From assembly GCF_000203935.1 (NCBI RefSeq), contig NC_008577.1, positions 310,001-374,000 on the forward strand: a stretch of 64,000 bases of DNA. The letters are read 5' to 3'. Each line of letters opens with the position of its first letter. The first letter of the stretch is position 1. Origin of the DNA: Shewanella sp. ANA-3 (GTDB taxonomy: Bacteria > Pseudomonadota > Gammaproteobacteria > Enterobacterales > Shewanellaceae). The notes under the pieces were generated by a model. It had not been told where the DNA came from. It was given only the letters and a program-made list of their open reading frames with translations, and searched no databases. Below are positions 1 through 64,000 of this stretch, piece after piece. Position numbers and translations under genes: made by a program.

Positions 1-1
1 C

Positions 2-778
2 GGCGAACCCACGCTGCGCAAAGATTTTACCGATATCATTCGAGTGGTCGCCGACAATCCTCGTATTCATACCGTAGCAACTACCACTAATGGGTATAGG
101 CTCGAGAAGCATGCCCAAGAGTGGTTCGACGCGGGGCTACGCCGTATCAATGTGTCGGTAGACAGCTTAGATCCTAAGATGTTTTACCAGATCACCGGCG
201 AGAATAAGTTCGACGAGGTGATGCGTGGTATCGATGCCGCCTTATCTGCGGGGTTTGAGCGCGTGAAGGTCAATGCGGTATTGCTCAAGGGTATGAACGA
301 TAAAGATTTACCGCGCTTTTTGAATTGGATTAAGCACACGCCCATCGATCTGCGTTTTATCGAGCTGATGGAAACAGGCCTTGGCCGCGAGTATTTCCAA
401 GCTCACCATTTGGCGGGGGCCGATATTAAAGCGCAGCTGCAAGCTGAGGGTTGGCAATTAGATACGCCCCGTGCCGACGATGGCCCAGCGCAAAACTTCA
501 GCCACAGTGACTTTAAGGGCCGTATCGGCTTGATCATGCCCTACGCCACTAACTTCTGCGCGAGCTGTAATCGCTTGCGGGTCTCGGCCAAGGGTAAGTT
601 GCACTTATGCCTCTTTACCGAGTCTGGCATTGATTTGCGTGATCTACTGCAACACCCGAGTCAGCAAGCGGAATTAATCGAGCGGTTACACGGTCAACTG
701 GCGCAGAAGAAGGAAACCCATTATCTGCATCAGGGCATTACCGGTGTGACGCAACATCTGGCCTCGATTGGCGGTTAA
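2..778 (+). CDS. moaA: GTP 3',8-cyclase MoaA, 5'-truncated by window edge
   Basis: Radical-SAM enzyme that with MoaC turns GTP into cyclic pyranopterin monophosphate, the first step of molybdenum cofactor synthesis. The frame is open from the first bases of the window and begins with GEPTLRKDF, a conserved internal MoaA motif, so the start codon and the N-terminal radical-SAM cysteine cluster lie outside the window. The C-terminal second [4Fe-4S] ligands are visible as CxxC (NFCASCNRLR) and a third Cys in KLHLCLF. The protein ends in the conserved Gly-Gly (LASIGG). It is followed by moaC, moaD and moaE on the same strand. Confidence 0.95.
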   Translation, partial: GEPTLRKDFTDIIRVVADNPRIHTVATTTNGYRLEKHAQEWFDAGLRRINVSVDSLDPKMFYQITGENKFDEVMRGIDAALSAGFERVKVNAVLLKGMNDKDLPRFLNWIKHTPIDLRFIELMETGLGREYFQAHHLAGADIKAQLQAEGWQLDTPRADDGPAQNFSHSDFKGRIGLIMPYATNFCASCNRLRVSAKGKLHLCLFTESGIDLRDLLQHPSQQAELIERLHGQLAQKKETHYLHQGITGVTQHLASIGG

Positions 779-890
779 TCTAACTTAGGTTTTAGTCTGC
801 TTATCGCGTTATCTTTCATTAAGTTAGATTTCGCGATGGCGCTTAACTTCCCTATGCTTGAATTTGGCATCAGTTTAAAGGATCGCTTCA

Positions 891-1370
891 ATGAGCAATG
901 TATTTACCCATATTAACGCCGACGGCAATGCCCATATGGTCGATGTGACCGAGAAAGCCGTGACCGAGCGCGAGGCCCGTGCCGAAGCCTTTATTGAGAT
1001 GGCGAGCACGACACTCGAGATGATCATGAGCGGCAGCCACCATAAGGGCGATGTGTTTGCCACTGCGCGTATCGCGGGGATCCAAGCGGCGAAAAAGACT
1101 TCAGATTTAATTCCGTTATGCCATCCGTTAATGCTAACCAAGGTCGAAGTCGAGCTCGAGGCTCAGCCTGAACATAATCGCGTGCGCATCACTAGCCTGT
1201 GTAAATTGTCCGGCAAAACCGGTGTCGAAATGGAGGCGCTCACGGCGGCCTCTGTCGCGGCGTTGACGATTTACGACATGTGTAAAGCCGTGCAGAAAGA
1301 CATGGTGATTTCACAGGTGCGCCTGCTCGAAAAACGCGGCGGCAAGTCGGGGCACTTTAAAGCTGAATAA
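891..1370 (+). CDS. moaC: Cyclic pyranopterin monophosphate synthase MoaC
   Basis: A 159-residue protein, the normal MoaC length. It completes conversion of the MoaA product to cyclic pyranopterin monophosphate. Family motifs are visible: [14 protein letters not shown] near the N-terminus, the LIPLCHPL segment and GVEMEALTA(A)S near residues 105-120. An AAGGA sequence lies about 8 bases before the ATG. It sits 112 bases after moaA and 19 bases before moaD, so the moa genes probably form one operon. I see no promoter or terminator in the moaA-moaC gap. Confidence 0.95.
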
Positions 1371-1389
1371 CGTAAAGCGAGATAAGAAT

Positions 1390-1641
1390 ATGATTAACGT
1401 GTTGTTTTTTGCCCAAGTTCGTGAGCTTTTAGGAACTGCCCAACTGAGTGTTGAAGCGAGCGAGCAGACACAAACCGCAGAAGGATTACGCGCAACACTC
1501 GCGGCCACCGACGATAAATGGGCCAAAGTGTTAGCCTCGGACAAATTGCTGGTGGCGGTGAATCAAACCATCAGCCAGTGGGATACCCGTGTGAGCGATG
1601 GTGATGAAGTCGCCTTCTTCCCGCCTGTGACAGGAGGTTGA
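1390..1641 (+). CDS. moaD: Molybdopterin synthase sulfur-carrier subunit MoaD
   Basis: An 83-residue ubiquitin-fold protein. As a C-terminal thiocarboxylate it donates sulfur to cyclic pyranopterin monophosphate in the MoaD-MoaE complex. The diagnostic feature is the C-terminal VTGG tail, which is adenylated and thiolated in this family. Its stop codon is one base from the moaE start, and a GGAGG in the last moaD codons (cagGAGGttg) serves as the moaE ribosome binding site. Translational coupling with moaE is therefore likely. Confidence 0.93.
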   Translation: MINVLFFAQVRELLGTAQLSVEASEQTQTAEGLRATLAATDDKWAKVLASDKLLVAVNQTISQWDTRVSDGDEVAFFPPVTGG

Positions 1642-1642
1642 T

Positions 1643-2110
1643 ATGCGTTTACTGCCAAATGTGCGGGTGCAAACCGTCGATTTTAATGTGGCCGATGAAT
1701 ACCACCAATTAGCCCAAGACAATAGCGATGGCGCCGTTGTCACCTTTGTGGGCAAGGTGCGCGACTTTAACGACGGCTCAGTGGTGACCGACCTGACCTT
1801 AGAACACTATCCCTGTATGACTGAGCGTGTGCTCGAGCAAATTGTGGCCGAAGCGCGTGAGCGTTGGCCGCTCAATAAAGTTACGGTTATCCACCGCGTC
1901 GGTACTATGGCGCTGGGTGAGCAAATTGTGTTTATTGGTGTCACCAGTGCCCATCGCAAGGCGGCGTTTGCGGCCTGCGAATTCTTAATCGACTTTTTGA
2001 AAACCAAAGCCCCTTTCTGGAAATTAGAAGCCGGGGATAAGGGCAAGAATTGGGTCGAAGCCAAGGACGCCGATGAGCAAGCGGCGCAACTGTGGCAACA
2101 CAAAGACTAA
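1643..2110 (+). CDS. moaE: Molybdopterin synthase catalytic subunit MoaE
   Basis: A 155-residue protein. It builds the dithiolene of molybdopterin using sulfur from MoaD. Family features include GAVVTFVGKVRDFNDG at about residues 30-45, LTLEHYP, the VIHRVGTMALGE segment with the MoaE His-Arg, and a catalytic lysine region KTKAPFWKLE near residues 115-125. It is the last moa gene. The 39-base gap to modA contains a GAGAGGTGA motif that should serve modA translation. Confidence 0.94.
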   Translation: MRLLPNVRVQTVDFNVADEYHQLAQDNSDGAVVTFVGKVRDFNDGSVVTDLTLEHYPCMTERVLEQIVAEARERWPLNKVTVIHRVGTMALGEQIVFIGVTSAHRKAAFAACEFLIDFLKTKAPFWKLEAGDKGKNWVEAKDADEQAAQLWQHKD

Positions 2111-2149
2111 CGTAAGACTGAGCTAGCAGTAGGCGAGAGAGGTGAGTTT

Positions 2150-2953
2150 ATGCATGGTGTGACAGGGTTAGGCAAAATCTGGAGTCTAGTATTTGCTCTG
2201 GCATTGTCGTGCAGTGTTGCCTTTATGCCAGCCGTTAGTCGCGCAGAGACAGTGCCTGCGATTGCGGCCGCCGCCAATATCAAGTTTGCCCTCGATGATA
2301 TTGTTAAAAACTTCAGTGCCGAAACCGGGCTCAAGGTGCGAGTCTCCTACGGCTCATCGGGTAATTTTGTAGCGCAAATTCAACATGGTGCGCCGTTTGA
2401 GCTGTTGCTCAGCGCCGATGAGCGTTATATCCATGAGCTGCAAAAAGCGGGCTTTACTCGAGATGCTGGGGTGCTATACGCGGTCGGTCGCCTAGCCTTA
2501 GTGGCTCCAAATAAGTCCCCCTTAACCTTAGATGCCGAGCTGAATGGCGTAAAAAGCTTGCTCGCCGCGGGCAAGCTGGAGCGCTTTGCGATTGCAAACC
2601 CTGAACATGCGCCCTATGGGGAGCGTGCCCGCGAACTCCTACAAAAATTAGGTTTGTGGGACGGCCTACAAACTAAGTTAATCCTGGGCGAAAATGCCTC
2701 CCAAGCGGCGCAATTTGCCGTGAGTGGTTCCACCCAAGGCGGTATTATTCCGTTATCCCTTGCCTTAGCGCCACAGTTTAAGGCCTTAGGTCAGGCGATT
2801 GCCTTGCCCGAAGAATTGCATGGTCCACTCAATCAACGCATGGCCTTGATGCCCAAAGCGGGAGCAACAGCAGAGCGCTTTTATCAATATCTTCAATCTG
2901 ATGCCGCTAGAGCCGTATTCCTGCAATACGGATTTGGTCTACCCGCTCGGTAA
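2150..2953 (+). CDS. modA: Molybdate ABC transporter periplasmic binding protein ModA
   Basis: A 267-residue protein with a signal peptide. A hydrophobic core (LVFALALSCSVAFMPAVSRA) ends near AxA before residue 31. The mature part starts with AIAAAANIKFALDDI, the ModA-type oxyanion-binding start, followed by SYGSSGNF, a typical ligand loop. ModA captures molybdate or tungstate in the periplasm and passes it to ModB. The gene lies between moaE and modB, so import of the metal and synthesis of its cofactor are physically linked. No ModE gene is seen in the window. Confidence 0.92.
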   Translation: MHGVTGLGKIWSLVFALALSCSVAFMPAVSRAETVPAIAAAANIKFALDDIVKNFSAETGLKVRVSYGSSGNFVAQIQHGAPFELLLSADERYIHELQKAGFTRDAGVLYAVGRLALVAPNKSPLTLDAELNGVKSLLAAGKLERFAIANPEHAPYGERARELLQKLGLWDGLQTKLILGENASQAAQFAVSGSTQGGIIPLSLALAPQFKALGQAIALPEELHGPLNQRMALMPKAGATAERFYQYLQSDAARAVFLQYGFGLPAR

Positions 2954-2961
2954 GGCTAGAC

Positions 2962-3642
2962 ATGGATTGGCAGGCACTCTGGTTATCGGTCAAGCTCAGT
3001 AGCATCACGGTATTGGTGTTGATCCCGCTGGCGATTCTGGCGGGGCGAGCCTTAGCCTATCGTCAGTTTGTGGGTAAGTCCTGGGTTGAGGCCTTCATCA
3101 TGGTGCCCTTAGTCTTACCGCCGACTGTGATTGGCTATTACTTGCTAGTAGGGCTTGGCAGTCAAAGCTGGTTAGGGCAATGGTTAGAGCGCTTAACCGG
3201 GCAGCAATTAGTGTTTCATTTCTCGGGGTTAGTGCTGGCGTCCGTGTTGGTGAATATCCCCTTTGCGTTGCAACCGATACAACGCGCCTTTGAAGCAGTT
3301 CCCCATGATGTGCGCGATGCTGCAGCCTGTTGCGGCATGAGCAAACTTAAAATTCTGCTAAAAATTGAATTGCCTATGGTATGGCCAGGGGTATTGACCG
3401 CCTTAGTGCTGTGTTTCTCCCATGTACTCGGTGAGTTTGGGGTCGTATTGATGATGGGCGGGAATATTGCCGGCGAGACCAAGACTATCTCGATTTCCAT
3501 CTACGACAGTGTTCAGGCCTTTGATTTTGGCGCAGCAGGCACTATGTCATTGGTGCTGTTGTTATTTGCGATTACGGCATTGGCCCTCACCACCAGTTTA
3601 TCGCGGCGTTTAGGAGGTCAGCGTGGCGCAAATCATCGCTGA
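2962..3642 (+). CDS. modB: Molybdate ABC transporter permease ModB
   Basis: A 226-residue inner-membrane permease with about five hydrophobic segments. It carries the ABC-permease EAA-type loop around residues 108-130 (VPHDVRDAAACCGMSKLK) and the ModB-like VLGEFGVVLMMGGNIAGETKT segment. It starts 8 bases after modA. Its 3' end overlaps the modC start by 20 bases, which suggests coupled translation of permease and ATPase. Confidence 0.93.
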   Translation: MDWQALWLSVKLSSITVLVLIPLAILAGRALAYRQFVGKSWVEAFIMVPLVLPPTVIGYYLLVGLGSQSWLGQWLERLTGQQLVFHFSGLVLASVLVNIPFALQPIQRAFEAVPHDVRDAAACCGMSKLKILLKIELPMVWPGVLTALVLCFSHVLGEFGVVLMMGGNIAGETKTISISIYDSVQAFDFGAAGTMSLVLLLFAITALALTTSLSRRLGGQRGANHR

Positions 3643-4726
3643 TCTGCATTGCCAGATCCAAAACCATAAACATATTAAACTGAGCGCCGAATTTAGCTGT
3701 AAGGCGGGTGAGGTGTTGGCTGTCGTCGGGCCTTCGGGGGGCGGTAAGACAACGTTACTGCGGATGATCGCAGGGCTGAATCATCCCGATGCGGGCAGTA
3801 TTGTGTTTGGTGAAACGCTATGGTTCGACCATCAAAGTCGCACCGCACTAACGCCGCAGCAGCGCCATATCGGCTATATGCCACAGCATTTTGGGCTTTT
3901 TCCTAATCTTACCGCGCTCGAGAACGTGGTTGCAGGGCTTGACCATATTCCCAAATCGGAGCGAATTGCGAGGGCGAAGGACTGGTTAGAACGGGTCAAT
4001 TTGCATGGGTTGCCCGATAGACTGCCTATGCACCTCTCTGGTGGTCAACGCCAGCGGGTTGCGCTTGCTCGGGCCCTTGCCCGTGAACCGTCGGTGTTGT
4101 TACTCGATGAGCCCTTTTCGGCAGTGGACAGAGAAACCCGCGAGCGTTTATACCTCGAGCTTGCTCGCCTAAAAGAGCAGCTACTTTGCCCCGTGATTAT
4201 GGTGACCCACGATTTAAACGAAGCGCTGCTGCTGGCCGATTCGATGATCTTGATTAGCCAAGGTCAGATGTTGCAGCAGGGCGCGCCGTTTGAGGTGTTA
4301 TCGCGTCCACGTAACGAGGCGGTTGCGCGGCAGATGGGCTTAAGAAATATTTTCGACGGCGAAGTGGTGTTCCAAGACCGCACTAAAGACATCACTTGGC
4401 TCAAATTTGGTGAGCAGCTGATCGCCAGTGATTTTGGCAAAGACCGCAGCGTGGGCAGTAAAGTGCGTTGGGTGATCCCGAATCAAGGCATCAGATTTAA
4501 CGCCATCTCAAATGGACGTTTATGCCGCAGTTTTAATAAGTTAGATGTCACCATCGACTCCTTACTGGTGATGGGCGAGTCGGTGCGCGTGGTCTGTTAT
4601 GCCACTGGGACTGAGCTACAACTTAATACGGAAGTGTCACTCCACCTTGCGCAGAAGCTTGGCTTAACCAAGGGGATGCAAACCACAGTCGCGCTTAAAT
4701 CTGAACAAATTCATATTTTAGAGTAG
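3623..4726 (+). CDS. modC: Molybdate ABC transporter ATPase ModC
   Basis: A 367-residue ATPase that powers molybdate import. Walker A is GPSGGGKTT near residues 37-45, the signature is LSGGQRQRVALARAL, Walker B is VLLLDEPFSAVD, and the H-loop is VTHD. The extra C-terminal part of about 120 residues fits the molybdate-binding (TOBE/MOP) domain of ModC. A GTG start is chosen because GGAGGT lies 5 to 6 bases upstream and the reading frame overlaps the modB end. No clear terminator follows. Confidence 0.92.
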   Translation: MAQIIADLHCQIQNHKHIKLSAEFSCKAGEVLAVVGPSGGGKTTLLRMIAGLNHPDAGSIVFGETLWFDHQSRTALTPQQRHIGYMPQHFGLFPNLTALENVVAGLDHIPKSERIARAKDWLERVNLHGLPDRLPMHLSGGQRQRVALARALAREPSVLLLDEPFSAVDRETRERLYLELARLKEQLLCPVIMVTHDLNEALLLADSMILISQGQMLQQGAPFEVLSRPRNEAVARQMGLRNIFDGEVVFQDRTKDITWLKFGEQLIASDFGKDRSVGSKVRWVIPNQGIRFNAISNGRLCRSFNKLDVTIDSLLVMGESVRVVCYATGTELQLNTEVSLHLAQKLGLTKGMQTTVALKSEQIHILE

Positions 4727-5051
4727 CTAAGTTTTTCCCGCATTTGGCGAAATCTATTCTCCATTAACGAATAACTCAGCTTGATTTGCGAAGCTGCGTT
4801 GCCGTTAAATCCCTAGATGATCAAAGCTTAATCTTGTTTCCATCGGTGTTTCAGTAGGTATTAGGTAAACTGAATACATTCGTCAGTGTTGGCCGAGCCT
4901 GAATCAATCGGATTAAGCAATCCACATGGGTGATGAACTAGGCGCCGTCATGGACAAACAGTGATAGAGATTATGGTAGCTTTGGCACGCCATCGACATC
5001 TAACTGTTTGTCTCATAAGATACAAACTTAGCCGATTTTTATGGAGGAGCC
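4727..5051. other. Intergenic region between modC and the PepSY gene, nothing recognised
   Basis: A 325-base gap without a convincing open frame, RNA gene or hairpin terminator. It must hold the promoter of the PepSY/two-component genes, but I cannot place a -35/-10 pair with confidence. A GGAGGAG sequence at its end is the ribosome binding site for the gene at 5052. Confidence 0.5.
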
Positions 5052-5573
5052 ATGAGACTATGGTTGCTAGGATTCATGTTGGTATCTGGGATTGCTACCG
5101 CAGCCCAGAGCATGTATTCGATGCTTTCGAGCGGTGAATATCTGCCGCCGTTAAGCGTGATGCAGCAAATTGAGAAGGATTTTCCTGGCGTGATTGCCGA
5201 GTTTGAAATGGAAATGCAGGAAGGCGAATTAGTCTACCAATTTGAGTTGATTAATCCGCTGGCGAATGCGATTACCCGTTTCGAATATCGGGCGCGAGAT
5301 GGTAAGTTATTGAAACAAAAAGCGGGTAAAGTCACCGCCGACGATGTTGGCGAAGTGGAAGCCGCACGCCTTATCAGCACTAAGCATCAAACCTTCTCCG
5401 GCATTATCGCGATGGCGACTAAGGACCATAAGGCCTTTTTGACCGATGCGAAGTTAGATCATGACTTAGGTATCAGCTACTTAGAGTTAAAGTTGCTGGA
5501 TGATACTGGTAAGTATAAATTGGCATTCGATATTGAAAATTTACGGCAACTACCTTTACTTAAGTGGGATTAG
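5052..5573 (+). CDS. Exported PepSY-domain protein next to a two-component system
   Basis: A 173-residue protein starting after a strong GGAGGAGCC. Residues 1-18 form a signal peptide ending at TAAQS. The rest has two repeats of PepSY-like character: VMQQIEKDFPGVIAEFEMEM...LVYQFELINPLANAITRFEYRARDGKLL, and EAARLISTKHQTFSGIIAMATKDH with YLELKLLDDTGKYKLAFDIEN. PepSY domains are found in periplasmic regulators and in proteins beside sensor kinases. Here it is 46 bases upstream of a response regulator and kinase, so a periplasmic role in modulating or reporting to that kinase is inferred, not shown. Confidence 0.75.
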   Translation: MRLWLLGFMLVSGIATAAQSMYSMLSSGEYLPPLSVMQQIEKDFPGVIAEFEMEMQEGELVYQFELINPLANAITRFEYRARDGKLLKQKAGKVTADDVGEVEAARLISTKHQTFSGIIAMATKDHKAFLTDAKLDHDLGISYLELKLLDDTGKYKLAFDIENLRQLPLLKWD

Positions 5574-5619
5574 CACTGAGCATCACCGCTAAGTGAAGAC
5601 AGGGGAGCGCAGCATACAG

Positions 5620-6297
5620 ATGAAAATACTTTTAGTTGAAGATGATGCGACAACGATCGACTACATCGTTAAAGGATTTCTTGAGCAGGGGCATAATATT
5701 GAGACCGCCAGCGACGGCCATCAAGGCCTGCTGCAAGCCACCAGTGGTCAGTACGACCTCTTGATACTCGACCGCATGTTGCCCCAACTCGATGGTTTGA
5801 AGCTGCTAGCCGCCCTCAGAGCCACGGGTAACCAAACCCCAGTGCTTATCCTGTCGGCGCTTGCCCATGTGGATGAAAGGGTGAAAGGTCTGCGTGCGGG
5901 CGGCGATGATTACATGACTAAGCCCTTTGCCTTTTCGGAGCTGCTGGTGCGTGCCGAAAAACTGATGCAACGGGGCCAATCCGTGCCAATTACCACAGAT
6001 CTGGTAGTCGGTGGCTTAAAAATGGAGCTGCTCACCCGCAACGTGACCTTAGATGGCCACGATTTAATGCTGCAACCCAAAGAATTCCAACTGCTTAAGT
6101 ATCTGATGGAGCACGCCAATCAGGTGATTAGCCGCACGCTATTATTCGAAGCTGTATGGGATTATCACTTCGATCCCCGCACCAATGTGATCGACGTGCA
6201 TATCGCCAAGTTACGTCGCAAGTTTGAAGAGTTAGGCCACGGTGAATTGATTGAAACCGTAAGGGGAGCGGGTTATCGCTTACGCCAAAGGCATTAA
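5620..6297 (+). CDS. OmpR/PhoB-family response regulator
   Basis: A 225-residue two-component regulator from the ATG chosen here. The in-frame GTG at 5593 would add nine residues, but MKILLVEDD is the canonical receiver start and AGGGGAG lies upstream. The receiver domain has the acidic pocket ED at residues 7-9, the phosphoacceptor Asp51 (ILDRMLP) and Lys101 (TKPF). A winged-helix DNA-binding domain fills residues 130-225 (LQPKEFQLLKYLM, TNVIDVHIAKLRRK, VRGAGYRL). The partner kinase follows directly. The target genes are not evident. Confidence 0.93.
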   Translation: MKILLVEDDATTIDYIVKGFLEQGHNIETASDGHQGLLQATSGQYDLLILDRMLPQLDGLKLLAALRATGNQTPVLILSALAHVDERVKGLRAGGDDYMTKPFAFSELLVRAEKLMQRGQSVPITTDLVVGGLKMELLTRNVTLDGHDLMLQPKEFQLLKYLMEHANQVISRTLLFEAVWDYHFDPRTNVIDVHIAKLRRKFEELGHGELIETVRGAGYRLRQRH

Positions 6298-6346
6298 GCC
6301 TTACCAAAGCAGCGTCTGGCGCATCACTATTATCTTCTCGACCTTA

Positions 6347-7603
6347 GTGACTGTGATCATAGGCGCTTTGCTGTTTGCCCTTTATCGGCAACTCATTATC
6401 GAACAGCAGTACCAAGTGACTCAGTATCTTGAGTCAGAAACCCAACGCTATCAACAGCTTGCGCTTACAGTTGATCGCCGCAGTTTTGCGGCACAAATTC
6501 GTGCAGCCGATCCGCAGACGGCGCTCATCGCTTGGCGTAACAGTTATGACATGGTTGGTGCCTTAAGCTTTATGCCTGAAGGCATGCCCATGCTGCCGCA
6601 AACCCGGGATTTCCCGATTTTAACTGGTGGCCCTGATAAGCTGCATATCCTCACCGGCGGCCTAGTGATGACTCGCTATGGCCCTGTGCTCATCGCCACC
6701 CGTACCGATAACTTAGCCACCTTGATCGATAAATTTATCAGTGCGGCGGCCACGGCCGTGATGTTGACCATAGTGTTAACCTTAGCGTTGGGCTATTTGT
6801 TTTCTAAGGCGATTTTGCGCCGCTTAGTGCAGTACAATCGCTTGAGTGAGCAAATTGAGCGGGGGCATTACGACACGCGTCTGCCGCTCAGTTGGCGTCA
6901 GGACGAGTTCGATATGTTGGCGCTGCAGTTTAATAACGTGCTGGATATTCTTGAGAATAACCTGATGGCGGTGCGCGGGGTGACAGATAATATTGCGCAC
7001 GACTTGCGCACGCCCTTATCCCATATTCGCATCGGTCTTGAGGAGTTGGCGGCCAAATCCCCCGATGAAATCAGCGAAGGTTGCGCGATTTTGACCGAAG
7101 AGCTCGATCATTGTCTTGCGACCTTCGATGCCATGCTCTCGCTGACACGCATTGAGGAAGGGCAGCAAACCTTAGATTTGCAGGAGCTGAGTTTGGCGCA
7201 GCTATGTACCGATTTGTTGGACATGGCCGACGCGGTCGCCGAGTCGAATGAGCAAACCTTGAGTCTGTCGCTCCTATCGGATCATAAGATTTATGGTGAC
7301 AAGTACTTGTTGTTCCAAGCCTTATATAACTTGGTCGACAATGCGATGAAGTACTCAGGTCAAGGCGCTCGCATCGATATTATTCAATCCGGCGCTAAAA
7401 TTAAGATTTGCGATAACGGCCCAGGGATCCCCGATGACAGCAAGGAAAGAGTGTTTGAGCGTCTAGTGCGTCTCGACCCCAGCCGCCATTTGCAGGGCAC
7501 GGGTTTAGGATTATCTATGGTAAAAGCGATTATGTCGCGGCACAATGCGCAAATTACTCTTTCGGATAATCATCCCGGCCTAGTGGTGACCATTCAGTTT
7601 TAG
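6347..7603 (+). CDS. Membrane sensor histidine kinase, probable N-terminal extension
   Basis: A 418-residue kinase from the GTG at 6347. It has a membrane segment at each side of a short periplasmic domain (about residues 20-130), a HAMP-like linker after residue 155, the H-box DNIAHDLRTPL with His218, the N-box LYNLVDNAMKYSG, and the G-boxes DNGPGIP and GTGLGLSMV. With the GTG start the first membrane helix is cut short. The frame stays open upstream to 6263 and encodes a basic stretch plus more hydrophobic residues (SSVWRITIIFSTLV), with only an ATT (6293) available as start. The real protein is probably about 18 residues longer. Confidence 0.88.
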   Translation: MTVIIGALLFALYRQLIIEQQYQVTQYLESETQRYQQLALTVDRRSFAAQIRAADPQTALIAWRNSYDMVGALSFMPEGMPMLPQTRDFPILTGGPDKLHILTGGLVMTRYGPVLIATRTDNLATLIDKFISAAATAVMLTIVLTLALGYLFSKAILRRLVQYNRLSEQIERGHYDTRLPLSWRQDEFDMLALQFNNVLDILENNLMAVRGVTDNIAHDLRTPLSHIRIGLEELAAKSPDEISEGCAILTEELDHCLATFDAMLSLTRIEEGQQTLDLQELSLAQLCTDLLDMADAVAESNEQTLSLSLLSDHKIYGDKYLLFQALYNLVDNAMKYSGQGARIDIIQSGAKIKICDNGPGIPDDSKERVFERLVRLDPSRHLQGTGLGLSMVKAIMSRHNAQITLSDNHPGLVVTIQF

Positions 7604-7635
7604 GCCGATATCCGCGTGACACTGTTGAGAACCCC

Positions 7636-8325
7636 ATGTACCGAATCATAGCCGATGAGGCTGATTTTCTTGTTATTTCTAAATCGCCGAATGTGCATTT
7701 TCACAGCCAAGATGGCACTGCGGGTGTCGTGGCGCAGCTGGAGCAGGATTTAGGGATAAAACTCTTTGCCGTGCATCGGCTCGATACGCCCACCTCAGGG
7801 CTGTTACTGTTAGCCAAACATCCGGCGGCGGCTCGGCAGTTGACTGAGCTGTTTAGCGCCCATAGAGTGCAGAAATACTATCTTGCGCTCGCCAAAGGCA
7901 AGCCGAAAAAGAAGCAAGGCTGGGTGATTGGCGATATGGCCAAATCCCGCCGCAGCATGTTTAAGTTGCTTAGAACCAAAGAAAATCCTGCGATAACCCA
8001 ATTCTTCTCCACCAGTGTTGGCGAAGGGCTTAGGCTTTATTTACTCAAACCCCTCTCGGGGAAAACCCATCAGTTACGGGTCGCGCTTGCTAGCCTTGGG
8101 GTGCCGATTTTAGGCGATGCCCTATATGGCTCAGATGTCGCCGACCGCTGTTATCTGCACGCCTATTGTCTGCATTTTCGCTATCAACATGAGGAGGGTC
8201 ACTGGCAGGATTATGTGTATCTCGATACGCCTGAGCAGGGTGAGGCGTTTGCAGAGGAGACGGTAACCGCGGCATTGGCTGCGTGGCGTGAGCCAGACTC
8301 GCTCGACTGGCCTTCTAAGGATTAG
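7636..8325 (+). CDS. RluA-like RNA pseudouridine synthase (TIGR01621-type)
   Basis: A 229-residue cytoplasmic enzyme of the RluA/RsuA superfamily that isomerises uridine in RNA. The catalytic Asp is in HRLDTPTSGLLLLAK near residues 48-62. Further motifs are KYYLALAKG, LSGKTHQLRVAL and ILGDALYG. It lacks an S4 domain, as short single-domain members do. The RNA target cannot be read from sequence. It lies 32 bases after the kinase and may be co-transcribed with it. Confidence 0.88.
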   Translation: MYRIIADEADFLVISKSPNVHFHSQDGTAGVVAQLEQDLGIKLFAVHRLDTPTSGLLLLAKHPAAARQLTELFSAHRVQKYYLALAKGKPKKKQGWVIGDMAKSRRSMFKLLRTKENPAITQFFSTSVGEGLRLYLLKPLSGKTHQLRVALASLGVPILGDALYGSDVADRCYLHAYCLHFRYQHEEGHWQDYVYLDTPEQGEAFAEETVTAALAAWREPDSLDWPSKD

Positions 8326-8444
8326 TTTTGTTGCGCCTTGTTAGTATTGAATGCGTGTGTAGCGGGATAAAATATTTGCAAATCCTGAGTCTTCCTGCGA
8401 AGTTAGCAGTGTGATGATTTTCCTTGTATAGGAGCAAGCTCGTT

Positions 8445-8612
8445 ATGGATACCAACAAATTACTTTTAGTTATTATTGCGATTCTCTTGCCACCCGTTGC
8501 GGTATTTTTAAAGGCGGGCGCAGGCAAAGACCTATTAATTAACATTGTGCTGTGTTTATTTTTCTGGCTTCCCGGTTTATTACACGCCCTCTGGGTGGTC
8601 ACTAAAGATTAG
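8445..8612 (+). CDS. YqaE/Pmp3-family small membrane protein
   Basis: A 55-residue protein of two hydrophobic helices: LLLVIIAILLPPVAVFLKAG, then LLINIVLCLFFWLPGLLHALWVV. This is the Pmp3/YqaE signature (LPPVAVFL...GxxxxLxIxLxLxxxLPGxxHA). Members sit in the cytoplasmic membrane and are often stress-induced. The start at 8445 is chosen over an upstream TTG (8424) because GGAG lies 10 bases before it and the family begins close to this Met. A symmetric terminator follows. Confidence 0.88.
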   Translation: MDTNKLLLVIIAILLPPVAVFLKAGAGKDLLINIVLCLFFWLPGLLHALWVVTKD

Positions 8613-8631
8613 TGGTTCTAGTAATCCAATA

Positions 8632-8659
8632 AAAAAGCGCAACCTAGGTTGCGCTTTTT
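8632..8659. terminator. Bidirectional terminator between YqaE-like gene and TonB receptor
   Basis: A perfect palindrome with the GC core GCGCAACCTAGGTTGCGC flanked by A5 and T5, so it can work in both directions. It lies between two convergent genes. Confidence 0.88.
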
Positions 8660-8682
8660 ATACGGTAAATTTAGCGTACTAA

Positions 8683-10854
8683 TTAGAATGCCACTGTATA
8701 GCCGATAGTCGCAGTGCGGCCCATGCCTTTGAAATAACGATCATTTGTACCCATGGTTTGTGAGTAGTAGTTGAAATAATCCTTATTAAACAGGTTTTGC
8801 ACGCCTAAGGTTAAGGTGCCAGTGTAGAGCGGCATAGAGAATGACGCATCGACAGTCGTGTAGCCATCAAACTCGGCATATTTCTCGCCTGTGGCATCTT
8901 CGAAGTCACGGTCCATAAAGTAGTTTGCCTGTACGCGCGTCGACATCTCGTTATCGAAATTATGGGTCCAGAACAGGTTGATACGATTTGGTGAAATATT
9001 GGCACCATCGAGATCGGTATCTGTTTTGTTGTCATCATTCGAATCGTATTCACCGCGCTGGATCGCCAGATTCATGCCCAGATCATCGTTGCTGGTCAGG
9101 TAAGCTGTAATATTGGCTTCGATACCATCAATCACGCTCTTCTCACGTTTAACGTCGTAGAAGCCATCGCTGTTTAAGGCTAAACGGGCGCCATAATCCG
9201 TGGCTGAGCGGTAGTACGAAATCTTAGCGCTTAAGTATTCACCTTGGTAATCGGCGCCAAACTCCACGTTATCCGTCACAATAGGTGCAAGAGATAGGGA
9301 GTCGCTGATGCTGGGGTTCGCTCCAGGGAAGCTGTTACCGTCGCGCAGAATACGGCCGATATCAGGCATACCAAAGCCTTGGTTATAGCTAGTGTAAACG
9401 CGGATATCTGGAGTGATCTTGTAGGAGATACCTATGTTGAATAGGGTTTCGTCGAAACTCGCTTCGCCCCCTTCGATTTGTTTATTTCCCGCGCCATAGA
9501 GCGTCTTGTAGTCATCGACATTGAGCTTAGCGTGCTCGTAGCGTACGCCAGTCGATAGGGTAAGATCGGTAATTAAATCATAATCTAACTGCAAATAAGG
9601 CGCGAAGTTGTCATAGGTGCTTTCAGGCACCCACGATAAACCCGTCTGCACTAAAGCCTGCTCAGTGGTATCGCGGAATAGGTCGATACCATAGGCGGCA
9701 TCGATACCCGTATCGGCAATATTTTTCGCAATTAACGAGGTCTTTAAGCCCCATTTGACCGAAGAGTTGCGCGATTGCTCATAGTACCAGCTCTCGCCTT
9801 TAGGGCCTTCGCATTGCACTAAGTTACTGTTGTTTGCCAATGCAGGATCGTAGAAGGTCTTGTTACAGCCACCGCCATACACTGCCTCGAAGTCCTGATT
9901 GAATAGCTGGACACTCAGCTGTTGGCCGGCAATGTTCTCGTGGGTGTAAGTGAGGCTAGTCGTCGTGACTTGGTTGTTCGCCGCTTCCCAAGGTTGTTTT
10001 TCTTCGATTGCGCCCGTGGGCTTGCCAGTGGTGATATCGCCTTTCACAGGCATCCAATCGCCATTGTTCTCCATGTTGTAATGGTTAACCATCAACTCTA
10101 AGCGCGATTCGGCAAAGTTGTGGCCGAGTTTGATAAAGAAGTCCTTGCTCTGGCTGTCCATGGACTCGCCTTGCGTTGTGTCCACACCAATCACATCGTG
10201 ATTTGCATCGTAGTACACGCCGTTATTGCGATAGCTCACCGAACCCAACATATCGATCAGATCGGATTCGCCCGAAAACGCATAGCTGGCACCAAAACTC
10301 ACACCGTTAGATTTGAGCGAATCGGGCACCGTGGCATCAAAGCTAACCACGTGCTGGTTATCACCCGTTGGTTTTTTGGTGATGTAGTTGATGATGCCGC
10401 CCTGCGCGCCTAAGCCGTGCATCGCATTGGCGCCGTGGATAATTTCAATACGCTCGATCATCGCGGGGTCGATAGTTTGTCCCGAACGGCCACCACTACG
10501 CAGTGGGTTGGATTGGGGGACACCATCGATCATGATTAATGGCGGACGGCCACGCAGGGTTTCGCCCGTGTTGCTCATCTTCTGACGGCTGGGTGAAAAG
10601 CTAGGTGCTAAGTTACCGATAATAGTCGACAAATCTTTAGTGGTACGGAACTGCTCTTCGAGTTGCACGCGGTCGATAATAGTCACTGTATTGGGGATCG
10701 AGCTTGGCGATTTATCCATGCGGCTCGCGGTGACAGTGATCTTTTCGATGTCTTTATTCTTATTCGTTCCCGTATCAGGGGTTTCTTGAGCGACGGCAGA
10801 CTGGGTGAGGGCCGCAAATACGGCGAGGGCAACAAACGAGGTTTTGAACGTCAT
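8683..10854 (-). CDS. TonB-dependent outer-membrane iron/siderophore receptor
   Basis: A 723-residue TonB-dependent receptor, start supported by AGGAAG five bases upstream. Residues 1-22 form a signal peptide (AALTQSAVAQE). The TonB-box-like segment DIEKITVTASRMDKSP and the plug (ITVTASR, IDGVPQSNPLRSGGRSGQTID, IERIEIIHGANAMHGLGAQGGIINYITKKP) follow. The barrel ends in Phe (IGYTVAF). It resembles the FepA/IrgA catecholate type, but the ligand is not readable. A Fur-box-like sequence about 75 bases upstream predicts iron repression. Confidence 0.9.
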   Translation of the reverse strand: MTFKTSFVALAVFAALTQSAVAQETPDTGTNKNKDIEKITVTASRMDKSPSSIPNTVTIIDRVQLEEQFRTTKDLSTIIGNLAPSFSPSRQKMSNTGETLRGRPPLIMIDGVPQSNPLRSGGRSGQTIDPAMIERIEIIHGANAMHGLGAQGGIINYITKKPTGDNQHVVSFDATVPDSLKSNGVSFGASYAFSGESDLIDMLGSVSYRNNGVYYDANHDVIGVDTTQGESMDSQSKDFFIKLGHNFAESRLELMVNHYNMENNGDWMPVKGDITTGKPTGAIEEKQPWEAANNQVTTTSLTYTHENIAGQQLSVQLFNQDFEAVYGGGCNKTFYDPALANNSNLVQCEGPKGESWYYEQSRNSSVKWGLKTSLIAKNIADTGIDAAYGIDLFRDTTEQALVQTGLSWVPESTYDNFAPYLQLDYDLITDLTLSTGVRYEHAKLNVDDYKTLYGAGNKQIEGGEASFDETLFNIGISYKITPDIRVYTSYNQGFGMPDIGRILRDGNSFPGANPSISDSLSLAPIVTDNVEFGADYQGEYLSAKISYYRSATDYGARLALNSDGFYDVKREKSVIDGIEANITAYLTSNDDLGMNLAIQRGEYDSNDDNKTDTDLDGANISPNRINLFWTHNFDNEMSTRVQANYFMDRDFEDATGEKYAEFDGYTTVDASFSMPLYTGTLTLGVQNLFNKDYFNYYSQTMGTNDRYFKGMGRTATIGYTVAF

Positions 10855-10929
10855 ATAACTTCCTGCTAAGGGCGAGTGAATTTGCTACACCGATATCCTT
10901 GGCATCAGACTATTCCGTTAAACAACATT

Positions 10930-10948
10930 GCAAATGATAACGATTTTT
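10930..10948. promoter_or_regulatory. Fur-box-like operator upstream of TonB receptor
   Basis: The 19 bases match the classical Fur consensus (GATAATGATAATCATTATC) at 13 of 19 positions by eye, including the core AATGATAA. The site lies about 75 bases upstream of the receptor start, which fits iron-dependent repression. The rest of the 303-base gap up to 11157 holds nothing else I recognise. Confidence 0.65.
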
Positions 10949-11157
10949 ATTGCTGTGGATTTTAAGGAAGTGAATTGGGCTTGTCTAGTCGAGTTGTAAA
11001 TAAAATGCGTGGGAAAAGTGGCAATTTTTAGGAGTTGTGATTCGGCGAACAAATAGGTGCATTTAGATTGAGGGTTTGTTTGTAGGCTGAGCCCCCGATT
11101 TGTTGCCGCGTCGAAGGAAGCTTATAATGGCGACCTTTTTCTCGCCTTGGTGCCCAT

Positions 11158-11349
11158 ATGAACCGCAAAAAGAAGATTAACGAAACGCTTAAACAGAAGG
11201 CGAAAAAAGCCAATGCTAAGTTGCATAGCAGCAATAAGCCTAAATATGTTTCTAAAGCCGAGCGTGCAGCACAGGCCATCGCGGCAGAAACCGAGATGAC
11301 ACAACCCATTGAACAATCCACAGAGCTCGTCGCTAACGAGAATGCTTAA
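11158..11349 (+). CDS. DUF2986-family small basic protein
   Basis: A 63-residue protein that is very rich in lysine at the N-terminus (MNRKKKINETLKQKAKKANAKL) and then has SNKPKYVSKAERA, the DUF2986 pattern I recall from Shewanella and Vibrio relatives. The tail is acidic and low in complexity. Function is unknown. There is no strong ribosome binding site, but no better start is available. It converges with the M23 lipoprotein gene, leaving only 12 bases between stops. Confidence 0.75.
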   Translation: MNRKKKINETLKQKAKKANAKLHSSNKPKYVSKAERAAQAIAAETEMTQPIEQSTELVANENA

Positions 11350-11361
11350 CCGACCAACCCT

Positions 11362-11874
11362 CTACTTAGGGTCTAAATAGTCGATTGGATTTAAGTAAAA
11401 CGCCTTCTTATATCCTTGGGTGGAAGTGTCTATCAGCCAAGGTCTAGGCAATAGGCTGACAATGGAATAGTGCAAATGGGGTGGTTTGCCTTGGGCGTTC
11501 CCCGTGGTGCCGACGGTGCCGAGCACATCCCCGCGCCCAGCAAATAAACCTGCCGATGTGTTAATGCTATCGAGGTGGGCAAAATAGTGGATTTGCCATT
11601 TCGGGCCGAGTCCCACGATCACTTTGCCACCTTTAAAAAACTCCCCTTTATACAGCAGTAACAGTGGCGTTGGCGCGATTACGGGCGTATTGGCTGCGGC
11701 AAAAATATCAATGCCTTTGTGGGTGCCTGAGCTGCCCCAGGGTTCATACCAAAAGGTTTGGCTATTCCAGTCTTTATTGCTAGCGCCTTTGACTGGGATG
11801 ACGGGCTGTTCTGGCACTAAACATCCTGCGAGGATAAAAAGTGCGATAACAAGAGTAATGAATTTGAGCTTCAT
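11362..11874 (-). CDS. M23-family peptidase-like lipoprotein
   Basis: A 170-residue protein with a lipoprotein signal (FILAGC, Cys18), so it should be anchored in an envelope membrane. The M23 (lysostaphin/LytM) metal-site motifs are present: HKGIDIFA (HxxxD) at about residue 52, HYFAHL, and PHLHYSI (HxH) at about residue 135. Such enzymes cut peptidoglycan cross-bridges or act as LytM regulators. GAGGTC lies five bases before the start. It is the last of three minus-strand genes with the CHAP protein and an unknown protein. Confidence 0.85.
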   Translation of the reverse strand: MKLKFITLVIALFILAGCLVPEQPVIPVKGASNKDWNSQTFWYEPWGSSGTHKGIDIFAAANTPVIAPTPLLLLYKGEFFKGGKVIVGLGPKWQIHYFAHLDSINTSAGLFAGRGDVLGTVGTTGNAQGKPPHLHYSIVSLLPRPWLIDTSTQGYKKAFYLNPIDYLDPK

Positions 11875-11895
11875 TTTGACCTCGGTATAACGCTG

Positions 11896-12477
11896 TTAGT
11901 GAAACTCACTGAATTCATGCCAATTAGCGGGATACTGGCTGCGCTCGGCCTCACTGATTGATAACCAGTAAGGTCGCCAAAACGTATCACACCAAAACTC
12001 AATATTGCCCTGCAGACTACCGAGCGTATCAGGATCGACCTCGGGAAAGCTTTCCCACGGTGCAGGTGGCGCGGCCTTAAAGGCGATTAGCCGTTGCAGC
12101 AGCGCGATATCATTGCTGATCAGTAGCACGCAGATCCCCGCAAAATCAGCATATTGATGTAGAAATACCTTAGTTGGTCTATCGGCGTGATGTAAAACAC
12201 CATTGAATACTGTATCTAGACTCACTCCTTCATCAAATCCTGTGTCGCTGAGCAAGGCATCGAGTCGTTGTTTATCTTGCTTGTTCAACAAACAATGAAC
12301 TTGATAGGCGGCTAAGTCTGGCCGCATTGCAGGGGTGACGATGGGATAAACTTGCTGGCTGGGCAAAGACAGGCTTGGCGCTAGTGCTTCGCTAAAAATT
12401 GCTTGAAGATCCGTAGTCTGTGAGTCCGTATTTGCCTTAGGGCCAAGGTGTCGTTTTAGCCAGTCGAGTAGTCTCAT
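11896..12477 (-). CDS. Unknown protein between CHAP and M23 genes
   Basis: A 193-residue protein of no family I recognise. It starts MRLLDWLKRHLG, has no signal peptide or membrane helix, and is moderately acidic with many Trp and Pro toward the C-terminus (PPAPWESFPEVDPD, FWRPYWLSISEAER). The ATG at 12477 is preferred because AGAGG lies seven bases upstream. An alternative GTG at 12498 overlaps the stop of the CHAP gene by four bases. The tight spacing with the flanking hydrolase-like genes suggests a shared function. An immunity- or adaptor-like role is only a guess. Confidence 0.7.
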   Translation of the reverse strand: MRLLDWLKRHLGPKANTDSQTTDLQAIFSEALAPSLSLPSQQVYPIVTPAMRPDLAAYQVHCLLNKQDKQRLDALLSDTGFDEGVSLDTVFNGVLHHADRPTKVFLHQYADFAGICVLLISNDIALLQRLIAFKAAPPAPWESFPEVDPDTLGSLQGNIEFWCDTFWRPYWLSISEAERSQYPANWHEFSEFH

Positions 12478-12494
12478 TTTTACCTCTACGACAT

Positions 12495-13184
12495 TCACAG
12501 TTTAAGGAGAATAGCTTGTTGGTTAACTTGGATATTTGGCTCCACATTATCCTCAGCACTTCCCTTCATCATCGTGACAGCTGGAGCTTCCCAGCGTAAC
12601 CAGCCCTTAGTGCGAGGGGCATCGATATACCACAGGCCTTCACGTTGCACTAAGGGAAAAACCTCCCGTGACGGTGCAAAAGGGCCGGGATTTTGCTGGG
12701 CAATTTCGATACTGGTTTCTGTGACGTTGGCGATAATGGCGACATGGCCGTAGGGATTAAACACCCATGGCGCGAATACCAGTAAATCATCAGCCATCGG
12801 CTTGCTTTGGCTGCCATTGGTATATTGCCGTAGGGCGCGTTTTTCATTCCAGCTCGCATCGGGCAAAAGGTCATTGAAGAAGTCTTTGGCGTGACCGAAA
12901 CTGTCGGGCATTTTGTGCTGATAACGCAGGTAAAAGTAACGTTTAACGAACTCTACGCATTGGTATTTGATACCCAGATTATAGCCGTCGAGGGAGAGGT
13001 TGCGCCCCTCGTTAGTGTTGACGCCGCCGTTATAATAAATCTCGACGCCATTGAGTGAGTCGAGCACATCACTCACTTGATAGTCCGTATTTAAGTTATA
13101 ACGAGTCAGCCCGTGGTAGCCGAGATAACCAAGACCGCAGACTAGGCTTACTGTGAGTAGCAATAAACGAAAACCTTTGACCAT
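12495..13184 (-). CDS. CHAP-domain amidase-like protein with N-terminal signal/anchor
   Basis: A 229-residue protein. Residues 5-23 are a hydrophobic signal or anchor. The CHAP core follows, with the catalytic-type Cys in YQCVEFVKRYF (about residue 77) and His in YGHVAIIANV (about residue 147), then EIAQQNPGPF. It resembles the amidase half of glutathionylspermidine synthetase/amidase and peptidoglycan amidases. CHAP enzymes cut amide bonds in peptidoglycan or gamma-glutamyl/spermidine conjugates, and the N-terminus points to periplasmic location. It heads the three-gene minus-strand group. Confidence 0.82.
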   Translation of the reverse strand: MVKGFRLLLLTVSLVCGLGYLGYHGLTRYNLNTDYQVSDVLDSLNGVEIYYNGGVNTNEGRNLSLDGYNLGIKYQCVEFVKRYFYLRYQHKMPDSFGHAKDFFNDLLPDASWNEKRALRQYTNGSQSKPMADDLLVFAPWVFNPYGHVAIIANVTETSIEIAQQNPGPFAPSREVFPLVQREGLWYIDAPRTKGWLRWEAPAVTMMKGSAEDNVEPNIQVNQQAILLKL

Positions 13185-13373
13185 CTTTAGTACGACATTC
13201 TCAAAAGATAAATTGATTCAGCAGGATACAAGGTCGGATTGTATGCTGTTGTCGCTAAAAACGTCTAGGCGTACTGGCGGTTTGCCAGGAGCTTAATACT
13301 TTCGTTGGGCTATTGGTGGGGAGATCCTTAGCGGCGCAATGGTTAAGTGCCGCTAAGGAGGCATCGGCTATGA

Positions 13374-14492
13374 TTATTTGTTGGAGGCAAGTTTGACTGG
13401 AACCACTTCAAACTCGGGCCTGTCTTTGGGTAAGTATGACTTCCACCACCCTTGATTGAGCGCTGGGCTGTGGGCTAACTCATTGAGATTAATCCCTTGA
13501 CCAAACTCAGGGGTCAGCAGAGGAACGGCATAGGCCTTCGCCGCTGCGGCGATCCGCTCTAAGGGTTCATACCAACTGTGCAGCGCTAGGTCGAAACTGC
13601 TGTTGTGGATTGGGATAAGGTATTGGCCTTGTAGATCTAAATGCGCCCGCAGCGATTGCTCAGGTTGCATGTGGATATCGGCCCACATCTCATCGTAGGC
13701 GCCAGTTTCGACTAAGGTGAGGTCGAAGGGGCCCAGTTTATCGCCAATTTTTTTAAAGCCATCAAAATACCCAGAGTCACCACTGAAAAAGATGTTTAAT
13801 TCAGGGGATTGAATCGCCCAAGAGGCCCACAGGGTTTGATTCTTATCCCTAAGCCCACGGCCCGAGAAATGTTGCGCTGGGGTGGCGGTAAAGCGCACTC
13901 CTTGGTGCTCGGTTGCTTGCCACCAGTTGAGGGCGACAATTTTTTCCTTAGGAATACCCCAACCAATAAGATGCTTATCGACGCCCAGTGGCACAATAAA
14001 CTTCTGAGTGCGCGCAGCGAGTGCTAACACGCTCTGCTTGTCTAAGTGATCGTAATGATCGTGGGACAAGATAATCCCAGCGAGTGCCGGAATGTTTTCG
14101 AGCTCAATCGGCAGAGTATGGAAGCGTTTTGGGCCAAACCATTGGCTAGGTGAGGCGCGCTTTGAAAACACAGGATCGGTTAACCAATACTGGCCGTTTA
14201 GCTGTAACAGCACGGTCGAGTGGCTGATTTTATACAGCATAGGTGTGTCATCAGCCGTGGCAGGCAGCCGCATTGACTGAATCGGTAGCGGCTGGTTTGG
14301 ACTCTTGTCGGGAATGCGTTCAGTGACATAACGCCATAAAATGGCTGGTAGATTACCTTCACCACTGTGAGCATTTGGCGCTTCATTACGAAAGCGTTGA
14401 CCCTCCGATGGGCTAGTTTCAATGATATTGGGATCTAAGGTCATAATAACGCTCCCGAGTAGCAGTAGGGCCAAGGTGATTTTGAGTCGCAT
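13374..14492 (-). CDS. Metallo-beta-lactamase-fold hydrolase, UlaG/NAPE-PLD-like
   Basis: A 372-residue protein with an N-terminal hydrophobic segment (TLALLLLGSVIM) and a metallo-hydrolase core: ILSHDHYDHLDK (HxHxDH) near residue 142, TPAQHFSGRG, FSGDSGYF, LVETGAYDEMW and PIHNSSF. The W(T)DPVFSKRASP region is typical of the UlaG/NAPE-phospholipase D-like branch, not of antibiotic-hydrolysing beta-lactamases. It is divergent from a TetR regulator, and a 23-base palindrome lies 17 bases upstream, so TetR control is likely. The substrate is unknown; a phospholipid or a lactone-type molecule is possible. Confidence 0.85.
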   Translation of the reverse strand: MRLKITLALLLLGSVIMTLDPNIIETSPSEGQRFRNEAPNAHSGEGNLPAILWRYVTERIPDKSPNQPLPIQSMRLPATADDTPMLYKISHSTVLLQLNGQYWLTDPVFSKRASPSQWFGPKRFHTLPIELENIPALAGIILSHDHYDHLDKQSVLALAARTQKFIVPLGVDKHLIGWGIPKEKIVALNWWQATEHQGVRFTATPAQHFSGRGLRDKNQTLWASWAIQSPELNIFFSGDSGYFDGFKKIGDKLGPFDLTLVETGAYDEMWADIHMQPEQSLRAHLDLQGQYLIPIHNSSFDLALHSWYEPLERIAAAAKAYAVPLLTPEFGQGINLNELAHSPALNQGWWKSYLPKDRPEFEVVPVKLASNK

Positions 14493-14508
14493 TGTAAACT
14501 TGATAAAA

Positions 14509-14531
14509 GTAAACTACACAGTGTAGTTTAC
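14509..14531. promoter_or_regulatory. Perfect 23-bp palindrome, candidate TetR operator
   Basis: Arms GTAAACTACAC and GTGTAGTTTAC flank a single central A. It lies between the divergent hydrolase and TetR genes, as operators of TetR proteins usually do. Confidence 0.8.
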
Positions 14532-14547
14532 TCAGGGTTGTGCAAAA

Positions 14548-14570
14548 GTAAACTCAATAGTGTAAAATAT
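14548..14570. promoter_or_regulatory. Degenerate second copy of the TetR-type palindrome
   Basis: The same spacing begins with GTAAACT and contains GTGTA in register with the perfect site 39 bases earlier; the outer right arm is degraded. It is probably a weaker operator nearer the TetR gene start. Confidence 0.55.
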
Positions 14571-14597
14571 CGGCAAATATTTTGATGGCGTACCGCA

Positions 14598-15209
14598 ATG
14601 GCAGAAAAAGCAGTGAAACTGACACATTCCCAACTGAAGCGTTTAGCGATCCTCGACGCGTCACAGGAAGAATTTATGGTCAATGGTTTTGCCGGCGCCA
14701 GCATGGATAGAATTGCCCAGCGTGCCAATGTCTCCAAGCGCACCGTTTACAACCATTTCCCCAGCAAAGAAGTGTTATTCGAGGCGACAACAAGTGACCT
14801 GTGGGCACGGACCAAGGAAGCGGCCACCTTGGCATTTAATCCCGAGCAAAGCCTTGAGTCTCAATTGCAACACATCGCGCGCCGCTGCTGGGAGCTGTAT
14901 CAGCAACCGGATTTCCTGCGAGTGGCAAGGGTAGTGATGGCAGAGTTTATTCGGTCACCGGTTCAAGCGACCGAGGCCATGGAACGATTAGCCAAGCAAG
15001 AGGGTGGATTAGAGGCGTGGCTTGCCGGAGCCGTGGCTCATAAGGCGTTGAAAATCGATAATATCCCTCTGGCGGCCACTCAGTTTTGGGGCATGTTTAA
15101 GGCATTCGCCTTTTGGCCTAAATTGTTCCATATGAAAAGTCATGACGAGTACCAACAAGATATTATCGATGCCAATATCCGTATGTTTCTCGCCATGTAT
15201 CGCGCTTAG
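14598..15209 (+). CDS. TetR-family transcriptional regulator
   Basis: A 203-residue regulator. The N-terminal helix-turn-helix is AILDASQEEFMVNGFAGASMDRIAQRANVSKRTVYNHFPSKEVLF (residues 18-62, quoted in parts by family pattern: GxxxxSMDxIAxxAxVSKxTVYNHFxSK). The C-terminal ligand domain is of the AefR-like type. It most likely represses itself and the divergent hydrolase through the palindromes at 14509-14570. The inducer cannot be told. Confidence 0.9.
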   Translation: MAEKAVKLTHSQLKRLAILDASQEEFMVNGFAGASMDRIAQRANVSKRTVYNHFPSKEVLFEATTSDLWARTKEAATLAFNPEQSLESQLQHIARRCWELYQQPDFLRVARVVMAEFIRSPVQATEAMERLAKQEGGLEAWLAGAVAHKALKIDNIPLAATQFWGMFKAFAFWPKLFHMKSHDEYQQDIIDANIRMFLAMYRA

Positions 15210-15230
15210 TTTTTTCTTTCGTATCAATCA

Positions 15231-15264
15231 TAAGGCCGATAATACTTTCACATTATCGGCCTTA
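15231..15264. terminator. Bidirectional hairpin between TetR and dcuB genes
   Basis: A perfect 13-bp inverted repeat (TAAGGCCGATAAT with its complement) around an 8-base loop, between convergent genes. The T tracts are short, so it is a slightly imperfect intrinsic terminator. Confidence 0.75.
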
Positions 15265-15289
15265 TGTGTTTTATCGCTTCAAACCGTGC

Positions 15290-16642
15290 TTACAGTAAGG
15301 TGGTCGCCAGCAGATAACCGACGGTCGACGCCGTACCCACACCGATCAATCCCGGAATAATAAAGCTGTGGTTAATGATGAACTTACCAATTTTGGTGGT
15401 GCCAGTTCGGTCGAAGCCGATGCAGGCCAAATCGCTTGGATAAGTAGGTAGTACAAAGTAACCATAGCTTGCGGGTAAAAAGGCAATCAACAGCTTAGGA
15501 TCAACGCCTAAAGCCAAGCCCATGGGCGCGATAGCCGTGAGCGCCGCCGCTTGGCTGTTGACCAGTTTTGAGATTAAAAACAGCACTAAGGCATAGGTCC
15601 AAGGTTGGTTTTGCACCACATGGGAGAGGTTTTCCTTCAGCACATCCATATGGCTGATAAAGTAAGTATCACTCATCCAAGCCACGCCAAATACCGAGAA
15701 AATCGCCACCATGCCAGCTTTAAACACTGGGCCATTGGCAATTTCTGTGGGTTTGACTTTGCAGCTCATTAAGATAAAAGCCCCAGCGATCAACATCATC
15801 ATCTGGATCACTAAGTTCATCGACAGCGGCGCCAACTTGCCCTTTACCTCAAACACAGGCCGCAGTTCGCTAAAGGAACCGAGTAACACCACGGCGGCGA
15901 TAGCGGTAAAGAAAATCCCCGTTGCCCAATAGGCTTCCTTAGGAAAGGTTTGTTCCAGCAGAGTCTCGCTCTTGTCGTAGATAAATGCCCTTTGTTCGGG
16001 ATCTTTAATTCGCGCCTGAAACTCTTCGTCCTTATCTAGATCTTTACCACGACGCAGGCTCCAGAGTGCCGCCACTAACACGCCGCAAAGGGATGCTGGT
16101 ACGGACACCATTAAAATTTCCAGCATGCTATAGGCATGACCAACGCCGTGCTGCGCCGCCAAAATCGATACCATAGAAACCACTGCGACCGACACCGGAG
16201 AGGCGCAAATCGCCATTTGCGAGGCGACCGAGGCCACGGCCATCGGGCGTTCTGGACGAATATTTTTCTTCAGGGCGATGTCGGAGATGATCGGGAACAT
16301 GGTGTAAACCACGTGGCCAGTTCCGCATAAGAAGGTTAAGGTCCAAGTGGTTAGCGGCGCCAGAATGGTGATGTATTGTGGGTGGCGGCGCAGTAAACGC
16401 TCGGCAAACTGCATCATCACATTTAAACCGCCTGCGGTTTGCAGTACTGAGGCGCAGCCGATCACCGCAAGAATGGTGAGCATCACTTGTACTGGCGGTT
16501 GTCCGGGGGCGAGACCAAACACAAATGTCAGTAAAAATAAGCCAATACCACTTATCAACCCGAGCCCCATACCACCGTAACGGGTACCGAGCAGTAAACA
16601 GCCGAGTACGACAATAAACTCCATTAAAATCATTTGATTCAC
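15290..16642 (-). CDS. dcuB: Anaerobic C4-dicarboxylate carrier, DcuB type
   Basis: A 450-residue polytopic inner-membrane protein with about ten to twelve hydrophobic segments. It follows the DcuA/DcuB family closely: FLCGTGHVVYTMFPII, NIRPERPMAVASVASQM, ASPVSVAVVSMV, RRGKDLDKDEEF, VNSQAAALTAIAPMGLALGVDP, LPTYPSDLACIGFDRTGTTKIGKF. The family exchanges fumarate for succinate in anaerobic fumarate respiration. The DcuB assignment over DcuA comes from remembered sequence likeness. No FNR site is obvious upstream. Confidence 0.87.
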   Translation of the reverse strand: MNQMILMEFIVVLGCLLLGTRYGGMGLGLISGIGLFLLTFVFGLAPGQPPVQVMLTILAVIGCASVLQTAGGLNVMMQFAERLLRRHPQYITILAPLTTWTLTFLCGTGHVVYTMFPIISDIALKKNIRPERPMAVASVASQMAICASPVSVAVVSMVSILAAQHGVGHAYSMLEILMVSVPASLCGVLVAALWSLRRGKDLDKDEEFQARIKDPEQRAFIYDKSETLLEQTFPKEAYWATGIFFTAIAAVVLLGSFSELRPVFEVKGKLAPLSMNLVIQMMMLIAGAFILMSCKVKPTEIANGPVFKAGMVAIFSVFGVAWMSDTYFISHMDVLKENLSHVVQNQPWTYALVLFLISKLVNSQAAALTAIAPMGLALGVDPKLLIAFLPASYGYFVLPTYPSDLACIGFDRTGTTKIGKFIINHSFIIPGLIGVGTASTVGYLLATTLL

Positions 16643-16721
16643 CCCTGCGGAACCTGCCGCGCGATTTGCATTAGAACTAGCTGTATTTGGCGCTATTGTG
16701 CGAGGGGAATGGATTTGAGAA

Positions 16722-16737
16722 CTTGCGCTGGCGCAAG
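16722..16737. promoter_or_regulatory. Palindrome CTTGCGC-TG-GCGCAAG upstream of PrnB-like gene
   Basis: Perfect 7-base arms around TG in the divergent dcuB/PrnB-like intergenic region, preceded by TTGAGAA. It may be an operator for one or both genes; the protein is unknown. Confidence 0.45.
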
Positions 16738-16778
16738 GTGTAAATAAAAAGTGGCATTGGATTTTTCATAAATTTGAG

Positions 16779-16788
16779 CTAGCGCTAG
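16779..16788. promoter_or_regulatory. Palindrome CTAGCGCTAG upstream of PrnB-like gene
   Basis: A perfect 10-base palindrome preceded by TTTGAG, resembling the core of the site 57 bases upstream. Candidate second operator. Confidence 0.4.
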
Positions 16789-16916
16789 AAACGCGCGAGC
16801 AGAAGTTGCATTCTTGTTAACTCGGATACGCTAAAGACGCCAGTCGCCAAGTAAAAACGCGTCTATCAGTACTTGCTCTGGTAAAAATAACCATAACAAT
16901 TTCCAAGGATGTCCAA

Positions 16917-18095
16917 GTGAAACCTGCCACCTATAACACCGAAGCCTTCGATGAGTGGATCCGCAGTCGCTTTGTGGAACTCAACTCCCAGCTCGAACAG
17001 CATTATTACCAGCAGAGCGACCGTGCCAATGTGCAAGATATCGGCACCGAGCTTAAGCAAACACTAGAAAGCGAAGGGCGCGAACTGATTAAGGCGCTGC
17101 TCGATGAAGGCAATACCGATGAAGGCTTCGACAGTGCCTTCGATCTGCTGGGGAATGTCGGCCTGTATATGGCCGCCTGCCGTCGCCATGAAATTACCGA
17201 ACCGACACGGGAAACCACTTCGCCACTGGTAGAAGCTTCGGCGCTCGCTATGCATATCGGCGCCTCCATCGGCGTGACGCCGCGCTTTGCTACTGCTCAT
17301 TTAACCACCCATAACCGTGCCCACAATGGTATCTACAAACGCTTTACCGATCTGCCCGACGAAAAGCTGTTTGTGGATTACAACACTAAGGGCATCTTGG
17401 CCTATAAGCGCGCCAGCGATGCCTTATTAAAAATCCAGCCCTTGGGGATCTCTCATCCGATTAGCCACGATTTATTGCGGGTCGCCAAGCAGGCATTGCA
17501 GGATGTGATTGAGTCAAATCAGCAATTATTCAAACGTTTAGATACCGACCGCTTTTTCTATTGTGTGCGTCCCTATTACAAACCCTATCGAGTTGGCTCT
17601 GTGGTATATCGCGGCGCCAATGCTGGCGACTTTGCCGGGATTAACGTTATCGATTTAACCTTAGGTCTCTGTTTTGCCAACGAATCGGCCTATTCGCAAA
17701 TGCTGGTGGATAAGTTTTTATACATGATGCCAGAGGACCAACAAATCCTGCGGGAGTGTATGCGTCGCCCGAATTTGATGGATGACTTTTTACAATCGAA
17801 GGCCTGCGTGCAGCAGGATTGGTATCAGGAAAACCTCAAGCTGTTTATCGAAGTTTGTGAATTACATGGCGAAACCGCCATTCAACACCACAATGAGTTA
17901 GTGACTAAATACATTGCCGAGCCTTCGGTGAATATGGAGCAGCAACATTTAGCCAAGGTCACCGCCAGTGGCCCACCATTGCATGTGCTGCTCGGCTCCC
18001 TCGAGCGCTTAAGGGATAGACGCGCCGCGGTGTTGCGACACGATATTCGCACCCGTTATCACGATCTGAAGAAACTCAAAGACAGTTTAAGGTAA
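16917..18095 (+). CDS. PrnB/IDO-TDO-superfamily haem protein
   Basis: A 392-residue protein with a GTG start and AAGGATG six bases upstream. The sequence fits the PrnB-like (DUF1864/PF08933) branch of the indoleamine/tryptophan dioxygenase superfamily. These are all-helical proteins that bind haem and an indole substrate. Visible landmarks are CVRPYYKPYRVGSVVYRGANAG (residues 216-237), FAGINVIDLTLGLCF, and ELHGETAIQHHNELVTKYIA (residues 315-334), where His324 or His325 probably ligates haem. It is paired four bases from a kynureninase-like gene, which favours an oxygenase acting on tryptophan or a related indole. Pyrrolnitrin genes are absent, so the reaction of PrnB itself need not apply. 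Confidence 0.8.
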   Translation: MKPATYNTEAFDEWIRSRFVELNSQLEQHYYQQSDRANVQDIGTELKQTLESEGRELIKALLDEGNTDEGFDSAFDLLGNVGLYMAACRRHEITEPTRETTSPLVEASALAMHIGASIGVTPRFATAHLTTHNRAHNGIYKRFTDLPDEKLFVDYNTKGILAYKRASDALLKIQPLGISHPISHDLLRVAKQALQDVIESNQQLFKRLDTDRFFYCVRPYYKPYRVGSVVYRGANAGDFAGINVIDLTLGLCFANESAYSQMLVDKFLYMMPEDQQILRECMRRPNLMDDFLQSKACVQQDWYQENLKLFIEVCELHGETAIQHHNELVTKYIAEPSVNMEQQHLAKVTASGPPLHVLLGSLERLRDRRAAVLRHDIRTRYHDLKKLKDSLR

Positions 18096-18099
18096 GGTC

Positions 18100-19221
18100 A
18101 TGCTGCTAAATGTAAAACAAGACTTTTGCCTCGCAGGCCCAGGCTATTTGCTTAACCATTCAGTGGGGCGGCCACTCAAATCGACCGAACAGGCATTTAA
18201 GCAGGCATTTTTTGCGCCCTGGCAAGAGTCTGGCCGCGAGCCTTGGGGTCAATGGTTGGGCGTCATCGATAACTTTACCGCGGCGCTGGCGAGCCTATTC
18301 AATGGTCAACCACAGGATTTTTGCCCGCAGGTGAATCTATCGAGCGCATTGACCAAAATTGTGATGTCCCTCGATAGATTAAATCGCGATGGCGCCGTGG
18401 TGCTGATGAGCGAGATTGATTTTCCCAGCATGGGGTTTGCCCTGAAAAAGGCATTGCCCGCAAGCTGTGAATTGCGCTTTATTCCCAAGGGTTTAGATGT
18501 CACCGACCCCAATGTGTGGGACGCGCATATTTGTGCCGATGTCGATTTAGTCTTTGTTAGCCATGCTTATTCCAATACGGGTCAGCAGGCGCCATTGGCG
18601 CAGATCATTCCCCTTGCCCGTGAGCGTGGCTGCTTGAGCCTAGTGGATGTGGCGCAATCGGCTGGGGTTTTGCCGCTGGATTTAGCCAAGCTACAGCCGG
18701 ACTTTATGATTGGTTCGAGTGTGAAATGGTTATGCTCAGGCCCTGGGGCTGCGTATCTGTGGGTCAATCCGGCGATTTTGCCCCAGTGTCAGCCGCAGGA
18801 TGTGGGTTGGTTTAGCCATGAAAATCCCTTCGACTTTGATATCCATGATTTTCGCTATCACCCAACTGCGCTGCGGTTTTGGGGTGGTACACCTTCTATC
18901 GCGCCCTATGCGATTGCTGCCCACAGCATTCAATATTTTGCCAATATTGGCTCACAGGCGATGCGTGAACATAACTTGCAGTTGATGGAGGCAGTTGTAC
19001 AGACATTAGAGCCTGAGTTGGTCTCGCCGCGGGAAGCCGATAAACGCAGTGGCACCTTGATCCTACAATTTGGCGAGCGCCAAGCACCCATCATGGCGGC
19101 GTTGGCGGAGGCGAATATCAGTGTCGATGCCCGCAGTTTAGGAATACGCGTATCGCCGCATATCTATAACGATGAGGCCGATATCGCGAAATTGCTGGAG
19201 GTAATAAGAGCCCATCGTTAA
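18100..19221 (+). CDS. Kynureninase-like PLP enzyme (aminotransferase class V fold)
   Basis: A 373-residue fold-type I PLP enzyme. Lys209 (GSSVKWLCSGPG) is the Schiff-base lysine and Asp183 (LVDVAQS) the pyridine-N partner. GWFSHENPFDFD and FWGGTPSIAPY are typical of kynureninases, which split kynurenine to anthranilate and alanine. It is shorter than many kynureninases (about 410-420 residues). It starts four bases after the PrnB-like gene, so the two should be co-translated. No kynurenine formamidase is near. Confidence 0.83.
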   Translation: MLLNVKQDFCLAGPGYLLNHSVGRPLKSTEQAFKQAFFAPWQESGREPWGQWLGVIDNFTAALASLFNGQPQDFCPQVNLSSALTKIVMSLDRLNRDGAVVLMSEIDFPSMGFALKKALPASCELRFIPKGLDVTDPNVWDAHICADVDLVFVSHAYSNTGQQAPLAQIIPLARERGCLSLVDVAQSAGVLPLDLAKLQPDFMIGSSVKWLCSGPGAAYLWVNPAILPQCQPQDVGWFSHENPFDFDIHDFRYHPTALRFWGGTPSIAPYAIAAHSIQYFANIGSQAMREHNLQLMEAVVQTLEPELVSPREADKRSGTLILQFGERQAPIMAALAEANISVDARSLGIRVSPHIYNDEADIAKLLEVIRAHR

Positions 19222-19306
19222 CGGATTGAACAGGGCTTGCTCGAAGCGGCTATGAATGGGGTGCGCTAAGTCGACCTAGTTACCCCAATGCCGATATAAC
19301 ATCAAC

Positions 19307-19333
19307 CCTTAGTCTCACTGGTTGAGGCTAAGG
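19307..19333. terminator. Hairpin between kynureninase-like and YceK-like genes
   Basis: An 11-bp stem with one G-T wobble and a 5-base loop, between convergent genes. It lacks a strong T tract, so its terminator role is uncertain. Confidence 0.45.
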
Positions 19334-19356
19334 TAATTTATGGGTGGCGGATGCGC

Positions 19357-19680
19357 TTAAATGCTGTAGTTATAGCGACAGAACATAGACCGCGGAGTGC
19401 GAAGCTCAGGATTGCTTGGGGTGATCGCCAAATCAGCGGGTAGCATCACTGCATCGACTACCAGTGAGCCGCCCATATCCACCAGTGTCAGTGGGATAGT
19501 AAACAGCAGCAGAGGCGGAGCGGATATCGCGGATATCACCACACACTCCTCGCCATTATCGACAGCCGTTTGCACACTCGAAAAAGAGTGACCCCAGGTT
19601 GAATCTGCTCCCATTCTCGACGTTACCGCTGCGCATCCGGTGAGAGACCCGCATACAACTAACCAAGCCAACCAACGCAT
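19357..19680 (-). CDS. YceK/YidQ-family lipoprotein
   Basis: A 107-residue predicted lipoprotein with lipobox SLTGC. ATG at 19680 is chosen because GGAG lies five bases before it; a GTG two codons earlier is less likely. The body has the family pattern TWGHSFSSVQTAVD, then PLLLFTIPLTLVDMGGSLVVDAVMLPADL, a hydrophobic stretch about the length of one helix. The function of YceK/YidQ proteins is not established. Confidence 0.8.
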   Translation of the reverse strand: MRWLAWLVVCGSLTGCAAVTSRMGADSTWGHSFSSVQTAVDNGEECVVISAISAPPLLLFTIPLTLVDMGGSLVVDAVMLPADLAITPSNPELRTPRSMFCRYNYSI

Positions 19681-19864
19681 AACCACTCCATTGTTTATGT
19701 ATGAAAAACCGCATTGCTTCTATGTGACTGACTCGTTTGATCGACTAAGTGTATTGGTACTGTGGCAGCATAGCGGATTTTACTCGGCACAAATGTGCTC
19801 TGTTTCAATGGTTTGGCATTCTAATCAGATGAGTTTCGTTGTCAATTATTTGGCAATTGCCCTG

Positions 19865-21067
19865 TTATGACTCAATCCGTTTGCAGTTGAGGCGTTCAAC
19901 AATCTGGCTGGCATTCAGATCATGGACGACGTTTATCACGGTGGAAGGTGCGTCGGTAATGGCGCCTATCACCACCAAAATGGGGATGGTTTCCATTGGT
20001 AACCCTAAGGCAGTGACGATAAAAATCTCCCCGAGAAAAGCGCCGCCCGGCACGCCGCCAATGATGAAGGCGGACAGGACTGAGATGAGTATGGTCACCA
20101 TAAACACATCGACCGTAAAATCTAAACCGAGCAGAGAGTAAATAAATACAATCTTCAAGGCGGTGATAATGGATGCGCCGCCCTTATTTAAATTCACCAG
20201 CAGCGGCAGGCTGATATCGGCTATTTCGGGTTTTATCCCCATCTTCAGCGCCGCCCTTAAGGTGACGGGCAGGGTCGCGAGGGAGGAGGTAGTACCTAAT
20301 GCAGTCACTGCGGGCTCGAGGGCGTGTCGCCAAAATTGTCTAATCCCGTGCATGCCACCACCAAGCCAGGCATAAAAGGTGGAGCCGACGGTAAGGTAGA
20401 TAAAACAGGCCACTAAAAATAATCCTACGGCGCGGGCAAAGGTCACCACAAGCTGCGGATCTTGACTCGCCATGGTGGAGGCAAAGTAAGCGCCAAGGCC
20501 GACGGGGGCTGCCAGCATAATAATGCTGACAATCTTCATGATCACGGTATTAAAACTGTCGAGCAGTGCCGAAACTTTACGGCCATCTTCCCCCGATTGA
20601 CCTATGGCGATTCCGGCAATCACCGACATGATGATAAGCGCCAAGATATTGGATTTGGAGAGTAATCCAGAAAAGTCATTAGTGGTCAGCAGCGCCACAA
20701 AATCCATCTTCCCCGAGGTATCGCTAACGGTTTGATTAAGATCGAGGGTCACGCCTTGGGCTGGATCAAACACCAATGCTAGTAAGGTGATGCCGACGGC
20801 GGGAATAATCGCCATCAGAATCGAGACGCCCATAATCGACGCTAAAATCGCCCCGAGCTTTTTTAAGTCCGTCATGCGGGCTATTGATGAGGTCACGCTG
20901 ATCGCCACCAAGGGCACGATAATCATGAACAACAGATTCAGAAAGATTTGCCCTAATGGCTTGAGCTTGAGTGCCAAGGATGGCCAATAGATGCCGATAA
21001 TGCCGCCGAGTAATAATGCGCTGAGTAGCACAATAGAGTCTTGATAGGGTTTGAGTTTTTGCCACAT
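19865..21067 (-). CDS. Dicarboxylate/amino-acid:cation symporter (DAACS family)
   Basis: About 400 residues, polytopic. It has the glutamate/dicarboxylate symporter landmarks: LKPLGQIFLNLLFMIIVPLVAISV, ALGTTSSLATLPVTL (the serine-rich re-entrant loop), LPLLVNLNKGGASIITALK, GGVPGGAFLGE and the final APSTVINVVHDL. It takes up dicarboxylates or acidic/neutral amino acids with Na+ or H+. ATG at 21067 gives the normal family N-terminus (MWQKLKPYQDS); in-frame ATG 21109 or TTG 21136 would add a hydrophilic tail. It shares no operon with neighbours. Confidence 0.85.
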   Translation of the reverse strand: MWQKLKPYQDSIVLLSALLLGGIIGIYWPSLALKLKPLGQIFLNLLFMIIVPLVAISVTSSIARMTDLKKLGAILASIMGVSILMAIIPAVGITLLALVFDPAQGVTLDLNQTVSDTSGKMDFVALLTTNDFSGLLSKSNILALIIMSVIAGIAIGQSGEDGRKVSALLDSFNTVIMKIVSIIMLAAPVGLGAYFASTMASQDPQLVVTFARAVGLFLVACFIYLTVGSTFYAWLGGGMHGIRQFWRHALEPAVTALGTTSSLATLPVTLRAALKMGIKPEIADISLPLLVNLNKGGASIITALKIVFIYSLLGLDFTVDVFMVTILISVLSAFIIGGVPGGAFLGEIFIVTALGLPMETIPILVVIGAITDAPSTVINVVHDLNASQIVERLNCKRIES

Positions 21068-21210
21068 AGCTAAGCGCCTATTATTTTTATCATTGTTTCG
21101 GTGAGTCATTAGGAGCGCCCAAATGAAAGGGAACAATCATGCAGCATGGACATGCTCAAGCTAGCGAGTCATGTAAATAAGTGCAAGAAGGGATTGGAAA
21201 TAAACTGTTT

Positions 21211-21240
21211 TTTGGCTTTGGCTTTGGCTTTGGCTTTGGC
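21211..21240 (+). repeat. Five tandem TTTGGC units
   Basis: A hexanucleotide array of five perfect units that decays into related G/T-rich repeats up to about 21270. It lies in the 370-base gap upstream of the DAACS gene (on its 5' side) and before a small lipoprotein. I see no gene in this gap. Such arrays can vary in number by slippage. Confidence 0.85.
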
Positions 21241-21517
21241 TTGGGCTTGGGGTTGGTTTGGGTTTTGGGTTCACGGGTAACCAGCGTGCTTGAGTCTCTT
21301 CTTCATCCGATTTTGGACGATACGGCTCTGGTTAACGCGATAGCTTCTGTTTAGACGTATTAGCCACACGGCGAGTGCACGTCAGTAAAAAGGTGTATTT
21401 ACCTAGTTAGGCTCGTTTGTAGCGTTGTGCCACACTCGTTTATTGATTAGCTTAACCACTCTGGGTTGCATGCAAATACCCAAGGCCAAAATTACTATTT
21501 AATCAGGGATGAATAAA

Positions 21518-21697
21518 ATGCTAAAAAAATGGATTGCGATACTGTTACCCGTTGCCGTATTAGGTTTGAGTGGCTGCGCATCGGTAAATGACACAGATAC
21601 CGATTCGACGGTGGCAAGCAGCGCCGAGAAGAAAGTCACCAAAAAAGATTGCGACAAAGTCACGAGCACGGGTTCGCGCATTGGTCGTTGCAAATAA
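21518..21697 (+). CDS. Small lipoprotein of unknown function
   Basis: A 59-residue predicted lipoprotein. Lipobox LSGC follows a hydrophobic run (IAILLPVAVLGLSGC). The mature peptide is about 40 residues, with an Asp/Thr/Ser-rich start (DTDTDST), a basic middle (EKKVTKKDCDK) and two Cys. ATG at 21518 is preferred since AGGGATGA lies about eight bases upstream. An in-frame ATG at 21509 overlaps that element. No family recognised. Confidence 0.72.
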   Translation: MLKKWIAILLPVAVLGLSGCASVNDTDTDSTVASSAEKKVTKKDCDKVTSTGSRIGRCK

Positions 21698-21724
21698 TCA
21701 GCTTGATTCTGCTTGCATCGGCAT

Positions 21725-21754
21725 AAAAAACGGTCCACTTGGGGACCGTTTTTT
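21725..21754. terminator. Bidirectional terminator
   Basis: A6-CGGTCC, a six-base loop, and GGACCG-T6 between the small lipoprotein and the convergent TonB receptor gene. Confidence 0.9.
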
Positions 21755-21824
21755 GTTTGTGGCATTTGCTCAGCCTGCCTTAAGGGAAGGCTGACACAAG
21801 TGATTGATGCCTTTTAGCCTGTTA

Positions 21825-24062
21825 TCACCAACTCAGTTGATAATTGAGGGCAAAGGTGCGGCCACGGCCGTGGTAGTCGAACATAGACTCAGGGCCGTAG
21901 GTTGGGCTGTAGAAGTACACAGCTCTTTGGCCCCACAGGGTGCTGTAGTCTTTATCGAGCAGGTTTTCGATGCCGTAGCTCAAGGTACCGACGGGTAAAT
22001 CGATAGAGCCCAGTAAATCCAGCGTTGTGTAGCTATCAAGCTCACTCGCTAGGCCATCGTCGGTTTTGAAGCGATAGTCAGATTCGGCGCTAAAACTGTG
22101 CTCTGCCTGTAAACGGATCTTCTGTGTCTCGCCGCGCCAGCCAATAAAAGCAGTGGCCTTAGAGGGTGAGGCATAAGTGACGGTTTCATCGTTCCAGCGA
22201 TCTTCATCCTTCACTTCACTGCGTACCAGATGCAGGTTGGTGCCGACTTGCCAATCTGAGGTGATATCAAAGTTAAGCTGTGCCTCTAGGCCATAGCTGC
22301 GCTTATCTTGGTCTTTGACATTGATGGTCAGATCTTTGCTGTTAACCTCAATGACCTTGTCAGACACGGCATAGTAGACGCTGGCTTGCGCCTGCCAACG
22401 GTCTGCAAGATAACGCCATCCCAGCTCCATGGAGTCGGTTTTGATCCCGTCAAGACGGGTATCATTGATATTGATGCTATTTTGCAGCTGTAAGTAACCA
22501 TCGGCATCGGCCTTGTAGGTGCCGCGGCCATAGTATTTCGACAGGTCTGGCAGCTCAAAGCCTTGGGAATAGGCAAGCCAGAGTTGTTGGTCTTGGCTCA
22601 ACTTGGCCACCAAGCCAAGGTTGACTAAGCCGATGTTATAGTCGGTGCTGCCGCCTTTAATGGCATCGGCCCCCTTAGCCTTGCCGGAGGCGATCGCCAC
22701 CTGCTGGTTATAACCGATAAAATCATCAACGCTGTTTTCCATGTGTTGATAACGATAGCCAGCGTTTAGCACCAAAAAGCTATTCATCTCCCAACTGCTT
22801 TGGATAAATGCCGCAATAGACTCGACCGTAAAGTCGACATAACGGCCGGTAGTGAACAGCTCGCGCATCACTAAGCCGCCGTGTTGGTTGGCGGCATTGA
22901 GGTCGAAGCTCATTTGGTTCGAATCAAAACTTTCTTTATCCCAATCCAGTCCCCAAGTGAGTGTGAGGCTATCGACGGGTTTGGATTCTACGACCGCTTT
23001 CAAACCATAGATGCTGGTGTTTTGGGCCGATGCAGAGAAGTTGTAGACGCCACTGGTTTCATTGACATAGGGGAACGGGTGGAAATCCAGATTCTCTTTG
23101 CGATAAAAGCCTTGTAAATACAGGGTTTGACCCAGAAACTCATCCTGGGAGTAGGACAGATTCAGTAAAGTACGCTCGGTGGCGGGGCTGCGGTCAGCGT
23201 CCAATCCTTTACGGGTTTCCAGCACTGAGGCATCGCCCGTGACACCGGAGAAGTTCTCACCCATATACAGGCCATGTTCTTCGTCTGAACCATTGCGATA
23301 GTATTGCGCCATGGCGCTGAGGCTGGCGTCATTGGCAAGCTGCCAATCCATATTCGCCATCAAATCATAACCTTGGGTGTACTGCATTCCGGTTTGCGAG
23401 ATATCCAGCATCACAGGATTGTCACTGCCATCAAACCACTGGCCGTTTTCTTGCCAAGCGGCGCTGAAGCGTCCCTTAAGCGAATCACTGCCCCCGGTAA
23501 CCGCCAGCGCGGTGCGATAATCTAAATCATCACTGCTATTAAAGCCGGACTTAAATCCTGCTTCGGCCTCGAAGGTATCACTGCTGTCAGCCGCTTTTTT
23601 AGTGACGATATTAATGGCACCGCCCAGTGCGCCACCACCATAGATAGCCGACGCGCCAGCCAGTACCTCGACGCGCGCAATATTGAATGGATCGATACTG
23701 TCTAGCTGACGGCTGATGCTGCGAGAGGTGTTCATCGACACGCCATCGATTAATACCACCATGGCGCGACCGCGAATATTCTGGCCAAAGTTGGTGCGCC
23801 CTTGGCTGGACACATCCATCGACGGCACTAAGGCGGCGAGCATTTCCTTAATCCCTTTGCCGCTATCGGTTTGCTCGCGAATGCTGGCTTCATCAATGAT
23901 CCACACTGTGCTGGATAGATCGCTGATTTGGGTAGGTGAACGGGTGGCGGAGACCACCATGCGCTCCATCTCGTTTTCAGCGGCTGTCGCCACATTAATA
24001 AGCCCCAGTTGGCAGATAACTGCGGCGGCGACTAGGCTTATCGGCCCCATAGACTTAGGCAT
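21825..24062 (-). CDS. TonB-dependent siderophore-type receptor
   Basis: A 745-residue receptor from ATG 24062, which has GGAG about seven bases upstream and gives a proper signal peptide (ISLVAAAVICQLGLINVATAAE). Longer in-frame starts add a hydrophobic tail that fits no signal. The TonB box region (MERMVVSATRSPTQISD) and plug (INIVTKKAADSS, GASAIYGGGALGGAINIVTKK) are clear, and the barrel ends WGQRAVYF...FALNYQLSW, with an aromatic C-terminus. The family resembles the vibriobactin/catecholate receptor branch. A Fur-like site lies upstream. Confidence 0.9.
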   Translation of the reverse strand: MPKSMGPISLVAAAVICQLGLINVATAAENEMERMVVSATRSPTQISDLSSTVWIIDEASIREQTDSGKGIKEMLAALVPSMDVSSQGRTNFGQNIRGRAMVVLIDGVSMNTSRSISRQLDSIDPFNIARVEVLAGASAIYGGGALGGAINIVTKKAADSSDTFEAEAGFKSGFNSSDDLDYRTALAVTGGSDSLKGRFSAAWQENGQWFDGSDNPVMLDISQTGMQYTQGYDLMANMDWQLANDASLSAMAQYYRNGSDEEHGLYMGENFSGVTGDASVLETRKGLDADRSPATERTLLNLSYSQDEFLGQTLYLQGFYRKENLDFHPFPYVNETSGVYNFSASAQNTSIYGLKAVVESKPVDSLTLTWGLDWDKESFDSNQMSFDLNAANQHGGLVMRELFTTGRYVDFTVESIAAFIQSSWEMNSFLVLNAGYRYQHMENSVDDFIGYNQQVAIASGKAKGADAIKGGSTDYNIGLVNLGLVAKLSQDQQLWLAYSQGFELPDLSKYYGRGTYKADADGYLQLQNSININDTRLDGIKTDSMELGWRYLADRWQAQASVYYAVSDKVIEVNSKDLTINVKDQDKRSYGLEAQLNFDITSDWQVGTNLHLVRSEVKDEDRWNDETVTYASPSKATAFIGWRGETQKIRLQAEHSFSAESDYRFKTDDGLASELDSYTTLDLLGSIDLPVGTLSYGIENLLDKDYSTLWGQRAVYFYSPTYGPESMFDYHGRGRTFALNYQLSW

Positions 24063-24233
24063 AGCATTCTCCATCAAAAACAACAGGTACATGAGAAGCC
24101 AAAAGGACAGCATTGTGGTGCCATTTTCTCGCGACCCAGAAAGCGTTTTTAATGATTTGAATTCAATGCGCTAACTGAATGTGAATGGAGAGTATTCCGT
24201 GTTTGGCTCCAAAAAAGACGCATTATTATAGTT

Positions 24234-24252
24234 GTAATTGAGAATTGTTATT
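24234..24252. promoter_or_regulatory. Fur-box-like operator upstream of second TonB receptor
   Basis: Matches the 19-base Fur consensus at 12 positions by eye, centred in GAATTGTTATT about 170 bases upstream of the gene start. The surrounding region is AT-rich. The rest of the roughly 400-base gap to glnA's end has only the terminator at 24405. Confidence 0.5.
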
Positions 24253-24404
24253 AATTGAATTTACAAAGCCTTTACTTTTTTACACGTTGTAAATCACTCG
24301 ATGACAACAAATGGGTAAATAACAACGAGAGGTCAGGGGTTATGTGTGTAGAGGTGTCGAATATGCAGGGGGAATAATTAGGAGTCACAGAACGATAGAG
24401 ACAA

Positions 24405-24436
24405 AAAAGCCCCGACAGAAGACTGTCGGGGCTTTT
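24405..24436 (-). terminator. glnA terminator
   Basis: Perfect 14-bp stem (AAAAGCCCCGACAG with complement) and a 4-base loop, with a T-run on the minus strand. It lies 34 bases after the glnA stop. Confidence 0.92.
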
Positions 24437-24469
24437 AGATGTTGTGCAGCTAATCGATGCCGTTAGCCA

Positions 24470-25879
24470 TTACAGGCTGTAGTACATCTCGAACTCTAAT
24501 GGGTGAGTTGTACGGCTTACACGCTCAGCTTCTGCAGATTTCAGTGCAATGTAAGATTGGATGAAATCTTCGCTGAATACACCGCCGCGAGTTAAGAACT
24601 CGTGGTCAGCTTGCAGGTTCTCAAGTGCGTTTTCTAATGAAGTCGCTACTTGTGGGATTTCAGCCGCTTCTTCCGCTGGCAGATCGTACAAGTCTTTATC
24701 CATAGCTTCGCCTGGATGGATCTTGTTTTGGATACCGTCGATACCCGCCATCAGCAGCGCTGCGAAACCTAAGTATGGGTTTGCATGTGGATCTGGGAAG
24801 CGAGTTTCGATACGACGGCCTTTAGGGCTTGGTACCACTGGAATACGGATTGAAGCGCTGCGGTTACGTGCTGAGTAAGCTAACATCACTGGCGCTTCAA
24901 AGTGTGGTACTAAACGCTTGTAAGAGTTAGTGCTTGGGTTAGTGAAGGCGTTCAGTGCGCGAGCGTGCTTGATGATACCACCGATGTAGTACAGTGCAGT
25001 TTCACTTAAACCAGCGTATTTGTCGCCAGCGAACAGGTTCACACCGTCTTTAGACAGAGATTGGTGAACGTGCATACCGCTACCGTTGTCGCCAACGATT
25101 GGCTTAGGCATGAAAGTCGCAGTCTTACCGTAGGCGTGAGCCATGTTGTGTACTACGTACTTCAGAATTTGGATTTCGTCCGCTTTCTTAGTCAGAGTGT
25201 TGAAGCGAGTTGCGATTTCGTTTTGACCCGCAGTCGCCACTTCGTGGTGGTGAGCTTCAACTACTTGACCCATTTCTTCGAGCACTAAACACATAGCGCT
25301 ACGTAAGTCTTGTGAAGAGTCAACAGGAGCTACTGGGAAGTAACCGCCTTTCACGAATGGACGGTGACCAGTGTTACCACCTTCGTAGCTAGTGCCAGAG
25401 TTCCATGCCGCTTCTTTAGCGTCGATTTTCACGAAACAACCAGACATGTCAGTACCGAAACGTACGTCGTCGAACAGGAAGAATTCTGGTTCTGGTCCAA
25501 CTAATACAGTGTCAGCGATACCGGTAGAGCGTAAGTATTCTTCCGCTTTTTTCGCGATAGAACGTGGGTCACGGTCATAACCAGTCATAGTGCCTGGCTC
25601 GAGAATGTCACAGCGGATCAGTGCAGTGGTTTCTTCGGTGAATGGGTCTAATACAAACGTGGTTGGGTCTGGCATCAGCACCATGTCTGATTCGTTAATG
25701 CCTTTCCAGCCAGCGATTGACGAACCGTCAAACATTTTGCCGTCTTCGAAGAAATCAGCGTCTACCTGATGAGCAGGAATAGATACGTGCTGCTCTTTAC
25801 CTTTGGTGTCGGTAAAACGTAAATCAACAAACTTAACTTCTAATTCTTCAAGTTGCTTTAAAACTGATTCAACTGACAT
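24470..25879 (-). CDS. glnA: Type I glutamine synthetase GlnA
   Basis: A 469-residue enzyme (ATG 25879 with GGAG eight to nine bases upstream) that joins ammonia and glutamate at the cost of ATP. Visible motifs are the N-terminal [14 protein letters not shown] and [37 protein letters not shown], and the adenylylation loop [12 protein letters not shown] with Tyr. This length and loop mark the adenylylated GSI-beta type controlled by GlnE. No ntrBC genes follow. Upstream DNA holds a sigma-54 promoter candidate and NtrC-like half-sites, fitting nitrogen control. Confidence 0.97.
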
Positions 25880-25964
25880 TCTCAAGTCTCCGGTAGGGTA
25901 AAGGGATGTCCCTTCTATAATCTTTTAACTCAAGTCGTGCTTGAGCCAAACTTACAAGCTATAT

Positions 25965-25980
25965 AGCGATATCTATGCCA
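25965..25980 (-). promoter_or_regulatory. Sigma-54 (-24/-12) promoter candidate for glnA
   Basis: On the minus strand TGGCAT-N5-TCGCT keeps the essential GG and GC ten bases apart and matches the TGGCAC-N5-TTGCW consensus at most positions. Transcription would begin near 25954, giving a leader of about 75 bases before the glnA ATG. Confidence 0.72.
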
Positions 25981-26017
25981 ACAATTTAAGGTGTTGATAA
26001 TAAAAGGCTATATATTT

Positions 26018-26140
26018 TAGTGCACAACAATTTACTTTGCGCTGCACTATATTGGTGCGTTTGTATGTGGCATTTTGGTGCATTAATCCATTTTGGTGCG
26101 CACCGTTACAACACCATTTTAGTGCACGGTATTTGAGTGC
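26018..26140. promoter_or_regulatory. Array of NtrC-like GTGC half-sites upstream of glnA
   Basis: Six GTGC cores occur at 26020, 26055, 26078, 26096, 26122 and 26137, several in the form (A/T)TTT(G/A)GTGCA/G. The site at 26043-26059 (TGCACTATATTGGTGCG) fits the NtrC dyad TGCAC-N7-GTGCA with one mismatch, and the site at 26110-26126 is near-complete. They lie 40 to 170 bases upstream of the sigma-54 candidate, as enhancers do. The rest of the gap up to 26864 (about 700 bases) has no recognised gene; it must contain the typA promoter. Confidence 0.62.
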
Positions 26141-26864
26141 AATCTCATCACGCCCATTTATCCCGAACTCGTCGGCCCATTAAACTCATGGACAAGCCGG
26201 ATTGATATCTCAATTCTGGCTTTTGACAGCTTTCGAAACCAAACAAAGCACAATGAATCTAGCACATTAGTGAGGCGAGATAACCGTGCAAGCTCACTAT
26301 TTCAATCGCACGCAATAATGTCACAAAACTGTGGCAACCTAAGCTGTTTTTAGCGGGACGGTTATGGGGGTATATATTGAGTAATGCTTAATTATCAATA
26401 CATTAAAATTGTTGTTCGCAATGGGGAATAGAGTTTGTTGAAACTGAGGCCAAAGTTATCCGCTGAAATCGCTAAATGGCGCCAGCCGGGCTTATTTCGC
26501 TGCTCATTCTGGGGCGTCACGGCTTGATGGCGTGGATTGACTATACTTATGGCGGCTTTGGGCCGAGCGGCAAAAGTAGCACTGAGTGAAAAACAGTGAA
26601 TTCAGCTGCTTAGCTTAGTCGATAACAAGATAAACTGGCGAATCGCCTGCGCATTAACGGTGCATTTAGGCTATTTGACTCGGGCAAGAGAGTGGCTTTT
26701 GAGCACTGTGCTCAAAAAATTGTTTTATAAGTGTTCAAAAATAATCCTGTGCGGCGAGGCCGCTCTGGAGTAGAATGTCACGCTTTTTTATGGCGACTCA
26801 ACGTAGATTGCTATAACGAATATTGAAATATCCCTATTTTTGTTTGATGGTAAGAGGTTTATCC

Positions 26865-28676
26865 GTGCTAGAGAATTTACGTAACATCGCCATTATTGCG
26901 CACGTTGACCATGGCAAAACGACCCTGGTTGACAAGCTGCTGTCGCAATCAGGAACCCTTGCAACCCGGGGAGAAGCTACTGAGCGGGTGATGGACTCCA
27001 ACGATCTTGAAAAGGAACGTGGGATCACGATTCTGGCAAAGAATACTGCCATCAAGTGGAACGACTACCGCATTAACATCGTAGACACCCCAGGCCACGC
27101 CGACTTCGGTGGTGAGGTTGAGCGCGTGCTGTCTATGGTGGACTCAGTATTACTGCTGGTTGACGCCGTTGACGGTCCAATGCCACAGACTCGCTTCGTA
27201 ACCAAGAAAGCGTTCGCCCAAGGCTTAAAGCCAATCGTTGTTATCAACAAGATTGACCGTCCTGGTGCTCGCCCTGATTGGGTTATCGACCAAGTATTCG
27301 ACCTGTTCGACAACTTAGGTGCGACTGACGAGCAATTAGATTTCCCAGTGGTTTACGCTTCTGCGTTAAACGGCTTTGCAACCTTAGATCCGGACGAAGT
27401 TGGCACCGACATGACGCCACTGTTCCAAACTATCGTTGAAAAAGTATCTTCACCTGCAGCTGACGCTGAAGGTCCATTCCAGATGCAAATTTCTCAGCTC
27501 GATTACAACTCATACGTGGGGGTTATCGGTGTTGGCCGCATCAAGCGTGGTAGCATCAAGACTAACCAACAAGTGACCGTGATCGGCGCCGATGGTAAGA
27601 CTCGTAACGGTAAAATGGGCCAAGTATTAGGTTACATGGGCTTAGAGCGTACCGAAGTTGACGTAGCAAACGCTGGCGACATCGTAGCGATTACTGGTTT
27701 AGGTGAGCTGAAGATTTCTGACACTGTGTGTGCCGCAGGTAATGTTGAAGCGCTGCCACCCCTGTCTGTTGACGAACCAACACTGACCATGACTTTCCAA
27801 GTCAACACTTCACCTTTCGCAGGTAAAGAAGGTAAGTACGTGACTTCACGTAACATTCTTGAGCGTCTGCAACAAGAATTAGTGCACAACGTGGCACTGC
27901 GTGTTGAAGAAACCGACAGCCCAGACCGTTTCGCGGTATCTGGCCGTGGTGAATTACACTTATCTATCCTGATCGAAAACATGCGTCGTGAAGGTTACGA
28001 ATTAGCGGTTTCTCGCCCAGAAGTTATCTTAAAAACCATCGATGGCGAACTGTGTGAGCCATACGAGACGCTGACCGTTGACGTTGAAGAAGAACATCAA
28101 GGTACAGTCATCGAGAAGCTGGGTGTACGTAAGGCTGAGATGAAAGACATGCAGCTTGACGGTAAAGGCCGCGTGCGCGTTGACTTTATCATCCCAAGCC
28201 GTGGCTTAATCGGTTTCCAAACTGAGTTCTTAACGGCAACTTCTGGTACTGGTCTGATTTACCACTCATTCGATCACTACGGTCCGCACAAAGGTGGCGA
28301 CATTGGTCAACGTGCGAACGGCGTATTGATCTCTAACGCGACCGGTAAGGCGCTAACATTCGCACTGTTCGGTCTGCAGGACCGCGGTCGTCTGTTTATC
28401 GGCCACGCTGCCGAAGTTTACGAAGGTCAAGTTGTGGGTATCCACTCACGTTCTAACGACCTGACAGTTAACTGTCTGAAAGGTAAGCAGCTGACTAACA
28501 TGCGTGCTTCTGGTACTGACGAAGCTCAAGTACTGACTACGCCAATCACCTTAACTCTTGAGCAAGCACTTGAGTTTATCGATGATGACGAATTAGTTGA
28601 AGTAACACCTAAGAGCATCCGTGTTCGTAAGAAACACTTAACTGAAAACGACCGTAAGCGCGCTAGCCGCGGCTAA
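26865..28676 (+). CDS. typA: Ribosome-associated GTPase TypA/BipA
   Basis: A 603-residue translational GTPase. GTG at 26865 is the start, with AAGAGG seven bases upstream; an ATT-led longer frame at 26823 would add 14 residues foreign to the family. G-domain motifs are AHVDHGKTT (G1), [13 protein letters not shown] (switch), [25 protein letters not shown] and YASAL. Domains II, III/V and the C-terminal [11 protein letters not shown] region complete the protein. BipA acts in ribosome assembly and stress or cold adaptation. Confidence 0.97.
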
Positions 28677-28683
28677 TGGTGGT

Positions 28684-28710
28684 TGTGTAGTCGCGTAAAG
28701 TGACTACACA
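28684..28710 (+). other. 9-bp hairpin downstream of typA
   Basis: TGTGTAGTC and its complement GACTACACA around a 9-base loop, eight bases before the main terminator. It has no T-run and may aid the terminator or protect the 3' end. Confidence 0.6.
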
Positions 28711-28718
28711 GAGTGAAT

Positions 28719-28753
28719 AAAGCCCCGCTAAGGCAACTTAGCGGGGCTTTTTT
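28719..28753. terminator. Bidirectional terminator between typA and AraC gene
   Basis: Perfect 14-bp stem (AAAGCCCCGCTAAG with complement), tetraloop GCAA and T-run, between convergent genes. Confidence 0.92.
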
Positions 28754-28761
28754 ATCAGCCT

Positions 28762-29769
28762 TCAATCCTCAATTCGCCCCTTACGATACTGTTGTTGCCA
28801 TTGTTTTGGGGAAAATCCTGTCCAAGTTTTAAAGTGGCGACTAAATACGGCGACTTCGGCATAACCGAGTTGCAGTGCGAGTTCGGTGATGGTTTGCGTG
28901 CCGTAGCTGAGTTGCTGTTGGGCGATATTTTGCCGAACATCCTGTAGTAATTGTCGATAGCTTTGCCCCGTCTCTTGCAGCCTCGTTTGTAGGGTGCGTT
29001 CGTGTAAACCCAGCGCCGTCGATACCCTTTCGATGCAGCATTCTCCCGTGGGCAGCAGCCGATGGATTAAGTCCCGTGCTTGGTCGGCAAGATTGTCGGG
29101 GTAGCGGCTCTGTAAATATTGCAGGTGCGACTGGAGGTGGCGATTAAGCGCCTCTTCATCGTGATAGTTACGCCCCGTCAGTTGCGAGGCCTTGACCACT
29201 ACGCCATTAAAGGGCTCGCGAAAACGCACCGAGTGGGTAAGGCGCTGAGATTCCTGTTCGCTGGGTTTGTTTTGGCATAAATACAAAGGAACGTTGCTGA
29301 TATTGATATTCAGCAGGCTCGAGACAAACATTGCCAGCTGCGCCACGCTCATTTGCATCAGTTGTTCTATGCCCCTAGGGCTGTGAACATTCATCGATAG
29401 TGCAAGGCGGACAATTTCACCCTGAGATTGCAGTTGTAATGATACGCCTGAGGCGTGCAGATACAGATAGTCATTCACGCGGGCCAGCGCATCGGCCACA
29501 GTGGCCGCGCGGGAAACCAGCATAGGTAAATCACCCAATACATGCAAAGTTTGTCGCTGGGCCAGCATTAAGCCAAACAAGGGGTGCTGACAGCGCTGCG
29601 CAGCAATTTCCAATAACTCGGCTAGCCGCGGATAAGCGATATAGGTGTTGGGATCGCGAAACTGCGCCTGACGCAATCCAGCCTGATGGATCATTTCTAT
29701 GGGGTTTTCCCCCAATTCTAGGACCAGTTGCTCGAATTGAGCGACGGCACCACTTCGGACTAGGTACAT
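28762..29769 (-). CDS. AraC-family transcriptional regulator (OruR/ArgR-like N-domain)
   Basis: A 335-residue regulator. The N-terminal part (about 1-210) is an Arabinose_bd/DUF-type sensory domain with the GLMLAQRQTLHVLGDLPMLV pattern of this branch. The C-terminal AraC helix-turn-helix is residues 225-330 (ALGLHERTLQTRLQETGQSYRQLLQDVR, ITELALQLGYAEVAVFSRHFKTWTGFSPKQWQQQYRK). It is divergent from the SDR-cupin-dehydrogenase operon with 138 bases between, so it likely activates it. The inducer is unknown. Confidence 0.9.
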   Translation of the reverse strand: MYLVRSGAVAQFEQLVLELGENPIEMIHQAGLRQAQFRDPNTYIAYPRLAELLEIAAQRCQHPLFGLMLAQRQTLHVLGDLPMLVSRAATVADALARVNDYLYLHASGVSLQLQSQGEIVRLALSMNVHSPRGIEQLMQMSVAQLAMFVSSLLNINISNVPLYLCQNKPSEQESQRLTHSVRFREPFNGVVVKASQLTGRNYHDEEALNRHLQSHLQYLQSRYPDNLADQARDLIHRLLPTGECCIERVSTALGLHERTLQTRLQETGQSYRQLLQDVRQNIAQQQLSYGTQTITELALQLGYAEVAVFSRHFKTWTGFSPKQWQQQYRKGRIED

Positions 29770-29907
29770 GGGATGCTTAGTTCACTTTGTTATAAGACTC
29801 GCAATATATCAAATTTGGCTCGTAATAAGTCAAGAATATGTGCAATTAACCATCTAAATTAACAACGTCTTAATAATGAAATTGATAAATATAAAAAGAG
29901 GACAGCT

Positions 29908-30669
29908 ATGCGTTTACTGAATAAAACCGCGGTGGTGACGGGGGCTGCCGGGGGCATAGGGCAAGCGATCATCCGTAAACTACTCGCCGAAGGGGCTCGC
30001 GTTGTTGCTGCCGATCTGTCGGCCGATGCGCTCAAAGTATTTAACGATTTTCCCGCCGATAAGTTGGTGACTTTTAGCGTCGATGTGACCGACTACAAGC
30101 AAGTTGAAGCCATGGTCAAGCATGCGGCTGACCAGTTCGGTCAGCTCGATATTCTGATCAATAATGCCGGCATAGGCTTGGCTAAGCCGCTGTTACAGCA
30201 TGATCCTATTAATGATTTTGAACCTGTCACCAATGTAAACCAAAAAGGCGTGTACCACGGCATCCTTGCCGGTGGCCGTCAATTCCAAGCCCAAGGCTCT
30301 CGGGGCGTGATTTTAAATACTTCGTCGGTTTACGCGCAGATCGCCTCAGAAATGACTTTCACCTACAACGTCAGTAAAGCCGCCGTCGACATGATGACCA
30401 AATGCGCCGCGCTTGAACTGGCGCCGCTTGGCGTGCGGGTTTGCGCCGTGGCGCCGGGCCGTGTCGACACACCTATGCTGCGTCAATACGAGGCGCTCGG
30501 GTTGTGGGAACACATTCGTAAAGAGCAAATGCGTCAAGAATTTACCCAACCGAATGAGATTGCCGATGTGGTGGCGTTTCTGGTTAGTGACGAGGCCAAC
30601 TGCATCAATGGCTGCACAGTGAACGCCTCCGACGGCTTTGAAAACTTTAAATATCCACTGCTGGGGTAG
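29908..30669 (+). CDS. Short-chain dehydrogenase/reductase
   Basis: A 253-residue NAD(P)-dependent oxidoreductase. Visible are the Rossmann motif VTGAAGGIGQA, the Asp in AADLSADA that hints at NAD preference, NNAG, and the active site NTSSVYAQI...YNVSKAA (Ser-Tyr-Lys). The position of Tyr is in TYNVSK. GAGGA lies five bases before the ATG. First gene of a three-gene operon with a cupin protein and an alcohol dehydrogenase. The substrate is not predictable. Confidence 0.9.
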   Translation: MRLLNKTAVVTGAAGGIGQAIIRKLLAEGARVVAADLSADALKVFNDFPADKLVTFSVDVTDYKQVEAMVKHAADQFGQLDILINNAGIGLAKPLLQHDPINDFEPVTNVNQKGVYHGILAGGRQFQAQGSRGVILNTSSVYAQIASEMTFTYNVSKAAVDMMTKCAALELAPLGVRVCAVAPGRVDTPMLRQYEALGLWEHIRKEQMRQEFTQPNEIADVVAFLVSDEANCINGCTVNASDGFENFKYPLLG

Positions 30670-30713
30670 TGGAAGCTTGACCCGACACAATAACAACAAT
30701 GAGGAATGCAAAC

Positions 30714-31220
30714 ATGGCTCTACCCGAAGTGATTAATCATCAAGACTTTTTATTAACCCTCAATACCAACGAGGAGCAGATCATCAAAGATGCGCTGCCG
30801 GGCGTTGATGTGTACCCGTTATTTTTAGATCCTGAAAACGGTATCTGGGTGATCCGCGCTAAGTTTAAGCCGGGTATTACCTTACCTAAGCATTTCCACA
30901 CGGGTGTAGTGCATTTCTATACCTTAGCGGGTCGCTGGAACTATCTCGAATACCCAGACCAACCGCAAACCGCGGGCAGCTACTTGTACGAGCCGGGCGG
31001 TTCTATCCATACGTTCCATTGCCCAGCGGATTCCGAAGGTGCCGATGGTGTGATGGTGATTACCGGGGTGAACGTTAACTTCGATGCCGATGGTAACTTT
31101 ATGTTTATTATGGATGCAGGTTGGATTGAGCAAGCTGTTGTTGCTGCGGCTAAAGCGCAAGGCTTTACTGCTCGTTACATCAAACCAGGTGCTCAAGCGC
31201 GTATGAGCGACGCAGAATAA
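30714..31220 (+). CDS. Cupin-domain protein, 2,4'-dihydroxyacetophenone dioxygenase-like
   Basis: A 168-residue cupin. ATG at 30714 has GAGGA eight bases upstream; an earlier ATG at 30699 overlaps that element. The metal-site motif is visible: LPKHFHTGVVHFYTLAGRWNYLEY with two or three His, then GSYLYEPGGSIHTF with a further His. This fits the family of DAD-like and ChrR-type cupins, which may be iron dioxygenases that cleave C-C bonds. The operon partners are an SDR and an alcohol dehydrogenase, so it probably joins a catabolic path for a small hydroxylated or carbonyl compound. Confidence 0.78.
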   Translation: MALPEVINHQDFLLTLNTNEEQIIKDALPGVDVYPLFLDPENGIWVIRAKFKPGITLPKHFHTGVVHFYTLAGRWNYLEYPDQPQTAGSYLYEPGGSIHTFHCPADSEGADGVMVITGVNVNFDADGNFMFIMDAGWIEQAVVAAAKAQGFTARYIKPGAQARMSDAE

Positions 31221-31230
31221 GGATTTGGCT

Positions 31231-32307
31231 ATGAGCATGATGAATGCCCAAACCATGAAGGCAATCGTGATGCAGGACGGCGAAGTCACCCTGCAGCAAG
31301 TCGATTTACCTAAACCACAGGTTGGCCAAGTGTTAGTTCGTAGCCTTGCCTGTGGTATCTGTGGTTCAGATATCCACATTACTCGCCACTACAGTGAAGT
31401 GTTTAGCTTCTACCGCAAGCTTGGCGTTATGCCAGAAGGCGTAGATGACCATGTACCTGTGATGCTTGGCCATGAGTTCTGCGCTGAAGTGGTAGAATTC
31501 GGTCCGCAAACGCAACAAACATTAGCAGTCGGCACTCGCGTAACTTCAGTACCTATCCTGATGAGCCAAAATGGCGCTGGTGTCGGTGTTACCCCTGGTG
31601 TAAACGGTGCTTACTCTGAGTACTTCATTCTCGATGAAGCCCTGTTAATGCCAGTGCCAGAGCATCTGCCGCCAGAAGCGGTTGCGCTGACTGAGCCATT
31701 AGCTGTGGGTTTACATGCAGTAAACCGTGGTGATGTGGGCGTTGAAGACACTGCCTTAGTCGTGGGTTGTGGTCCTATCGGTTTAGCGGCAATTTCTGCG
31801 CTTCACCTACGTGGTGTGCGCAATATTATTGCGGCCGACCTACAGGGCGAAAAACTGCAATTAGCCCGTGAATTTGGTGCGACTCACACTGTGAACCCTG
31901 GTGAGCAGGACGAAGTCGCCTATGCCGCCGAAGTTGCCGAGGGTCATCGTGTGGTGATTTTCGAATGCGTGGGTATTCACAAGTTGATTGAAGGCTTTGT
32001 GAAGCGTGCGCCAGCTAAGGCAACTATCGTTGTGACCGGTATTCACACCGCAGAAGCGAATATCAACTACGCCTATGCCACAGTGAAAGAGCTGGATATG
32101 CGTTTCTCTTACTACTATCAGCCTGATGAATTCGCTGCCTGTTTAGCGGAATTAGCACAGGGCACTATTCCTTGGCGTAAGCTACTCACGGGAAAAGTGG
32201 GGATGGATGGGGTATCGGGGGCATTCAAGCAATTAATGAAACCGAATCCACATATTAAGGTTGTGATTGAACCTTGGCGTAACGGCGAGTTGGAGACGCT
32301 CAACTAA
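31231..32307 (+). CDS. Zinc-type medium-chain alcohol dehydrogenase lacking structural zinc site
   Basis: A 358-residue MDR enzyme. ATG at 31231 has AAGGA seven bases upstream. The catalytic zinc ligands are in ACGICGSDIHI and GHEFCAEV (GHE). The cofactor site is VVGCGPIGLAAISAL with AADLQGEKL. The usual four-Cys structural zinc lobe is missing after TRVTSVPIL, where other members carry C-x2-C-x2-C-x7-C. It oxidises a secondary or polyol-type alcohol, the substrate unknown. It is the last gene of the SDR-cupin operon and is followed by a terminator. Confidence 0.88.
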   Translation: MSMMNAQTMKAIVMQDGEVTLQQVDLPKPQVGQVLVRSLACGICGSDIHITRHYSEVFSFYRKLGVMPEGVDDHVPVMLGHEFCAEVVEFGPQTQQTLAVGTRVTSVPILMSQNGAGVGVTPGVNGAYSEYFILDEALLMPVPEHLPPEAVALTEPLAVGLHAVNRGDVGVEDTALVVGCGPIGLAAISALHLRGVRNIIAADLQGEKLQLAREFGATHTVNPGEQDEVAYAAEVAEGHRVVIFECVGIHKLIEGFVKRAPAKATIVVTGIHTAEANINYAYATVKELDMRFSYYYQPDEFAACLAELAQGTIPWRKLLTGKVGMDGVSGAFKQLMKPNPHIKVVIEPWRNGELETLN

Positions 32308-32331
32308 TCGTTCAAAGCGCTCAATCAAATT

Positions 32332-32360
32332 AAGCCGCTAACTCATTTAGCGGCTTTTTT
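32332..32360 (+). terminator. Terminator of SDR-cupin-ADH operon
   Basis: AAGCCGCTAA-CTCAT-TTAGCGGCTT followed by T4-T6 on the plus strand, 24 bases after the dehydrogenase stop. Confidence 0.9.
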
Positions 32361-34847
<2,487 letters not shown>

Positions 34848-34876
34848 TCATTAGCACTTAAACTTAGCGTGTACAT

Positions 34877-34906
34877 AAAAGGTGCAGCTTGGGCTGCACC
34901 TTTTTT
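34877..34906 (+). terminator. katG terminator
   Basis: AAAAGGTGCAGC, loop TTGG, GCTGCACCTTTTTT. It also reads as a terminator for the convergent Fe-S protein gene. Confidence 0.9.
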
Positions 34907-34933
34907 ATATCTATTTATCAATAAATCAGAGAA

Positions 34934-36148
34934 TTAATGACCCACGCGGTCAATTACTTGGATAAGCTCCATGCGGATACTGTCCGGTGTTTGGCTATGC
35001 CAGAACCCGGCTAAATAGGCGCCCAGCGGCAGGGCAAAGAGTGCCAATAATAACAAAACTAACAAGCCCTTATGGCTAACTCTGTGGCCCGACTTGAGGC
35101 CAAAACCGAGCGCCGCCGATTTAGGGCAAGCGGCCACACAGCGCATACAGGCTTGGCATTCGTCGCTGCGTACCGTGGTTTTGGTGTGCACTATGATGTT
35201 GGCTGGGCAGGCGCGGGTACATTTATCGCACTTCATGCCTTTGGCTTCGATCAGGCAATGCTGAGTATCGCGGCGGATCTTGAGTGGGCTGGCAAAACTT
35301 AAGATCCCCAGCATGGCGCCATAGGGACACAAATAGCGGCAAAATCCCTGGCGACGCCATGCGGCTAAGGCGAGGATAAGAGCAAAGCAGGCTAAGGTAA
35401 TGAGCCCAGGCGTGACAAAAAACAGCGCCATCTTAAGATCGGCAATCTTGTGGTAGTTGCCCTGTAGATAATAGGGAATCGACTCGCTAGGCATACCGAT
35501 GACGATGTAAAAAAGCGCCAGTAGTAATAGGTACTTAAGCATACGCAGTGGCCAGTCTAACCATGCGGGTGGCGCAAGTTCTGCTTTGATAAAGCGTTTG
35601 CGTAAGGCGTAGAGGTATTCGCCAGCGAGTCCTAATGGGCAGGCCCAGCCACAAAAGGCGCGTTTGCAGAGTAAGCCTGTGAGTAGCACGGCGAAGAGCA
35701 TGACGGCTGCGGCGGGGTGTGTTTGGTCCCACAGGTTGAGCGCCAAAATGGCTTTTAATTCAATTCCGCCCGCGATAGGCAAGAAGGCGTCGGCGACATC
35801 GGGGCGCATCAACCAAGGCACTATGCCTTGTTTTAGCTGGATAGCATTGATGCAGTATTGGATAGCGACGATAAACAGTGAGAGCGCGAGCAGATGCTGG
35901 CAGCCTTCGCGCAGGGTGTTGATTTTTATCTCACCCTTTAATTCCTCTGGGGCGAACTTGTTGGCTATCAGGCACAGCGGTAAGGCAATGGCTAGGGCGA
36001 GCGCCAAAGGCCAGTAGAGGCTAATCGCTACGGCGCCAACACTTAAGAGTAAGGTGGCAACGGCGCCCCATTTTTTACCGCTCCAATAACTTAAGGATGC
36101 GATATACATCAGGGCCAACATCAGGGTGAGAGATTCAATAAAAGTCAT
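34934..36148 (-). CDS. NosR/NapH/CcoG-like polytopic ferredoxin protein
   Basis: A 404-residue membrane Fe-S protein. It has about eight membrane segments, the motifs CKRAFCGWACPLG (first half) and CRYLCPYGAML, and two 4Fe-4S ferredoxin sites in the cytoplasmic C-terminal part: CDKCTRACP and CQACMRCVAACP. The family passes electrons from quinol or ferredoxin to periplasmic or membrane redox enzymes, as NapH or NosR do. ATG 36148 (MTFIES) is chosen; an upstream ATG at 36181 would add 11 residues and has no clear ribosome site. The redox partner is not visible here. Confidence 0.8.
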   Translation of the reverse strand: MTFIESLTLMLALMYIASLSYWSGKKWGAVATLLLSVGAVAISLYWPLALALAIALPLCLIANKFAPEELKGEIKINTLREGCQHLLALSLFIVAIQYCINAIQLKQGIVPWLMRPDVADAFLPIAGGIELKAILALNLWDQTHPAAAVMLFAVLLTGLLCKRAFCGWACPLGLAGEYLYALRKRFIKAELAPPAWLDWPLRMLKYLLLLALFYIVIGMPSESIPYYLQGNYHKIADLKMALFFVTPGLITLACFALILALAAWRRQGFCRYLCPYGAMLGILSFASPLKIRRDTQHCLIEAKGMKCDKCTRACPANIIVHTKTTVRSDECQACMRCVAACPKSAALGFGLKSGHRVSHKGLLVLLLLALFALPLGAYLAGFWHSQTPDSIRMELIQVIDRVGH

Positions 36149-36355
36149 GTTAATACTGCAAATAGAATACACGTATTCCATCTGAGTGGCTTTCGTTGGA
36201 TAAGTTTTTGAGCCTAAAGCGAAATTGTGCGGCAGATCCGATATTTACAGTATGCCGTGGTAAAAGCGAGTGATAGCTCACAAAGCCGACACAGCACCCT
36301 ATAGACCGAGTCGATTTTGTAGAGTAGGCGATGGCACTCGCTTTGGTTTGCCGTG

Positions 36356-38101
36356 TTAGTTTATGCCTTCCTTTATCTCTAATAGATTGATTTCGCTGGA
36401 TTGCACATTGTTACGGCCCTGATGTTTAGCGCGATACAGGGCATCGTCCGCCAGCTTGATGGCATGCTCTAGGGGATGGACAAAATCAACGGCCGCCACC
36501 CCAAGACTCAGGGTGACAGTGAAGGCTTCTTGCGTCTCGGCCATAAAGCTTAGCTCAGCAACGGCGCTGCGAATGCGTTCGGCGCATTGGTGTGCCTCGG
36601 TAAGGGACACGTCATGTAGCAACATAATAAATTCTTCGCCGCCGTAGCGCGCCACTATGTCACATTTACGCGCATGCTGTTTGAGTGTGGTGGCAATATC
36701 GATAATGACCTGATCGCCCATCAGATGGCCGTATTTGTCGTTGACCCGTTTGAACAGGTCGATATCACAGATAATCACCGCCATGGGTTGTTGTGTCACG
36801 CTAGCCTGCATATAGATCCGCTGCGCTTCTTTGTGGAAATGACGGCGATTAAATAAATGGGTGAGCGAATCTGTCGCCGCTTGATATTTAAGTTCTTCCT
36901 GCGAGGCTTTAATTTCTTCGAGCAGACGGATGCGATAGGCGATGATAAGTGCAAGCACTAGCGCCTCTAGCATAATGCCCACGCCGACACCGTGGCTTGA
37001 GAGATAGCTAAACTCGGCGCGGCCTTTGTAAAACATCACCGCAAGACCACTAAAACCGACGAAAAGACAGTGACCGAGGAGAAAGTATTTCGCGATGGGA
37101 TGTCGTTTTATCACCAGCGAAATCGTGACCGAGAGGGTAGTTAACATCATCAAGGCAGCCAGGCTGCTGGAATAGCGCAGCGCACCAATGATATCCACCA
37201 CGCCATAACAAAATTCGGCCACTAACAGGACGAGCACAAAGACGAGGGCATAATGCTCGAAGCGATAATGTTGCCGAGTCTCGAAAATATCCATCATAAA
37301 TAAAATCAAAAAGATGGGCATGGTCATCAGGGTAAGGTGCCAATACAGGCTGGCTGAGCCGTAAAACGCGAATACTTCGGCGACCAGCCCATAGGAGAGG
37401 GCAATCCAGATCCCGCCTGAGATTAAGTAACAGGCGTAAAACAGATTGTCCCGCTGGCGGGAATACATAAATAACAATAGGTTGTAGATAATCAGCGCCA
37501 GTAGCATGCCCACCATAACCGCAATATCGGTAAAGCTGCCGAGCAATGCTCGTTGGGATTGTTCCTTGTTGTATAAATCGATTGAGAACCATTGGTGTGA
37601 AAAGGACACGCTCTCGACGTATAGGGTTTTCTTTTGGTGTGGCGCGAGTGTGACCTCAAATACCGCCGCACCGCCATAGAGCCAGCCATAGGTGCTAGGG
37701 TCGTCGAGGTCGAGTATTCGGCGCAGTGTCTCCTGCCCATCGACTGTTTCATAGAGTCCAACCTGGCGATTGTGATAGGCGTAGGGATGGTGCAGATACA
37801 GGGTTTGTGGGCTATTGCTGGTATTAACTAAGGGGATCTTTGCCCAGGTTTTGATGGCGGCTGTGCCAAGAGATACGCGATTGCTGGAGTCGATAAAGGT
37901 TTGTTGCGTGACTTCAGTAAAGGGCATGTTCTCCGAGGTATCGACAAAATAGCTCATCGGAAAGTCGGTGAGACTGGTCGTATTATCCTGCCAGGATATC
38001 TCTGCCGTTGCGGCCTTGGTCGTGAATGCCACGCAGATGAGCAGCAATGCTCCCAATGTGAGTAAACCCATCCATGTCGCTCGGCCCATACAGATTCTCA
38101 T
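36356..38101 (-). CDS. 7TMR-DISM diguanylate cyclase (GGDEF)
   Basis: A protein of about 581 residues, cutting the ORF at ATG 38101. It has a signal-like N-terminus, an extracellular 7TMR-DISM extracellular domain (about 40-180: ITWQDN..., HPYAYHNRQVGLYE), seven membrane helices (about 190-395), and a C-terminal GGDEF domain. The active loop is RYGGEEF and an I-site RKCD lies five residues before GGEEF, so an active, feedback-inhibited cyclase making c-di-GMP is predicted. The alternative start at 38089 has no better ribosome site. Sensing of a small ligand from the periplasm is inferred. Confidence 0.9.
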   Translation of the reverse strand: MRICMGRATWMGLLTLGALLLICVAFTTKAATAEISWQDNTTSLTDFPMSYFVDTSENMPFTEVTQQTFIDSSNRVSLGTAAIKTWAKIPLVNTSNSPQTLYLHHPYAYHNRQVGLYETVDGQETLRRILDLDDPSTYGWLYGGAAVFEVTLAPHQKKTLYVESVSFSHQWFSIDLYNKEQSQRALLGSFTDIAVMVGMLLALIIYNLLLFMYSRQRDNLFYACYLISGGIWIALSYGLVAEVFAFYGSASLYWHLTLMTMPIFLILFMMDIFETRQHYRFEHYALVFVLVLLVAEFCYGVVDIIGALRYSSSLAALMMLTTLSVTISLVIKRHPIAKYFLLGHCLFVGFSGLAVMFYKGRAEFSYLSSHGVGVGIMLEALVLALIIAYRIRLLEEIKASQEELKYQAATDSLTHLFNRRHFHKEAQRIYMQASVTQQPMAVIICDIDLFKRVNDKYGHLMGDQVIIDIATTLKQHARKCDIVARYGGEEFIMLLHDVSLTEAHQCAERIRSAVAELSFMAETQEAFTVTLSLGVAAVDFVHPLEHAIKLADDALYRAKHQGRNNVQSSEINLLEIKEGIN

Positions 38102-38287
38102 GATTAACGTTGAGCTAACAAGTATGCCATAAAGTATCAATAGCGTACTGAGAATGAAAAAAAATCAGCGAGATTAGGGGATTTTATCGAGTTAAATAAA
38201 GCGGTAAACAGCAGGCGTAATGGAAGATTTAAGAGGGTATCGACCTTGCCAGCCTCTGCGGCTGACAAGGTAAGATGACGTTGAGCG

Positions 38288-38941
38288 TTAACCTTTAGAG
38301 TTTTCGAGGGCCTCGATAAACTTGGTCGACTCGTTGATCGACTTGTTCATCTCTTTGATTAGGCCTGAAATATCCGTCTGCAAACTCGCAAATTCCCCTT
38401 TAATCGCGCCAATCGCTTGAGCATTCAAGTTATGCTTTAAATACAGCATATTGTCTTTCATGGCGGTGAGGATAGGTGGCATTTTCGATTCGGCGCGGCG
38501 CATGGTTTTCATCAGTTGCTCGTAGGAACGGCGGGTTTCCTTGAGCTTGGTTTCACTGTTGCGGCGCAGGCTGGCTTTGCTGATCTCGCCGATTTCGGCT
38601 TGCCATTCATCGAATAGCGCCTCGGCGACATCTTCGACTTTATTGATGCGATTACTCACGTCATCGGCGGCAGTTTGGGCTGACTCGTATTCATCTTTGG
38701 CCTTGTTATAGGCCTTTTCGAGGTTGCCACCATCGTGGTTGAGCAGGGCTTGCATCTCCTCGAGTGCTGAACTGAACTCTTTTTGGGCATCCTCTTGGGA
38801 TTCTTTTGCGGCCTTCACTCTGTCGACCATGATGTCGCGCTTGTGGTAGCCCACTTTTTCCATGGCGCCGTAATAGGCACTCTGGCAGCCCGTCAGCAAT
38901 AGCGTTGCCGCCATCAGGCTTGAGGTGATCAATCTTTTCAT
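38288..38941 (-). CDS. DUF2959-family lipoprotein, coiled-coil
   Basis: A 217-residue protein starting at ATG 38941 (MKRLITSSLMAATLLLTGC). The lipobox LTGC makes it a lipoprotein. The rest is strongly helical, rich in Lys, Glu and Ala, with heptad-like coiled coil from about residue 45 to the end. It fits DUF2959, whose function is unknown. The likely neighbour gene at 38971 precedes it with a 29-base gap. Confidence 0.85.
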   Translation of the reverse strand: MKRLITSSLMAATLLLTGCQSAYYGAMEKVGYHKRDIMVDRVKAAKESQEDAQKEFSSALEEMQALLNHDGGNLEKAYNKAKDEYESAQTAADDVSNRINKVEDVAEALFDEWQAEIGEISKASLRRNSETKLKETRRSYEQLMKTMRRAESKMPPILTAMKDNMLYLKHNLNAQAIGAIKGEFASLQTDISGLIKEMNKSINESTKFIEALENSKG

Positions 38942-38970
38942 TGGGTATTCCGTCACTGAGTCAAATGAAG

Positions 38971-39192
38971 TTAGTCGGCCTTAAAACGCGCCGCATCGAT
39001 AATGCTCCAGAGGTGAAAGATAGCACCTATTACAGCAGGGACCACTAACCACCAGAGGGCATAGCCAACCACAGTGACCACGAAAAACAGCAATGCAGCC
39101 AAAATTCGTCCCTGAACTAGTTGACCTAGGCCGGGAAAGAACAGACTAGCGATAGCGGCGATAACATTGCCCGCAGATCCTTGTTGTGACAT
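38971..39192 (-). CDS. Small two-helix membrane protein (TM2-like)
   Basis: A 73-residue protein. ATG 39192 (MSQQGSAGNVIAAIAS) has AAGGAG eight bases upstream. It has a GLGQLVQGR loop between two hydrophobic segments, FFPGLGQLVQGRILAALLFFVVTVVGYALWWLV, a TM2-domain-like arrangement. Function unknown. It may be co-transcribed with the DUF2959 lipoprotein. Confidence 0.8.
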   Translation of the reverse strand: MSQQGSAGNVIAAIASLFFPGLGQLVQGRILAALLFFVVTVVGYALWWLVVPAVIGAIFHLWSIIDAARFKAD

Positions 39193-39273
39193 CAATTCAC
39201 TCCTTAGACTTGTAAATTAAGTGTTTATTGTACGAAGATAACGAGTCAATACCAACAGAATCAAGAGAAACCC

Positions 39274-40287
39274 GTGACTAAGAAGATAGAACTGGCACAA
39301 ATTCAAGTCTTATTCCTCGGGATCTGGCGCTTCCTGCTGCATTTACGCCAGCGTTTAGTGGAAGATCAAATCAATATCCGCGCCGGCCACTTAGCCTATG
39401 TCACCCTGTTATCCCTTGTGCCTATGGTGGCCGTGACTATGTCGATGCTGTCGGCTTTCCCTGTGTTTAAGGGGATCCGTGGCCAAATCGAAGCCTTCGT
39501 TTATGAGAATTTTCTGCCCGCGGCGGGCGATACGGTACAAGTCTATATTAATGAATTTGTTGGCAATGCCTCTAAGGGCACGGCAGTGGGGATCGCGGCT
39601 CTGGTCGTGGTGGCGATTATGCTGATCTCCGCCATCGATAAATCGCTGAATAATATTTGGCGTACTAAGGAAAAGCGTTCAGTGGTGGTGGCCTTTTCCA
39701 TGTATTGGATGGTGATTACCTTAGGCCCAGTGCTGGTGGGCGCGAGCCTAGTGGCGACTTCCTACGTGGTGTCATTAAAACTGTTTGAGGGCGACGCCTT
39801 ATCTGGGGTGATGCCGCTATTTATCGAGCGCTTGCCTATGCTGTTTTCGGTGGCAGCGTTTTTACTGCTCTATATGGTGGTGCCGAATCAAAAGGTGAAG
39901 TTTTGGCATGCGCTATTAGGCGCGGTAGTGGCGGCCTTACTGTTCGAGTTGGGGAAAAAAGGCTTTGCCCTGTATGTGACTAAATTCCCAAGTTATGAGG
40001 CCATTTACGGCGCATTGGCGACCATCCCTATTCTGTTTGTTTGGGTCTATTTATCTTGGATGATAGTGTTGCTGGGCGCCGAAATTACCGCGGCCATGCC
40101 TGAGTATTTGGACTATGAGTCTAGCAGCAATATCAACGAAACCAATCTCGATGGTGAGCCTTTAGCGGCGCAGAATACACCCGCCGTGGAGCCAGAAACC
40201 ATATCTGCCCAATCAAGCCAAGAGGTTGATACGATGGGTGAACTTGCCGCAAACGCGCCGCAATCGACTACACTGGATAAGCCGTAG
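39274..40287 (+). CDS. YihY-family (BrkB/UPF0761) inner-membrane protein
   Basis: A 337-residue protein with about six membrane helices. Motifs [20 protein letters not shown] and IWRTKEKRS, plus the [16 protein letters not shown] region, match YihY. The family was once called RNase BN, but that enzymic activity is now assigned elsewhere. GTG start with AGAGAAA upstream. The C-terminal tail is long and acidic. Confidence 0.88.
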
Positions 40288-40332
40288 CTAAGTTGTCATC
40301 CACCAAGACATTTAACGAGCCTTATCCCGCCA

Positions 40333-41289
40333 ATGATCACTGACGCCCATCAGCTTGCTCCTTTTATCCGCCGTGATTGGTTGATGATGGGCAATGGGCA
40401 GCAGTTGCATCTTGCACAATATGGTAATCCGCAGGGTATTCCACTGCTGTATTTGCATGGCGGTCCAGGGGCGGGAGCTTCGGTCAGTGAACTGAGTTTA
40501 TTTAACCCCGAGCACTACTGGATTTTACTGCTAGATCAACGTGGTGCGGGACAATCACTGCCTACTGGCGAGTTGGAGCATAATCATTTAAATGGACTTA
40601 TCAGCGATATTGAGGCGATTCGCATTCACTTAGGCATAGAACGTTGGTGCTTAGCGGGTGGCTCATTTGGCGCCACCTTAGCCTTAATTTACAGTGGTTT
40701 ATTTCCCCATCGAGTGATTGCCCAAGTGCTGTGGGCGGTGTTTATTCCCTCAGAGGCCGGTATTGAATGGCTCTATGCCCCCTCGGGCGCAGCGCAGTTA
40801 TATCCGCAGGCTTACCGTGAATTTGCTGCACCTTCTATTGGTTTGGCGGATTTATTTACGCACTATCAGCTAGGATTTAACGCCCAAGATGAAGCAACCC
40901 GTCATGAATTTGCCCGTCGCTGGATCCAATGGGAATTAACCTTAGCGGGCGTACCAACAGGCTTGCCGAAGCGGCTTGCGGCGCCTTTGCTAGCCTTAGC
41001 TCAAATTGAGTTGCACTATGCAAAAAATGATTACTTCAATATGTTCAGCATATTACAGCGGGTGACATCACAAGTCACAGCGCGTACCCTGCTATTACAA
41101 GGCACACAGGATGCTGTCTGTCCGGCACGTTTATTAGCCGCATTTTTGGCAAAAATCGACAACCCTAGGATACAAATTCATACCATTGTCGATGGTGGGC
41201 ATTCGCTGAATAGTGACATACTCCCACTTGCCGTCACACTCGAGATCCAAGCCATGTGGACTTGGATAAAGCGACAGGAGCTAGCATGA
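40333..41289 (+). CDS. Prolyl aminopeptidase-like alpha/beta hydrolase
   Basis: A 318-residue cytosolic serine peptidase of the S33 type. It shows the oxyanion motif HGGPGAGAS, the nucleophile elbow GGSFGATLAL, a catalytic Asp in QGTQDAVCP, and His in DGGHSLN. This family removes N-terminal proline. It starts 45 bases after the YihY gene. Its stop overlaps the next start by four bases (ATGA), so the two are coupled. Confidence 0.9.
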   Translation: MITDAHQLAPFIRRDWLMMGNGQQLHLAQYGNPQGIPLLYLHGGPGAGASVSELSLFNPEHYWILLLDQRGAGQSLPTGELEHNHLNGLISDIEAIRIHLGIERWCLAGGSFGATLALIYSGLFPHRVIAQVLWAVFIPSEAGIEWLYAPSGAAQLYPQAYREFAAPSIGLADLFTHYQLGFNAQDEATRHEFARRWIQWELTLAGVPTGLPKRLAAPLLALAQIELHYAKNDYFNMFSILQRVTSQVTARTLLLQGTQDAVCPARLLAAFLAKIDNPRIQIHTIVDGGHSLNSDILPLAVTLEIQAMWTWIKRQELA

Positions 41290-41888
41290 AATTAGCCGTT
41301 ATTATTGCCGCCATTTTGGGATTAACTGCCTGCGCGGCCACCTCATCTCCTACCCCGGAGTCTCAATCCTCATCTTCTGTGGTTGAGTCCACTGAGGCGC
41401 GCGCTCCCGTGGCGCCTAAAGTGGTGCAGTTGGCGGGTATGACCAACGAGGTCGCCGCCGATACCTTGTATCAGGCCTTACTCAATGCCAACTATTTAGC
41501 CACCAAGGTCGGGGCGGATAAGGTTGCGGTGCAGTTTGGCAATAATGATTTTATGCTCGAACCCAGTATGAATGCTGCGGGGATTGACCGTATTCTGATG
41601 AATCGTTTTTATGCGGTGCATCCGCAGTTGCAGGCCAATCCTGAGTTGCCAGCGGTGATTGGCGAGCTGAACGCCAAGCTCAATTTTGCTAAATTCGTGC
41701 TGCGTGAGCAGGGCGCGGTGATCCAAATCCAAGGCACTGTGACCTTTGCCGATAAGGTCGAAATCGAGGAACTTCGCCGCTTTATGCTGTGGACCGATGG
41801 CGGTTTAGCTGAAATTGCCCAGTCATTACCCGAAGGTGTGGAGCAGTATCTGCGTCCTATCCCATTGATGCCCCTCGTTAAGTCTTAA
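41286..41888 (+). CDS. Lipoprotein of unknown function
   Basis: A 200-residue protein, starting at ATG 41286 inside the pip stop (ATGA). Lipobox LTAC. A low-complexity Ser/Pro/Glu linker follows, then a helical domain of no family I know (TNEVAADTLYQALLNANYLATKV...RRFMLWTDGGLAEIAQSLPEG). It is followed by dtd after 15 bases. Confidence 0.78.
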   Translation: MKLAVIIAAILGLTACAATSSPTPESQSSSSVVESTEARAPVAPKVVQLAGMTNEVAADTLYQALLNANYLATKVGADKVAVQFGNNDFMLEPSMNAAGIDRILMNRFYAVHPQLQANPELPAVIGELNAKLNFAKFVLREQGAVIQIQGTVTFADKVEIEELRRFMLWTDGGLAEIAQSLPEGVEQYLRPIPLMPLVKS

Positions 41889-41903
41889 TTTAAAGGAAAA
41901 GTT

Positions 41904-42341
41904 GTGATCGCGTTAATTCAAAGAGTGAGCCGCGCCAGCGTGGTGGTGGACAATCAAACCATAGGTGCAATCGATAAGGGCTTGTTAGTTTTACTTGGGG
42001 TTGAGCGGGAAGATAACCGCGAGAAGATGGAAAAATTAGCCACTAAAGTGATGAGTTATCGGGTGTTTTCCGATGAAAATGGCAAGATGAATCTCAACTT
42101 AACTCAGGCGGGAGGCTCGCTTTTAGTGGTTTCGCAATTTACCTTGGCCGCCGACACTGGCCGTGGCCTGCGCCCGAGCTTTTCGGGGGCGGGTACTCCT
42201 GAGCAAGCGCTTGGTCTATATGAAGACTTTGTCGCCTTTTGCCGTGCGCAGGGCGTGACCACAGAAACAGGGCAATTTGGTGCCGACATGAAGGTCGAGC
42301 TAATCAACGATGGCCCTGTGACCTTCAATTTGCAGGTGTAA
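41904..42341 (+). CDS. dtd: D-aminoacyl-tRNA deacylase Dtd
   Basis: A 145-residue cytosolic editing enzyme that removes D-amino acids from tRNA. GTG start, with AAGGAAAAG upstream. Motifs are [13 protein letters not shown], the [20 protein letters not shown] stretch and the C-terminal [17 protein letters not shown], all family hallmarks. Confidence 0.95.
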
Positions 42342-42380
42342 CCCACAGGACAGTGTGCCAACGGCAGTAAGGACATGCAC

Positions 42381-42818
42381 ATGGATGAATTATTAAACCA
42401 ATTGCGCCAGACCTGGCACAGCACCATTCCCGTTAGCGAGTTTATGCAGATAGCGCCAATATCCTATTTGGATGGCGAGTTATTTGTGAGTGCGCCACTG
42501 GCGCCGAATATCAACCTGCATAACACAATGTTTGCGGGCAGCATTTATACCCTTATGACCCTCACTGGTTGGGGCATGGTGTGGCTGCAACAGCAACTTC
42601 AACAGGTGGATGGCGACATAGTGTTAGCCGATGCCCATATCCGCTACATGGCGCCCGTGACCTGTGCGCCCGAGGTCATAGTGCGTTGGCCTGAAACGGA
42701 TTTAAGCCCGCTGCAACGGGGGCGTAAAGCCAAAGTCAAACTCGAAGTACAACTCTTTTGTGACGATAAACTCTGCGCCCAATTCGATGGCTTGTATGTC
42801 AGTGTGCCTAAAATGTAA
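42381..42818 (+). CDS. Hot-dog thioesterase (YiiD-type C-terminal domain)
   Basis: A 145-residue protein from ATG 42381, with AAGGA seven bases upstream. It has the pattern LNQLRQTWHSTIPVSEFM, SAPLAPNINLHNTMFAGSIYTLMTLTGWG and ADAHIRYMAPVT, matching the putative thioesterase domain PF09500. The fold is a hot dog; the acyl substrate is unknown. It follows dtd at 39 bases. Confidence 0.85.
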   Translation: MDELLNQLRQTWHSTIPVSEFMQIAPISYLDGELFVSAPLAPNINLHNTMFAGSIYTLMTLTGWGMVWLQQQLQQVDGDIVLADAHIRYMAPVTCAPEVIVRWPETDLSPLQRGRKAKVKLEVQLFCDDKLCAQFDGLYVSVPKM

Positions 42819-42891
42819 AACCTTTCTAAAAAATAGAAATTAATCTCAAATTTTATCCGCTTTTTTTCTTTTTTATGGGCTAATAAACTAA

Positions 42892-43548
<657 letters not shown>

Positions 43549-43562
43549 TCGTCAAGATAATA

Positions 43563-43592
43563 AAAAATGCCAGCGTAAATGCTGGCATTTTT
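43563..43592. terminator. Bidirectional terminator after azoR
   Basis: AAAAATGCCAGC, six-base loop, GCTGGCATTTTT; between azoR and a convergent small gene. Confidence 0.92.
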
Positions 43593-43609
43593 GTTTCTGC
43601 AGCAAGCGA

Positions 43610-43774
43610 TTATTCGCACAGCTTGCAACCGAGGGACATAGCACTGGTTTCGATATAATGCACCTTAGTGCTGGCTTGGCCACGGTTGCGGCTTACGCTG
43701 TAGCGGGTTTCGCGAACCGCTTTGGGCTGAGGCGGTTGTTCGCCGCTAGGCGGACGTGGGCACTTTGTTGTCAT
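43610..43774 (-). CDS. Small protein of unknown function, 54 residues
   Basis: A short protein with an unusually good GAGGAGGTG ribosome site six bases before ATG 43774, which supports translation. Sequence MTTKCPRPPSGEQPPQPKAVRETRY, ending in SLGCKLCE, with three Cys (one N-terminal, CxxC at the end). Pro- and Arg-rich, no membrane segment. I do not know the family. It lies between azoR and the rhodanese. Confidence 0.68.
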   Translation of the reverse strand: MTTKCPRPPSGEQPPQPKAVRETRYSVSRNRGQASTKVHYIETSAMSLGCKLCE

Positions 43775-43815
43775 CCGCACCTCCTCACGCATAGTTGGTT
43801 TGCTTGGCTTAGGCC

Positions 43816-44139
43816 TTAGCTTGGCTGGCAGCAGACTAAATCTTTTAGCGAGCCACCGTTAACCACACATTCAAAACCATTGGCCCTTAAAATATCGCAA
43901 CCCTTTTGGGCACGAATGCCTGCGCCGCAGTAAAGCACAAAGGGATGCTGTTTATTTTCAACCTGATGTAACCATTGGTCGAGCGTTGGCAGCGGCACGT
44001 TGATGGCCTGAGGCAAATGACCCGAGGCAAATTCCTCCGGTGAGCGCACATCGATAACGCGCGCACCTTGATCAATCAATTGCCAACACTTTTCACCGTT
44101 GCTGCTACCAGATAATTTAGCCAGTAAAGATTGAAACAT
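43816..44139 (-). CDS. Rhodanese-like single-domain sulfurtransferase
   Basis: A 107-residue protein of the GlpE/PspE size. The motif RVIDVRSPEEFASGHLPQAINVP and the active loop YCGAGIRAQKG, with catalytic Cys71, are clear. No signal peptide, so cytoplasmic. The small gene at 43610 lies 41 bases downstream. Confidence 0.9.
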   Translation of the reverse strand: MFQSLLAKLSGSSNGEKCWQLIDQGARVIDVRSPEEFASGHLPQAINVPLPTLDQWLHQVENKQHPFVLYCGAGIRAQKGCDILRANGFECVVNGGSLKDLVCCQPS

Positions 44140-44234
44140 AGCTTTGCCTCTATGATTAGAAAAGTTTCAATAAGTTTATTCTAATGGATTGGCGGGCGCA
44201 AGCGGCAATCTGTTGGGCACTTGGCTTGTCGGCA

Positions 44235-44810
44235 TTACTCCGCGGTAGACGATGCTCTGTGGTAGTGGATTAGATCATGAAATACTACGGGTAGATCGCT
44301 TAAGTTACGGTAACCATGGGGTTTATCGGCGGCAAAGCGCACGGCTTCGCCCTGTTGTAATGGCTGCCACTGGCCATCGACTAACACTTCCATGTTGCCG
44401 CTGAGCACGATCACATGCTCGGTCACACCCGCCTCATGGGGCTCGGAGAGGCGCTCATAGTGCGGCAATAGGGTGAGTTCAAACATCTCAAAACCAAAGC
44501 GTGGCTCAAAGGGAAATAGCGACGCCACTAACATGCCGTCGGTTGCTGGCTTTTGGCGTAATGCATCGGCGTTACGAAAGAGGGCGCCTTGGCTCTCGGG
44601 TGTCGGCTCCAGAAAAGTCGAGAGTGAGATATTAAAACCGCTGGCGATTTTCCACAGGGTAGCAATGGTGGGGCTAGATTCGCCGCGCTCAATCTGGCCT
44701 ATCATGGCCTTGCTTACGCCTGTCTCGAGTGCCGCTTTATCTAAGCTCCAACCCTTTTGGCTGCGCAGTTGTTTTAGGGTCGCGGCAAGATAGCTGTTGA
44801 TGGTCTGCAT
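44235..44810 (-). CDS. XRE-family regulator with C-terminal cupin
   Basis: A 191-residue regulator. Residues 12-65 are a lambda-type helix-turn-helix (LKQLRSQKGWSLDKAALETGVSKAMIGQIERGESSPTIATLWKIA, given by family pattern). Residues 105-185 form a cupin (HYERLSEPHEAGVTEHVIVLSGNMEVLVDG). Relatives such as PuuR-like regulators control transport of amines or aromatics. It is divergent from benE and two 16-base near-palindromes lie between them. Confidence 0.9.
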   Translation of the reverse strand: MQTINSYLAATLKQLRSQKGWSLDKAALETGVSKAMIGQIERGESSPTIATLWKIASGFNISLSTFLEPTPESQGALFRNADALRQKPATDGMLVASLFPFEPRFGFEMFELTLLPHYERLSEPHEAGVTEHVIVLSGNMEVLVDGQWQPLQQGEAVRFAADKPHGYRNLSDLPVVFHDLIHYHRASSTAE

Positions 44811-44837
44811 TAGATTCTGACGCTTAAAAAATTATTT

Positions 44838-44853
44838 GTACGTTATAACGCAC
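44838..44853. promoter_or_regulatory. Operator-like near-palindrome, copy 1
   Basis: GTACGTTATAACGCAC; symmetric about TTATAA. Same motif as the site at 44875; both lie between the XRE-cupin and benE genes, so autoregulation and benE repression are likely. Confidence 0.75.
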
Positions 44854-44874
44854 AAGTGCTATCTTGTCCATTGT

Positions 44875-44890
44875 GTGCGTTATAGCGCAC
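44875..44890. promoter_or_regulatory. Operator-like near-palindrome, copy 2
   Basis: GTGCGTTATAGCGCAC, 14 of 16 positions identical to copy 1, start-to-start spacing 37 bases. Confidence 0.75.
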
Positions 44891-44936
44891 GATGAGTGGT
44901 TCGATGATCAAGACAAAGGTAGACAGAGGAGTAGGG

Positions 44937-46127
44937 ATGATGTGGCGCGAGGCTTTGGGACTATCAAAAATATCGGCGGGCTTTATTGCCGTGCTGGTGG
45001 GCTACAGCAGTTCGGCGGTGATTATCCTGCAGGCGGCGGACGCTGTGGGCGCGACATCGGCACAAATGAGTTCATGGCTGTGGGCCTTAGGTGTCGGCAT
45101 GGGGCTCACCAGTATTGGTCTGTCTCTCTACTATAAAAATCCGGTACTTACGGCATGGTCGACACCTGGGGCGGCGCTGATGGTCAGCAGCCTAGCGGGA
45201 TTGAGTATCCACGAAGCCGTAGGTGCCTTCCTTATTAGCTCTTTGTTGATTACCCTCTGCGGCTTGACAGGCTGGATGGATAAGCTTATTCGTATCATGC
45301 CACCCTCGGTGGCAGCGGCCATGTTAGCGGGGGTTTTATTGCAGTTTGGCTTAGGGCTGTTTCAAGCCATGCAGACTCAGCTGAGTTTAATCCTCTTGAT
45401 GTTACTAGTCTTTGTTGTGCTTAAGCCCTGGGCGCCGCGCTACATTATGTTGCTCACCCTCGTTGCGGGGATAGGGATGAGCTATCAATTGGATTTATTG
45501 CAACTCGATAAGTTTGAGCTGCAATTTGCTGCCCCCGTATGGATAGCGCCTACGTTTTCTTTAGCTTGCGTGGTGGGAGTGGCGCTACCCTTATTTGTGG
45601 TGACTATGGCTTCGCAGAATATGCCAGGGGTGGCCGCGCTCCACGGCCATGGTTATCGCCCGCCTATCTCACCATTAATTACCGTGACGGGGCTGATGGG
45701 CGTATTGTTTGCACCCTTTGGCGGCTTTGCCTTCAACCTATCCGCCATTACGGCGGCCATTTGCATGGGTAAAGAGGCGGACCCTAACCCCGTAACTCGT
45801 TATTGGGCGGCGGTGTGGGGCGGAATCTTTTATTTGATAACAGGTCTACTCGGCGCAACTGTGGTGGGGCTCTTCGCCGCATTTCCGAAGGAATTGGTGC
45901 TGGCGATTGCAGGATTAGCCCTGCTTGGCACCATAGGTAACAGTCTGACCGCTGCGCTCGCGGATAACGACGAGCGAGAGGTGGCTGTGATTACGTTTCT
46001 CGTCACCGCCTCGGGTGTGAGTATATTGGGGATCGGCAGTGCCTTCTGGGGATTATTACTCGGATTTTTAATGCATTACTGGCACAAGCATCGCGCCTTA
46101 ACCACAGCTAAACAGGCAAAAGCTTAG
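44937..46127 (+). CDS. benE: BenE-family benzoate/proton symporter
   Basis: A 396-residue polytopic membrane protein. ATG 44937 has AGAGGA six bases upstream; earlier ATG codons at 44892 and 44904 have no such site and would add a polar tail. The BenE signature is visible: GFIAVLVGYSSSAVII near the start, TAWSTPGAALM, FNLSAITAAICMGKEADPNP, and the later FxxxFGGxxF region. It imports aromatic acids such as benzoate, but no degradation genes are near. The XRE-cupin neighbour is the probable regulator. Confidence 0.9.
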   Translation: MMWREALGLSKISAGFIAVLVGYSSSAVIILQAADAVGATSAQMSSWLWALGVGMGLTSIGLSLYYKNPVLTAWSTPGAALMVSSLAGLSIHEAVGAFLISSLLITLCGLTGWMDKLIRIMPPSVAAAMLAGVLLQFGLGLFQAMQTQLSLILLMLLVFVVLKPWAPRYIMLLTLVAGIGMSYQLDLLQLDKFELQFAAPVWIAPTFSLACVVGVALPLFVVTMASQNMPGVAALHGHGYRPPISPLITVTGLMGVLFAPFGGFAFNLSAITAAICMGKEADPNPVTRYWAAVWGGIFYLITGLLGATVVGLFAAFPKELVLAIAGLALLGTIGNSLTAALADNDEREVAVITFLVTASGVSILGIGSAFWGLLLGFLMHYWHKHRALTTAKQAKA

Positions 46128-46136
46128 CTGTGGTTA
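46099..46136 (+). other. 13-bp inverted repeat spanning benE stop codon
   Basis: TAACCACAGCTAA and its exact complement around a 12-base loop; the right arm includes the TAG stop. There is no T tract after it, so it is a stable 3' structure and not a classic terminator. Confidence 0.8.
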
Positions 46137-46184
46137 GGTCTAGATTGAGGTTCGCCACCTTAGTGGATTGATGTGTGTTGAGGC

Positions 46185-46640
46185 CTAGAGCTTTTTGGTC
46201 ATAAACAGGCTATTGGGGTCGAGCACGTAATCGGCAAAGGGGCCGCACAGCTCGAAGCCAAATTTGGCATACAGGTTACGGGCGGGCTGGAAAAAGGCCA
46301 TTGAGCCCGTTTCTAAACTGAGGCGCTGCACGCCTGCGGCTTTGGCGTCATTGATCAAATGCTGCAATACCTTAGAAGCAATCCCCTGTTGTTTGTAGGT
46401 GGCGGCGGTACGCATCGATTTGATCTCTGCGTGCTCGGCATCTAACCATTTTAGTGCACCGCAGCCCGCCAGATTTCGGCCATCCCACAGTGTCCAAAAG
46501 CGAATATTGGGTTGGCGCAGTCCATCCAAGTCTAATGCGTGCACACTTTCCGGCGGCGAGGTTGCTCGCATATCCTCGAGGTGTTCAGTTAAAAGTGCTG
46601 CAATTTCAGGCCCTTTTAGATCATCTAGTATTATTTTCAT
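46185..46640 (-). CDS. GNAT-family N-acetyltransferase
   Basis: A 151-residue enzyme from ATG 46640. The acetyl-CoA site is TAATYKQQGIASKVLQHLI, and the C-terminal motif LYAKFGFELCGPF is typical. The sequence matches single-domain GNATs of unknown substrate. It is convergent with benE. Confidence 0.85.
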   Translation of the reverse strand: MKIILDDLKGPEIAALLTEHLEDMRATSPPESVHALDLDGLRQPNIRFWTLWDGRNLAGCGALKWLDAEHAEIKSMRTAATYKQQGIASKVLQHLINDAKAAGVQRLSLETGSMAFFQPARNLYAKFGFELCGPFADYVLDPNSLFMTKKL

Positions 46641-46989
46641 TGTTGCTCTCAAGATTAAAATTCCCTGTGTTGTCGCTTATCCATCATAGCGTTATCACGT
46701 TTCGTTGTTTTTAGGGGTAAAACGCCGCGGTGGATAAGCAAAGCCTAAGCCAACAAAGCGAATGGCATCTGCCTGAACGACAGCATCTTATTGGTAATAG
46801 GTTTGCCGATACGGCGTAGGCTGTTGTAACTTATGCTCGTAACGCTGAGCTATGGTGCTCTAGCATCCACTTCAAACACTCGAGTTTATTTATGCCGTTT
46901 ATCTCTTCACCTTTATTAAAACAGCCTCGAATTCACTGACGACATAGTCTTTATTTGTCAAATTTTGATTAATTAACATGAGGTTGAAG

Positions 46990-47637
46990 ATGCTAATGGA
47001 AAATAAGCATTGGTCCAAAGTCCAGTTGCTGCATCAAGTAGTGACAAATCCGAATATTACTATCAAAGGTGAGCACAGTTATTACAGCGATTGCTGGGAT
47101 AAGGGCTTCGAAGAGTCAGTCGTTCGATATCTCTATGGTGACGAAATCAGCCTAACTTGGGATCCGCTGTGGGAAATAGATAAGCTCCACATTGGTGATT
47201 ACGTCTGTATAGGAGCGGAAGCTGTTATTCTGATGGGGGGAAATCATACCCACAGGGCCGACTGGTTTTGTTTATATCCCTTTATGGACGTTATAGAGGA
47301 AGCCTATGTTGGCAAAGGTGATACGCATATAGGCGATGGTGCATGGCTGGGCATGAGAGCCATGATTATGCCGGGTGTTTCGATAGGGGAAGGCGCTATC
47401 GTTGCGGCAAATAGCGTTGTCACTCAAGATGTTGCTCCCTATAGTATAGTGGGAGGAACCCCTGCCAAGTTGGTTAAATATCGTTTCGAACCCTCTGTTA
47501 TCGATGAGTTATTAGGTCTAAGGATTTACGATTGGCCTCAGGCAAAATTTGAGTCACTCAGGCGATATTTATGTGCATCGGATATTGAGAAACTTAAAGA
47601 GGCCGCTTTAGCTTACGATGCGCAGCATTGCGCTTGA
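46990..47637 (+). CDS. CatB-like xenobiotic O-acetyltransferase (left-handed beta-helix)
   Basis: A 215-residue protein. ATG 46990 has GAGG six bases upstream; alternatives are 46978 and 46996. It shows hexapeptide repeats (IGDGAWLGMRAMIMPGVSIGEGAIVAANSVV, in parts) and the CatB-type site GNHTHRADW whose second His aligns with the catalytic one of CatB enzymes. SYYSD and VGGTPAKLVKYRF also fit. Such enzymes acetylate chloramphenicol or streptogramin A, though many chromosomal members do not confer resistance. The 350-base gap before it holds nothing I recognise. Confidence 0.85.
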   Translation: MLMENKHWSKVQLLHQVVTNPNITIKGEHSYYSDCWDKGFEESVVRYLYGDEISLTWDPLWEIDKLHIGDYVCIGAEAVILMGGNHTHRADWFCLYPFMDVIEEAYVGKGDTHIGDGAWLGMRAMIMPGVSIGEGAIVAANSVVTQDVAPYSIVGGTPAKLVKYRFEPSVIDELLGLRIYDWPQAKFESLRRYLCASDIEKLKEAALAYDAQHCA

Positions 47638-47704
47638 CCAGCATCTTATAGCGGTGATTAAACGTGTTATGCCTCCGGTTTCACTCACAAAGGCTGGAGG
47701 TAAA

Positions 47705-47734
47705 ATAAAAGCCGAGATGATGCTCGGCTTTTAT
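47705..47734. terminator. Terminator after CatB-like gene
   Basis: ATAAAAGCCGAG, loop ATGATG, CTCGGCTTTTAT. Its stem sequence is nearly repeated at 49652. It lies between convergent genes. Confidence 0.85.
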
Positions 47735-47837
47735 CTTTACGATTCTTTTGGAAAATAGAGATATCCAGCATTAATGGCCTAGCACTCGATCGTTGAGTGA
47801 TGCCAGCCCTACTTTGGTTTTACTGTCTGCACTGTGT

Positions 47838-48269
47838 CTACAGGATAACCAATTCCCCTGTTTGGGTTATGCCACACGGCCAGACACCGTTTTTATATAA
47901 CGCTAAGATGGTTAACCATTTTCCAGGCTGATTGGAAAGGACTTCTTTGGCTGCATGTTTACAAGCGAACAGCGCGCTACCCTTCATTGGCTCTGTATAG
48001 TTATGTGGGCCATTAACGAGTTTAGGGTGAGCATTCCCTACAGTGCGCAACGATCTTAACGCGGCTTTATAAACCCTCTTCTCAGCCTCTTTGTCGTAAG
48101 GCCGTTGGTCTGCATTAGCCGTAAATGTTCCTTCGAACGGATCGGATTGATCTCTACTGGTCGGCAACCAATCCCATTCAAATTGCAATTGAGAAAGCGC
48201 TAAGATGTGCTCAGCTTGGCTCAACCAATTGGTATTCTCTATTTGTTCAATCAGTGTTTCGATGTTCAT
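47838..48269 (-). CDS. Protein of unknown function, 143 residues
   Basis: A soluble, helical-looking protein without signal or membrane segment (MNIETLIEQIENTNWLSQAEHIL...). It is rich in Trp (EWDWLP, KWLTILALYKNGVWPCG). I recognise no family. It is the first of three unknown minus-strand genes in an AT-rich islet between two similar terminator hairpins. Confidence 0.68.
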   Translation of the reverse strand: MNIETLIEQIENTNWLSQAEHILALSQLQFEWDWLPTSRDQSDPFEGTFTANADQRPYDKEAEKRVYKAALRSLRTVGNAHPKLVNGPHNYTEPMKGSALFACKHAAKEVLSNQPGKWLTILALYKNGVWPCGITQTGELVIL

Positions 48270-48323
48270 TAGTTGTTAATGCCCAAAGCGGTTCTGTGAC
48301 TTTATTACGATACTTTGTTAGCT

Positions 48324-48800
48324 CTATTTTGATTGACCAATCAATAGCTTGAGATTATCCCAAAAGGTCTTAGCGGTATTTAAATTCTTGTGGCCAGCTT
48401 GGGTTAGTACGAGATCAGTAGACTGTCTTTCTATACACACTAGCACCCGTTCCTTGAGCTGTTTCCCCATTTTGTCGTCCATCAATAATGCTGAGAGGGC
48501 GATGCTAATAGTGGCCACATCATTAATCGATAAAGTTGTGTAGCTATTGGTGATCATTTTCTTGAGGACGGCGGGTGGATACTCGGGGATCCATTGTTTT
48601 ACTCCCCAAATTTTTAATAACCGATCGAGAAAGCCCTTTGGATTTTTTGTTCTCTGTCTCCACTCGATATAAATTCCTAGCGCATCCATAAACGAATCAA
48701 AATACCAATCTTGGAATTGCGCCACTAATTCATAATCTTCTGGTTTCGCGCTTTTAAACTTATCTAATACTACAGAAGTTGATAATTCTTCCATACACAT
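48324..48800 (-). CDS. Protein of unknown function, about 158 residues
   Basis: From ATG 48800 (MCMEELSTSVVLDKFKS), a soluble, mostly alpha-helical protein with a Trp/Phe-rich stretch (LVAQFQDWYFDSFMDALGIYIEWRQRTKNP). ATG 48794 is an alternative. No signal, no family recognised. The sequence upstream (48841-48962) is a diverged repeat of that upstream of the next gene. Confidence 0.68.
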   Translation of the reverse strand: MCMEELSTSVVLDKFKSAKPEDYELVAQFQDWYFDSFMDALGIYIEWRQRTKNPKGFLDRLLKIWGVKQWIPEYPPAVLKKMITNSYTTLSINDVATISIALSALLMDDKMGKQLKERVLVCIERQSTDLVLTQAGHKNLNTAKTFWDNLKLLIGQSK

Positions 48801-48890
48801 TACTTCGATGAACCTGAAAAACACATAACAATTTGTATTGTGCATGCGCACATAATCTTTCTTCAGGCTACTTGGTAAAATAATTTGCAG

Positions 48891-48962
48891 CCTACTGATT
48901 TACATTTTGTTTATACAGTAGCAAAAATCATTTTTAGCTGGAACTATGCATTTGCATGATTT
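48891..48962 (-). repeat. Direct repeat copy A (upstream of gene at 48324)
   Basis: Seventy-two bases that align without gaps to 49462-49533 with 50 identities by eye, including ACTGATTTA, TTATAC and GCATGAT. The similarity extends outward over about 50 bases that begin TGCATGCGCACATAA versus TGCATAGTGCACATAA. Confidence 0.75.
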
Positions 48963-48972
48963 TTCTAGTTTT

Positions 48973-49383
48973 TTAAATGCATATTTCATTGCTGAATTGA
49001 AGGTTCATAATGTTTGTTACAGTAGTTTGAGAACCATCACGAATATCGATAGATATCCAATTTCCAGCTTCAAGGTATGAACGTAGCTGAGGTTCATTAC
49101 AGACTTTACTATTAATTATAGATTTGGAATTAGACTTTATCTTTTCGATATCAACATTTGGTTTATCCATTCCTTGTATTTCTAGTGCCAAGGATATTCC
49201 TGATGCGCTAGTTTTGAACCATGTCATTTTTATCTTTTCGTCATCGTCAGTAAAATACACTCGCATCCTTTCTTCTAAGCTTTTTTCTGGTTGTTCTTTT
49301 AAATATTCGACGTAATACATCCAGCCAAGGTTTAGTGTAAATGCCACAAAAATTAAGGTTTTTAGGGGGTTATTAAATTTCAC
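48973..49383 (-). CDS. Small exported or anchored protein of unknown function
   Basis: About 136 residues from a GTG at 49383, or up to 149 from a GTG at 49422. A hydrophobic segment (TLIFVAFTLNLGWMYYV) near the N-terminus makes a signal anchor; the rest is hydrophilic and basic-acidic mixed (LKEQPEKSLEERMRVYFTDDDEK). Codon use is AT-rich like the neighbouring islet genes. It is flanked by copies A and B of the repeat. Neither start has a strong ribosome site. Confidence 0.62.
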   Translation of the reverse strand: MKFNNPLKTLIFVAFTLNLGWMYYVEYLKEQPEKSLEERMRVYFTDDDEKIKMTWFKTSASGISLALEIQGMDKPNVDIEKIKSNSKSIINSKVCNEPQLRSYLEAGNWISIDIRDGSQTTVTNIMNLQFSNEICI

Positions 49384-49461
49384 AACGTTCGACCGAGTGT
49401 ATATGACATTTGCATAGTGCACATAAGCTCACATCCTATGATTTAGCAGAAAAACTTTCAA

Positions 49462-49533
49462 CCAACTGATTTAAATATAATTTATACGGTACAAAGAATC
49501 ATTATGGGGAGAACGGGTTCACTAGCATGATTT
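49462..49533 (-). repeat. Direct repeat copy B (upstream of gene at 48973)
   Basis: Partner of the repeat at 48891; same orientation, offset 571 bases. The pair flanks the gene at 48973. Confidence 0.75.
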
Positions 49534-49651
49534 CAGAACATTTTTATACGTGTTAGTCATATGGCACGCAGATTACGTTAATGCTTGAAAGGTAAATTAT
49601 GGGAATTGGTGAGACCACTGTCCGTCCCATGACTTGCCTACAAAAGAGAGC

Positions 49652-49679
49652 AAAAAGCCGAGATGATTCTCGGCTTTTT
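49652..49679. terminator. Terminator of the large minus-strand operon
   Basis: AAAAAGCCGAGA, loop TGAT, TCTCGGCTTTTT, 28 bases past the stop of the HEAT-repeat gene. Stem matches the hairpin at 47705 at ten or eleven positions. Confidence 0.88.
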
Positions 49680-49706
49680 ATTAACGCTTTTACGAATCCA
49701 AAGGGA

Positions 49707-50450
49707 TTAGTAGTACTTCTTCAGATAGCTTTCAGCGTAGCTTTTCAGCTTTTTGTTTGGGTTGTTGTTGGCAATATTTTCAATCACTTCGCGGTATTGC
49801 GTATTGCCCGATGCGGCGAGGGCTTTAGCCATATTGGCGTAGGTGTCGATGGCTAACTTGTCGTTGCTCATTAGGCGTGGATTTTTCAGCTCAACGCTAA
49901 GGCGCTCTAATAGAAAATCATCGTAGTTTTGATCGTCCATTATGCGTTTAGCGGCGAGGCGCATCAGCTCTAAATCATCGCTTTTCAAGGCGTTGGCAAA
50001 GGCATTGTTCTTAGGGCTTTGCTCGGCCACATATTGGCTGTTATCCGCTAAAATGGCGTTCCACTTCTTGTATTGCGCTAGATTTTCAAGGGCTTGTGAT
50101 GCGTACTTCTTTAGCTTCTTATGGTAGCTGCCATTAACTATGTTGCTGATGGTCGCGCTGTATTTGTCATTACCCGAGTAAGCTAAGCCTTTGACTAACC
50201 AAGCGCTGTAGTCGATGGCGTTTTTCTCGGTGGCGAGGGGCAGGGATTCGAGCAGTTTGGCCTCTAACACATCGTAAATGGCGGGATCGGATAATCCGGC
50301 AATCGTCAGGGCTTCGATGGCTTGTTTTTGCTTAAATTGATTGTCGCCTTTAAAAATTTCTTGATAGGTTTCAACCGTATATTCCTGCGCCCATACGGGT
50401 GAGCCCAGTAAGCTAATGCCGAGTAAAATGCTTGCTACTAATGGTTTCAT
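49707..50450 (-). CDS. Exported HEAT-repeat-like helical protein, last gene of polyene operon
   Basis: A 247-residue protein. Residues 1-21 are a signal peptide (ILLGISLLGSPVWAQ). The rest has degenerate helical repeats (QAIEALTIAGLSDPAIYDVLEAKLL, TISNIVNGSYHKKLKKYASQALENLAQYK, REVIENIANNNPNKKLKSYAESYLKK) of HEAT/PBS type. A periplasmic scaffold role in the neighbouring polyene export machinery is inferred from its place ten bases after the ketosynthase gene. Confidence 0.8.
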   Translation of the reverse strand: MKPLVASILLGISLLGSPVWAQEYTVETYQEIFKGDNQFKQKQAIEALTIAGLSDPAIYDVLEAKLLESLPLATEKNAIDYSAWLVKGLAYSGNDKYSATISNIVNGSYHKKLKKYASQALENLAQYKKWNAILADNSQYVAEQSPKNNAFANALKSDDLELMRLAAKRIMDDQNYDDFLLERLSVELKNPRLMSNDKLAIDTYANMAKALAASGNTQYREVIENIANNNPNKKLKSYAESYLKKYY

Positions 50451-50460
50451 TGATATGTCC

Positions 50461-51714
50461 TTATGTCGTTTTCCAGCGTTTAAAAATCAGTGAGGTGTTG
50501 ATGCCGCCAAAGGCGAAGTTATTGCTCATCACATAGTCAGTGTCGAGTGTACGTGGCTCGCCGCGAATGTAATCGAGTGCGGCACATTCTGGGTCGATAT
50601 TGTCGAGATTAAGCGTGGGGGCAAACCAGCCCGCATTCATCATTTCGATACTGACCCATGCCTCTAACGCGCCGCAGGCACCTAAGGTATGGCCTGTGTA
50701 GCTTTTCAGGGATGAAATCGGCATATCCGCACCAAATACTGCATGCGTTGCATGGGTTTCGGCAACGTCACCACGATCGGTGGCTGTGCCGTGGGCATTT
50801 ACATAGCCAATGGCATCGGGCGTGAGCGCCGCATCCTTAAGGGCTAAGCGAATGGCGATTTCCATGGTATCGCTATTGGGCTGAGTCACATGCTGACCAT
50901 CGGAGTTAGTGCCAAAACCGACGATCTCGGCGTAAATTTTCGCGCCGCGCGCCATGGCGTGTTCTAACTCTTCGAGTACCAGCGTACAAGCGCCTTCACC
51001 AATCACTAAACCGTCGCGATGGGCATCGAAGGGGCGAGGCGTTAACTCAGGGGTGGCATTTTTAGTGCTGGTGGCAAACAGGGTGTCGAATACCACGGCC
51101 TCGGTCGGGCAGAGTTCTTCACCGCCGCCCGCGAGCATTAAGGTCTGTTGCCCGTATTTGATGGCCTCATAGGCGTAACCTATGCCTTGGCTGCCCGAAG
51201 TACAGGCGCTGCTGGTGGTATGAATGCGTCCCTTAAGACCAAAGAATACCCCCACGTTTACCGCAGTGGTGTGTGCCATCATGCGGATATAGCTGGTGGC
51301 GGTGACGCCTGACATATCGCCATTTTTGAGCATATCGCCAAAGGCGACCAGCGGGTCAGTACTGCCGGTGGAAGAACCATAGGCAATCCCCATTTCCCCC
51401 GAGGTGACGATAGGATCGTCCAAGAGTCCAGCATCCATCAGCGCAAGTTCGCTGGCGCGAGTCGCCATAATCGAGACGCGTCCCATGGAGCGGATCTTTT
51501 TGCGGGAATAGTGGCTCGGCACCTCAAAGTCAGTAATAGGTGCAGCTAAGCGGGTGTTCAGCCCGTCATATTTATCCCATTCCGCCATCGTCACGACACA
51601 GTTTTTTTGTGCCTTAAGGCTGCTTGCGATACTCGGCCAGTCATGGCCTAGGGCACTGATGCCACCGATACCAGTAACGACGACTCGTCTGCCTAGGGGA
51701 TTGCGCTGCGTCAT
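50461..51714 (-). CDS. Beta-ketoacyl-ACP synthase, FabB/FabF-like
   Basis: A 417-residue condensing enzyme. Catalytic Cys171 (TTSSACTSGSQ), His in NAHGTATDRGD and His in SYTGHTLGACGALE complete the Cys-His-His triad. The protein extends a chain on an acyl carrier protein in type II fashion. It directly abuts the ketoreductase gene (no spacing), and a second ketosynthase lies further up. In aryl polyene systems such pairs can act as ketosynthase and chain-length partner, but both here keep the full triad. Confidence 0.93.
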   Translation of the reverse strand: MTQRNPLGRRVVVTGIGGISALGHDWPSIASSLKAQKNCVVTMAEWDKYDGLNTRLAAPITDFEVPSHYSRKKIRSMGRVSIMATRASELALMDAGLLDDPIVTSGEMGIAYGSSTGSTDPLVAFGDMLKNGDMSGVTATSYIRMMAHTTAVNVGVFFGLKGRIHTTSSACTSGSQGIGYAYEAIKYGQQTLMLAGGGEELCPTEAVVFDTLFATSTKNATPELTPRPFDAHRDGLVIGEGACTLVLEELEHAMARGAKIYAEIVGFGTNSDGQHVTQPNSDTMEIAIRLALKDAALTPDAIGYVNAHGTATDRGDVAETHATHAVFGADMPISSLKSYTGHTLGACGALEAWVSIEMMNAGWFAPTLNLDNIDPECAALDYIRGEPRTLDTDYVMSNNFAFGGINTSLIFKRWKTT

Positions 51715-52440
51715 TTAGATCATGCCTCCATTCACCGAAATCACTTGGCGCGTGATATAGGCAGCATCGTCCGACATTAAAAAAGCGGCTAAGGCGGCGA
51801 TTTCATTCGGTTTACCCATGCGTCGCATAGGCACTAACTGCTCGACCATATCCTTAGGAATATCCGCCACCATATCGGTTTCGATCAAACCTGGGGCGAT
51901 ACAGTTGACGGTGATTTTACGTTTGGCCAGCTCTAAGGACAGCGCCTTAGTGGCACCAATCAACCCGGCCTTAGAGGCGCTGTAGTTGACCTGTCCACGG
52001 TTGCCCGCAATGCCTGACACTGAGGCTAGAGTGATGATACGGCCACCCTTGCGGCCTTGTACCATGGGCATTACGCAGGGGTGAATGACATTGTAAAAAC
52101 CATCGAGGTTAGTGTGGATCACGCTGTCCCACTCGGCTTCACTCATCGCTGGGAAGGCATTGTCACGGTTGATGCCAGCATTGAGTATCACGCCATAATA
52201 GGCGCCATTGGCCTCGATATCGGCCTCAATGGCGGCTTTTACCGCGGCGCGGTCGGCAACATCAAACTTCAATAGGCTGACGTTCACCCCAAGGGCGCTA
52301 AGCTCTGCGGCGCTGGCATCGGCTGCGGCCTGATTGCTGTGATAATGCAGCGCGATATCGTAGCCCGCCGCGGCCAGTTTAAGGGCGATGGCTTTGCCAA
52401 TACCGCGGCTCGAACCTGTGACTAATACTCTGTTATTCAT
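51715..52440 (-). CDS. 3-oxoacyl-ACP reductase FabG-like (SDR)
   Basis: A 241-residue NADPH reductase. Motifs: VTGSSRGIGKAIALKL, NAGINRD, ASVSGIAGNRGQVNYSASKAG (Ser-Tyr-Lys), PGLIETDMV. It reduces the beta-keto group during polyene assembly. The 125 bases between it and the next gene contain no open frame long enough for an acyl carrier protein. Confidence 0.94.
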   Translation of the reverse strand: MNNRVLVTGSSRGIGKAIALKLAAAGYDIALHYHSNQAAADASAAELSALGVNVSLLKFDVADRAAVKAAIEADIEANGAYYGVILNAGINRDNAFPAMSEAEWDSVIHTNLDGFYNVIHPCVMPMVQGRKGGRIITLASVSGIAGNRGQVNYSASKAGLIGATKALSLELAKRKITVNCIAPGLIETDMVADIPKDMVEQLVPMRRMGKPNEIAALAAFLMSDDAAYITRQVISVNGGMI

Positions 52441-52565
52441 CTTTATTTCTCCACCCGTGATGCTTGATGATGAGTTGTTTATGCATCAAAGGGCTAAATC
52501 CTTTTGTAGTGCGACTGACGTTGCGTCGGTTTAAAGCTTGGCGCTTGTGAGCGCTAGGCCAGACA

Positions 52566-53105
52566 TTAAGCCTGACTGGAGGCGATATACGCTTGGGTGT
52601 CCTGGGGTTGGAACACGTTCACATTGGCCTCGGCCACGAGTTGTGGTGTTTGCTCCGCTCCCGCCTCGGGCAACAGATAAATCTGGCAATCGAATACCGC
52701 CAGTCCCGACTCTTCCTGATAGAGGCGTTTAACCCGAGTGCGGTAGCGGCGATTGAGTTCGTACTGCGCTGTGTGCAAGGCTAATTTACGCGATCCCAAT
52801 AAAAAACCTACTCGGATTTTATCGTGGCGCAGTTTGGCCTCGACGCCGGCGAGGGCCGCGATGCTCTGTGCCATATACTCGATACCCACATAATTGGGAA
52901 CGGCCTGACGTTGCTCGTCAAAATAAGCACTCAGAGGAGTGATCTGCACTTCGGTTTCGAGCGCATCCTGCTGATGGCGAATAATCTTATCAATCAAGAT
53001 CATTGGCGCGCGGTGCGGAATAAAATCGGCAATATTCTGCTCGGCTAATTGTTGCAGCCACATCGGCTCGGCGGGTGCCATTGCAGTGTCAGTAGAACTG
53101 GACAT
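52566..53105 (-). CDS. 3-hydroxyacyl-ACP dehydratase, hot-dog, ApeP-like
   Basis: A 179-residue hot-dog protein: IADFIPHRAPMILIDKIIRH and VGIEYMAQSIAALAGVEAKLRHDK are the two halves of the FabA/FabZ-type active site. It is longer at the C-terminus than FabZ (about 150). It removes water to set double bonds in the growing polyene. It starts five bases past the stop of the second ketosynthase gene. Confidence 0.88.
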   Translation of the reverse strand: MSSSTDTAMAPAEPMWLQQLAEQNIADFIPHRAPMILIDKIIRHQQDALETEVQITPLSAYFDEQRQAVPNYVGIEYMAQSIAALAGVEAKLRHDKIRVGFLLGSRKLALHTAQYELNRRYRTRVKRLYQEESGLAVFDCQIYLLPEAGAEQTPQLVAEANVNVFQPQDTQAYIASSQA

Positions 53106-53110
53106 AAATC

Positions 53111-54328
53111 TTAAGCCCCTTTACGGCAAAAAATCAGGCAGGCATTGCTGCCGCCAAAGGCGAAGGAGTTGCTCATCACATAGTTCAGCCTGCCATGCTC
53201 GGCACATTGTTTGGGCGCGACTAAGGCTATGCTGGGATCCTGTGGATCTGGCTGCCCATCAAACCTGTGGGGAGGCAGGGCAAGATGGTGATTATGGGGT
53301 GAGAGCAGTAAATAACAAAATGCGGCTTCAATCGCGCCCGCGGCACCTAAGGTATGGCCGACCAGCGGTTTGGTTGAGCTTGCGGGTGGCGGCGTGTCGC
53401 CAAATACCGAGGCTACGGCACGGCTTTCCATCGCATCATTTTTAGGCGTTGCTGTACCATGTAAGTTTATATAATCAATCTGTTGCGCCGATATCTGTGC
53501 ATCATCAAGCGCGGCCTGCATGGCGGCAATTGCCCCCGCACCTTCGGGATGTGGCGCCGACATATGGTGCGCATCGCTCGACTCGCCTATGCCTGCAAGC
53601 AAAACGCAGGCTTCATTTGCTGTGTTGTCTGTCGCTAAGGTCAGAGTAAATAGCGCGGCGCCTTCACCGATATTGATGCCATCGCGGTTGGCGCTGAAGG
53701 GGTTGCAATGTCCCTTGGAAACCGATTCTAAGGCGTGAAATCCGTTGACTGTCAGTTGGCACAGGCTGTCGATACCGCCGACGATCACCATATCGCACAG
53801 CTTGGCCTCGAGTAGGCGTTTGGCGCTGGCAAATACCTTGGCGCTAGAGGAGCAGGCGGTCGAAATGGTGTAGCAAGGGCCTTGGAGCTCAAATAACTGG
53901 CGTAGAAAATCGCTGGTGCTACCGAGTTCCTGCTGGAAATAATGGTAATCGGCGGGGAAGTGGCCGTGTTGATTGCGATAGGCCAAGGCGGCTTCGCCTT
54001 TCGAAATTCCCGAGGTGCTGGTGCCTAAGACCACGCCGATACGGTCGGCGCCAAACTCACCTTTGGCTTGCTCTACGGCATCGCGAATTTGCAGTGCGGC
54101 AGCAAGGAGCAACTGATTATTGCGACAATCGAATTGCGCCAGCGCGGCAGGTATCGTCGGTAACGACTCAGTGACGGGCGCAACCAGTGTCGACTCCTCA
54201 AATAGCAGGGTTTCACTGGTTTGCATGGCACTGGTATCGCCTGCAATCAAGCGGGCTAACACCTGCTCGGGCGTTTGCCCTAACGGGGTACACAATCCAA
54301 TTTGTGTAATGGCGACTCTGTTGTTCAT
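53111..54328 (-). CDS. Second beta-ketoacyl-ACP synthase
   Basis: A 405-residue condensing enzyme with Cys159 (ISTACSSSAK), His in NLHGTATPKND and His in LVGHTLGAAG. It shows only about a third likeness by eye to the other synthase, so a separate substrate or chain-length role is likely. The gap of 96 bases to the DUF3261 gene contains nothing else. An initiating or elongating role in the aryl polyene path is inferred. Confidence 0.92.
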   Translation of the reverse strand: MNNRVAITQIGLCTPLGQTPEQVLARLIAGDTSAMQTSETLLFEESTLVAPVTESLPTIPAALAQFDCRNNQLLLAAALQIRDAVEQAKGEFGADRIGVVLGTSTSGISKGEAALAYRNQHGHFPADYHYFQQELGSTSDFLRQLFELQGPCYTISTACSSSAKVFASAKRLLEAKLCDMVIVGGIDSLCQLTVNGFHALESVSKGHCNPFSANRDGINIGEGAALFTLTLATDNTANEACVLLAGIGESSDAHHMSAPHPEGAGAIAAMQAALDDAQISAQQIDYINLHGTATPKNDAMESRAVASVFGDTPPPASSTKPLVGHTLGAAGAIEAAFCYLLLSPHNHHLALPPHRFDGQPDPQDPSIALVAPKQCAEHGRLNYVMSNSFAFGGSNACLIFCRKGA

Positions 54329-54424
54329 TGCTGCTTGCTATACCTATGGCCTTTGATGTGAGCAAGGCTAAAGGCTCATATCGATTGGCTGTTAACGGGT
54401 GCCTATGGCATTGTCAAAAGACGA

Positions 54425-55159
54425 TTAAATGGGTTGTATCTCTAACTCAAACTTTGCCTGTGGCATGGTCAAATTAATGTGTGCTTGCCAGAGGGCATCA
54501 TCGGTCTGTTGCTGATAACGGATTTGTATCACTTGAGTTTGGCTATCGCTGCGACTGATAAGCGTATCTTGGCTATAAAACTGGCGACAGGGAAGAGTGT
54601 CACACAGACCTGTCACTAACTCGCCGCCCTCTAAATGGCTTTTAATACTTTGCTCCGGCCAATAGATGAGTTGCATCATCGCCATCAGGTATTCGGCCTT
54701 AAACTCATCCCCTAGCAAGAGACTCTGTTCACTGCTGAGTGTATTCCCATCGTAAACCAAGGTAAACAATGCCTGCCCAAGGGGCGCGAGCCCGACCAGC
54801 GTCATCCGTTCCCCTTCGAGTTCGAGCTGGGTGAGTAGCTCGTGGGTGTTATCGCCCACCTTAATGCTCACCTTCTGACTAAAGGACTGGGGCGAGGATA
54901 CCCCAGCTTTGCTGTCACCTTGCTGACTATTGCCTTGAATTTTAGGGTCATTCGTCAGCGGCTTATTGAGCGGTTTATTCGTTGCAGGGCCAAAATCATG
55001 GGGCAGTGGCGCTAAGCAGTAACGCATATCTTTCGCCAAGCCAACACAGGTTTGCCGATAGAGCAGCTCGCTGCATCCCATCAAGCCTAGGCTGATAAGG
55101 AGCAGGGAAAAGGTTGCTATCGCTTTGGGGCGACCTTTGGCGTTAAGGCTTAAGCGCAT
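54425..55159 (-). CDS. DUF3261-family lipoprotein
   Basis: A 244-residue protein with lipobox LMGC and a low-complexity Asn/Lys/Pro linker (NKPLNKPLTNDPK). The C-terminal domain (about 90-244) fits DUF3261, which is found in aryl polyene and lipid-pigment clusters. Probably an outer-membrane lipoprotein receiving or anchoring the product. It follows the flavoprotein gene at four bases. Confidence 0.82.
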   Translation of the reverse strand: MRLSLNAKGRPKAIATFSLLLISLGLMGCSELLYRQTCVGLAKDMRYCLAPLPHDFGPATNKPLNKPLTNDPKIQGNSQQGDSKAGVSSPQSFSQKVSIKVGDNTHELLTQLELEGERMTLVGLAPLGQALFTLVYDGNTLSSEQSLLLGDEFKAEYLMAMMQLIYWPEQSIKSHLEGGELVTGLCDTLPCRQFYSQDTLISRSDSQTQVIQIRYQQQTDDALWQAHINLTMPQAKFELEIQPI

Positions 55160-55163
55160 CGAA

Positions 55164-56471
55164 TTACACCTCGGCTAATTCGCTAACGGCAGGTTCGGCG
55201 GTGAGTTCGGCTTCTTGCCGACATAGCTCGACCACCATATTGAGGCGTCGCTCGGAGTCTTTTACAAAGGGATTTTGCACATCCCAAGCATAGCCCGCCA
55301 AAATCGAGCAGATCATCTGTTTGATTTTAGGATTCGGATTTTCGTAAAAAATCACATCTTGGAAGCGACCATCGTACCAAGCCTGCACATAAGTGCGGAA
55401 GGTGTTCACCCCTTGCATTAACGGCGCAGAGTACTCGGCGGGCCAATCTACCGTGTTGCCATTAAGCTGTTTTAGCACGCATTTCGCCGCCATGGATGCC
55501 GACTGCATGGCAATGGTCACGCCCGATGAGAATACTGGATCGAGAAACTCGCCCGCGTTGCCTAGCAGGGCAAATTTGTCGGTGGCGAGGCGCGATACGT
55601 TGGCGGAATAGCCCTTGAGTGTCGCACAGGGCTGTGCGACCTTGGCATTGGCCAGTAATGCTTTCAGGCCGGGTTCTTCTTTGACTATGGTCAGTAGCTG
55701 CTGCTCTAAATCGCCTTCGAGACGCGCGAGTAATTGAGGCTCAGCCACGACGCCGAGTGAGCAGCGGCCGTTGCTGAAGGGAATTAACCAGTACCAAATA
55801 TCCTGATGCTGTGGGTGTACGCTAATTAAAATCTTGTTCCGGTCGAAGTCGGGATCGCTGATGTTATCTTCAACATGGGTGAAGATAGCGCTACGGGTCG
55901 GCAGTGAAGACGGCGTTTCGAGGTCGAGTAGGCGTGGTAATACTCGGCCAAAACCACTGGCATCGAGCACATATTTCGCCTCAACTTGGTACAGCTCGCC
56001 CTGCTCGTTACGCACAGTTAAACGTGGTGCGGCAGTTAAATCTATCGCCTCAACGGTTTCTCCATAACGGATCTCCACCCCAAAGCTTGCTGCGGTATCG
56101 GCAAGCAATTTGTCGAAGTTTGCCCGTTGCACTTGGAAGGTTGTGCCCGGTCCAGGGGTAAATTTGTCGGTAAAATCGAAGGTGGTATATACGCCATCGC
56201 GGCGGAAGGCGGCACCATTTTTATATTGGAATCCTGCTGCATTCAGCGCCTCTAACATGCCTGCTTCTTCAATAAATTGCATGCAGCAGGGTAGCAGACT
56301 CTCGCCGATAGAAAAGCGTGGAAAGTGTTGTTTTTCTAGCACTAATACGCGTTTGCCTTGCTTATGCAACAGACTAGCGGCAATCGAGCCCGAGGGGCCT
56401 GCGCCAATAATGGCCACATCGACGGAAAGGGAGTGAGACTGTGTGGAGCTTGCAGCGGTAGATGTGGACAT
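55164..56471 (-). CDS. Flavin-dependent halogenase-like flavoprotein
   Basis: A 435-residue FAD enzyme. The Rossmann motif is GAGPSGSIAASLL (residues 23-35), followed by HFPRFSIGESLLP. The WxWxIP signature of flavin-dependent halogenases is present as WYWLIP (residues 226-231). Lys84 in FQYKNGAAF aligns with the catalytic lysine of such halogenases. Variant-B halogenases that act on phenolic, carrier-bound substrates look like this. A plain monooxygenase or reductase of the same superfamily remains possible. The start codon directly follows the MMPL stop (TAA-ATG). Confidence 0.8.
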   Translation of the reverse strand: MSTSTAASSTQSHSLSVDVAIIGAGPSGSIAASLLHKQGKRVLVLEKQHFPRFSIGESLLPCCMQFIEEAGMLEALNAAGFQYKNGAAFRRDGVYTTFDFTDKFTPGPGTTFQVQRANFDKLLADTAASFGVEIRYGETVEAIDLTAAPRLTVRNEQGELYQVEAKYVLDASGFGRVLPRLLDLETPSSLPTRSAIFTHVEDNISDPDFDRNKILISVHPQHQDIWYWLIPFSNGRCSLGVVAEPQLLARLEGDLEQQLLTIVKEEPGLKALLANAKVAQPCATLKGYSANVSRLATDKFALLGNAGEFLDPVFSSGVTIAMQSASMAAKCVLKQLNGNTVDWPAEYSAPLMQGVNTFRTYVQAWYDGRFQDVIFYENPNPKIKQMICSILAGYAWDVQNPFVKDSERRLNMVVELCRQEAELTAEPAVSELAEV

Positions 56472-58991
56472 TTAAATAACATTCCTTGTAGGTATCGAGA
56501 CCTTGTTGGTGGTTAAAACCTGACTGGTGGTCAAAATCAATGGCGAAAGTACAAAGGTAAACCCTATGCCGAGGGATAGGGTCAATCCAAAATAATGAAT
56601 AGCTTGGGTTTGGCTAAAGGCGAGTAAGCCAAAGGCCAATAGGGTCGAGCAGGCGGACATAAACACCGCCATCATCACTGCCTTGCCATGTTGCGCTGCA
56701 GAGGCAAAGAACAAACTGTAATCTATCCCAATCCCGAAGACTAAAATCAGCGCCAGCGCATGAAACAAGCTTAAGGGCGAGCCGGCTAAGCCTAAAATGG
56801 CCAAGGTGAGTAAGGCCGCCAGCGCGGGTACGGCGACCACTAGGGCGGCTCTTTTAACGCCAAAACTCAGGCTAAATAGCAAGAGGGCGATAACGAGCGC
56901 CAGCCCCAATAACTTGAGCGTAAGCAGGCGATAATGCCCCATCACAGTGGAGATATCCGCGACTTTATCAATAAGCTGCACCAGCGGATCCTCGACAAAG
57001 CGTGCCTTGAGGGCCGCAATATCTTCAATACCGCCGAGCAGCACTATGGTGCCGTGGCTATCGTTCCCTAGGTTGGCATTATCGGGGCTGGTTGCTGACT
57101 CTGTTGAGTGCCCAAGCGGCGCGAATCCCTGTGGTGCAAGCCAGAGTGGGGCTAGCTGTTTGCCTAGGCCCAGTTCGAAAAAATCCGTCGGGGTGATATA
57201 GCTATCCTTGGCGGCAAGGTAGGTGGCAGAAAGCTCAGGTGCTAGGCCGTCATCTAGGCCAATGCTGTTTAGCACTGTGGTTAATTGCGACTGGTAAATC
57301 TTGCTCTGTAATTGATACGCCGCATCCTGCTTTTGCTTGCTCGGCAGATAACGGCTGAGGCTGATATAGTTGCCCAGCTCTTGCTGTTTAATGGCGGCAT
57401 CGAGCTGCGGACTGAGGGCTTCGAGCCGTTGCAGTAAGGCTTCTTCGCTGGGGGCGCGCACCAATAAAAACTGGTTATCTGTGCCGCCACTGAGTAATTT
57501 TCTGAGTTTGTCTTCAGGCTCAGTCACACTCGCAGGGCTTTGCTGTAAATGGCGAATATCATCGTCGACGTTAAGCTTGCTGATCCCCAATAGGCAGACT
57601 CCCGCGAGCACTAAGGCAAACAGACTCAATCCCCATGGCGAGATCAGTTTATTGGAGAATCCGGTGAGTTTCGCAAGATAGGCCTGAGCAAGGTTTAGCG
57701 GACGCTCTCCCGAAGGTAACTTGCTGCCCGCCAATAATGGATAGGCGAGCACTAACGTCAGGTAGGCGCCGAGTAAACCCGAGGCGCAGAAAATCGCTAC
57801 TTGCTGCATGCCAGGAAACGGCGCTAAACCGATACCGACATAGGCTAAGGCACTGGTGATAAAGGCCAGTGACACTGTGGGGAAGATATAGGCCACGGTC
57901 GCCTGCGCGCTACGCTGATGATCGCTTAACCGCTCACAGTAAAAATGGAAGCTGTAGTCGATGGCAATCCCAATCAGGCTGGTGCCAAAGACGAGAGTGA
58001 GTAAATGTAGCTCCCCGAACACGCTTAAGGTAAAAGTCACCGCCAGCAGCAGGCCGCTGCCGATTGTCACCATCGCCAGCAAGAGTGGCATCACGGAGCG
58101 AAACGCTAGCCAAACCAATAACACTACGCCAAGCAAAGAGGCGAGACCGAGGACAGAGATTTCACTCTTCGCGGTATTGGTAGCCTCGATGGCATGGAAC
58201 AGCGCGCCCGCCTGTAACACTTTAATGCTGGGGTATTGCGCGCTGACGGCATTCAGTGCCTGAGTCAGTGCCGCTTGCTGGCGTAATTGCGCATTAGGGT
58301 TAAAGGCGCTTTCGGTGCCCTTTGCCATCACAATGGCGGCCACGCCTTCACTGCTATTAACACCTTGTTTGGTATCAACACTTTGTGGATGAGCAAGTAA
58401 AATCCCTTGGTTGGCGCTCAGCTTCGAACTAGGCGCAAGGGCGAGCAAATTGTCGGGGAACAACAGCAAAGGATCTTGGGTCAAGAGTTGGCTATTGGCA
58501 TAACTAAAGGCGTTGTAGAGCTGCTGAGTGGCTGAGGCAATTAAGTGCTCGAGGCCATTATGGCTTAAGGCTTCGGTTTGCTCAGGTGTGAGCAGTTTAA
58601 AGCGATAGGGCAAATAAAATTGCCCTAGGGCTTCACCCATTTGCAGATCGGCGCTGCGAATATCGGTAAAGGCGGTGTTTTGAGTCTTAAGCTGCTCCAT
58701 CAGGAGTGTGGCCGCCGCAATCGCCTGAGGTTCATCCTTGGCAATCAGGGCGAGATACACTTGATCGGCGAGTGTCGATTCCACTTGTTCGAGGGCGCGC
58801 GCCGTGAGTGCGTCCTGCTGAAGATGGGGCAACATGGCGAGAATATCGCTTTGTACCTTTGCCCCATTTTGCCACAGTTGCAGCGTCCACAGGCTCGCCG
58901 CCAGCATCAAACACAACCAAATAGCGAAGCGCCATTTAGTTGAGGTTTGCATCAGGCTGTGGCCAATACGCGTGGCAATCTTGGGCGCCAT
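56472..58991 (-). CDS. MMPL/RND-family lipid exporter
   Basis: An 839-residue protein with the MMPL layout: one N-terminal helix, a large periplasmic domain (about 50-290), five helices, a second periplasmic domain (about 460-660), then six helices. Helix segments LALILVFGIGIDYSLFFASAA and FGTSLIGIAIDYSFHFYCERLS carry the Gly-Ile-Asp-Tyr-Ser motif of RND proton relays. It probably exports the aryl polyene lipid from the inner membrane. It is 9 bases past the LolA-like gene. Confidence 0.93.
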   Translation of the reverse strand: MAPKIATRIGHSLMQTSTKWRFAIWLCLMLAASLWTLQLWQNGAKVQSDILAMLPHLQQDALTARALEQVESTLADQVYLALIAKDEPQAIAAATLLMEQLKTQNTAFTDIRSADLQMGEALGQFYLPYRFKLLTPEQTEALSHNGLEHLIASATQQLYNAFSYANSQLLTQDPLLLFPDNLLALAPSSKLSANQGILLAHPQSVDTKQGVNSSEGVAAIVMAKGTESAFNPNAQLRQQAALTQALNAVSAQYPSIKVLQAGALFHAIEATNTAKSEISVLGLASLLGVVLLVWLAFRSVMPLLLAMVTIGSGLLLAVTFTLSVFGELHLLTLVFGTSLIGIAIDYSFHFYCERLSDHQRSAQATVAYIFPTVSLAFITSALAYVGIGLAPFPGMQQVAIFCASGLLGAYLTLVLAYPLLAGSKLPSGERPLNLAQAYLAKLTGFSNKLISPWGLSLFALVLAGVCLLGISKLNVDDDIRHLQQSPASVTEPEDKLRKLLSGGTDNQFLLVRAPSEEALLQRLEALSPQLDAAIKQQELGNYISLSRYLPSKQKQDAAYQLQSKIYQSQLTTVLNSIGLDDGLAPELSATYLAAKDSYITPTDFFELGLGKQLAPLWLAPQGFAPLGHSTESATSPDNANLGNDSHGTIVLLGGIEDIAALKARFVEDPLVQLIDKVADISTVMGHYRLLTLKLLGLALVIALLLFSLSFGVKRAALVVAVPALAALLTLAILGLAGSPLSLFHALALILVFGIGIDYSLFFASAAQHGKAVMMAVFMSACSTLLAFGLLAFSQTQAIHYFGLTLSLGIGFTFVLSPLILTTSQVLTTNKVSIPTRNVI

Positions 58992-59000
58992 GTTTCTGCC

Positions 59001-59843
59001 TTACTCTCTTGGACCAGTGTCTTTAGGCGTTGTCTGGCTGATGGCATATTGGGCTAACTCAGCCTCACTCAGTGGACCTTGGCGCAGCTCGCTAAAATCG
59101 ATACGGGTGATATCCTGCGGACTCACACTCGGATTGGCGCTGAGTAGCACTAAGGCGTGTAGCATATCGCTGCCTTCGAGCACCATATGGGCGATGGCCT
59201 TCTTCATCAGCGGATCTTTAGGGGTTAATCCCAACTGCCAGTTTGCGCTGCCTGAACTTGAGGCTTTTTGTGGCGACTTGTCTTGCGCCAACGGTTCTTG
59301 GGCTAAAAAGTGCAGTTCGAAGTTTGCACTTAAACCCGAAATATCGCCGCCCAGCATGGCATTTACTAGACTCGGTAATAAATCCCCCATGGCCGCCGCG
59401 CTTGCCGCATTATCGGCTTGGCTGATTTGCACTCGCCCTTGGCTATCTTTTTGGATCAGTTGCTTATCCTTTAAGATCAGCAAAGATTCGAAGGGGCTAA
59501 GTTGTTGCCAGATAAGCCCTTGTGCCTTGTCGAACACAAACTGGCCTTGGCTCACTAGGGGCTTTTTCAGCACTTTAAGCTGGCGTGATTGCACAAAGTG
59601 GCCGCGAACCGTCTCGCCAAGATTGAGCTTTTGGCTGAGGGCGAGTAATGCGGCGTTATCTGCGCCTTGGGCAAATAGCGTTTGGTACTGGCTTGCCCCT
59701 GTGAGGTTTGAACCAGCTAGGTTGGTATCGGCGAGGCTCTGCGCCTGTACCGAGCCAAGCAGCAGTGTGCAGCTTAATAGTAGACTTTGGCAGAACCATT
59801 GCGCCCACTTAGCTCGTGGCCAATTTGTAAAGAGGGCAATCAT
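59001..59843 (-). CDS. LolA-like periplasmic lipid carrier
   Basis: A 280-residue protein with a signal peptide (SLLLSCTLLLGSVQA). The middle portion (LNLGETVRGHFVQSRQLKVLKKPLVSQGQFVFDKAQGLIWQ, in parts) matches the LolA-like fold that carries lipids through the periplasm. Longer than LolA (about 200). Start ATG lies in the thioesterase stop (ATGA). Shuttling the polyene lipid to the outer membrane is inferred. Confidence 0.86.
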   Translation of the reverse strand: MIALFTNWPRAKWAQWFCQSLLLSCTLLLGSVQAQSLADTNLAGSNLTGASQYQTLFAQGADNAALLALSQKLNLGETVRGHFVQSRQLKVLKKPLVSQGQFVFDKAQGLIWQQLSPFESLLILKDKQLIQKDSQGRVQISQADNAASAAAMGDLLPSLVNAMLGGDISGLSANFELHFLAQEPLAQDKSPQKASSSGSANWQLGLTPKDPLMKKAIAHMVLEGSDMLHALVLLSANPSVSPQDITRIDFSELRQGPLSEAELAQYAISQTTPKDTGPRE

Positions 59844-60274
59844 TCGCTATCCGCCTTTGCAAGCAGCGGGGCGATTTTGCTGCGGAATATCTCTGGCGTC
59901 ACAAAGCACATTTCTTGGCTCGTCATATCCACCGCCGCCTGAATGGTATAACCCTTAGTAATACGCTCACCGGTTGCCGTATCACGGATTTGATAATTGA
60001 TTTTTAGGCGATTTTCCCACTCGACTAACTCGGCGCGCACGGTAATGTGTTGCTCGAAGGTGCTGGCTTTAACGTATTTGATCTGCAAATCAATAATCGG
60101 CCAAGCGTAGTTCGAGGCCTGCATTTGGCGATAGTTGTAGTCTAACTCGTCGAGCAATTTGCAGCGGGCAATCTCGAAATAACGCAGGTAATTACCATGC
60201 CAAGTGATCCCCATCGAATCCACATCGTGGAAGGGGATCTGCATGTCCATTTCTATGCTGAGCAAGGCTTTCAT
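59840..60274 (-). CDS. YbgC-type acyl-CoA/ACP thioesterase
   Basis: A 144-residue hot-dog thioesterase. ATG 60274 overlaps the ammonia-lyase stop (ATGA) with GGAAG upstream, so an earlier GTG is unlikely. The signature FHDVDSMGITWHGNYLRYFE includes the catalytic Asp. It may edit or release acyl chains from ACP. Confidence 0.9.
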   Translation of the reverse strand: MKALLSIEMDMQIPFHDVDSMGITWHGNYLRYFEIARCKLLDELDYNYRQMQASNYAWPIIDLQIKYVKASTFEQHITVRAELVEWENRLKINYQIRDTATGERITKGYTIQAAVDMTSQEMCFVTPEIFRSKIAPLLAKADSE

Positions 60275-61836
60275 CGGCACACTTCCCATTCGCCCGCTTG
60301 GATTTTCGCTACGGTTTGGCGCAGTACGGCTTCGAGCGGTCTGTCTTCGACTAATGGCTCAAAATCGGCGCGCACTTGGGCGAGCGTGGTGGCCAGCGAT
60401 GGCGTCAGCGAAGCTTCGTCTAACTCGTTCTGTGTGATGCGCAGACCAATGCCTTGGGTCATGGCGAGCAGGGCAGCAGCGGCGACTTGTTCTGTCAGCT
60501 GCAACACGCGCATACAGTCACGGGCGGCGATAGTACCCATGCTGACTTTATCTTGGTTATGGCATTCGGTTGAGCGAGAGAACACGCTCGCAGGCATAGT
60601 GTGTTTGAGCGCCTCTGCGGTCCATGCCGAAACCCCGATCTGTACCGCCTTAAAGCCATGGTTGATGGCACGGCGCGCGCCAGTAGAACCCGAAAGGTTA
60701 GCGGGTAAACCGTTGTTAAACTTAGGATCCATCACTAGTGCCATTTGGCGGTCGATAAGATCGGCGATGTTGGCCACAGTGTTTTTTAAGGAATCCATCG
60801 CAAAGGCAATGTGTCCACCGTAAAAATGGCCGCCGTGGAGAATATGCTCGCCTTCACCATCGACTATGGGGTTGTCGTTGGCGCTGTTGACTTCGGTTTC
60901 GATAAATTGGCGCATAAAGGGCAGTGCATCCTGCAATACGCCAATGATGTGCGGCGCGCAGCGGATGGAATATCTGTCCTGCAATCTGTCGGAATTGCGC
61001 GGGTGAACATGGTGGTTCAAATCTTCCCTAATCCAGGTCGCGATTTGGTTTTGTCCCGGATGGGGTTTGGCGGCAAACAGAATATCGTCGAAATGGTTCG
61101 AGTTACCTTTGAGGGTTAACGATGCCATGGCGGTAATGCGGCTGGCTAAACGCGCTAAATATTGTGCGCGATCAAAGGCTAAACAGGCTAATGCCGTCAT
61201 CACTGCCGTGCCATTCATCAGGGCTAAACCTTCCTTGGGGCGCAGCACATGGGGCGTGATGTTCAGCTCACGGTAAACCTCTTGGGTGGCTCTGCGCTCG
61301 CCGTTATAAATCACTTCGCGCTCGCCAACTAGCGCGGCGGCCAAGTAAGACAGTGGCGTTAAGTCACCGCTGGCACCGACCGAACCTTCCTCTGGGATCA
61401 CCGGCACTATATTGAGATTAAGCAAGGTTTCGATGCGTTTTAATAACTCATAGGTTACGCCGGATTTACCGATGGCGAGTGAGTTTAAACGGCAAGCCAT
61501 CACGGCGCGCGCCTGCATCACGCTCAAGACTTCGCCGAGGCCACAGCCATGGAAGCGGGATAAGTGCAGTGGCAGCTCATGGACTAAGTCGAGACTCACG
61601 TTGACAGTGCAAGAGTCGCCATAGCCGGTGGTGACGCCGTAGACCACACCTTCTTCGTGTAGCAGGCTGTCGATAAAGCGGGCGCCCTTTTGGATATAAG
61701 CTTGGTAATCGGCATCATCACAGAGTTTGACTTTAGCACCCTTAGCAACGGCGACGACTTGCTCTAATGTGAGTAACTGACGGCCAAATTCGATTGGCTG
61801 CTCAGTGGTTGTCGTGTGAGTAACTGCGTGGCTCAT
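60271..61836 (-). CDS. MIO-type aromatic amino-acid ammonia-lyase
   Basis: A 521-residue enzyme. The Ala155-Ser156-Gly157 triad (SVGASGDLT) forms the MIO group, and Tyr66 (VYGVTTGYG) is the catalytic Tyr. Further matches are the NSANDNP and QDKVSMGT segments. It removes ammonia from His, Tyr or Phe to give an aryl-acrylic acid. The residue pair that sets substrate choice aligns as Phe95-His96 (SRFHGCGLGE). That is neither Ser-His (HAL), His-Leu (TAL) nor Phe-Leu (PAL). As the cluster is not a histidine-use operon, it probably makes a cinnamate or coumarate starter. Confidence 0.9.
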   Translation of the reverse strand: MSHAVTHTTTTEQPIEFGRQLLTLEQVVAVAKGAKVKLCDDADYQAYIQKGARFIDSLLHEEGVVYGVTTGYGDSCTVNVSLDLVHELPLHLSRFHGCGLGEVLSVMQARAVMACRLNSLAIGKSGVTYELLKRIETLLNLNIVPVIPEEGSVGASGDLTPLSYLAAALVGEREVIYNGERRATQEVYRELNITPHVLRPKEGLALMNGTAVMTALACLAFDRAQYLARLASRITAMASLTLKGNSNHFDDILFAAKPHPGQNQIATWIREDLNHHVHPRNSDRLQDRYSIRCAPHIIGVLQDALPFMRQFIETEVNSANDNPIVDGEGEHILHGGHFYGGHIAFAMDSLKNTVANIADLIDRQMALVMDPKFNNGLPANLSGSTGARRAINHGFKAVQIGVSAWTAEALKHTMPASVFSRSTECHNQDKVSMGTIAARDCMRVLQLTEQVAAAALLAMTQGIGLRITQNELDEASLTPSLATTLAQVRADFEPLVEDRPLEAVLRQTVAKIQAGEWEVCR

Positions 61837-63665
61837 AAATGCTCTGTCCTGTCTGTAGTGCGCTCCAGCTCCGGGAGTGCTGCTGTCGTTTGTGGGGCGG
61901 ATGTCGCGCGGTTAACCTTGCTATCGTCCCGCCAAAAATCAAAAAAGTTAAACCATTGCAAGGGCTCACGCCTTGCATAGTGTTCGAGGCGCTCGCTGTA
62001 GTTATGCACCGCCTGTTGTAGTCGTTCCATTCGCCCTGCACGCGGGCCCTTGAGGCTGTTGCTAAAGTGCTCCAAATGCACGCGATATCGCCCTTGTTCG
62101 CGCAGGCAAAACATCAGATACACAGGGCAATCCAAGAGGCCGGCTAGAATAAATGGCCCCTGCGGGAAGGCTGCCTCTTCACCCATAAATGGCGCATATA
62201 CCACGCGTCCTTGGGAGTGGGATGAGGTTCTATCGCCAGCAATTACTACTAGCTCACCGTCTTCAATCTTTTGCTGTAGCAGCATAGAGGTGGCGGGATT
62301 AAGCTCGGTTACTTGGATCAAATTCAGCGTGCTATCGGGGTTTAATTGCTTGAGGACATTATTAAAGTTTTCGGCATGGCTGGTTAACACCATGACATTC
62401 ACTTTGACCTTGCGCTGGTGGATTGAAATCGCGCGGCACAGTTCGAGATTACCCAAGTGGGAGACCAGCAGCACGGCACCTTTGCCACTTTCTAGCTGAT
62501 CGGCTAGCACCTGGCGGTCGGGAAAATCCACTTGGCTTAATTGAATACGGTCGCACCAGGCATCGATTCTATCGAGCGCCGCATTACCAAAGGCGAGAAA
62601 GTGGTTCAGGCTATCGCGCCAGCCAATGGGGCGATTCAATTGCGGATGTTGCGGCTCGAGGCGTTGCACGCGGCGCAGAAAATCCAACGAGGCCTCGCGG
62701 CTGACTTTGCCCGTCAGGAAGAAATAGCAAATTACCGGATACATAATGGCGCGGCACAACCAATGGCCGCCGAATCGGTAGCTTTCGACTAACAGTTTTA
62801 TGCCCCAATAACTACCGCGCTCCTTCATCCCTGACCAATGGGTTGATGCTTTATCGGGCTGGAGCGATTGCGCTTTCTGTTTACGGCGCAGCAGTTGTGG
62901 CAGGCGCTTTAACATGCCAAAAAATAACCGGGTGTGCAGCTTAGTGATGCGCACATTGTCGGCCACACCTTGGAAGTGGCTGACGCCGTTTTCGGGATAA
63001 ATGACCTTAGTGGGGTGAAACAGAATTTCCACCCCTTGCCAGTAGAGTTTGACTAGGATTTCGATATCAAAATCCATCCGCTCTGTGAGGGCGTGCTGGC
63101 TTAAGAGACGCTCGGTGGCGGCTAAGGGATACACCCTAAATCCGCACATAGAATCTTGAATATCAAAGCTTAAGGTTTCGACCCATACCCAAAAGTGGGT
63201 GAGGTAACGCCCATAAAGTCGCCCCTTGGGGACGGACTCGTCGTACTCTGGCTTGCCCGAGATCAGCGCATCCGGCTTGGCCTGAGCCTTGGTGAGCATG
63301 GCGGGGATATCGCTCAAATTATGCTGGCCATCGGCATCGATCTGTAGCGCATGGGTAAAGCCATCGCGATACGCACGGCGAAGCCCCGTCATCACAGCCG
63401 CACCCTTACCACGGTTGTAGGGGTGTTGCAGCAGGGTCACCCAGTCGTGTTGCTCCGCCAAGGATTGCAGCAGATAGCGGGTCTCATCGTTGCTGCCATC
63501 GTCTATCAAATAGCAGGGCAGATTGAGGGCGGATAGCTCGGCCAAGGTCTGGGCGATCGCGGCGCTATGATTATAATTGGGGATCACCAGTGCCAGCTTG
63601 ATTGGTGCCGTGCCCATTAAATCACTCGGCGGGACTAGCATTGTGTCGCTCATACCGTCGCTCAC
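61833..63665 (-). CDS. Fused glycosyltransferase-2 and lysophospholipid acyltransferase
   Basis: A 610-residue fusion. Residues 20-245 are GT2: LALVIPNYNHS, LIDDGSND, and the metal site DAD110-112 (QIDADGQHN). Residues 285-590 are an LpxL/HtrB-type acyltransferase: LLVSHLGNLELC with His403 and Glu408 (HX4E), and later AGDRTS and AFPQGPFILA. It can thus both glycosylate and acylate a lipid acceptor, likely joining the polyene to a lipid head. The stop overlaps the lyase start by four bases. The true start may be at 63665 or the Met at residue 5. Confidence 0.88.
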   Translation of the reverse strand: MSDGMSDTMLVPPSDLMGTAPIKLALVIPNYNHSAAIAQTLAELSALNLPCYLIDDGSNDETRYLLQSLAEQHDWVTLLQHPYNRGKGAAVMTGLRRAYRDGFTHALQIDADGQHNLSDIPAMLTKAQAKPDALISGKPEYDESVPKGRLYGRYLTHFWVWVETLSFDIQDSMCGFRVYPLAATERLLSQHALTERMDFDIEILVKLYWQGVEILFHPTKVIYPENGVSHFQGVADNVRITKLHTRLFFGMLKRLPQLLRRKQKAQSLQPDKASTHWSGMKERGSYWGIKLLVESYRFGGHWLCRAIMYPVICYFFLTGKVSREASLDFLRRVQRLEPQHPQLNRPIGWRDSLNHFLAFGNAALDRIDAWCDRIQLSQVDFPDRQVLADQLESGKGAVLLVSHLGNLELCRAISIHQRKVKVNVMVLTSHAENFNNVLKQLNPDSTLNLIQVTELNPATSMLLQQKIEDGELVVIAGDRTSSHSQGRVVYAPFMGEEAAFPQGPFILAGLLDCPVYLMFCLREQGRYRVHLEHFSNSLKGPRAGRMERLQQAVHNYSERLEHYARREPLQWFNFFDFWRDDSKVNRATSAPQTTAALPELERTTDRTEHL

Positions 63666-64000
63666 AGGGACGCTCCATCATCTTGCTGGCTAGCAAAGCT
63701 GATACGCCCTGAGGCATAGCGGTGGTCGCCATCGCTGTAGGCAAAGGTTAACTTCTCTTTGGCGGCATTATGGCTAATGGCTAAGGTGACTTCCTGCCCC
63801 GGCAGAATAAGCTGTTGAAACTTTAGCACTTCTAAATTAGCGACCGCAGCGTTGTACCCAAAATGCTCGCAACCTAAGCGCACGGCCCAATCGAGTTGGG
63901 TTACGCCGGGGAGCACGGCTTGCTCGGGAAAATGGCCGTTAAAATATTCGAGATCGGCGGCGACAAAGAGGCGCAGTTCAATACTTTCTGGGCCGATCTC
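63662..64000 (-). CDS. ApeI-like 3-hydroxyacyl-ACP dehydratase, cut by window end
   Basis: The C-terminal 112 residues of a hot-dog protein whose start lies beyond the window. YFNGHFPEQAVLPGVTQLDWAVRLG contains the FabZ/ApeI-type His and Asp, and the tail carries AKEKLTFAYSDGDHRYASGRI. It overlaps the glycosyltransferase start by four bases. More cluster genes, including ACPs and an acyl-acid ligase, should lie to the right. Confidence 0.85.
   Translation of the reverse strand, partial: EIGPESIELRLFVAADLEYFNGHFPEQAVLPGVTQLDWAVRLGCEHFGYNAAVANLEVLKFQQLILPGQEVTLAISHNAAKEKLTFAYSDGDHRYASGRISFASQQDDGASL

Follow-up and report, generated by a model that had tools for sequence, protein, structure and literature searches.

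A halogenase-type flavoenzyme gene in the aryl-polyene operon of Shewanella: a candidate head-group tailoring enzyme

Introduction

The gene list of the ape cluster of Escherichia coli CFT073 is published, and the pigment of this strain is methylated (PMC8253772). Flexirubins vary in methylation and chlorination (PMC3992019), and xanthomonadins vary in bromination, with zero to two bromines (PMC3691225). Halogenase-type genes beside aryl-polyene clusters are already on record, in the Figure 5 legend section of PMC3691225 and, as arcA, in PMC3949708, and some clusters yield a halogen-free pigment. Azoarcus has arcA listed as a halogenase, yet arcuflavin is C41H52O4 (PMC3949708), and the flexirubin of Chitinophaga pinensis is C43H54O4, without halogen (PMC3992019). 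The published markers of flavin-dependent halogenases are GxGxxG, WxWxIP, Fx.Px.Sx.G and an active-site lysine (preprint PMC12871659, PMC7336383, PMC10696468); the role of the lysine is described in the latter two sources, and WxWxIP has been proposed to block monooxygenation (PMC12871659, PMC10696468).

We analysed a 64,000-nucleotide stretch of Shewanella DNA, referred to as the window, in which a halogenase-type gene lies at 56471-55164 on the minus strand; FDO is our working label for it. The core gene order of its operon is the same as in E. coli CFT073, with two additions, FDO and an ammonia-lyase gene. The E. coli cluster has neither a gene of the FDO kind nor an ammonia-lyase annotated, and its MMPL and DUF3261 genes adjoin. 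The ApeB methyltransferase gene is within the cluster in E. coli CFT073, whereas in the window's genome an ApeB-like gene stands far from the operon.

Results and discussion

FDO lies between an MMPL exporter gene and a DUF3261 gene in a run of minus-strand genes (Table 1). The first-pass annotation had placed it at 55164-56471 inside an aryl polyene-type operon. The span coincides exactly with an open reading frame, and the neighbouring ape-like genes on the same strand bear out the operon, but the gene is on the minus strand; the plus-strand reading is ruled out by many in-frame stops. Beyond the window, the locus of the same genome that extends past the window end (L050) contributes the remainder of the ApeI-like gene, followed by genes for an AMP-ligase, a COG4648-type protein, two ACPs, an acyltransferase and a ketosynthase-like protein. 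Ketosynthases, ketoreductase, ApeP and ApeI dehydratases, ACPs, AMP-ligase, the glycosyltransferase/acyltransferase (GT/AT) fusion, LolA-like protein and MMPL exporter all stand in one operon, which is an ape-type aryl-polyene (APE) cluster. The aromatic amino acid lyase encoded in it matches no NCBIfam model over its cut-off.

Table 1. Positions in the window of FDO, its motifs and the neighbouring operon genes.
Feature	Window coordinates	Strand	Basis or remark
Ketosynthase, ApeR-like	50461..51714	-	reading of the ORF; homologs at other APE loci
FabG-like ketoreductase, ApeQ-like	51715..52440	-	reading of the ORF; homologs at other APE loci
ApeP-like dehydratase	52566..53105	-	Pfam/profile match
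Ketosynthase, ApeO-like	53111..54328	-	Pfam, NCBIfam
DUF3261 gene, ApeN-like position	54425..55159	-	Pfam/profile match
FDO, flavin-dependent halogenase-type oxidoreductase, 435 aa, P0001	55164..56471	-	ORF, Pfam, NCBIfam, PDB, model
GNAGEFLDPVFSSG, residues 304-317, Fx.Px.Sx.G motif; GN versus GD in five aligned PDB halogenases	55521..55562	-	alignment
WYWLIP, residues 226-231, WxWxIP motif	55779..55796	-	sequence, alignment
Lys84 codon, lysine column of CndH, PltA, CmlS	56220..56222	-	alignment; K in 165/165 orthologs
FPRFSIGESLLP, residues 50-61, conserved stretch past the Rossmann start	56289..56324	-	alignment
GAGPSG, residues 23-28, FAD-binding GxGxxG motif	56388..56405	-	sequence
MMPL/RND-type exporter, ApeM-like	56472..58991	-	Pfam, NCBIfam
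LolA-like protein, ApeL-like	59001..59843	-	Pfam, NCBIfam
4HBT thioesterase, ApeK-like	59840..60289	-	Pfam, NCBIfam
Aromatic amino acid lyase, tyrosine-ammonia-lyase-like	60271..61836	-	presumed 4-coumarate starter
Glycosyltransferase (GT2)/acyltransferase fusion, ApeJ-like, cluster marker	61833..63665	-	Pfam, NCBIfam
ApeI-like dehydratase, most of the gene (129 aa in L050), past the window end	63662..64000	-	own genome locus

Motifs, profile matches and fold

The sequence features on which a halogenase reading had initially been based were all recovered: the Rossmann start with its GAGPSG motif, the PRFSIGESLLP segment (residues 51-61), the WYWLIP form of the WxWxIP signature, and Lys84 within FQYKNGAAF, which aligns with the lysine column of known halogenases. 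This column holds CndH residue 76 and the equivalent residues of PltA and CmlS, which we take to be the catalytic lysines. To these we add a third halogenase-family motif that had gone unmentioned, FLDPVFSSG at residues 309-317.

In profile searches, FDO matches Pfam Trp_halogenase (PF04820) at 7.9e-22 and 78.2 bits, above the gathering score of 21. Its best NCBIfam match is CmlS (NF033113, 6.6e-45), at 153.6 bits against an equivalog cut-off of 900; the geranylgeranyl reductase model (TIGR02032, GG-red-SF) gives 7.7e-34 and 117.7 bits against a cut-off of 158.8, and the QhpG, LodB and GoxB models score between 5.6e-29 and 3.1e-21, far below their cut-offs. The top PDB sequence match is 3nix (367 bits), followed at about 136-140 bits by ChlB4, Mpy16, CmlS and PltA. 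The halogenases ChlB4, Mpy16, CmlS, PltA, FasV, CndH and Bmp2 match at 1e-39 to 5e-36, with alignments to ChlB4, Mpy16 and PltA that span nearly the full length; RadH, CtcP and PltM rank lower, and monooxygenases lower still. Judging from these alignments and scores, the motif set and the family matches are not a chance likeness.

The structure model, for which 35 sequences were used (translations of named loci together with the window protein), reaches a pLDDT of 90.2. Its closest structure is again 3nix (Z 57.3 over 404 residues, 43% identity), and the next places among the 50 matches listed, at Z 46.6-38.7, are taken by nine halogenase entries, namely ChlB4, PltA, Mpy16, FasV, Bmp2 (two entries), CndH, RadH and CmlS. 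p-Hydroxybenzoate hydroxylase (PHBH) and other monooxygenases come behind them at Z 36.5 or less. By Z, however, the lead over the hydroxylases does not extend to all halogenases: PltM and CtcP are absent among these 50 matches, although both precede PHBH in Foldseek order. As modelled, FDO has a flavin-dependent halogenase fold. The first-pass annotation had named a placement with geranylgeranyl reductase-like or monooxygenase proteins lacking a halide site as a structural outcome that would speak against a halogenase. The comparison did not give this outcome: PHBH-type monooxygenases rank behind 3nix and the nine halogenase entries, and the geranylgeranyl reductase cut-off is not reached. 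On score and structure we therefore rejected the geranylgeranyl-reductase and PHBH-type assignments.

The structural genomics entry 3nix comes from the Bacteroidota member Cytophaga hutchinsonii; its title reads only 'flavoprotein/dehydrogenase'. It shares with FDO the clade and the motifs, including the GN pair described below. PltA, ChlB4 and Mpy16 (5dbj, 7fco, 5buk; Z about 46.5) have WxWxIP, FxxPxxSSG and the lysine column in common with FDO at 26-28% identity, and GD where FDO has GN. The substrates of these three enzymes are carrier-protein-bound groups of other pathways. The variant halogenases CndH and CmlS (3e1t, 3i3l) also share motifs and fold (Z 42.0 and 38.7) at 28-31% identity, with the CmlS equivalog cut-off far from reached.

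Two groups of APE-linked genes

In the class sample, 59 of 369 genomes match FDO at E 1e-20 or better. We distinguished group A (17 of the 59, own genome included; best match 327 bits or more, 43-100% identity) from group B, the remainder, at 178 bits or less. APE genes adjoin the group-A gene in 18 of 20 loci of a first set and 17 of 20 of a second. For group B, 13 of 19 loci have three or more other APE-type genes, and three of the remaining six are contigs under 7 kb. A chorismatase-type gene adjoins the group-B gene of L102, a xanthomonadin-like cluster, and xanthomonadin clusters carry the chorismatase XanB2 (PMC3949708). In L100 and L101, the group-B gene stands on the opposite strand beside an ape-type ketosynthase-like gene, in the position held by the group-A gene in Vibrio. 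The halogenase-type genes of xanthomonadin-type clusters (arcA of Azoarcus, that of Xanthomonas, and group-B genes such as that of L102) likewise stand beside an aryl-polyene cluster; the Xanthomonas and Azoarcus genes are putatively of group B. Group-B genes have about 29-34% identity to FDO, are closer to CndH (226 bits) and carry the signatures HPRFHIGESLLP and GD, unlike group A.

For conservation within group A, we took one full-length ORF from each of 165 loci: the window's own, those of close Shewanella, and others. These ORFs are 40-100% identical and come mostly from Shewanella, other gammaproteobacteria and Bacteroidota; L034, with its group-A gene in two frames, and the second fetches L117-L120 were left out. 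Lys84 is invariant (K in 165/165), as is FxxPxxSxG. By alignment column WxWxIP is kept in 164 of 165, the exception being a WVWLIP in L237 that is offset by a gap, and GxGxxG is also kept in 164; in the one exception, L084, the motif falls outside the matched stretch. All 165 orthologs have GN at residues 304-305, where five aligned PDB halogenases and 19 group-B rows have GD. The gene is under constraint: dN/dS is 0.03-0.06 in four Shewanella pairs with dS below 1, the only pairs used because the ratio is saturated for more distant ones, and 0.03-0.04 in three further pairs in which dS is saturated.

In an IQ-TREE phylogeny of 69 rows (L064, the larger locus of L034, was left out), group A forms one clade of 41 rows including 3nix (100/100), and 14 of the 19 group-B rows form a separate clade (100/99). 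The five proven halogenases split into two groups, deep forks are weak, and several branches are very long, those of the outgroups longest. On this tree group A is a clade of its own, and the weak deep forks do not support nesting it among the proven halogenases. Five of the seven distant Shewanella outgroup proteins are without both WxWxIP and the lysine; the other two, L261 and L263, carry both, so that these two motifs alone do not settle the chemistry.

Orthologs in Bacteroidota were collected among named genomes in a scan that started from the 3nix sequence, from which we considered the best 80 of at least 584 confirmed stretches, those nearest to 3nix; stretches of more than 20 kb make up 50 of the 80, and the others are truncated. 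Within these best 80 of at least 584, 54 loci have three or more APE-type genes besides the FDO ortholog, and 38 have an ApeB-like match. Eight named Chitinophaga isolates are among the loci listed (L193, L196, L200, L202, L206, L210, L219 and L221), and all eight show lyase, ketoreductase, ketosynthase, methyltransferase and FDO matches together. The Chitinophaga orthologs, which have the motifs, sit in flexirubin-type clusters; C. pinensis DSM 2588 is not among the matches listed.

Distribution and natural clusters without FDO

An FDO match at E 1e-5 or better occurs in 112 of 129 Shewanella genomes. Of these matches 111 are real orthologs (in three pieces in G122, partial in G112), and that of G096 is a weak match only. 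The GT/AT marker of the cluster occurs in 116 genomes. Both genes are found in 110 genomes, the marker only in six, FDO only in one (G112, 52% complete) and neither in 12; FDO is thus present in 110 of 116 marker-bearing versus one of 13 marker-less genomes, as raw counts that ignore kinship. The aryl-polyene operon with FDO, an operon for a yellow membrane pigment, is carried by most Shewanella. A sample of 256 Vibrionaceae has FDO in 118, the marker in 143, both in 116, the marker only in 27 and FDO only in two, which gives 116 of 143 marker-bearing versus two of 113 marker-less genomes, again with kinship ignored. Loci were examined for 14 of the 27 marker-only Vibrionaceae; in one, L290, pieces of FDO in several segments adjoin the cluster, which means that FDO is broken up in at least one of the 27.

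Three of the six marker-bearing Shewanella without FDO (L272, L274 and L277) keep the other genes of the query set, with the end of the last ketosynthase gene cut by the stretch boundary in L272. In these three the MMPL gene overlaps the DUF3261 gene directly by a few bases, and the HEAT-type gene has no match or is outside the stretch. L273 and L275 have broken matches in other cluster genes, and the cluster of L276 is of another, Vibrio-like type and includes a methyltransferase. ACP1, whose absence from the FDO-less clusters we had considered, proved to be present (75-83% identity) in L272-L275 and in L277. Because the polyene genes persist without it, FDO looks like a dispensable tailoring step, not a core gene.

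Two simpler rules of occurrence were dropped. FDO does not track the ammonia-lyase locus by locus, since each occurs without the other: FDO without a lyase match in L052, L053, L058, L063, L064 and L135, and the lyase without FDO in L272-L289 and L291. Nor does FDO strictly adjoin the cluster, as L065, L066, L123, L124 and L130 have no neighbouring APE genes. The marker is elsewhere in the genome for L123 (G541) and L130 (G507) and a weak partial match in that of L066 (G251), and none was found in the genomes of L124 (G520) and L065 (G366, 55% complete).

The ApeB-like methyltransferase

No match to ApeB or ApeA was found in the window or in L050. An ApeB-like gene with 55% identity to the E. 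coli protein is found elsewhere in the same genome, at G000:C1:1822002-1823048, about 1.5 Mb from the operon; the surrounding 15 kb hold no other APE gene of the query set. Across Shewanella, ApeB-like genes occur in 88 of 129 genomes: in 84 of the 110 genomes that combine the marker with FDO (26 are without), in two of the six marker-only genomes (G055 and G058; four are without) and in two genomes without the marker. The gene stands inside the cluster at the Shewanella loci L069 and L070. ApeB-like matches (50-57% identity to E. coli ApeB) were found at 17 gammaproteobacterial group-A loci, usually adjoining FDO; some of these are Vibrio-type loci with FDO and the methyltransferase gene opposite to the main operon. 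L177 has no ApeB-like match at the locus, and the methyltransferase of L063 is another one, with lower similarity.

Candidate functions of FDO

Our preferred explanation, held with moderate confidence, is that FDO modifies the phenolic head group of the aryl polyene as a tailoring enzyme of halogenase type, with ring halogenation as the most likely reaction. Halogenation is favoured because the published halogenase markers are all kept across the group-A orthologs, with low dN/dS in the Shewanella pairs, because 3nix and nine halogenase entries precede PHBH in the structure ranking, because FDO co-occurs with the APE marker whereas the E. coli cluster, with its methylated pigment, has no such gene annotated, and because the group-B gene of L100 and L101 fills the Vibrio group-A slot. 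The absence of FDO from three otherwise whole Shewanella loci favours a tailoring role. In the proposed pathway, the lyase would deaminate tyrosine to 4-coumarate, the AMP-ligase would load it on an ACP, and the ketosynthase/ketoreductase/dehydratase set would extend it to the polyene. A flavin reductase encoded elsewhere would supply reduced FAD, with which FDO, using O2 and Cl- or Br-, would form HOX; this would travel through the FLDPVFSSG tunnel to Lys84, which would hand it to an electron-rich carbon of the ring in the position ortho to its hydroxyl. The acceptor may be a carrier-bound or a free aryl intermediate, and the reaction may take place always or only under some conditions.

Motifs and predicted fold thus favour halogenation, whereas the chemistry reported so far does not demonstrate it. 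The flavin reductase of genome G864 is identical to PDB 1vfr at 218 of 218 residues, and those of G858 and G832 at 217 of 218; we take V. fischeri to be the source of 1vfr, and by this identity G864 looks like Aliivibrio fischeri. Both G864 (L175) and G858 (L174) carry FDO and an ApeB-like methyltransferase gene beside the ape operon. The published V. fischeri aryl-polyene pigment is reportedly non-halogenated. This pigment, the halogen-free Chitinophaga flexirubin and, for the group-B kind, the halogen-free arcuflavin weigh against halogenation, as do the group-A-wide GN in place of GD, the placement of the clade behind weak forks, the absence of PltM and CtcP from the 50 structure matches, and the motifs shared by L261 and L263. 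Two readings can account for this: in the cell the FDO family does not act as a halogenase, or its products arise conditionally or have been missed. Since FDO orthologs occur in clusters with halogen-free pigment, we treat a Shewanella pigment halogenated by FDO as a hypothesis. Among the titles and abstracts found, none dealt with a halogenated Shewanella aryl polyene or with FDO itself, most subscription papers being outside reach.

The same observations can be read as a halogenase-like scaffold with changed chemistry, in which a reduced or peroxy-flavin would carry out a reaction other than halogenation on either the head group or the chain, for example ring hydroxylation or another oxidation; parallels would be QhpG and the LodB/GoxB maturases, members of this superfamily. 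We regard this as possible, though not probable. Retention of the gene in Chitinophaga with its halogen-free pigment (PMC3992019) and in A. fischeri-like genomes speaks for it, together with the family-wide GN signature and the QhpG, LodB and GoxB matches, which are under their cut-offs; the two outgroup proteins that share the motifs add to its weight. Against it stand WxWxIP and Lys84, kept throughout group A, and the five of seven outgroup proteins that are without them, L261 and L263 notwithstanding. It also explains the pigment no better, as the C. pinensis formula has no obvious extra ring oxygen. Alternatively, and as a tentative sub-case of the preferred halogenase explanation, FDO could be a true halogenase that has been silent or conditional in culture so far, owing to low bromide, to an ApeB-type methyltransferase competing for the ortho positions, or to minor species being overlooked. 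Such behaviour would agree with the varying methylation and chlorination of flexirubins (PMC3992019) and the zero to two bromines of xanthomonadins (PMC3691225). An ApeB-like match lies at the same locus in the 17 gammaproteobacterial loci and in 38 of the best 80 of at least 584 stretches, and elsewhere in the window's own genome, though not in its operon. The available part of PMC3992019 reports no search for minor halogenated species, which counts against this sub-case. A redox enzyme of the geranylgeranyl-reductase/dehydrogenase type, acting on the polyene chain, is suggested by the title of 3nix and by the GG-red-SF match, but we consider it very improbable given the sub-threshold score, the ten closest PDB entries, which are 3nix and halogenases, and the absence of the gene from the E. 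coli cluster and from otherwise whole Shewanella clusters.

Taken further, the halogenase explanation would make group A an ancient, APE-specific halogenase family with an invariant GN, producing ring-halogenated aryl polyenes that have been overlooked, with ApeB-type methylation competing for those ring positions in some lineages. We hold this broader proposal to be rather unlikely, and weight it down because the window's own genome has an ApeB-like methyltransferase. Such a halogenase family would span most Shewanella, nearly half of the sampled Vibrionaceae and many flexirubin-type clusters of Bacteroidota. If the proposal were true, halogenated membrane pigments would be widespread among marine gammaproteobacteria. 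The present comparison delimits a clade of APE-linked halogenase-type genes whose catalytic set is kept across phyla. If FDO halogenates phenols, its family would be one that already has a crystal structure, 3nix. Natural Shewanella clusters with and without FDO are ready-made pairs for comparison by mass spectrometry.

An insertion element in the operon of the sequenced strain

At about 4581-5879 of L050, an insertion element of ~1.3 kb lies inside the COG4648-type gene, which is upstream of FDO in the same gene run. Because the element interrupts the operon, the pigment of the sequenced strain may be reduced or absent. Its ORFs carry HTH and rve domains, and it is IS3-type by layout; a search of L050 4500-6000 revealed no inverted repeat with a length of at least 14 bases. 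The COG4648-type gene is whole (182 aa) in three close relatives, and compared with these the flanks of the element overlap by 3 bases at the empty site.

Group-A signature and flavoproteins with halogenase marks

Residues 304-305 of the flavin-dependent-halogenase-type protein (window 55562-55557), a pair shortly before the Fx.Px.Sx.G motif, read GN in all 165 group-A rows, that is, in the gene and its orthologs. In the alignment, this position is GD in each of the five aligned PDB halogenases and in all 19 rows of group B, a separate clade of halogenase-type genes. Judged from the aligned sequences, GN is a signature of the group-A family. The WxWxIP motif and the lysine also occur in two distant Shewanella flavoproteins (L261 in G096, L263 in G088; about 26% identity).

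Distribution across loci and hosts

At two loci (L100, L101), the opposite-strand slot adjoining the ape-type KS-like gene is filled by a group-B gene where Vibrio carries a group-A gene; one kind has apparently been swapped for the other. Solitary group-A genes, apart from the aryl polyene (APE) operon, occur at L123, L124 (genus code g274) and L130; among the genomes with such genes, the GT/AT fusion (ApeJ-like) marker of the APE cluster lies at another site in G541 and G507, and none was detected in G520. Two Bacteroidota loci (L191, L198) hold a second, partial match to the window's halogenase-type gene about 3-4 kb from the first, possibly a duplicate.

At L231 and L242, from MAGs that carry the labels Oligoflexus and Proteobacteria, a group-A gene is likewise accompanied by APE genes; L231 clusters with Bacteroidota in the tree, which would reflect either transfer or mis-binning. 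One Shewanella (L276, G058) has a Vibrio-like ape cluster with ApeA, an ApeB methyltransferase and a lyase, without a group-A gene; this cluster was perhaps acquired.

Features outside the window in Shewanella sp. ANA-3

An ApeB-like methyltransferase gene lies distant from the APE operon; a gene of this kind is present in 88 of 129 Shewanella, two of which lack the APE marker. Within the operon, an IS3-type element splits the COG4648-type (ApeG-like) gene, which is unbroken in G113, G054 and G084, where the flanks overlap by 3 bases at the empty site.

Features of the ANA-3 genome (G000) located beyond the window
Feature	Genome position	Position in fetched locus	Remarks
IS3-type element	G000:C1 about 375581-376879	L050 about 4581-5879	Just past the window's right end; HTH and rve transposase ORFs
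Lone ApeB-like methyltransferase gene	G000:C1:1822002-1823048	L298 about 6997-8070	55% identity to E. coli ApeB
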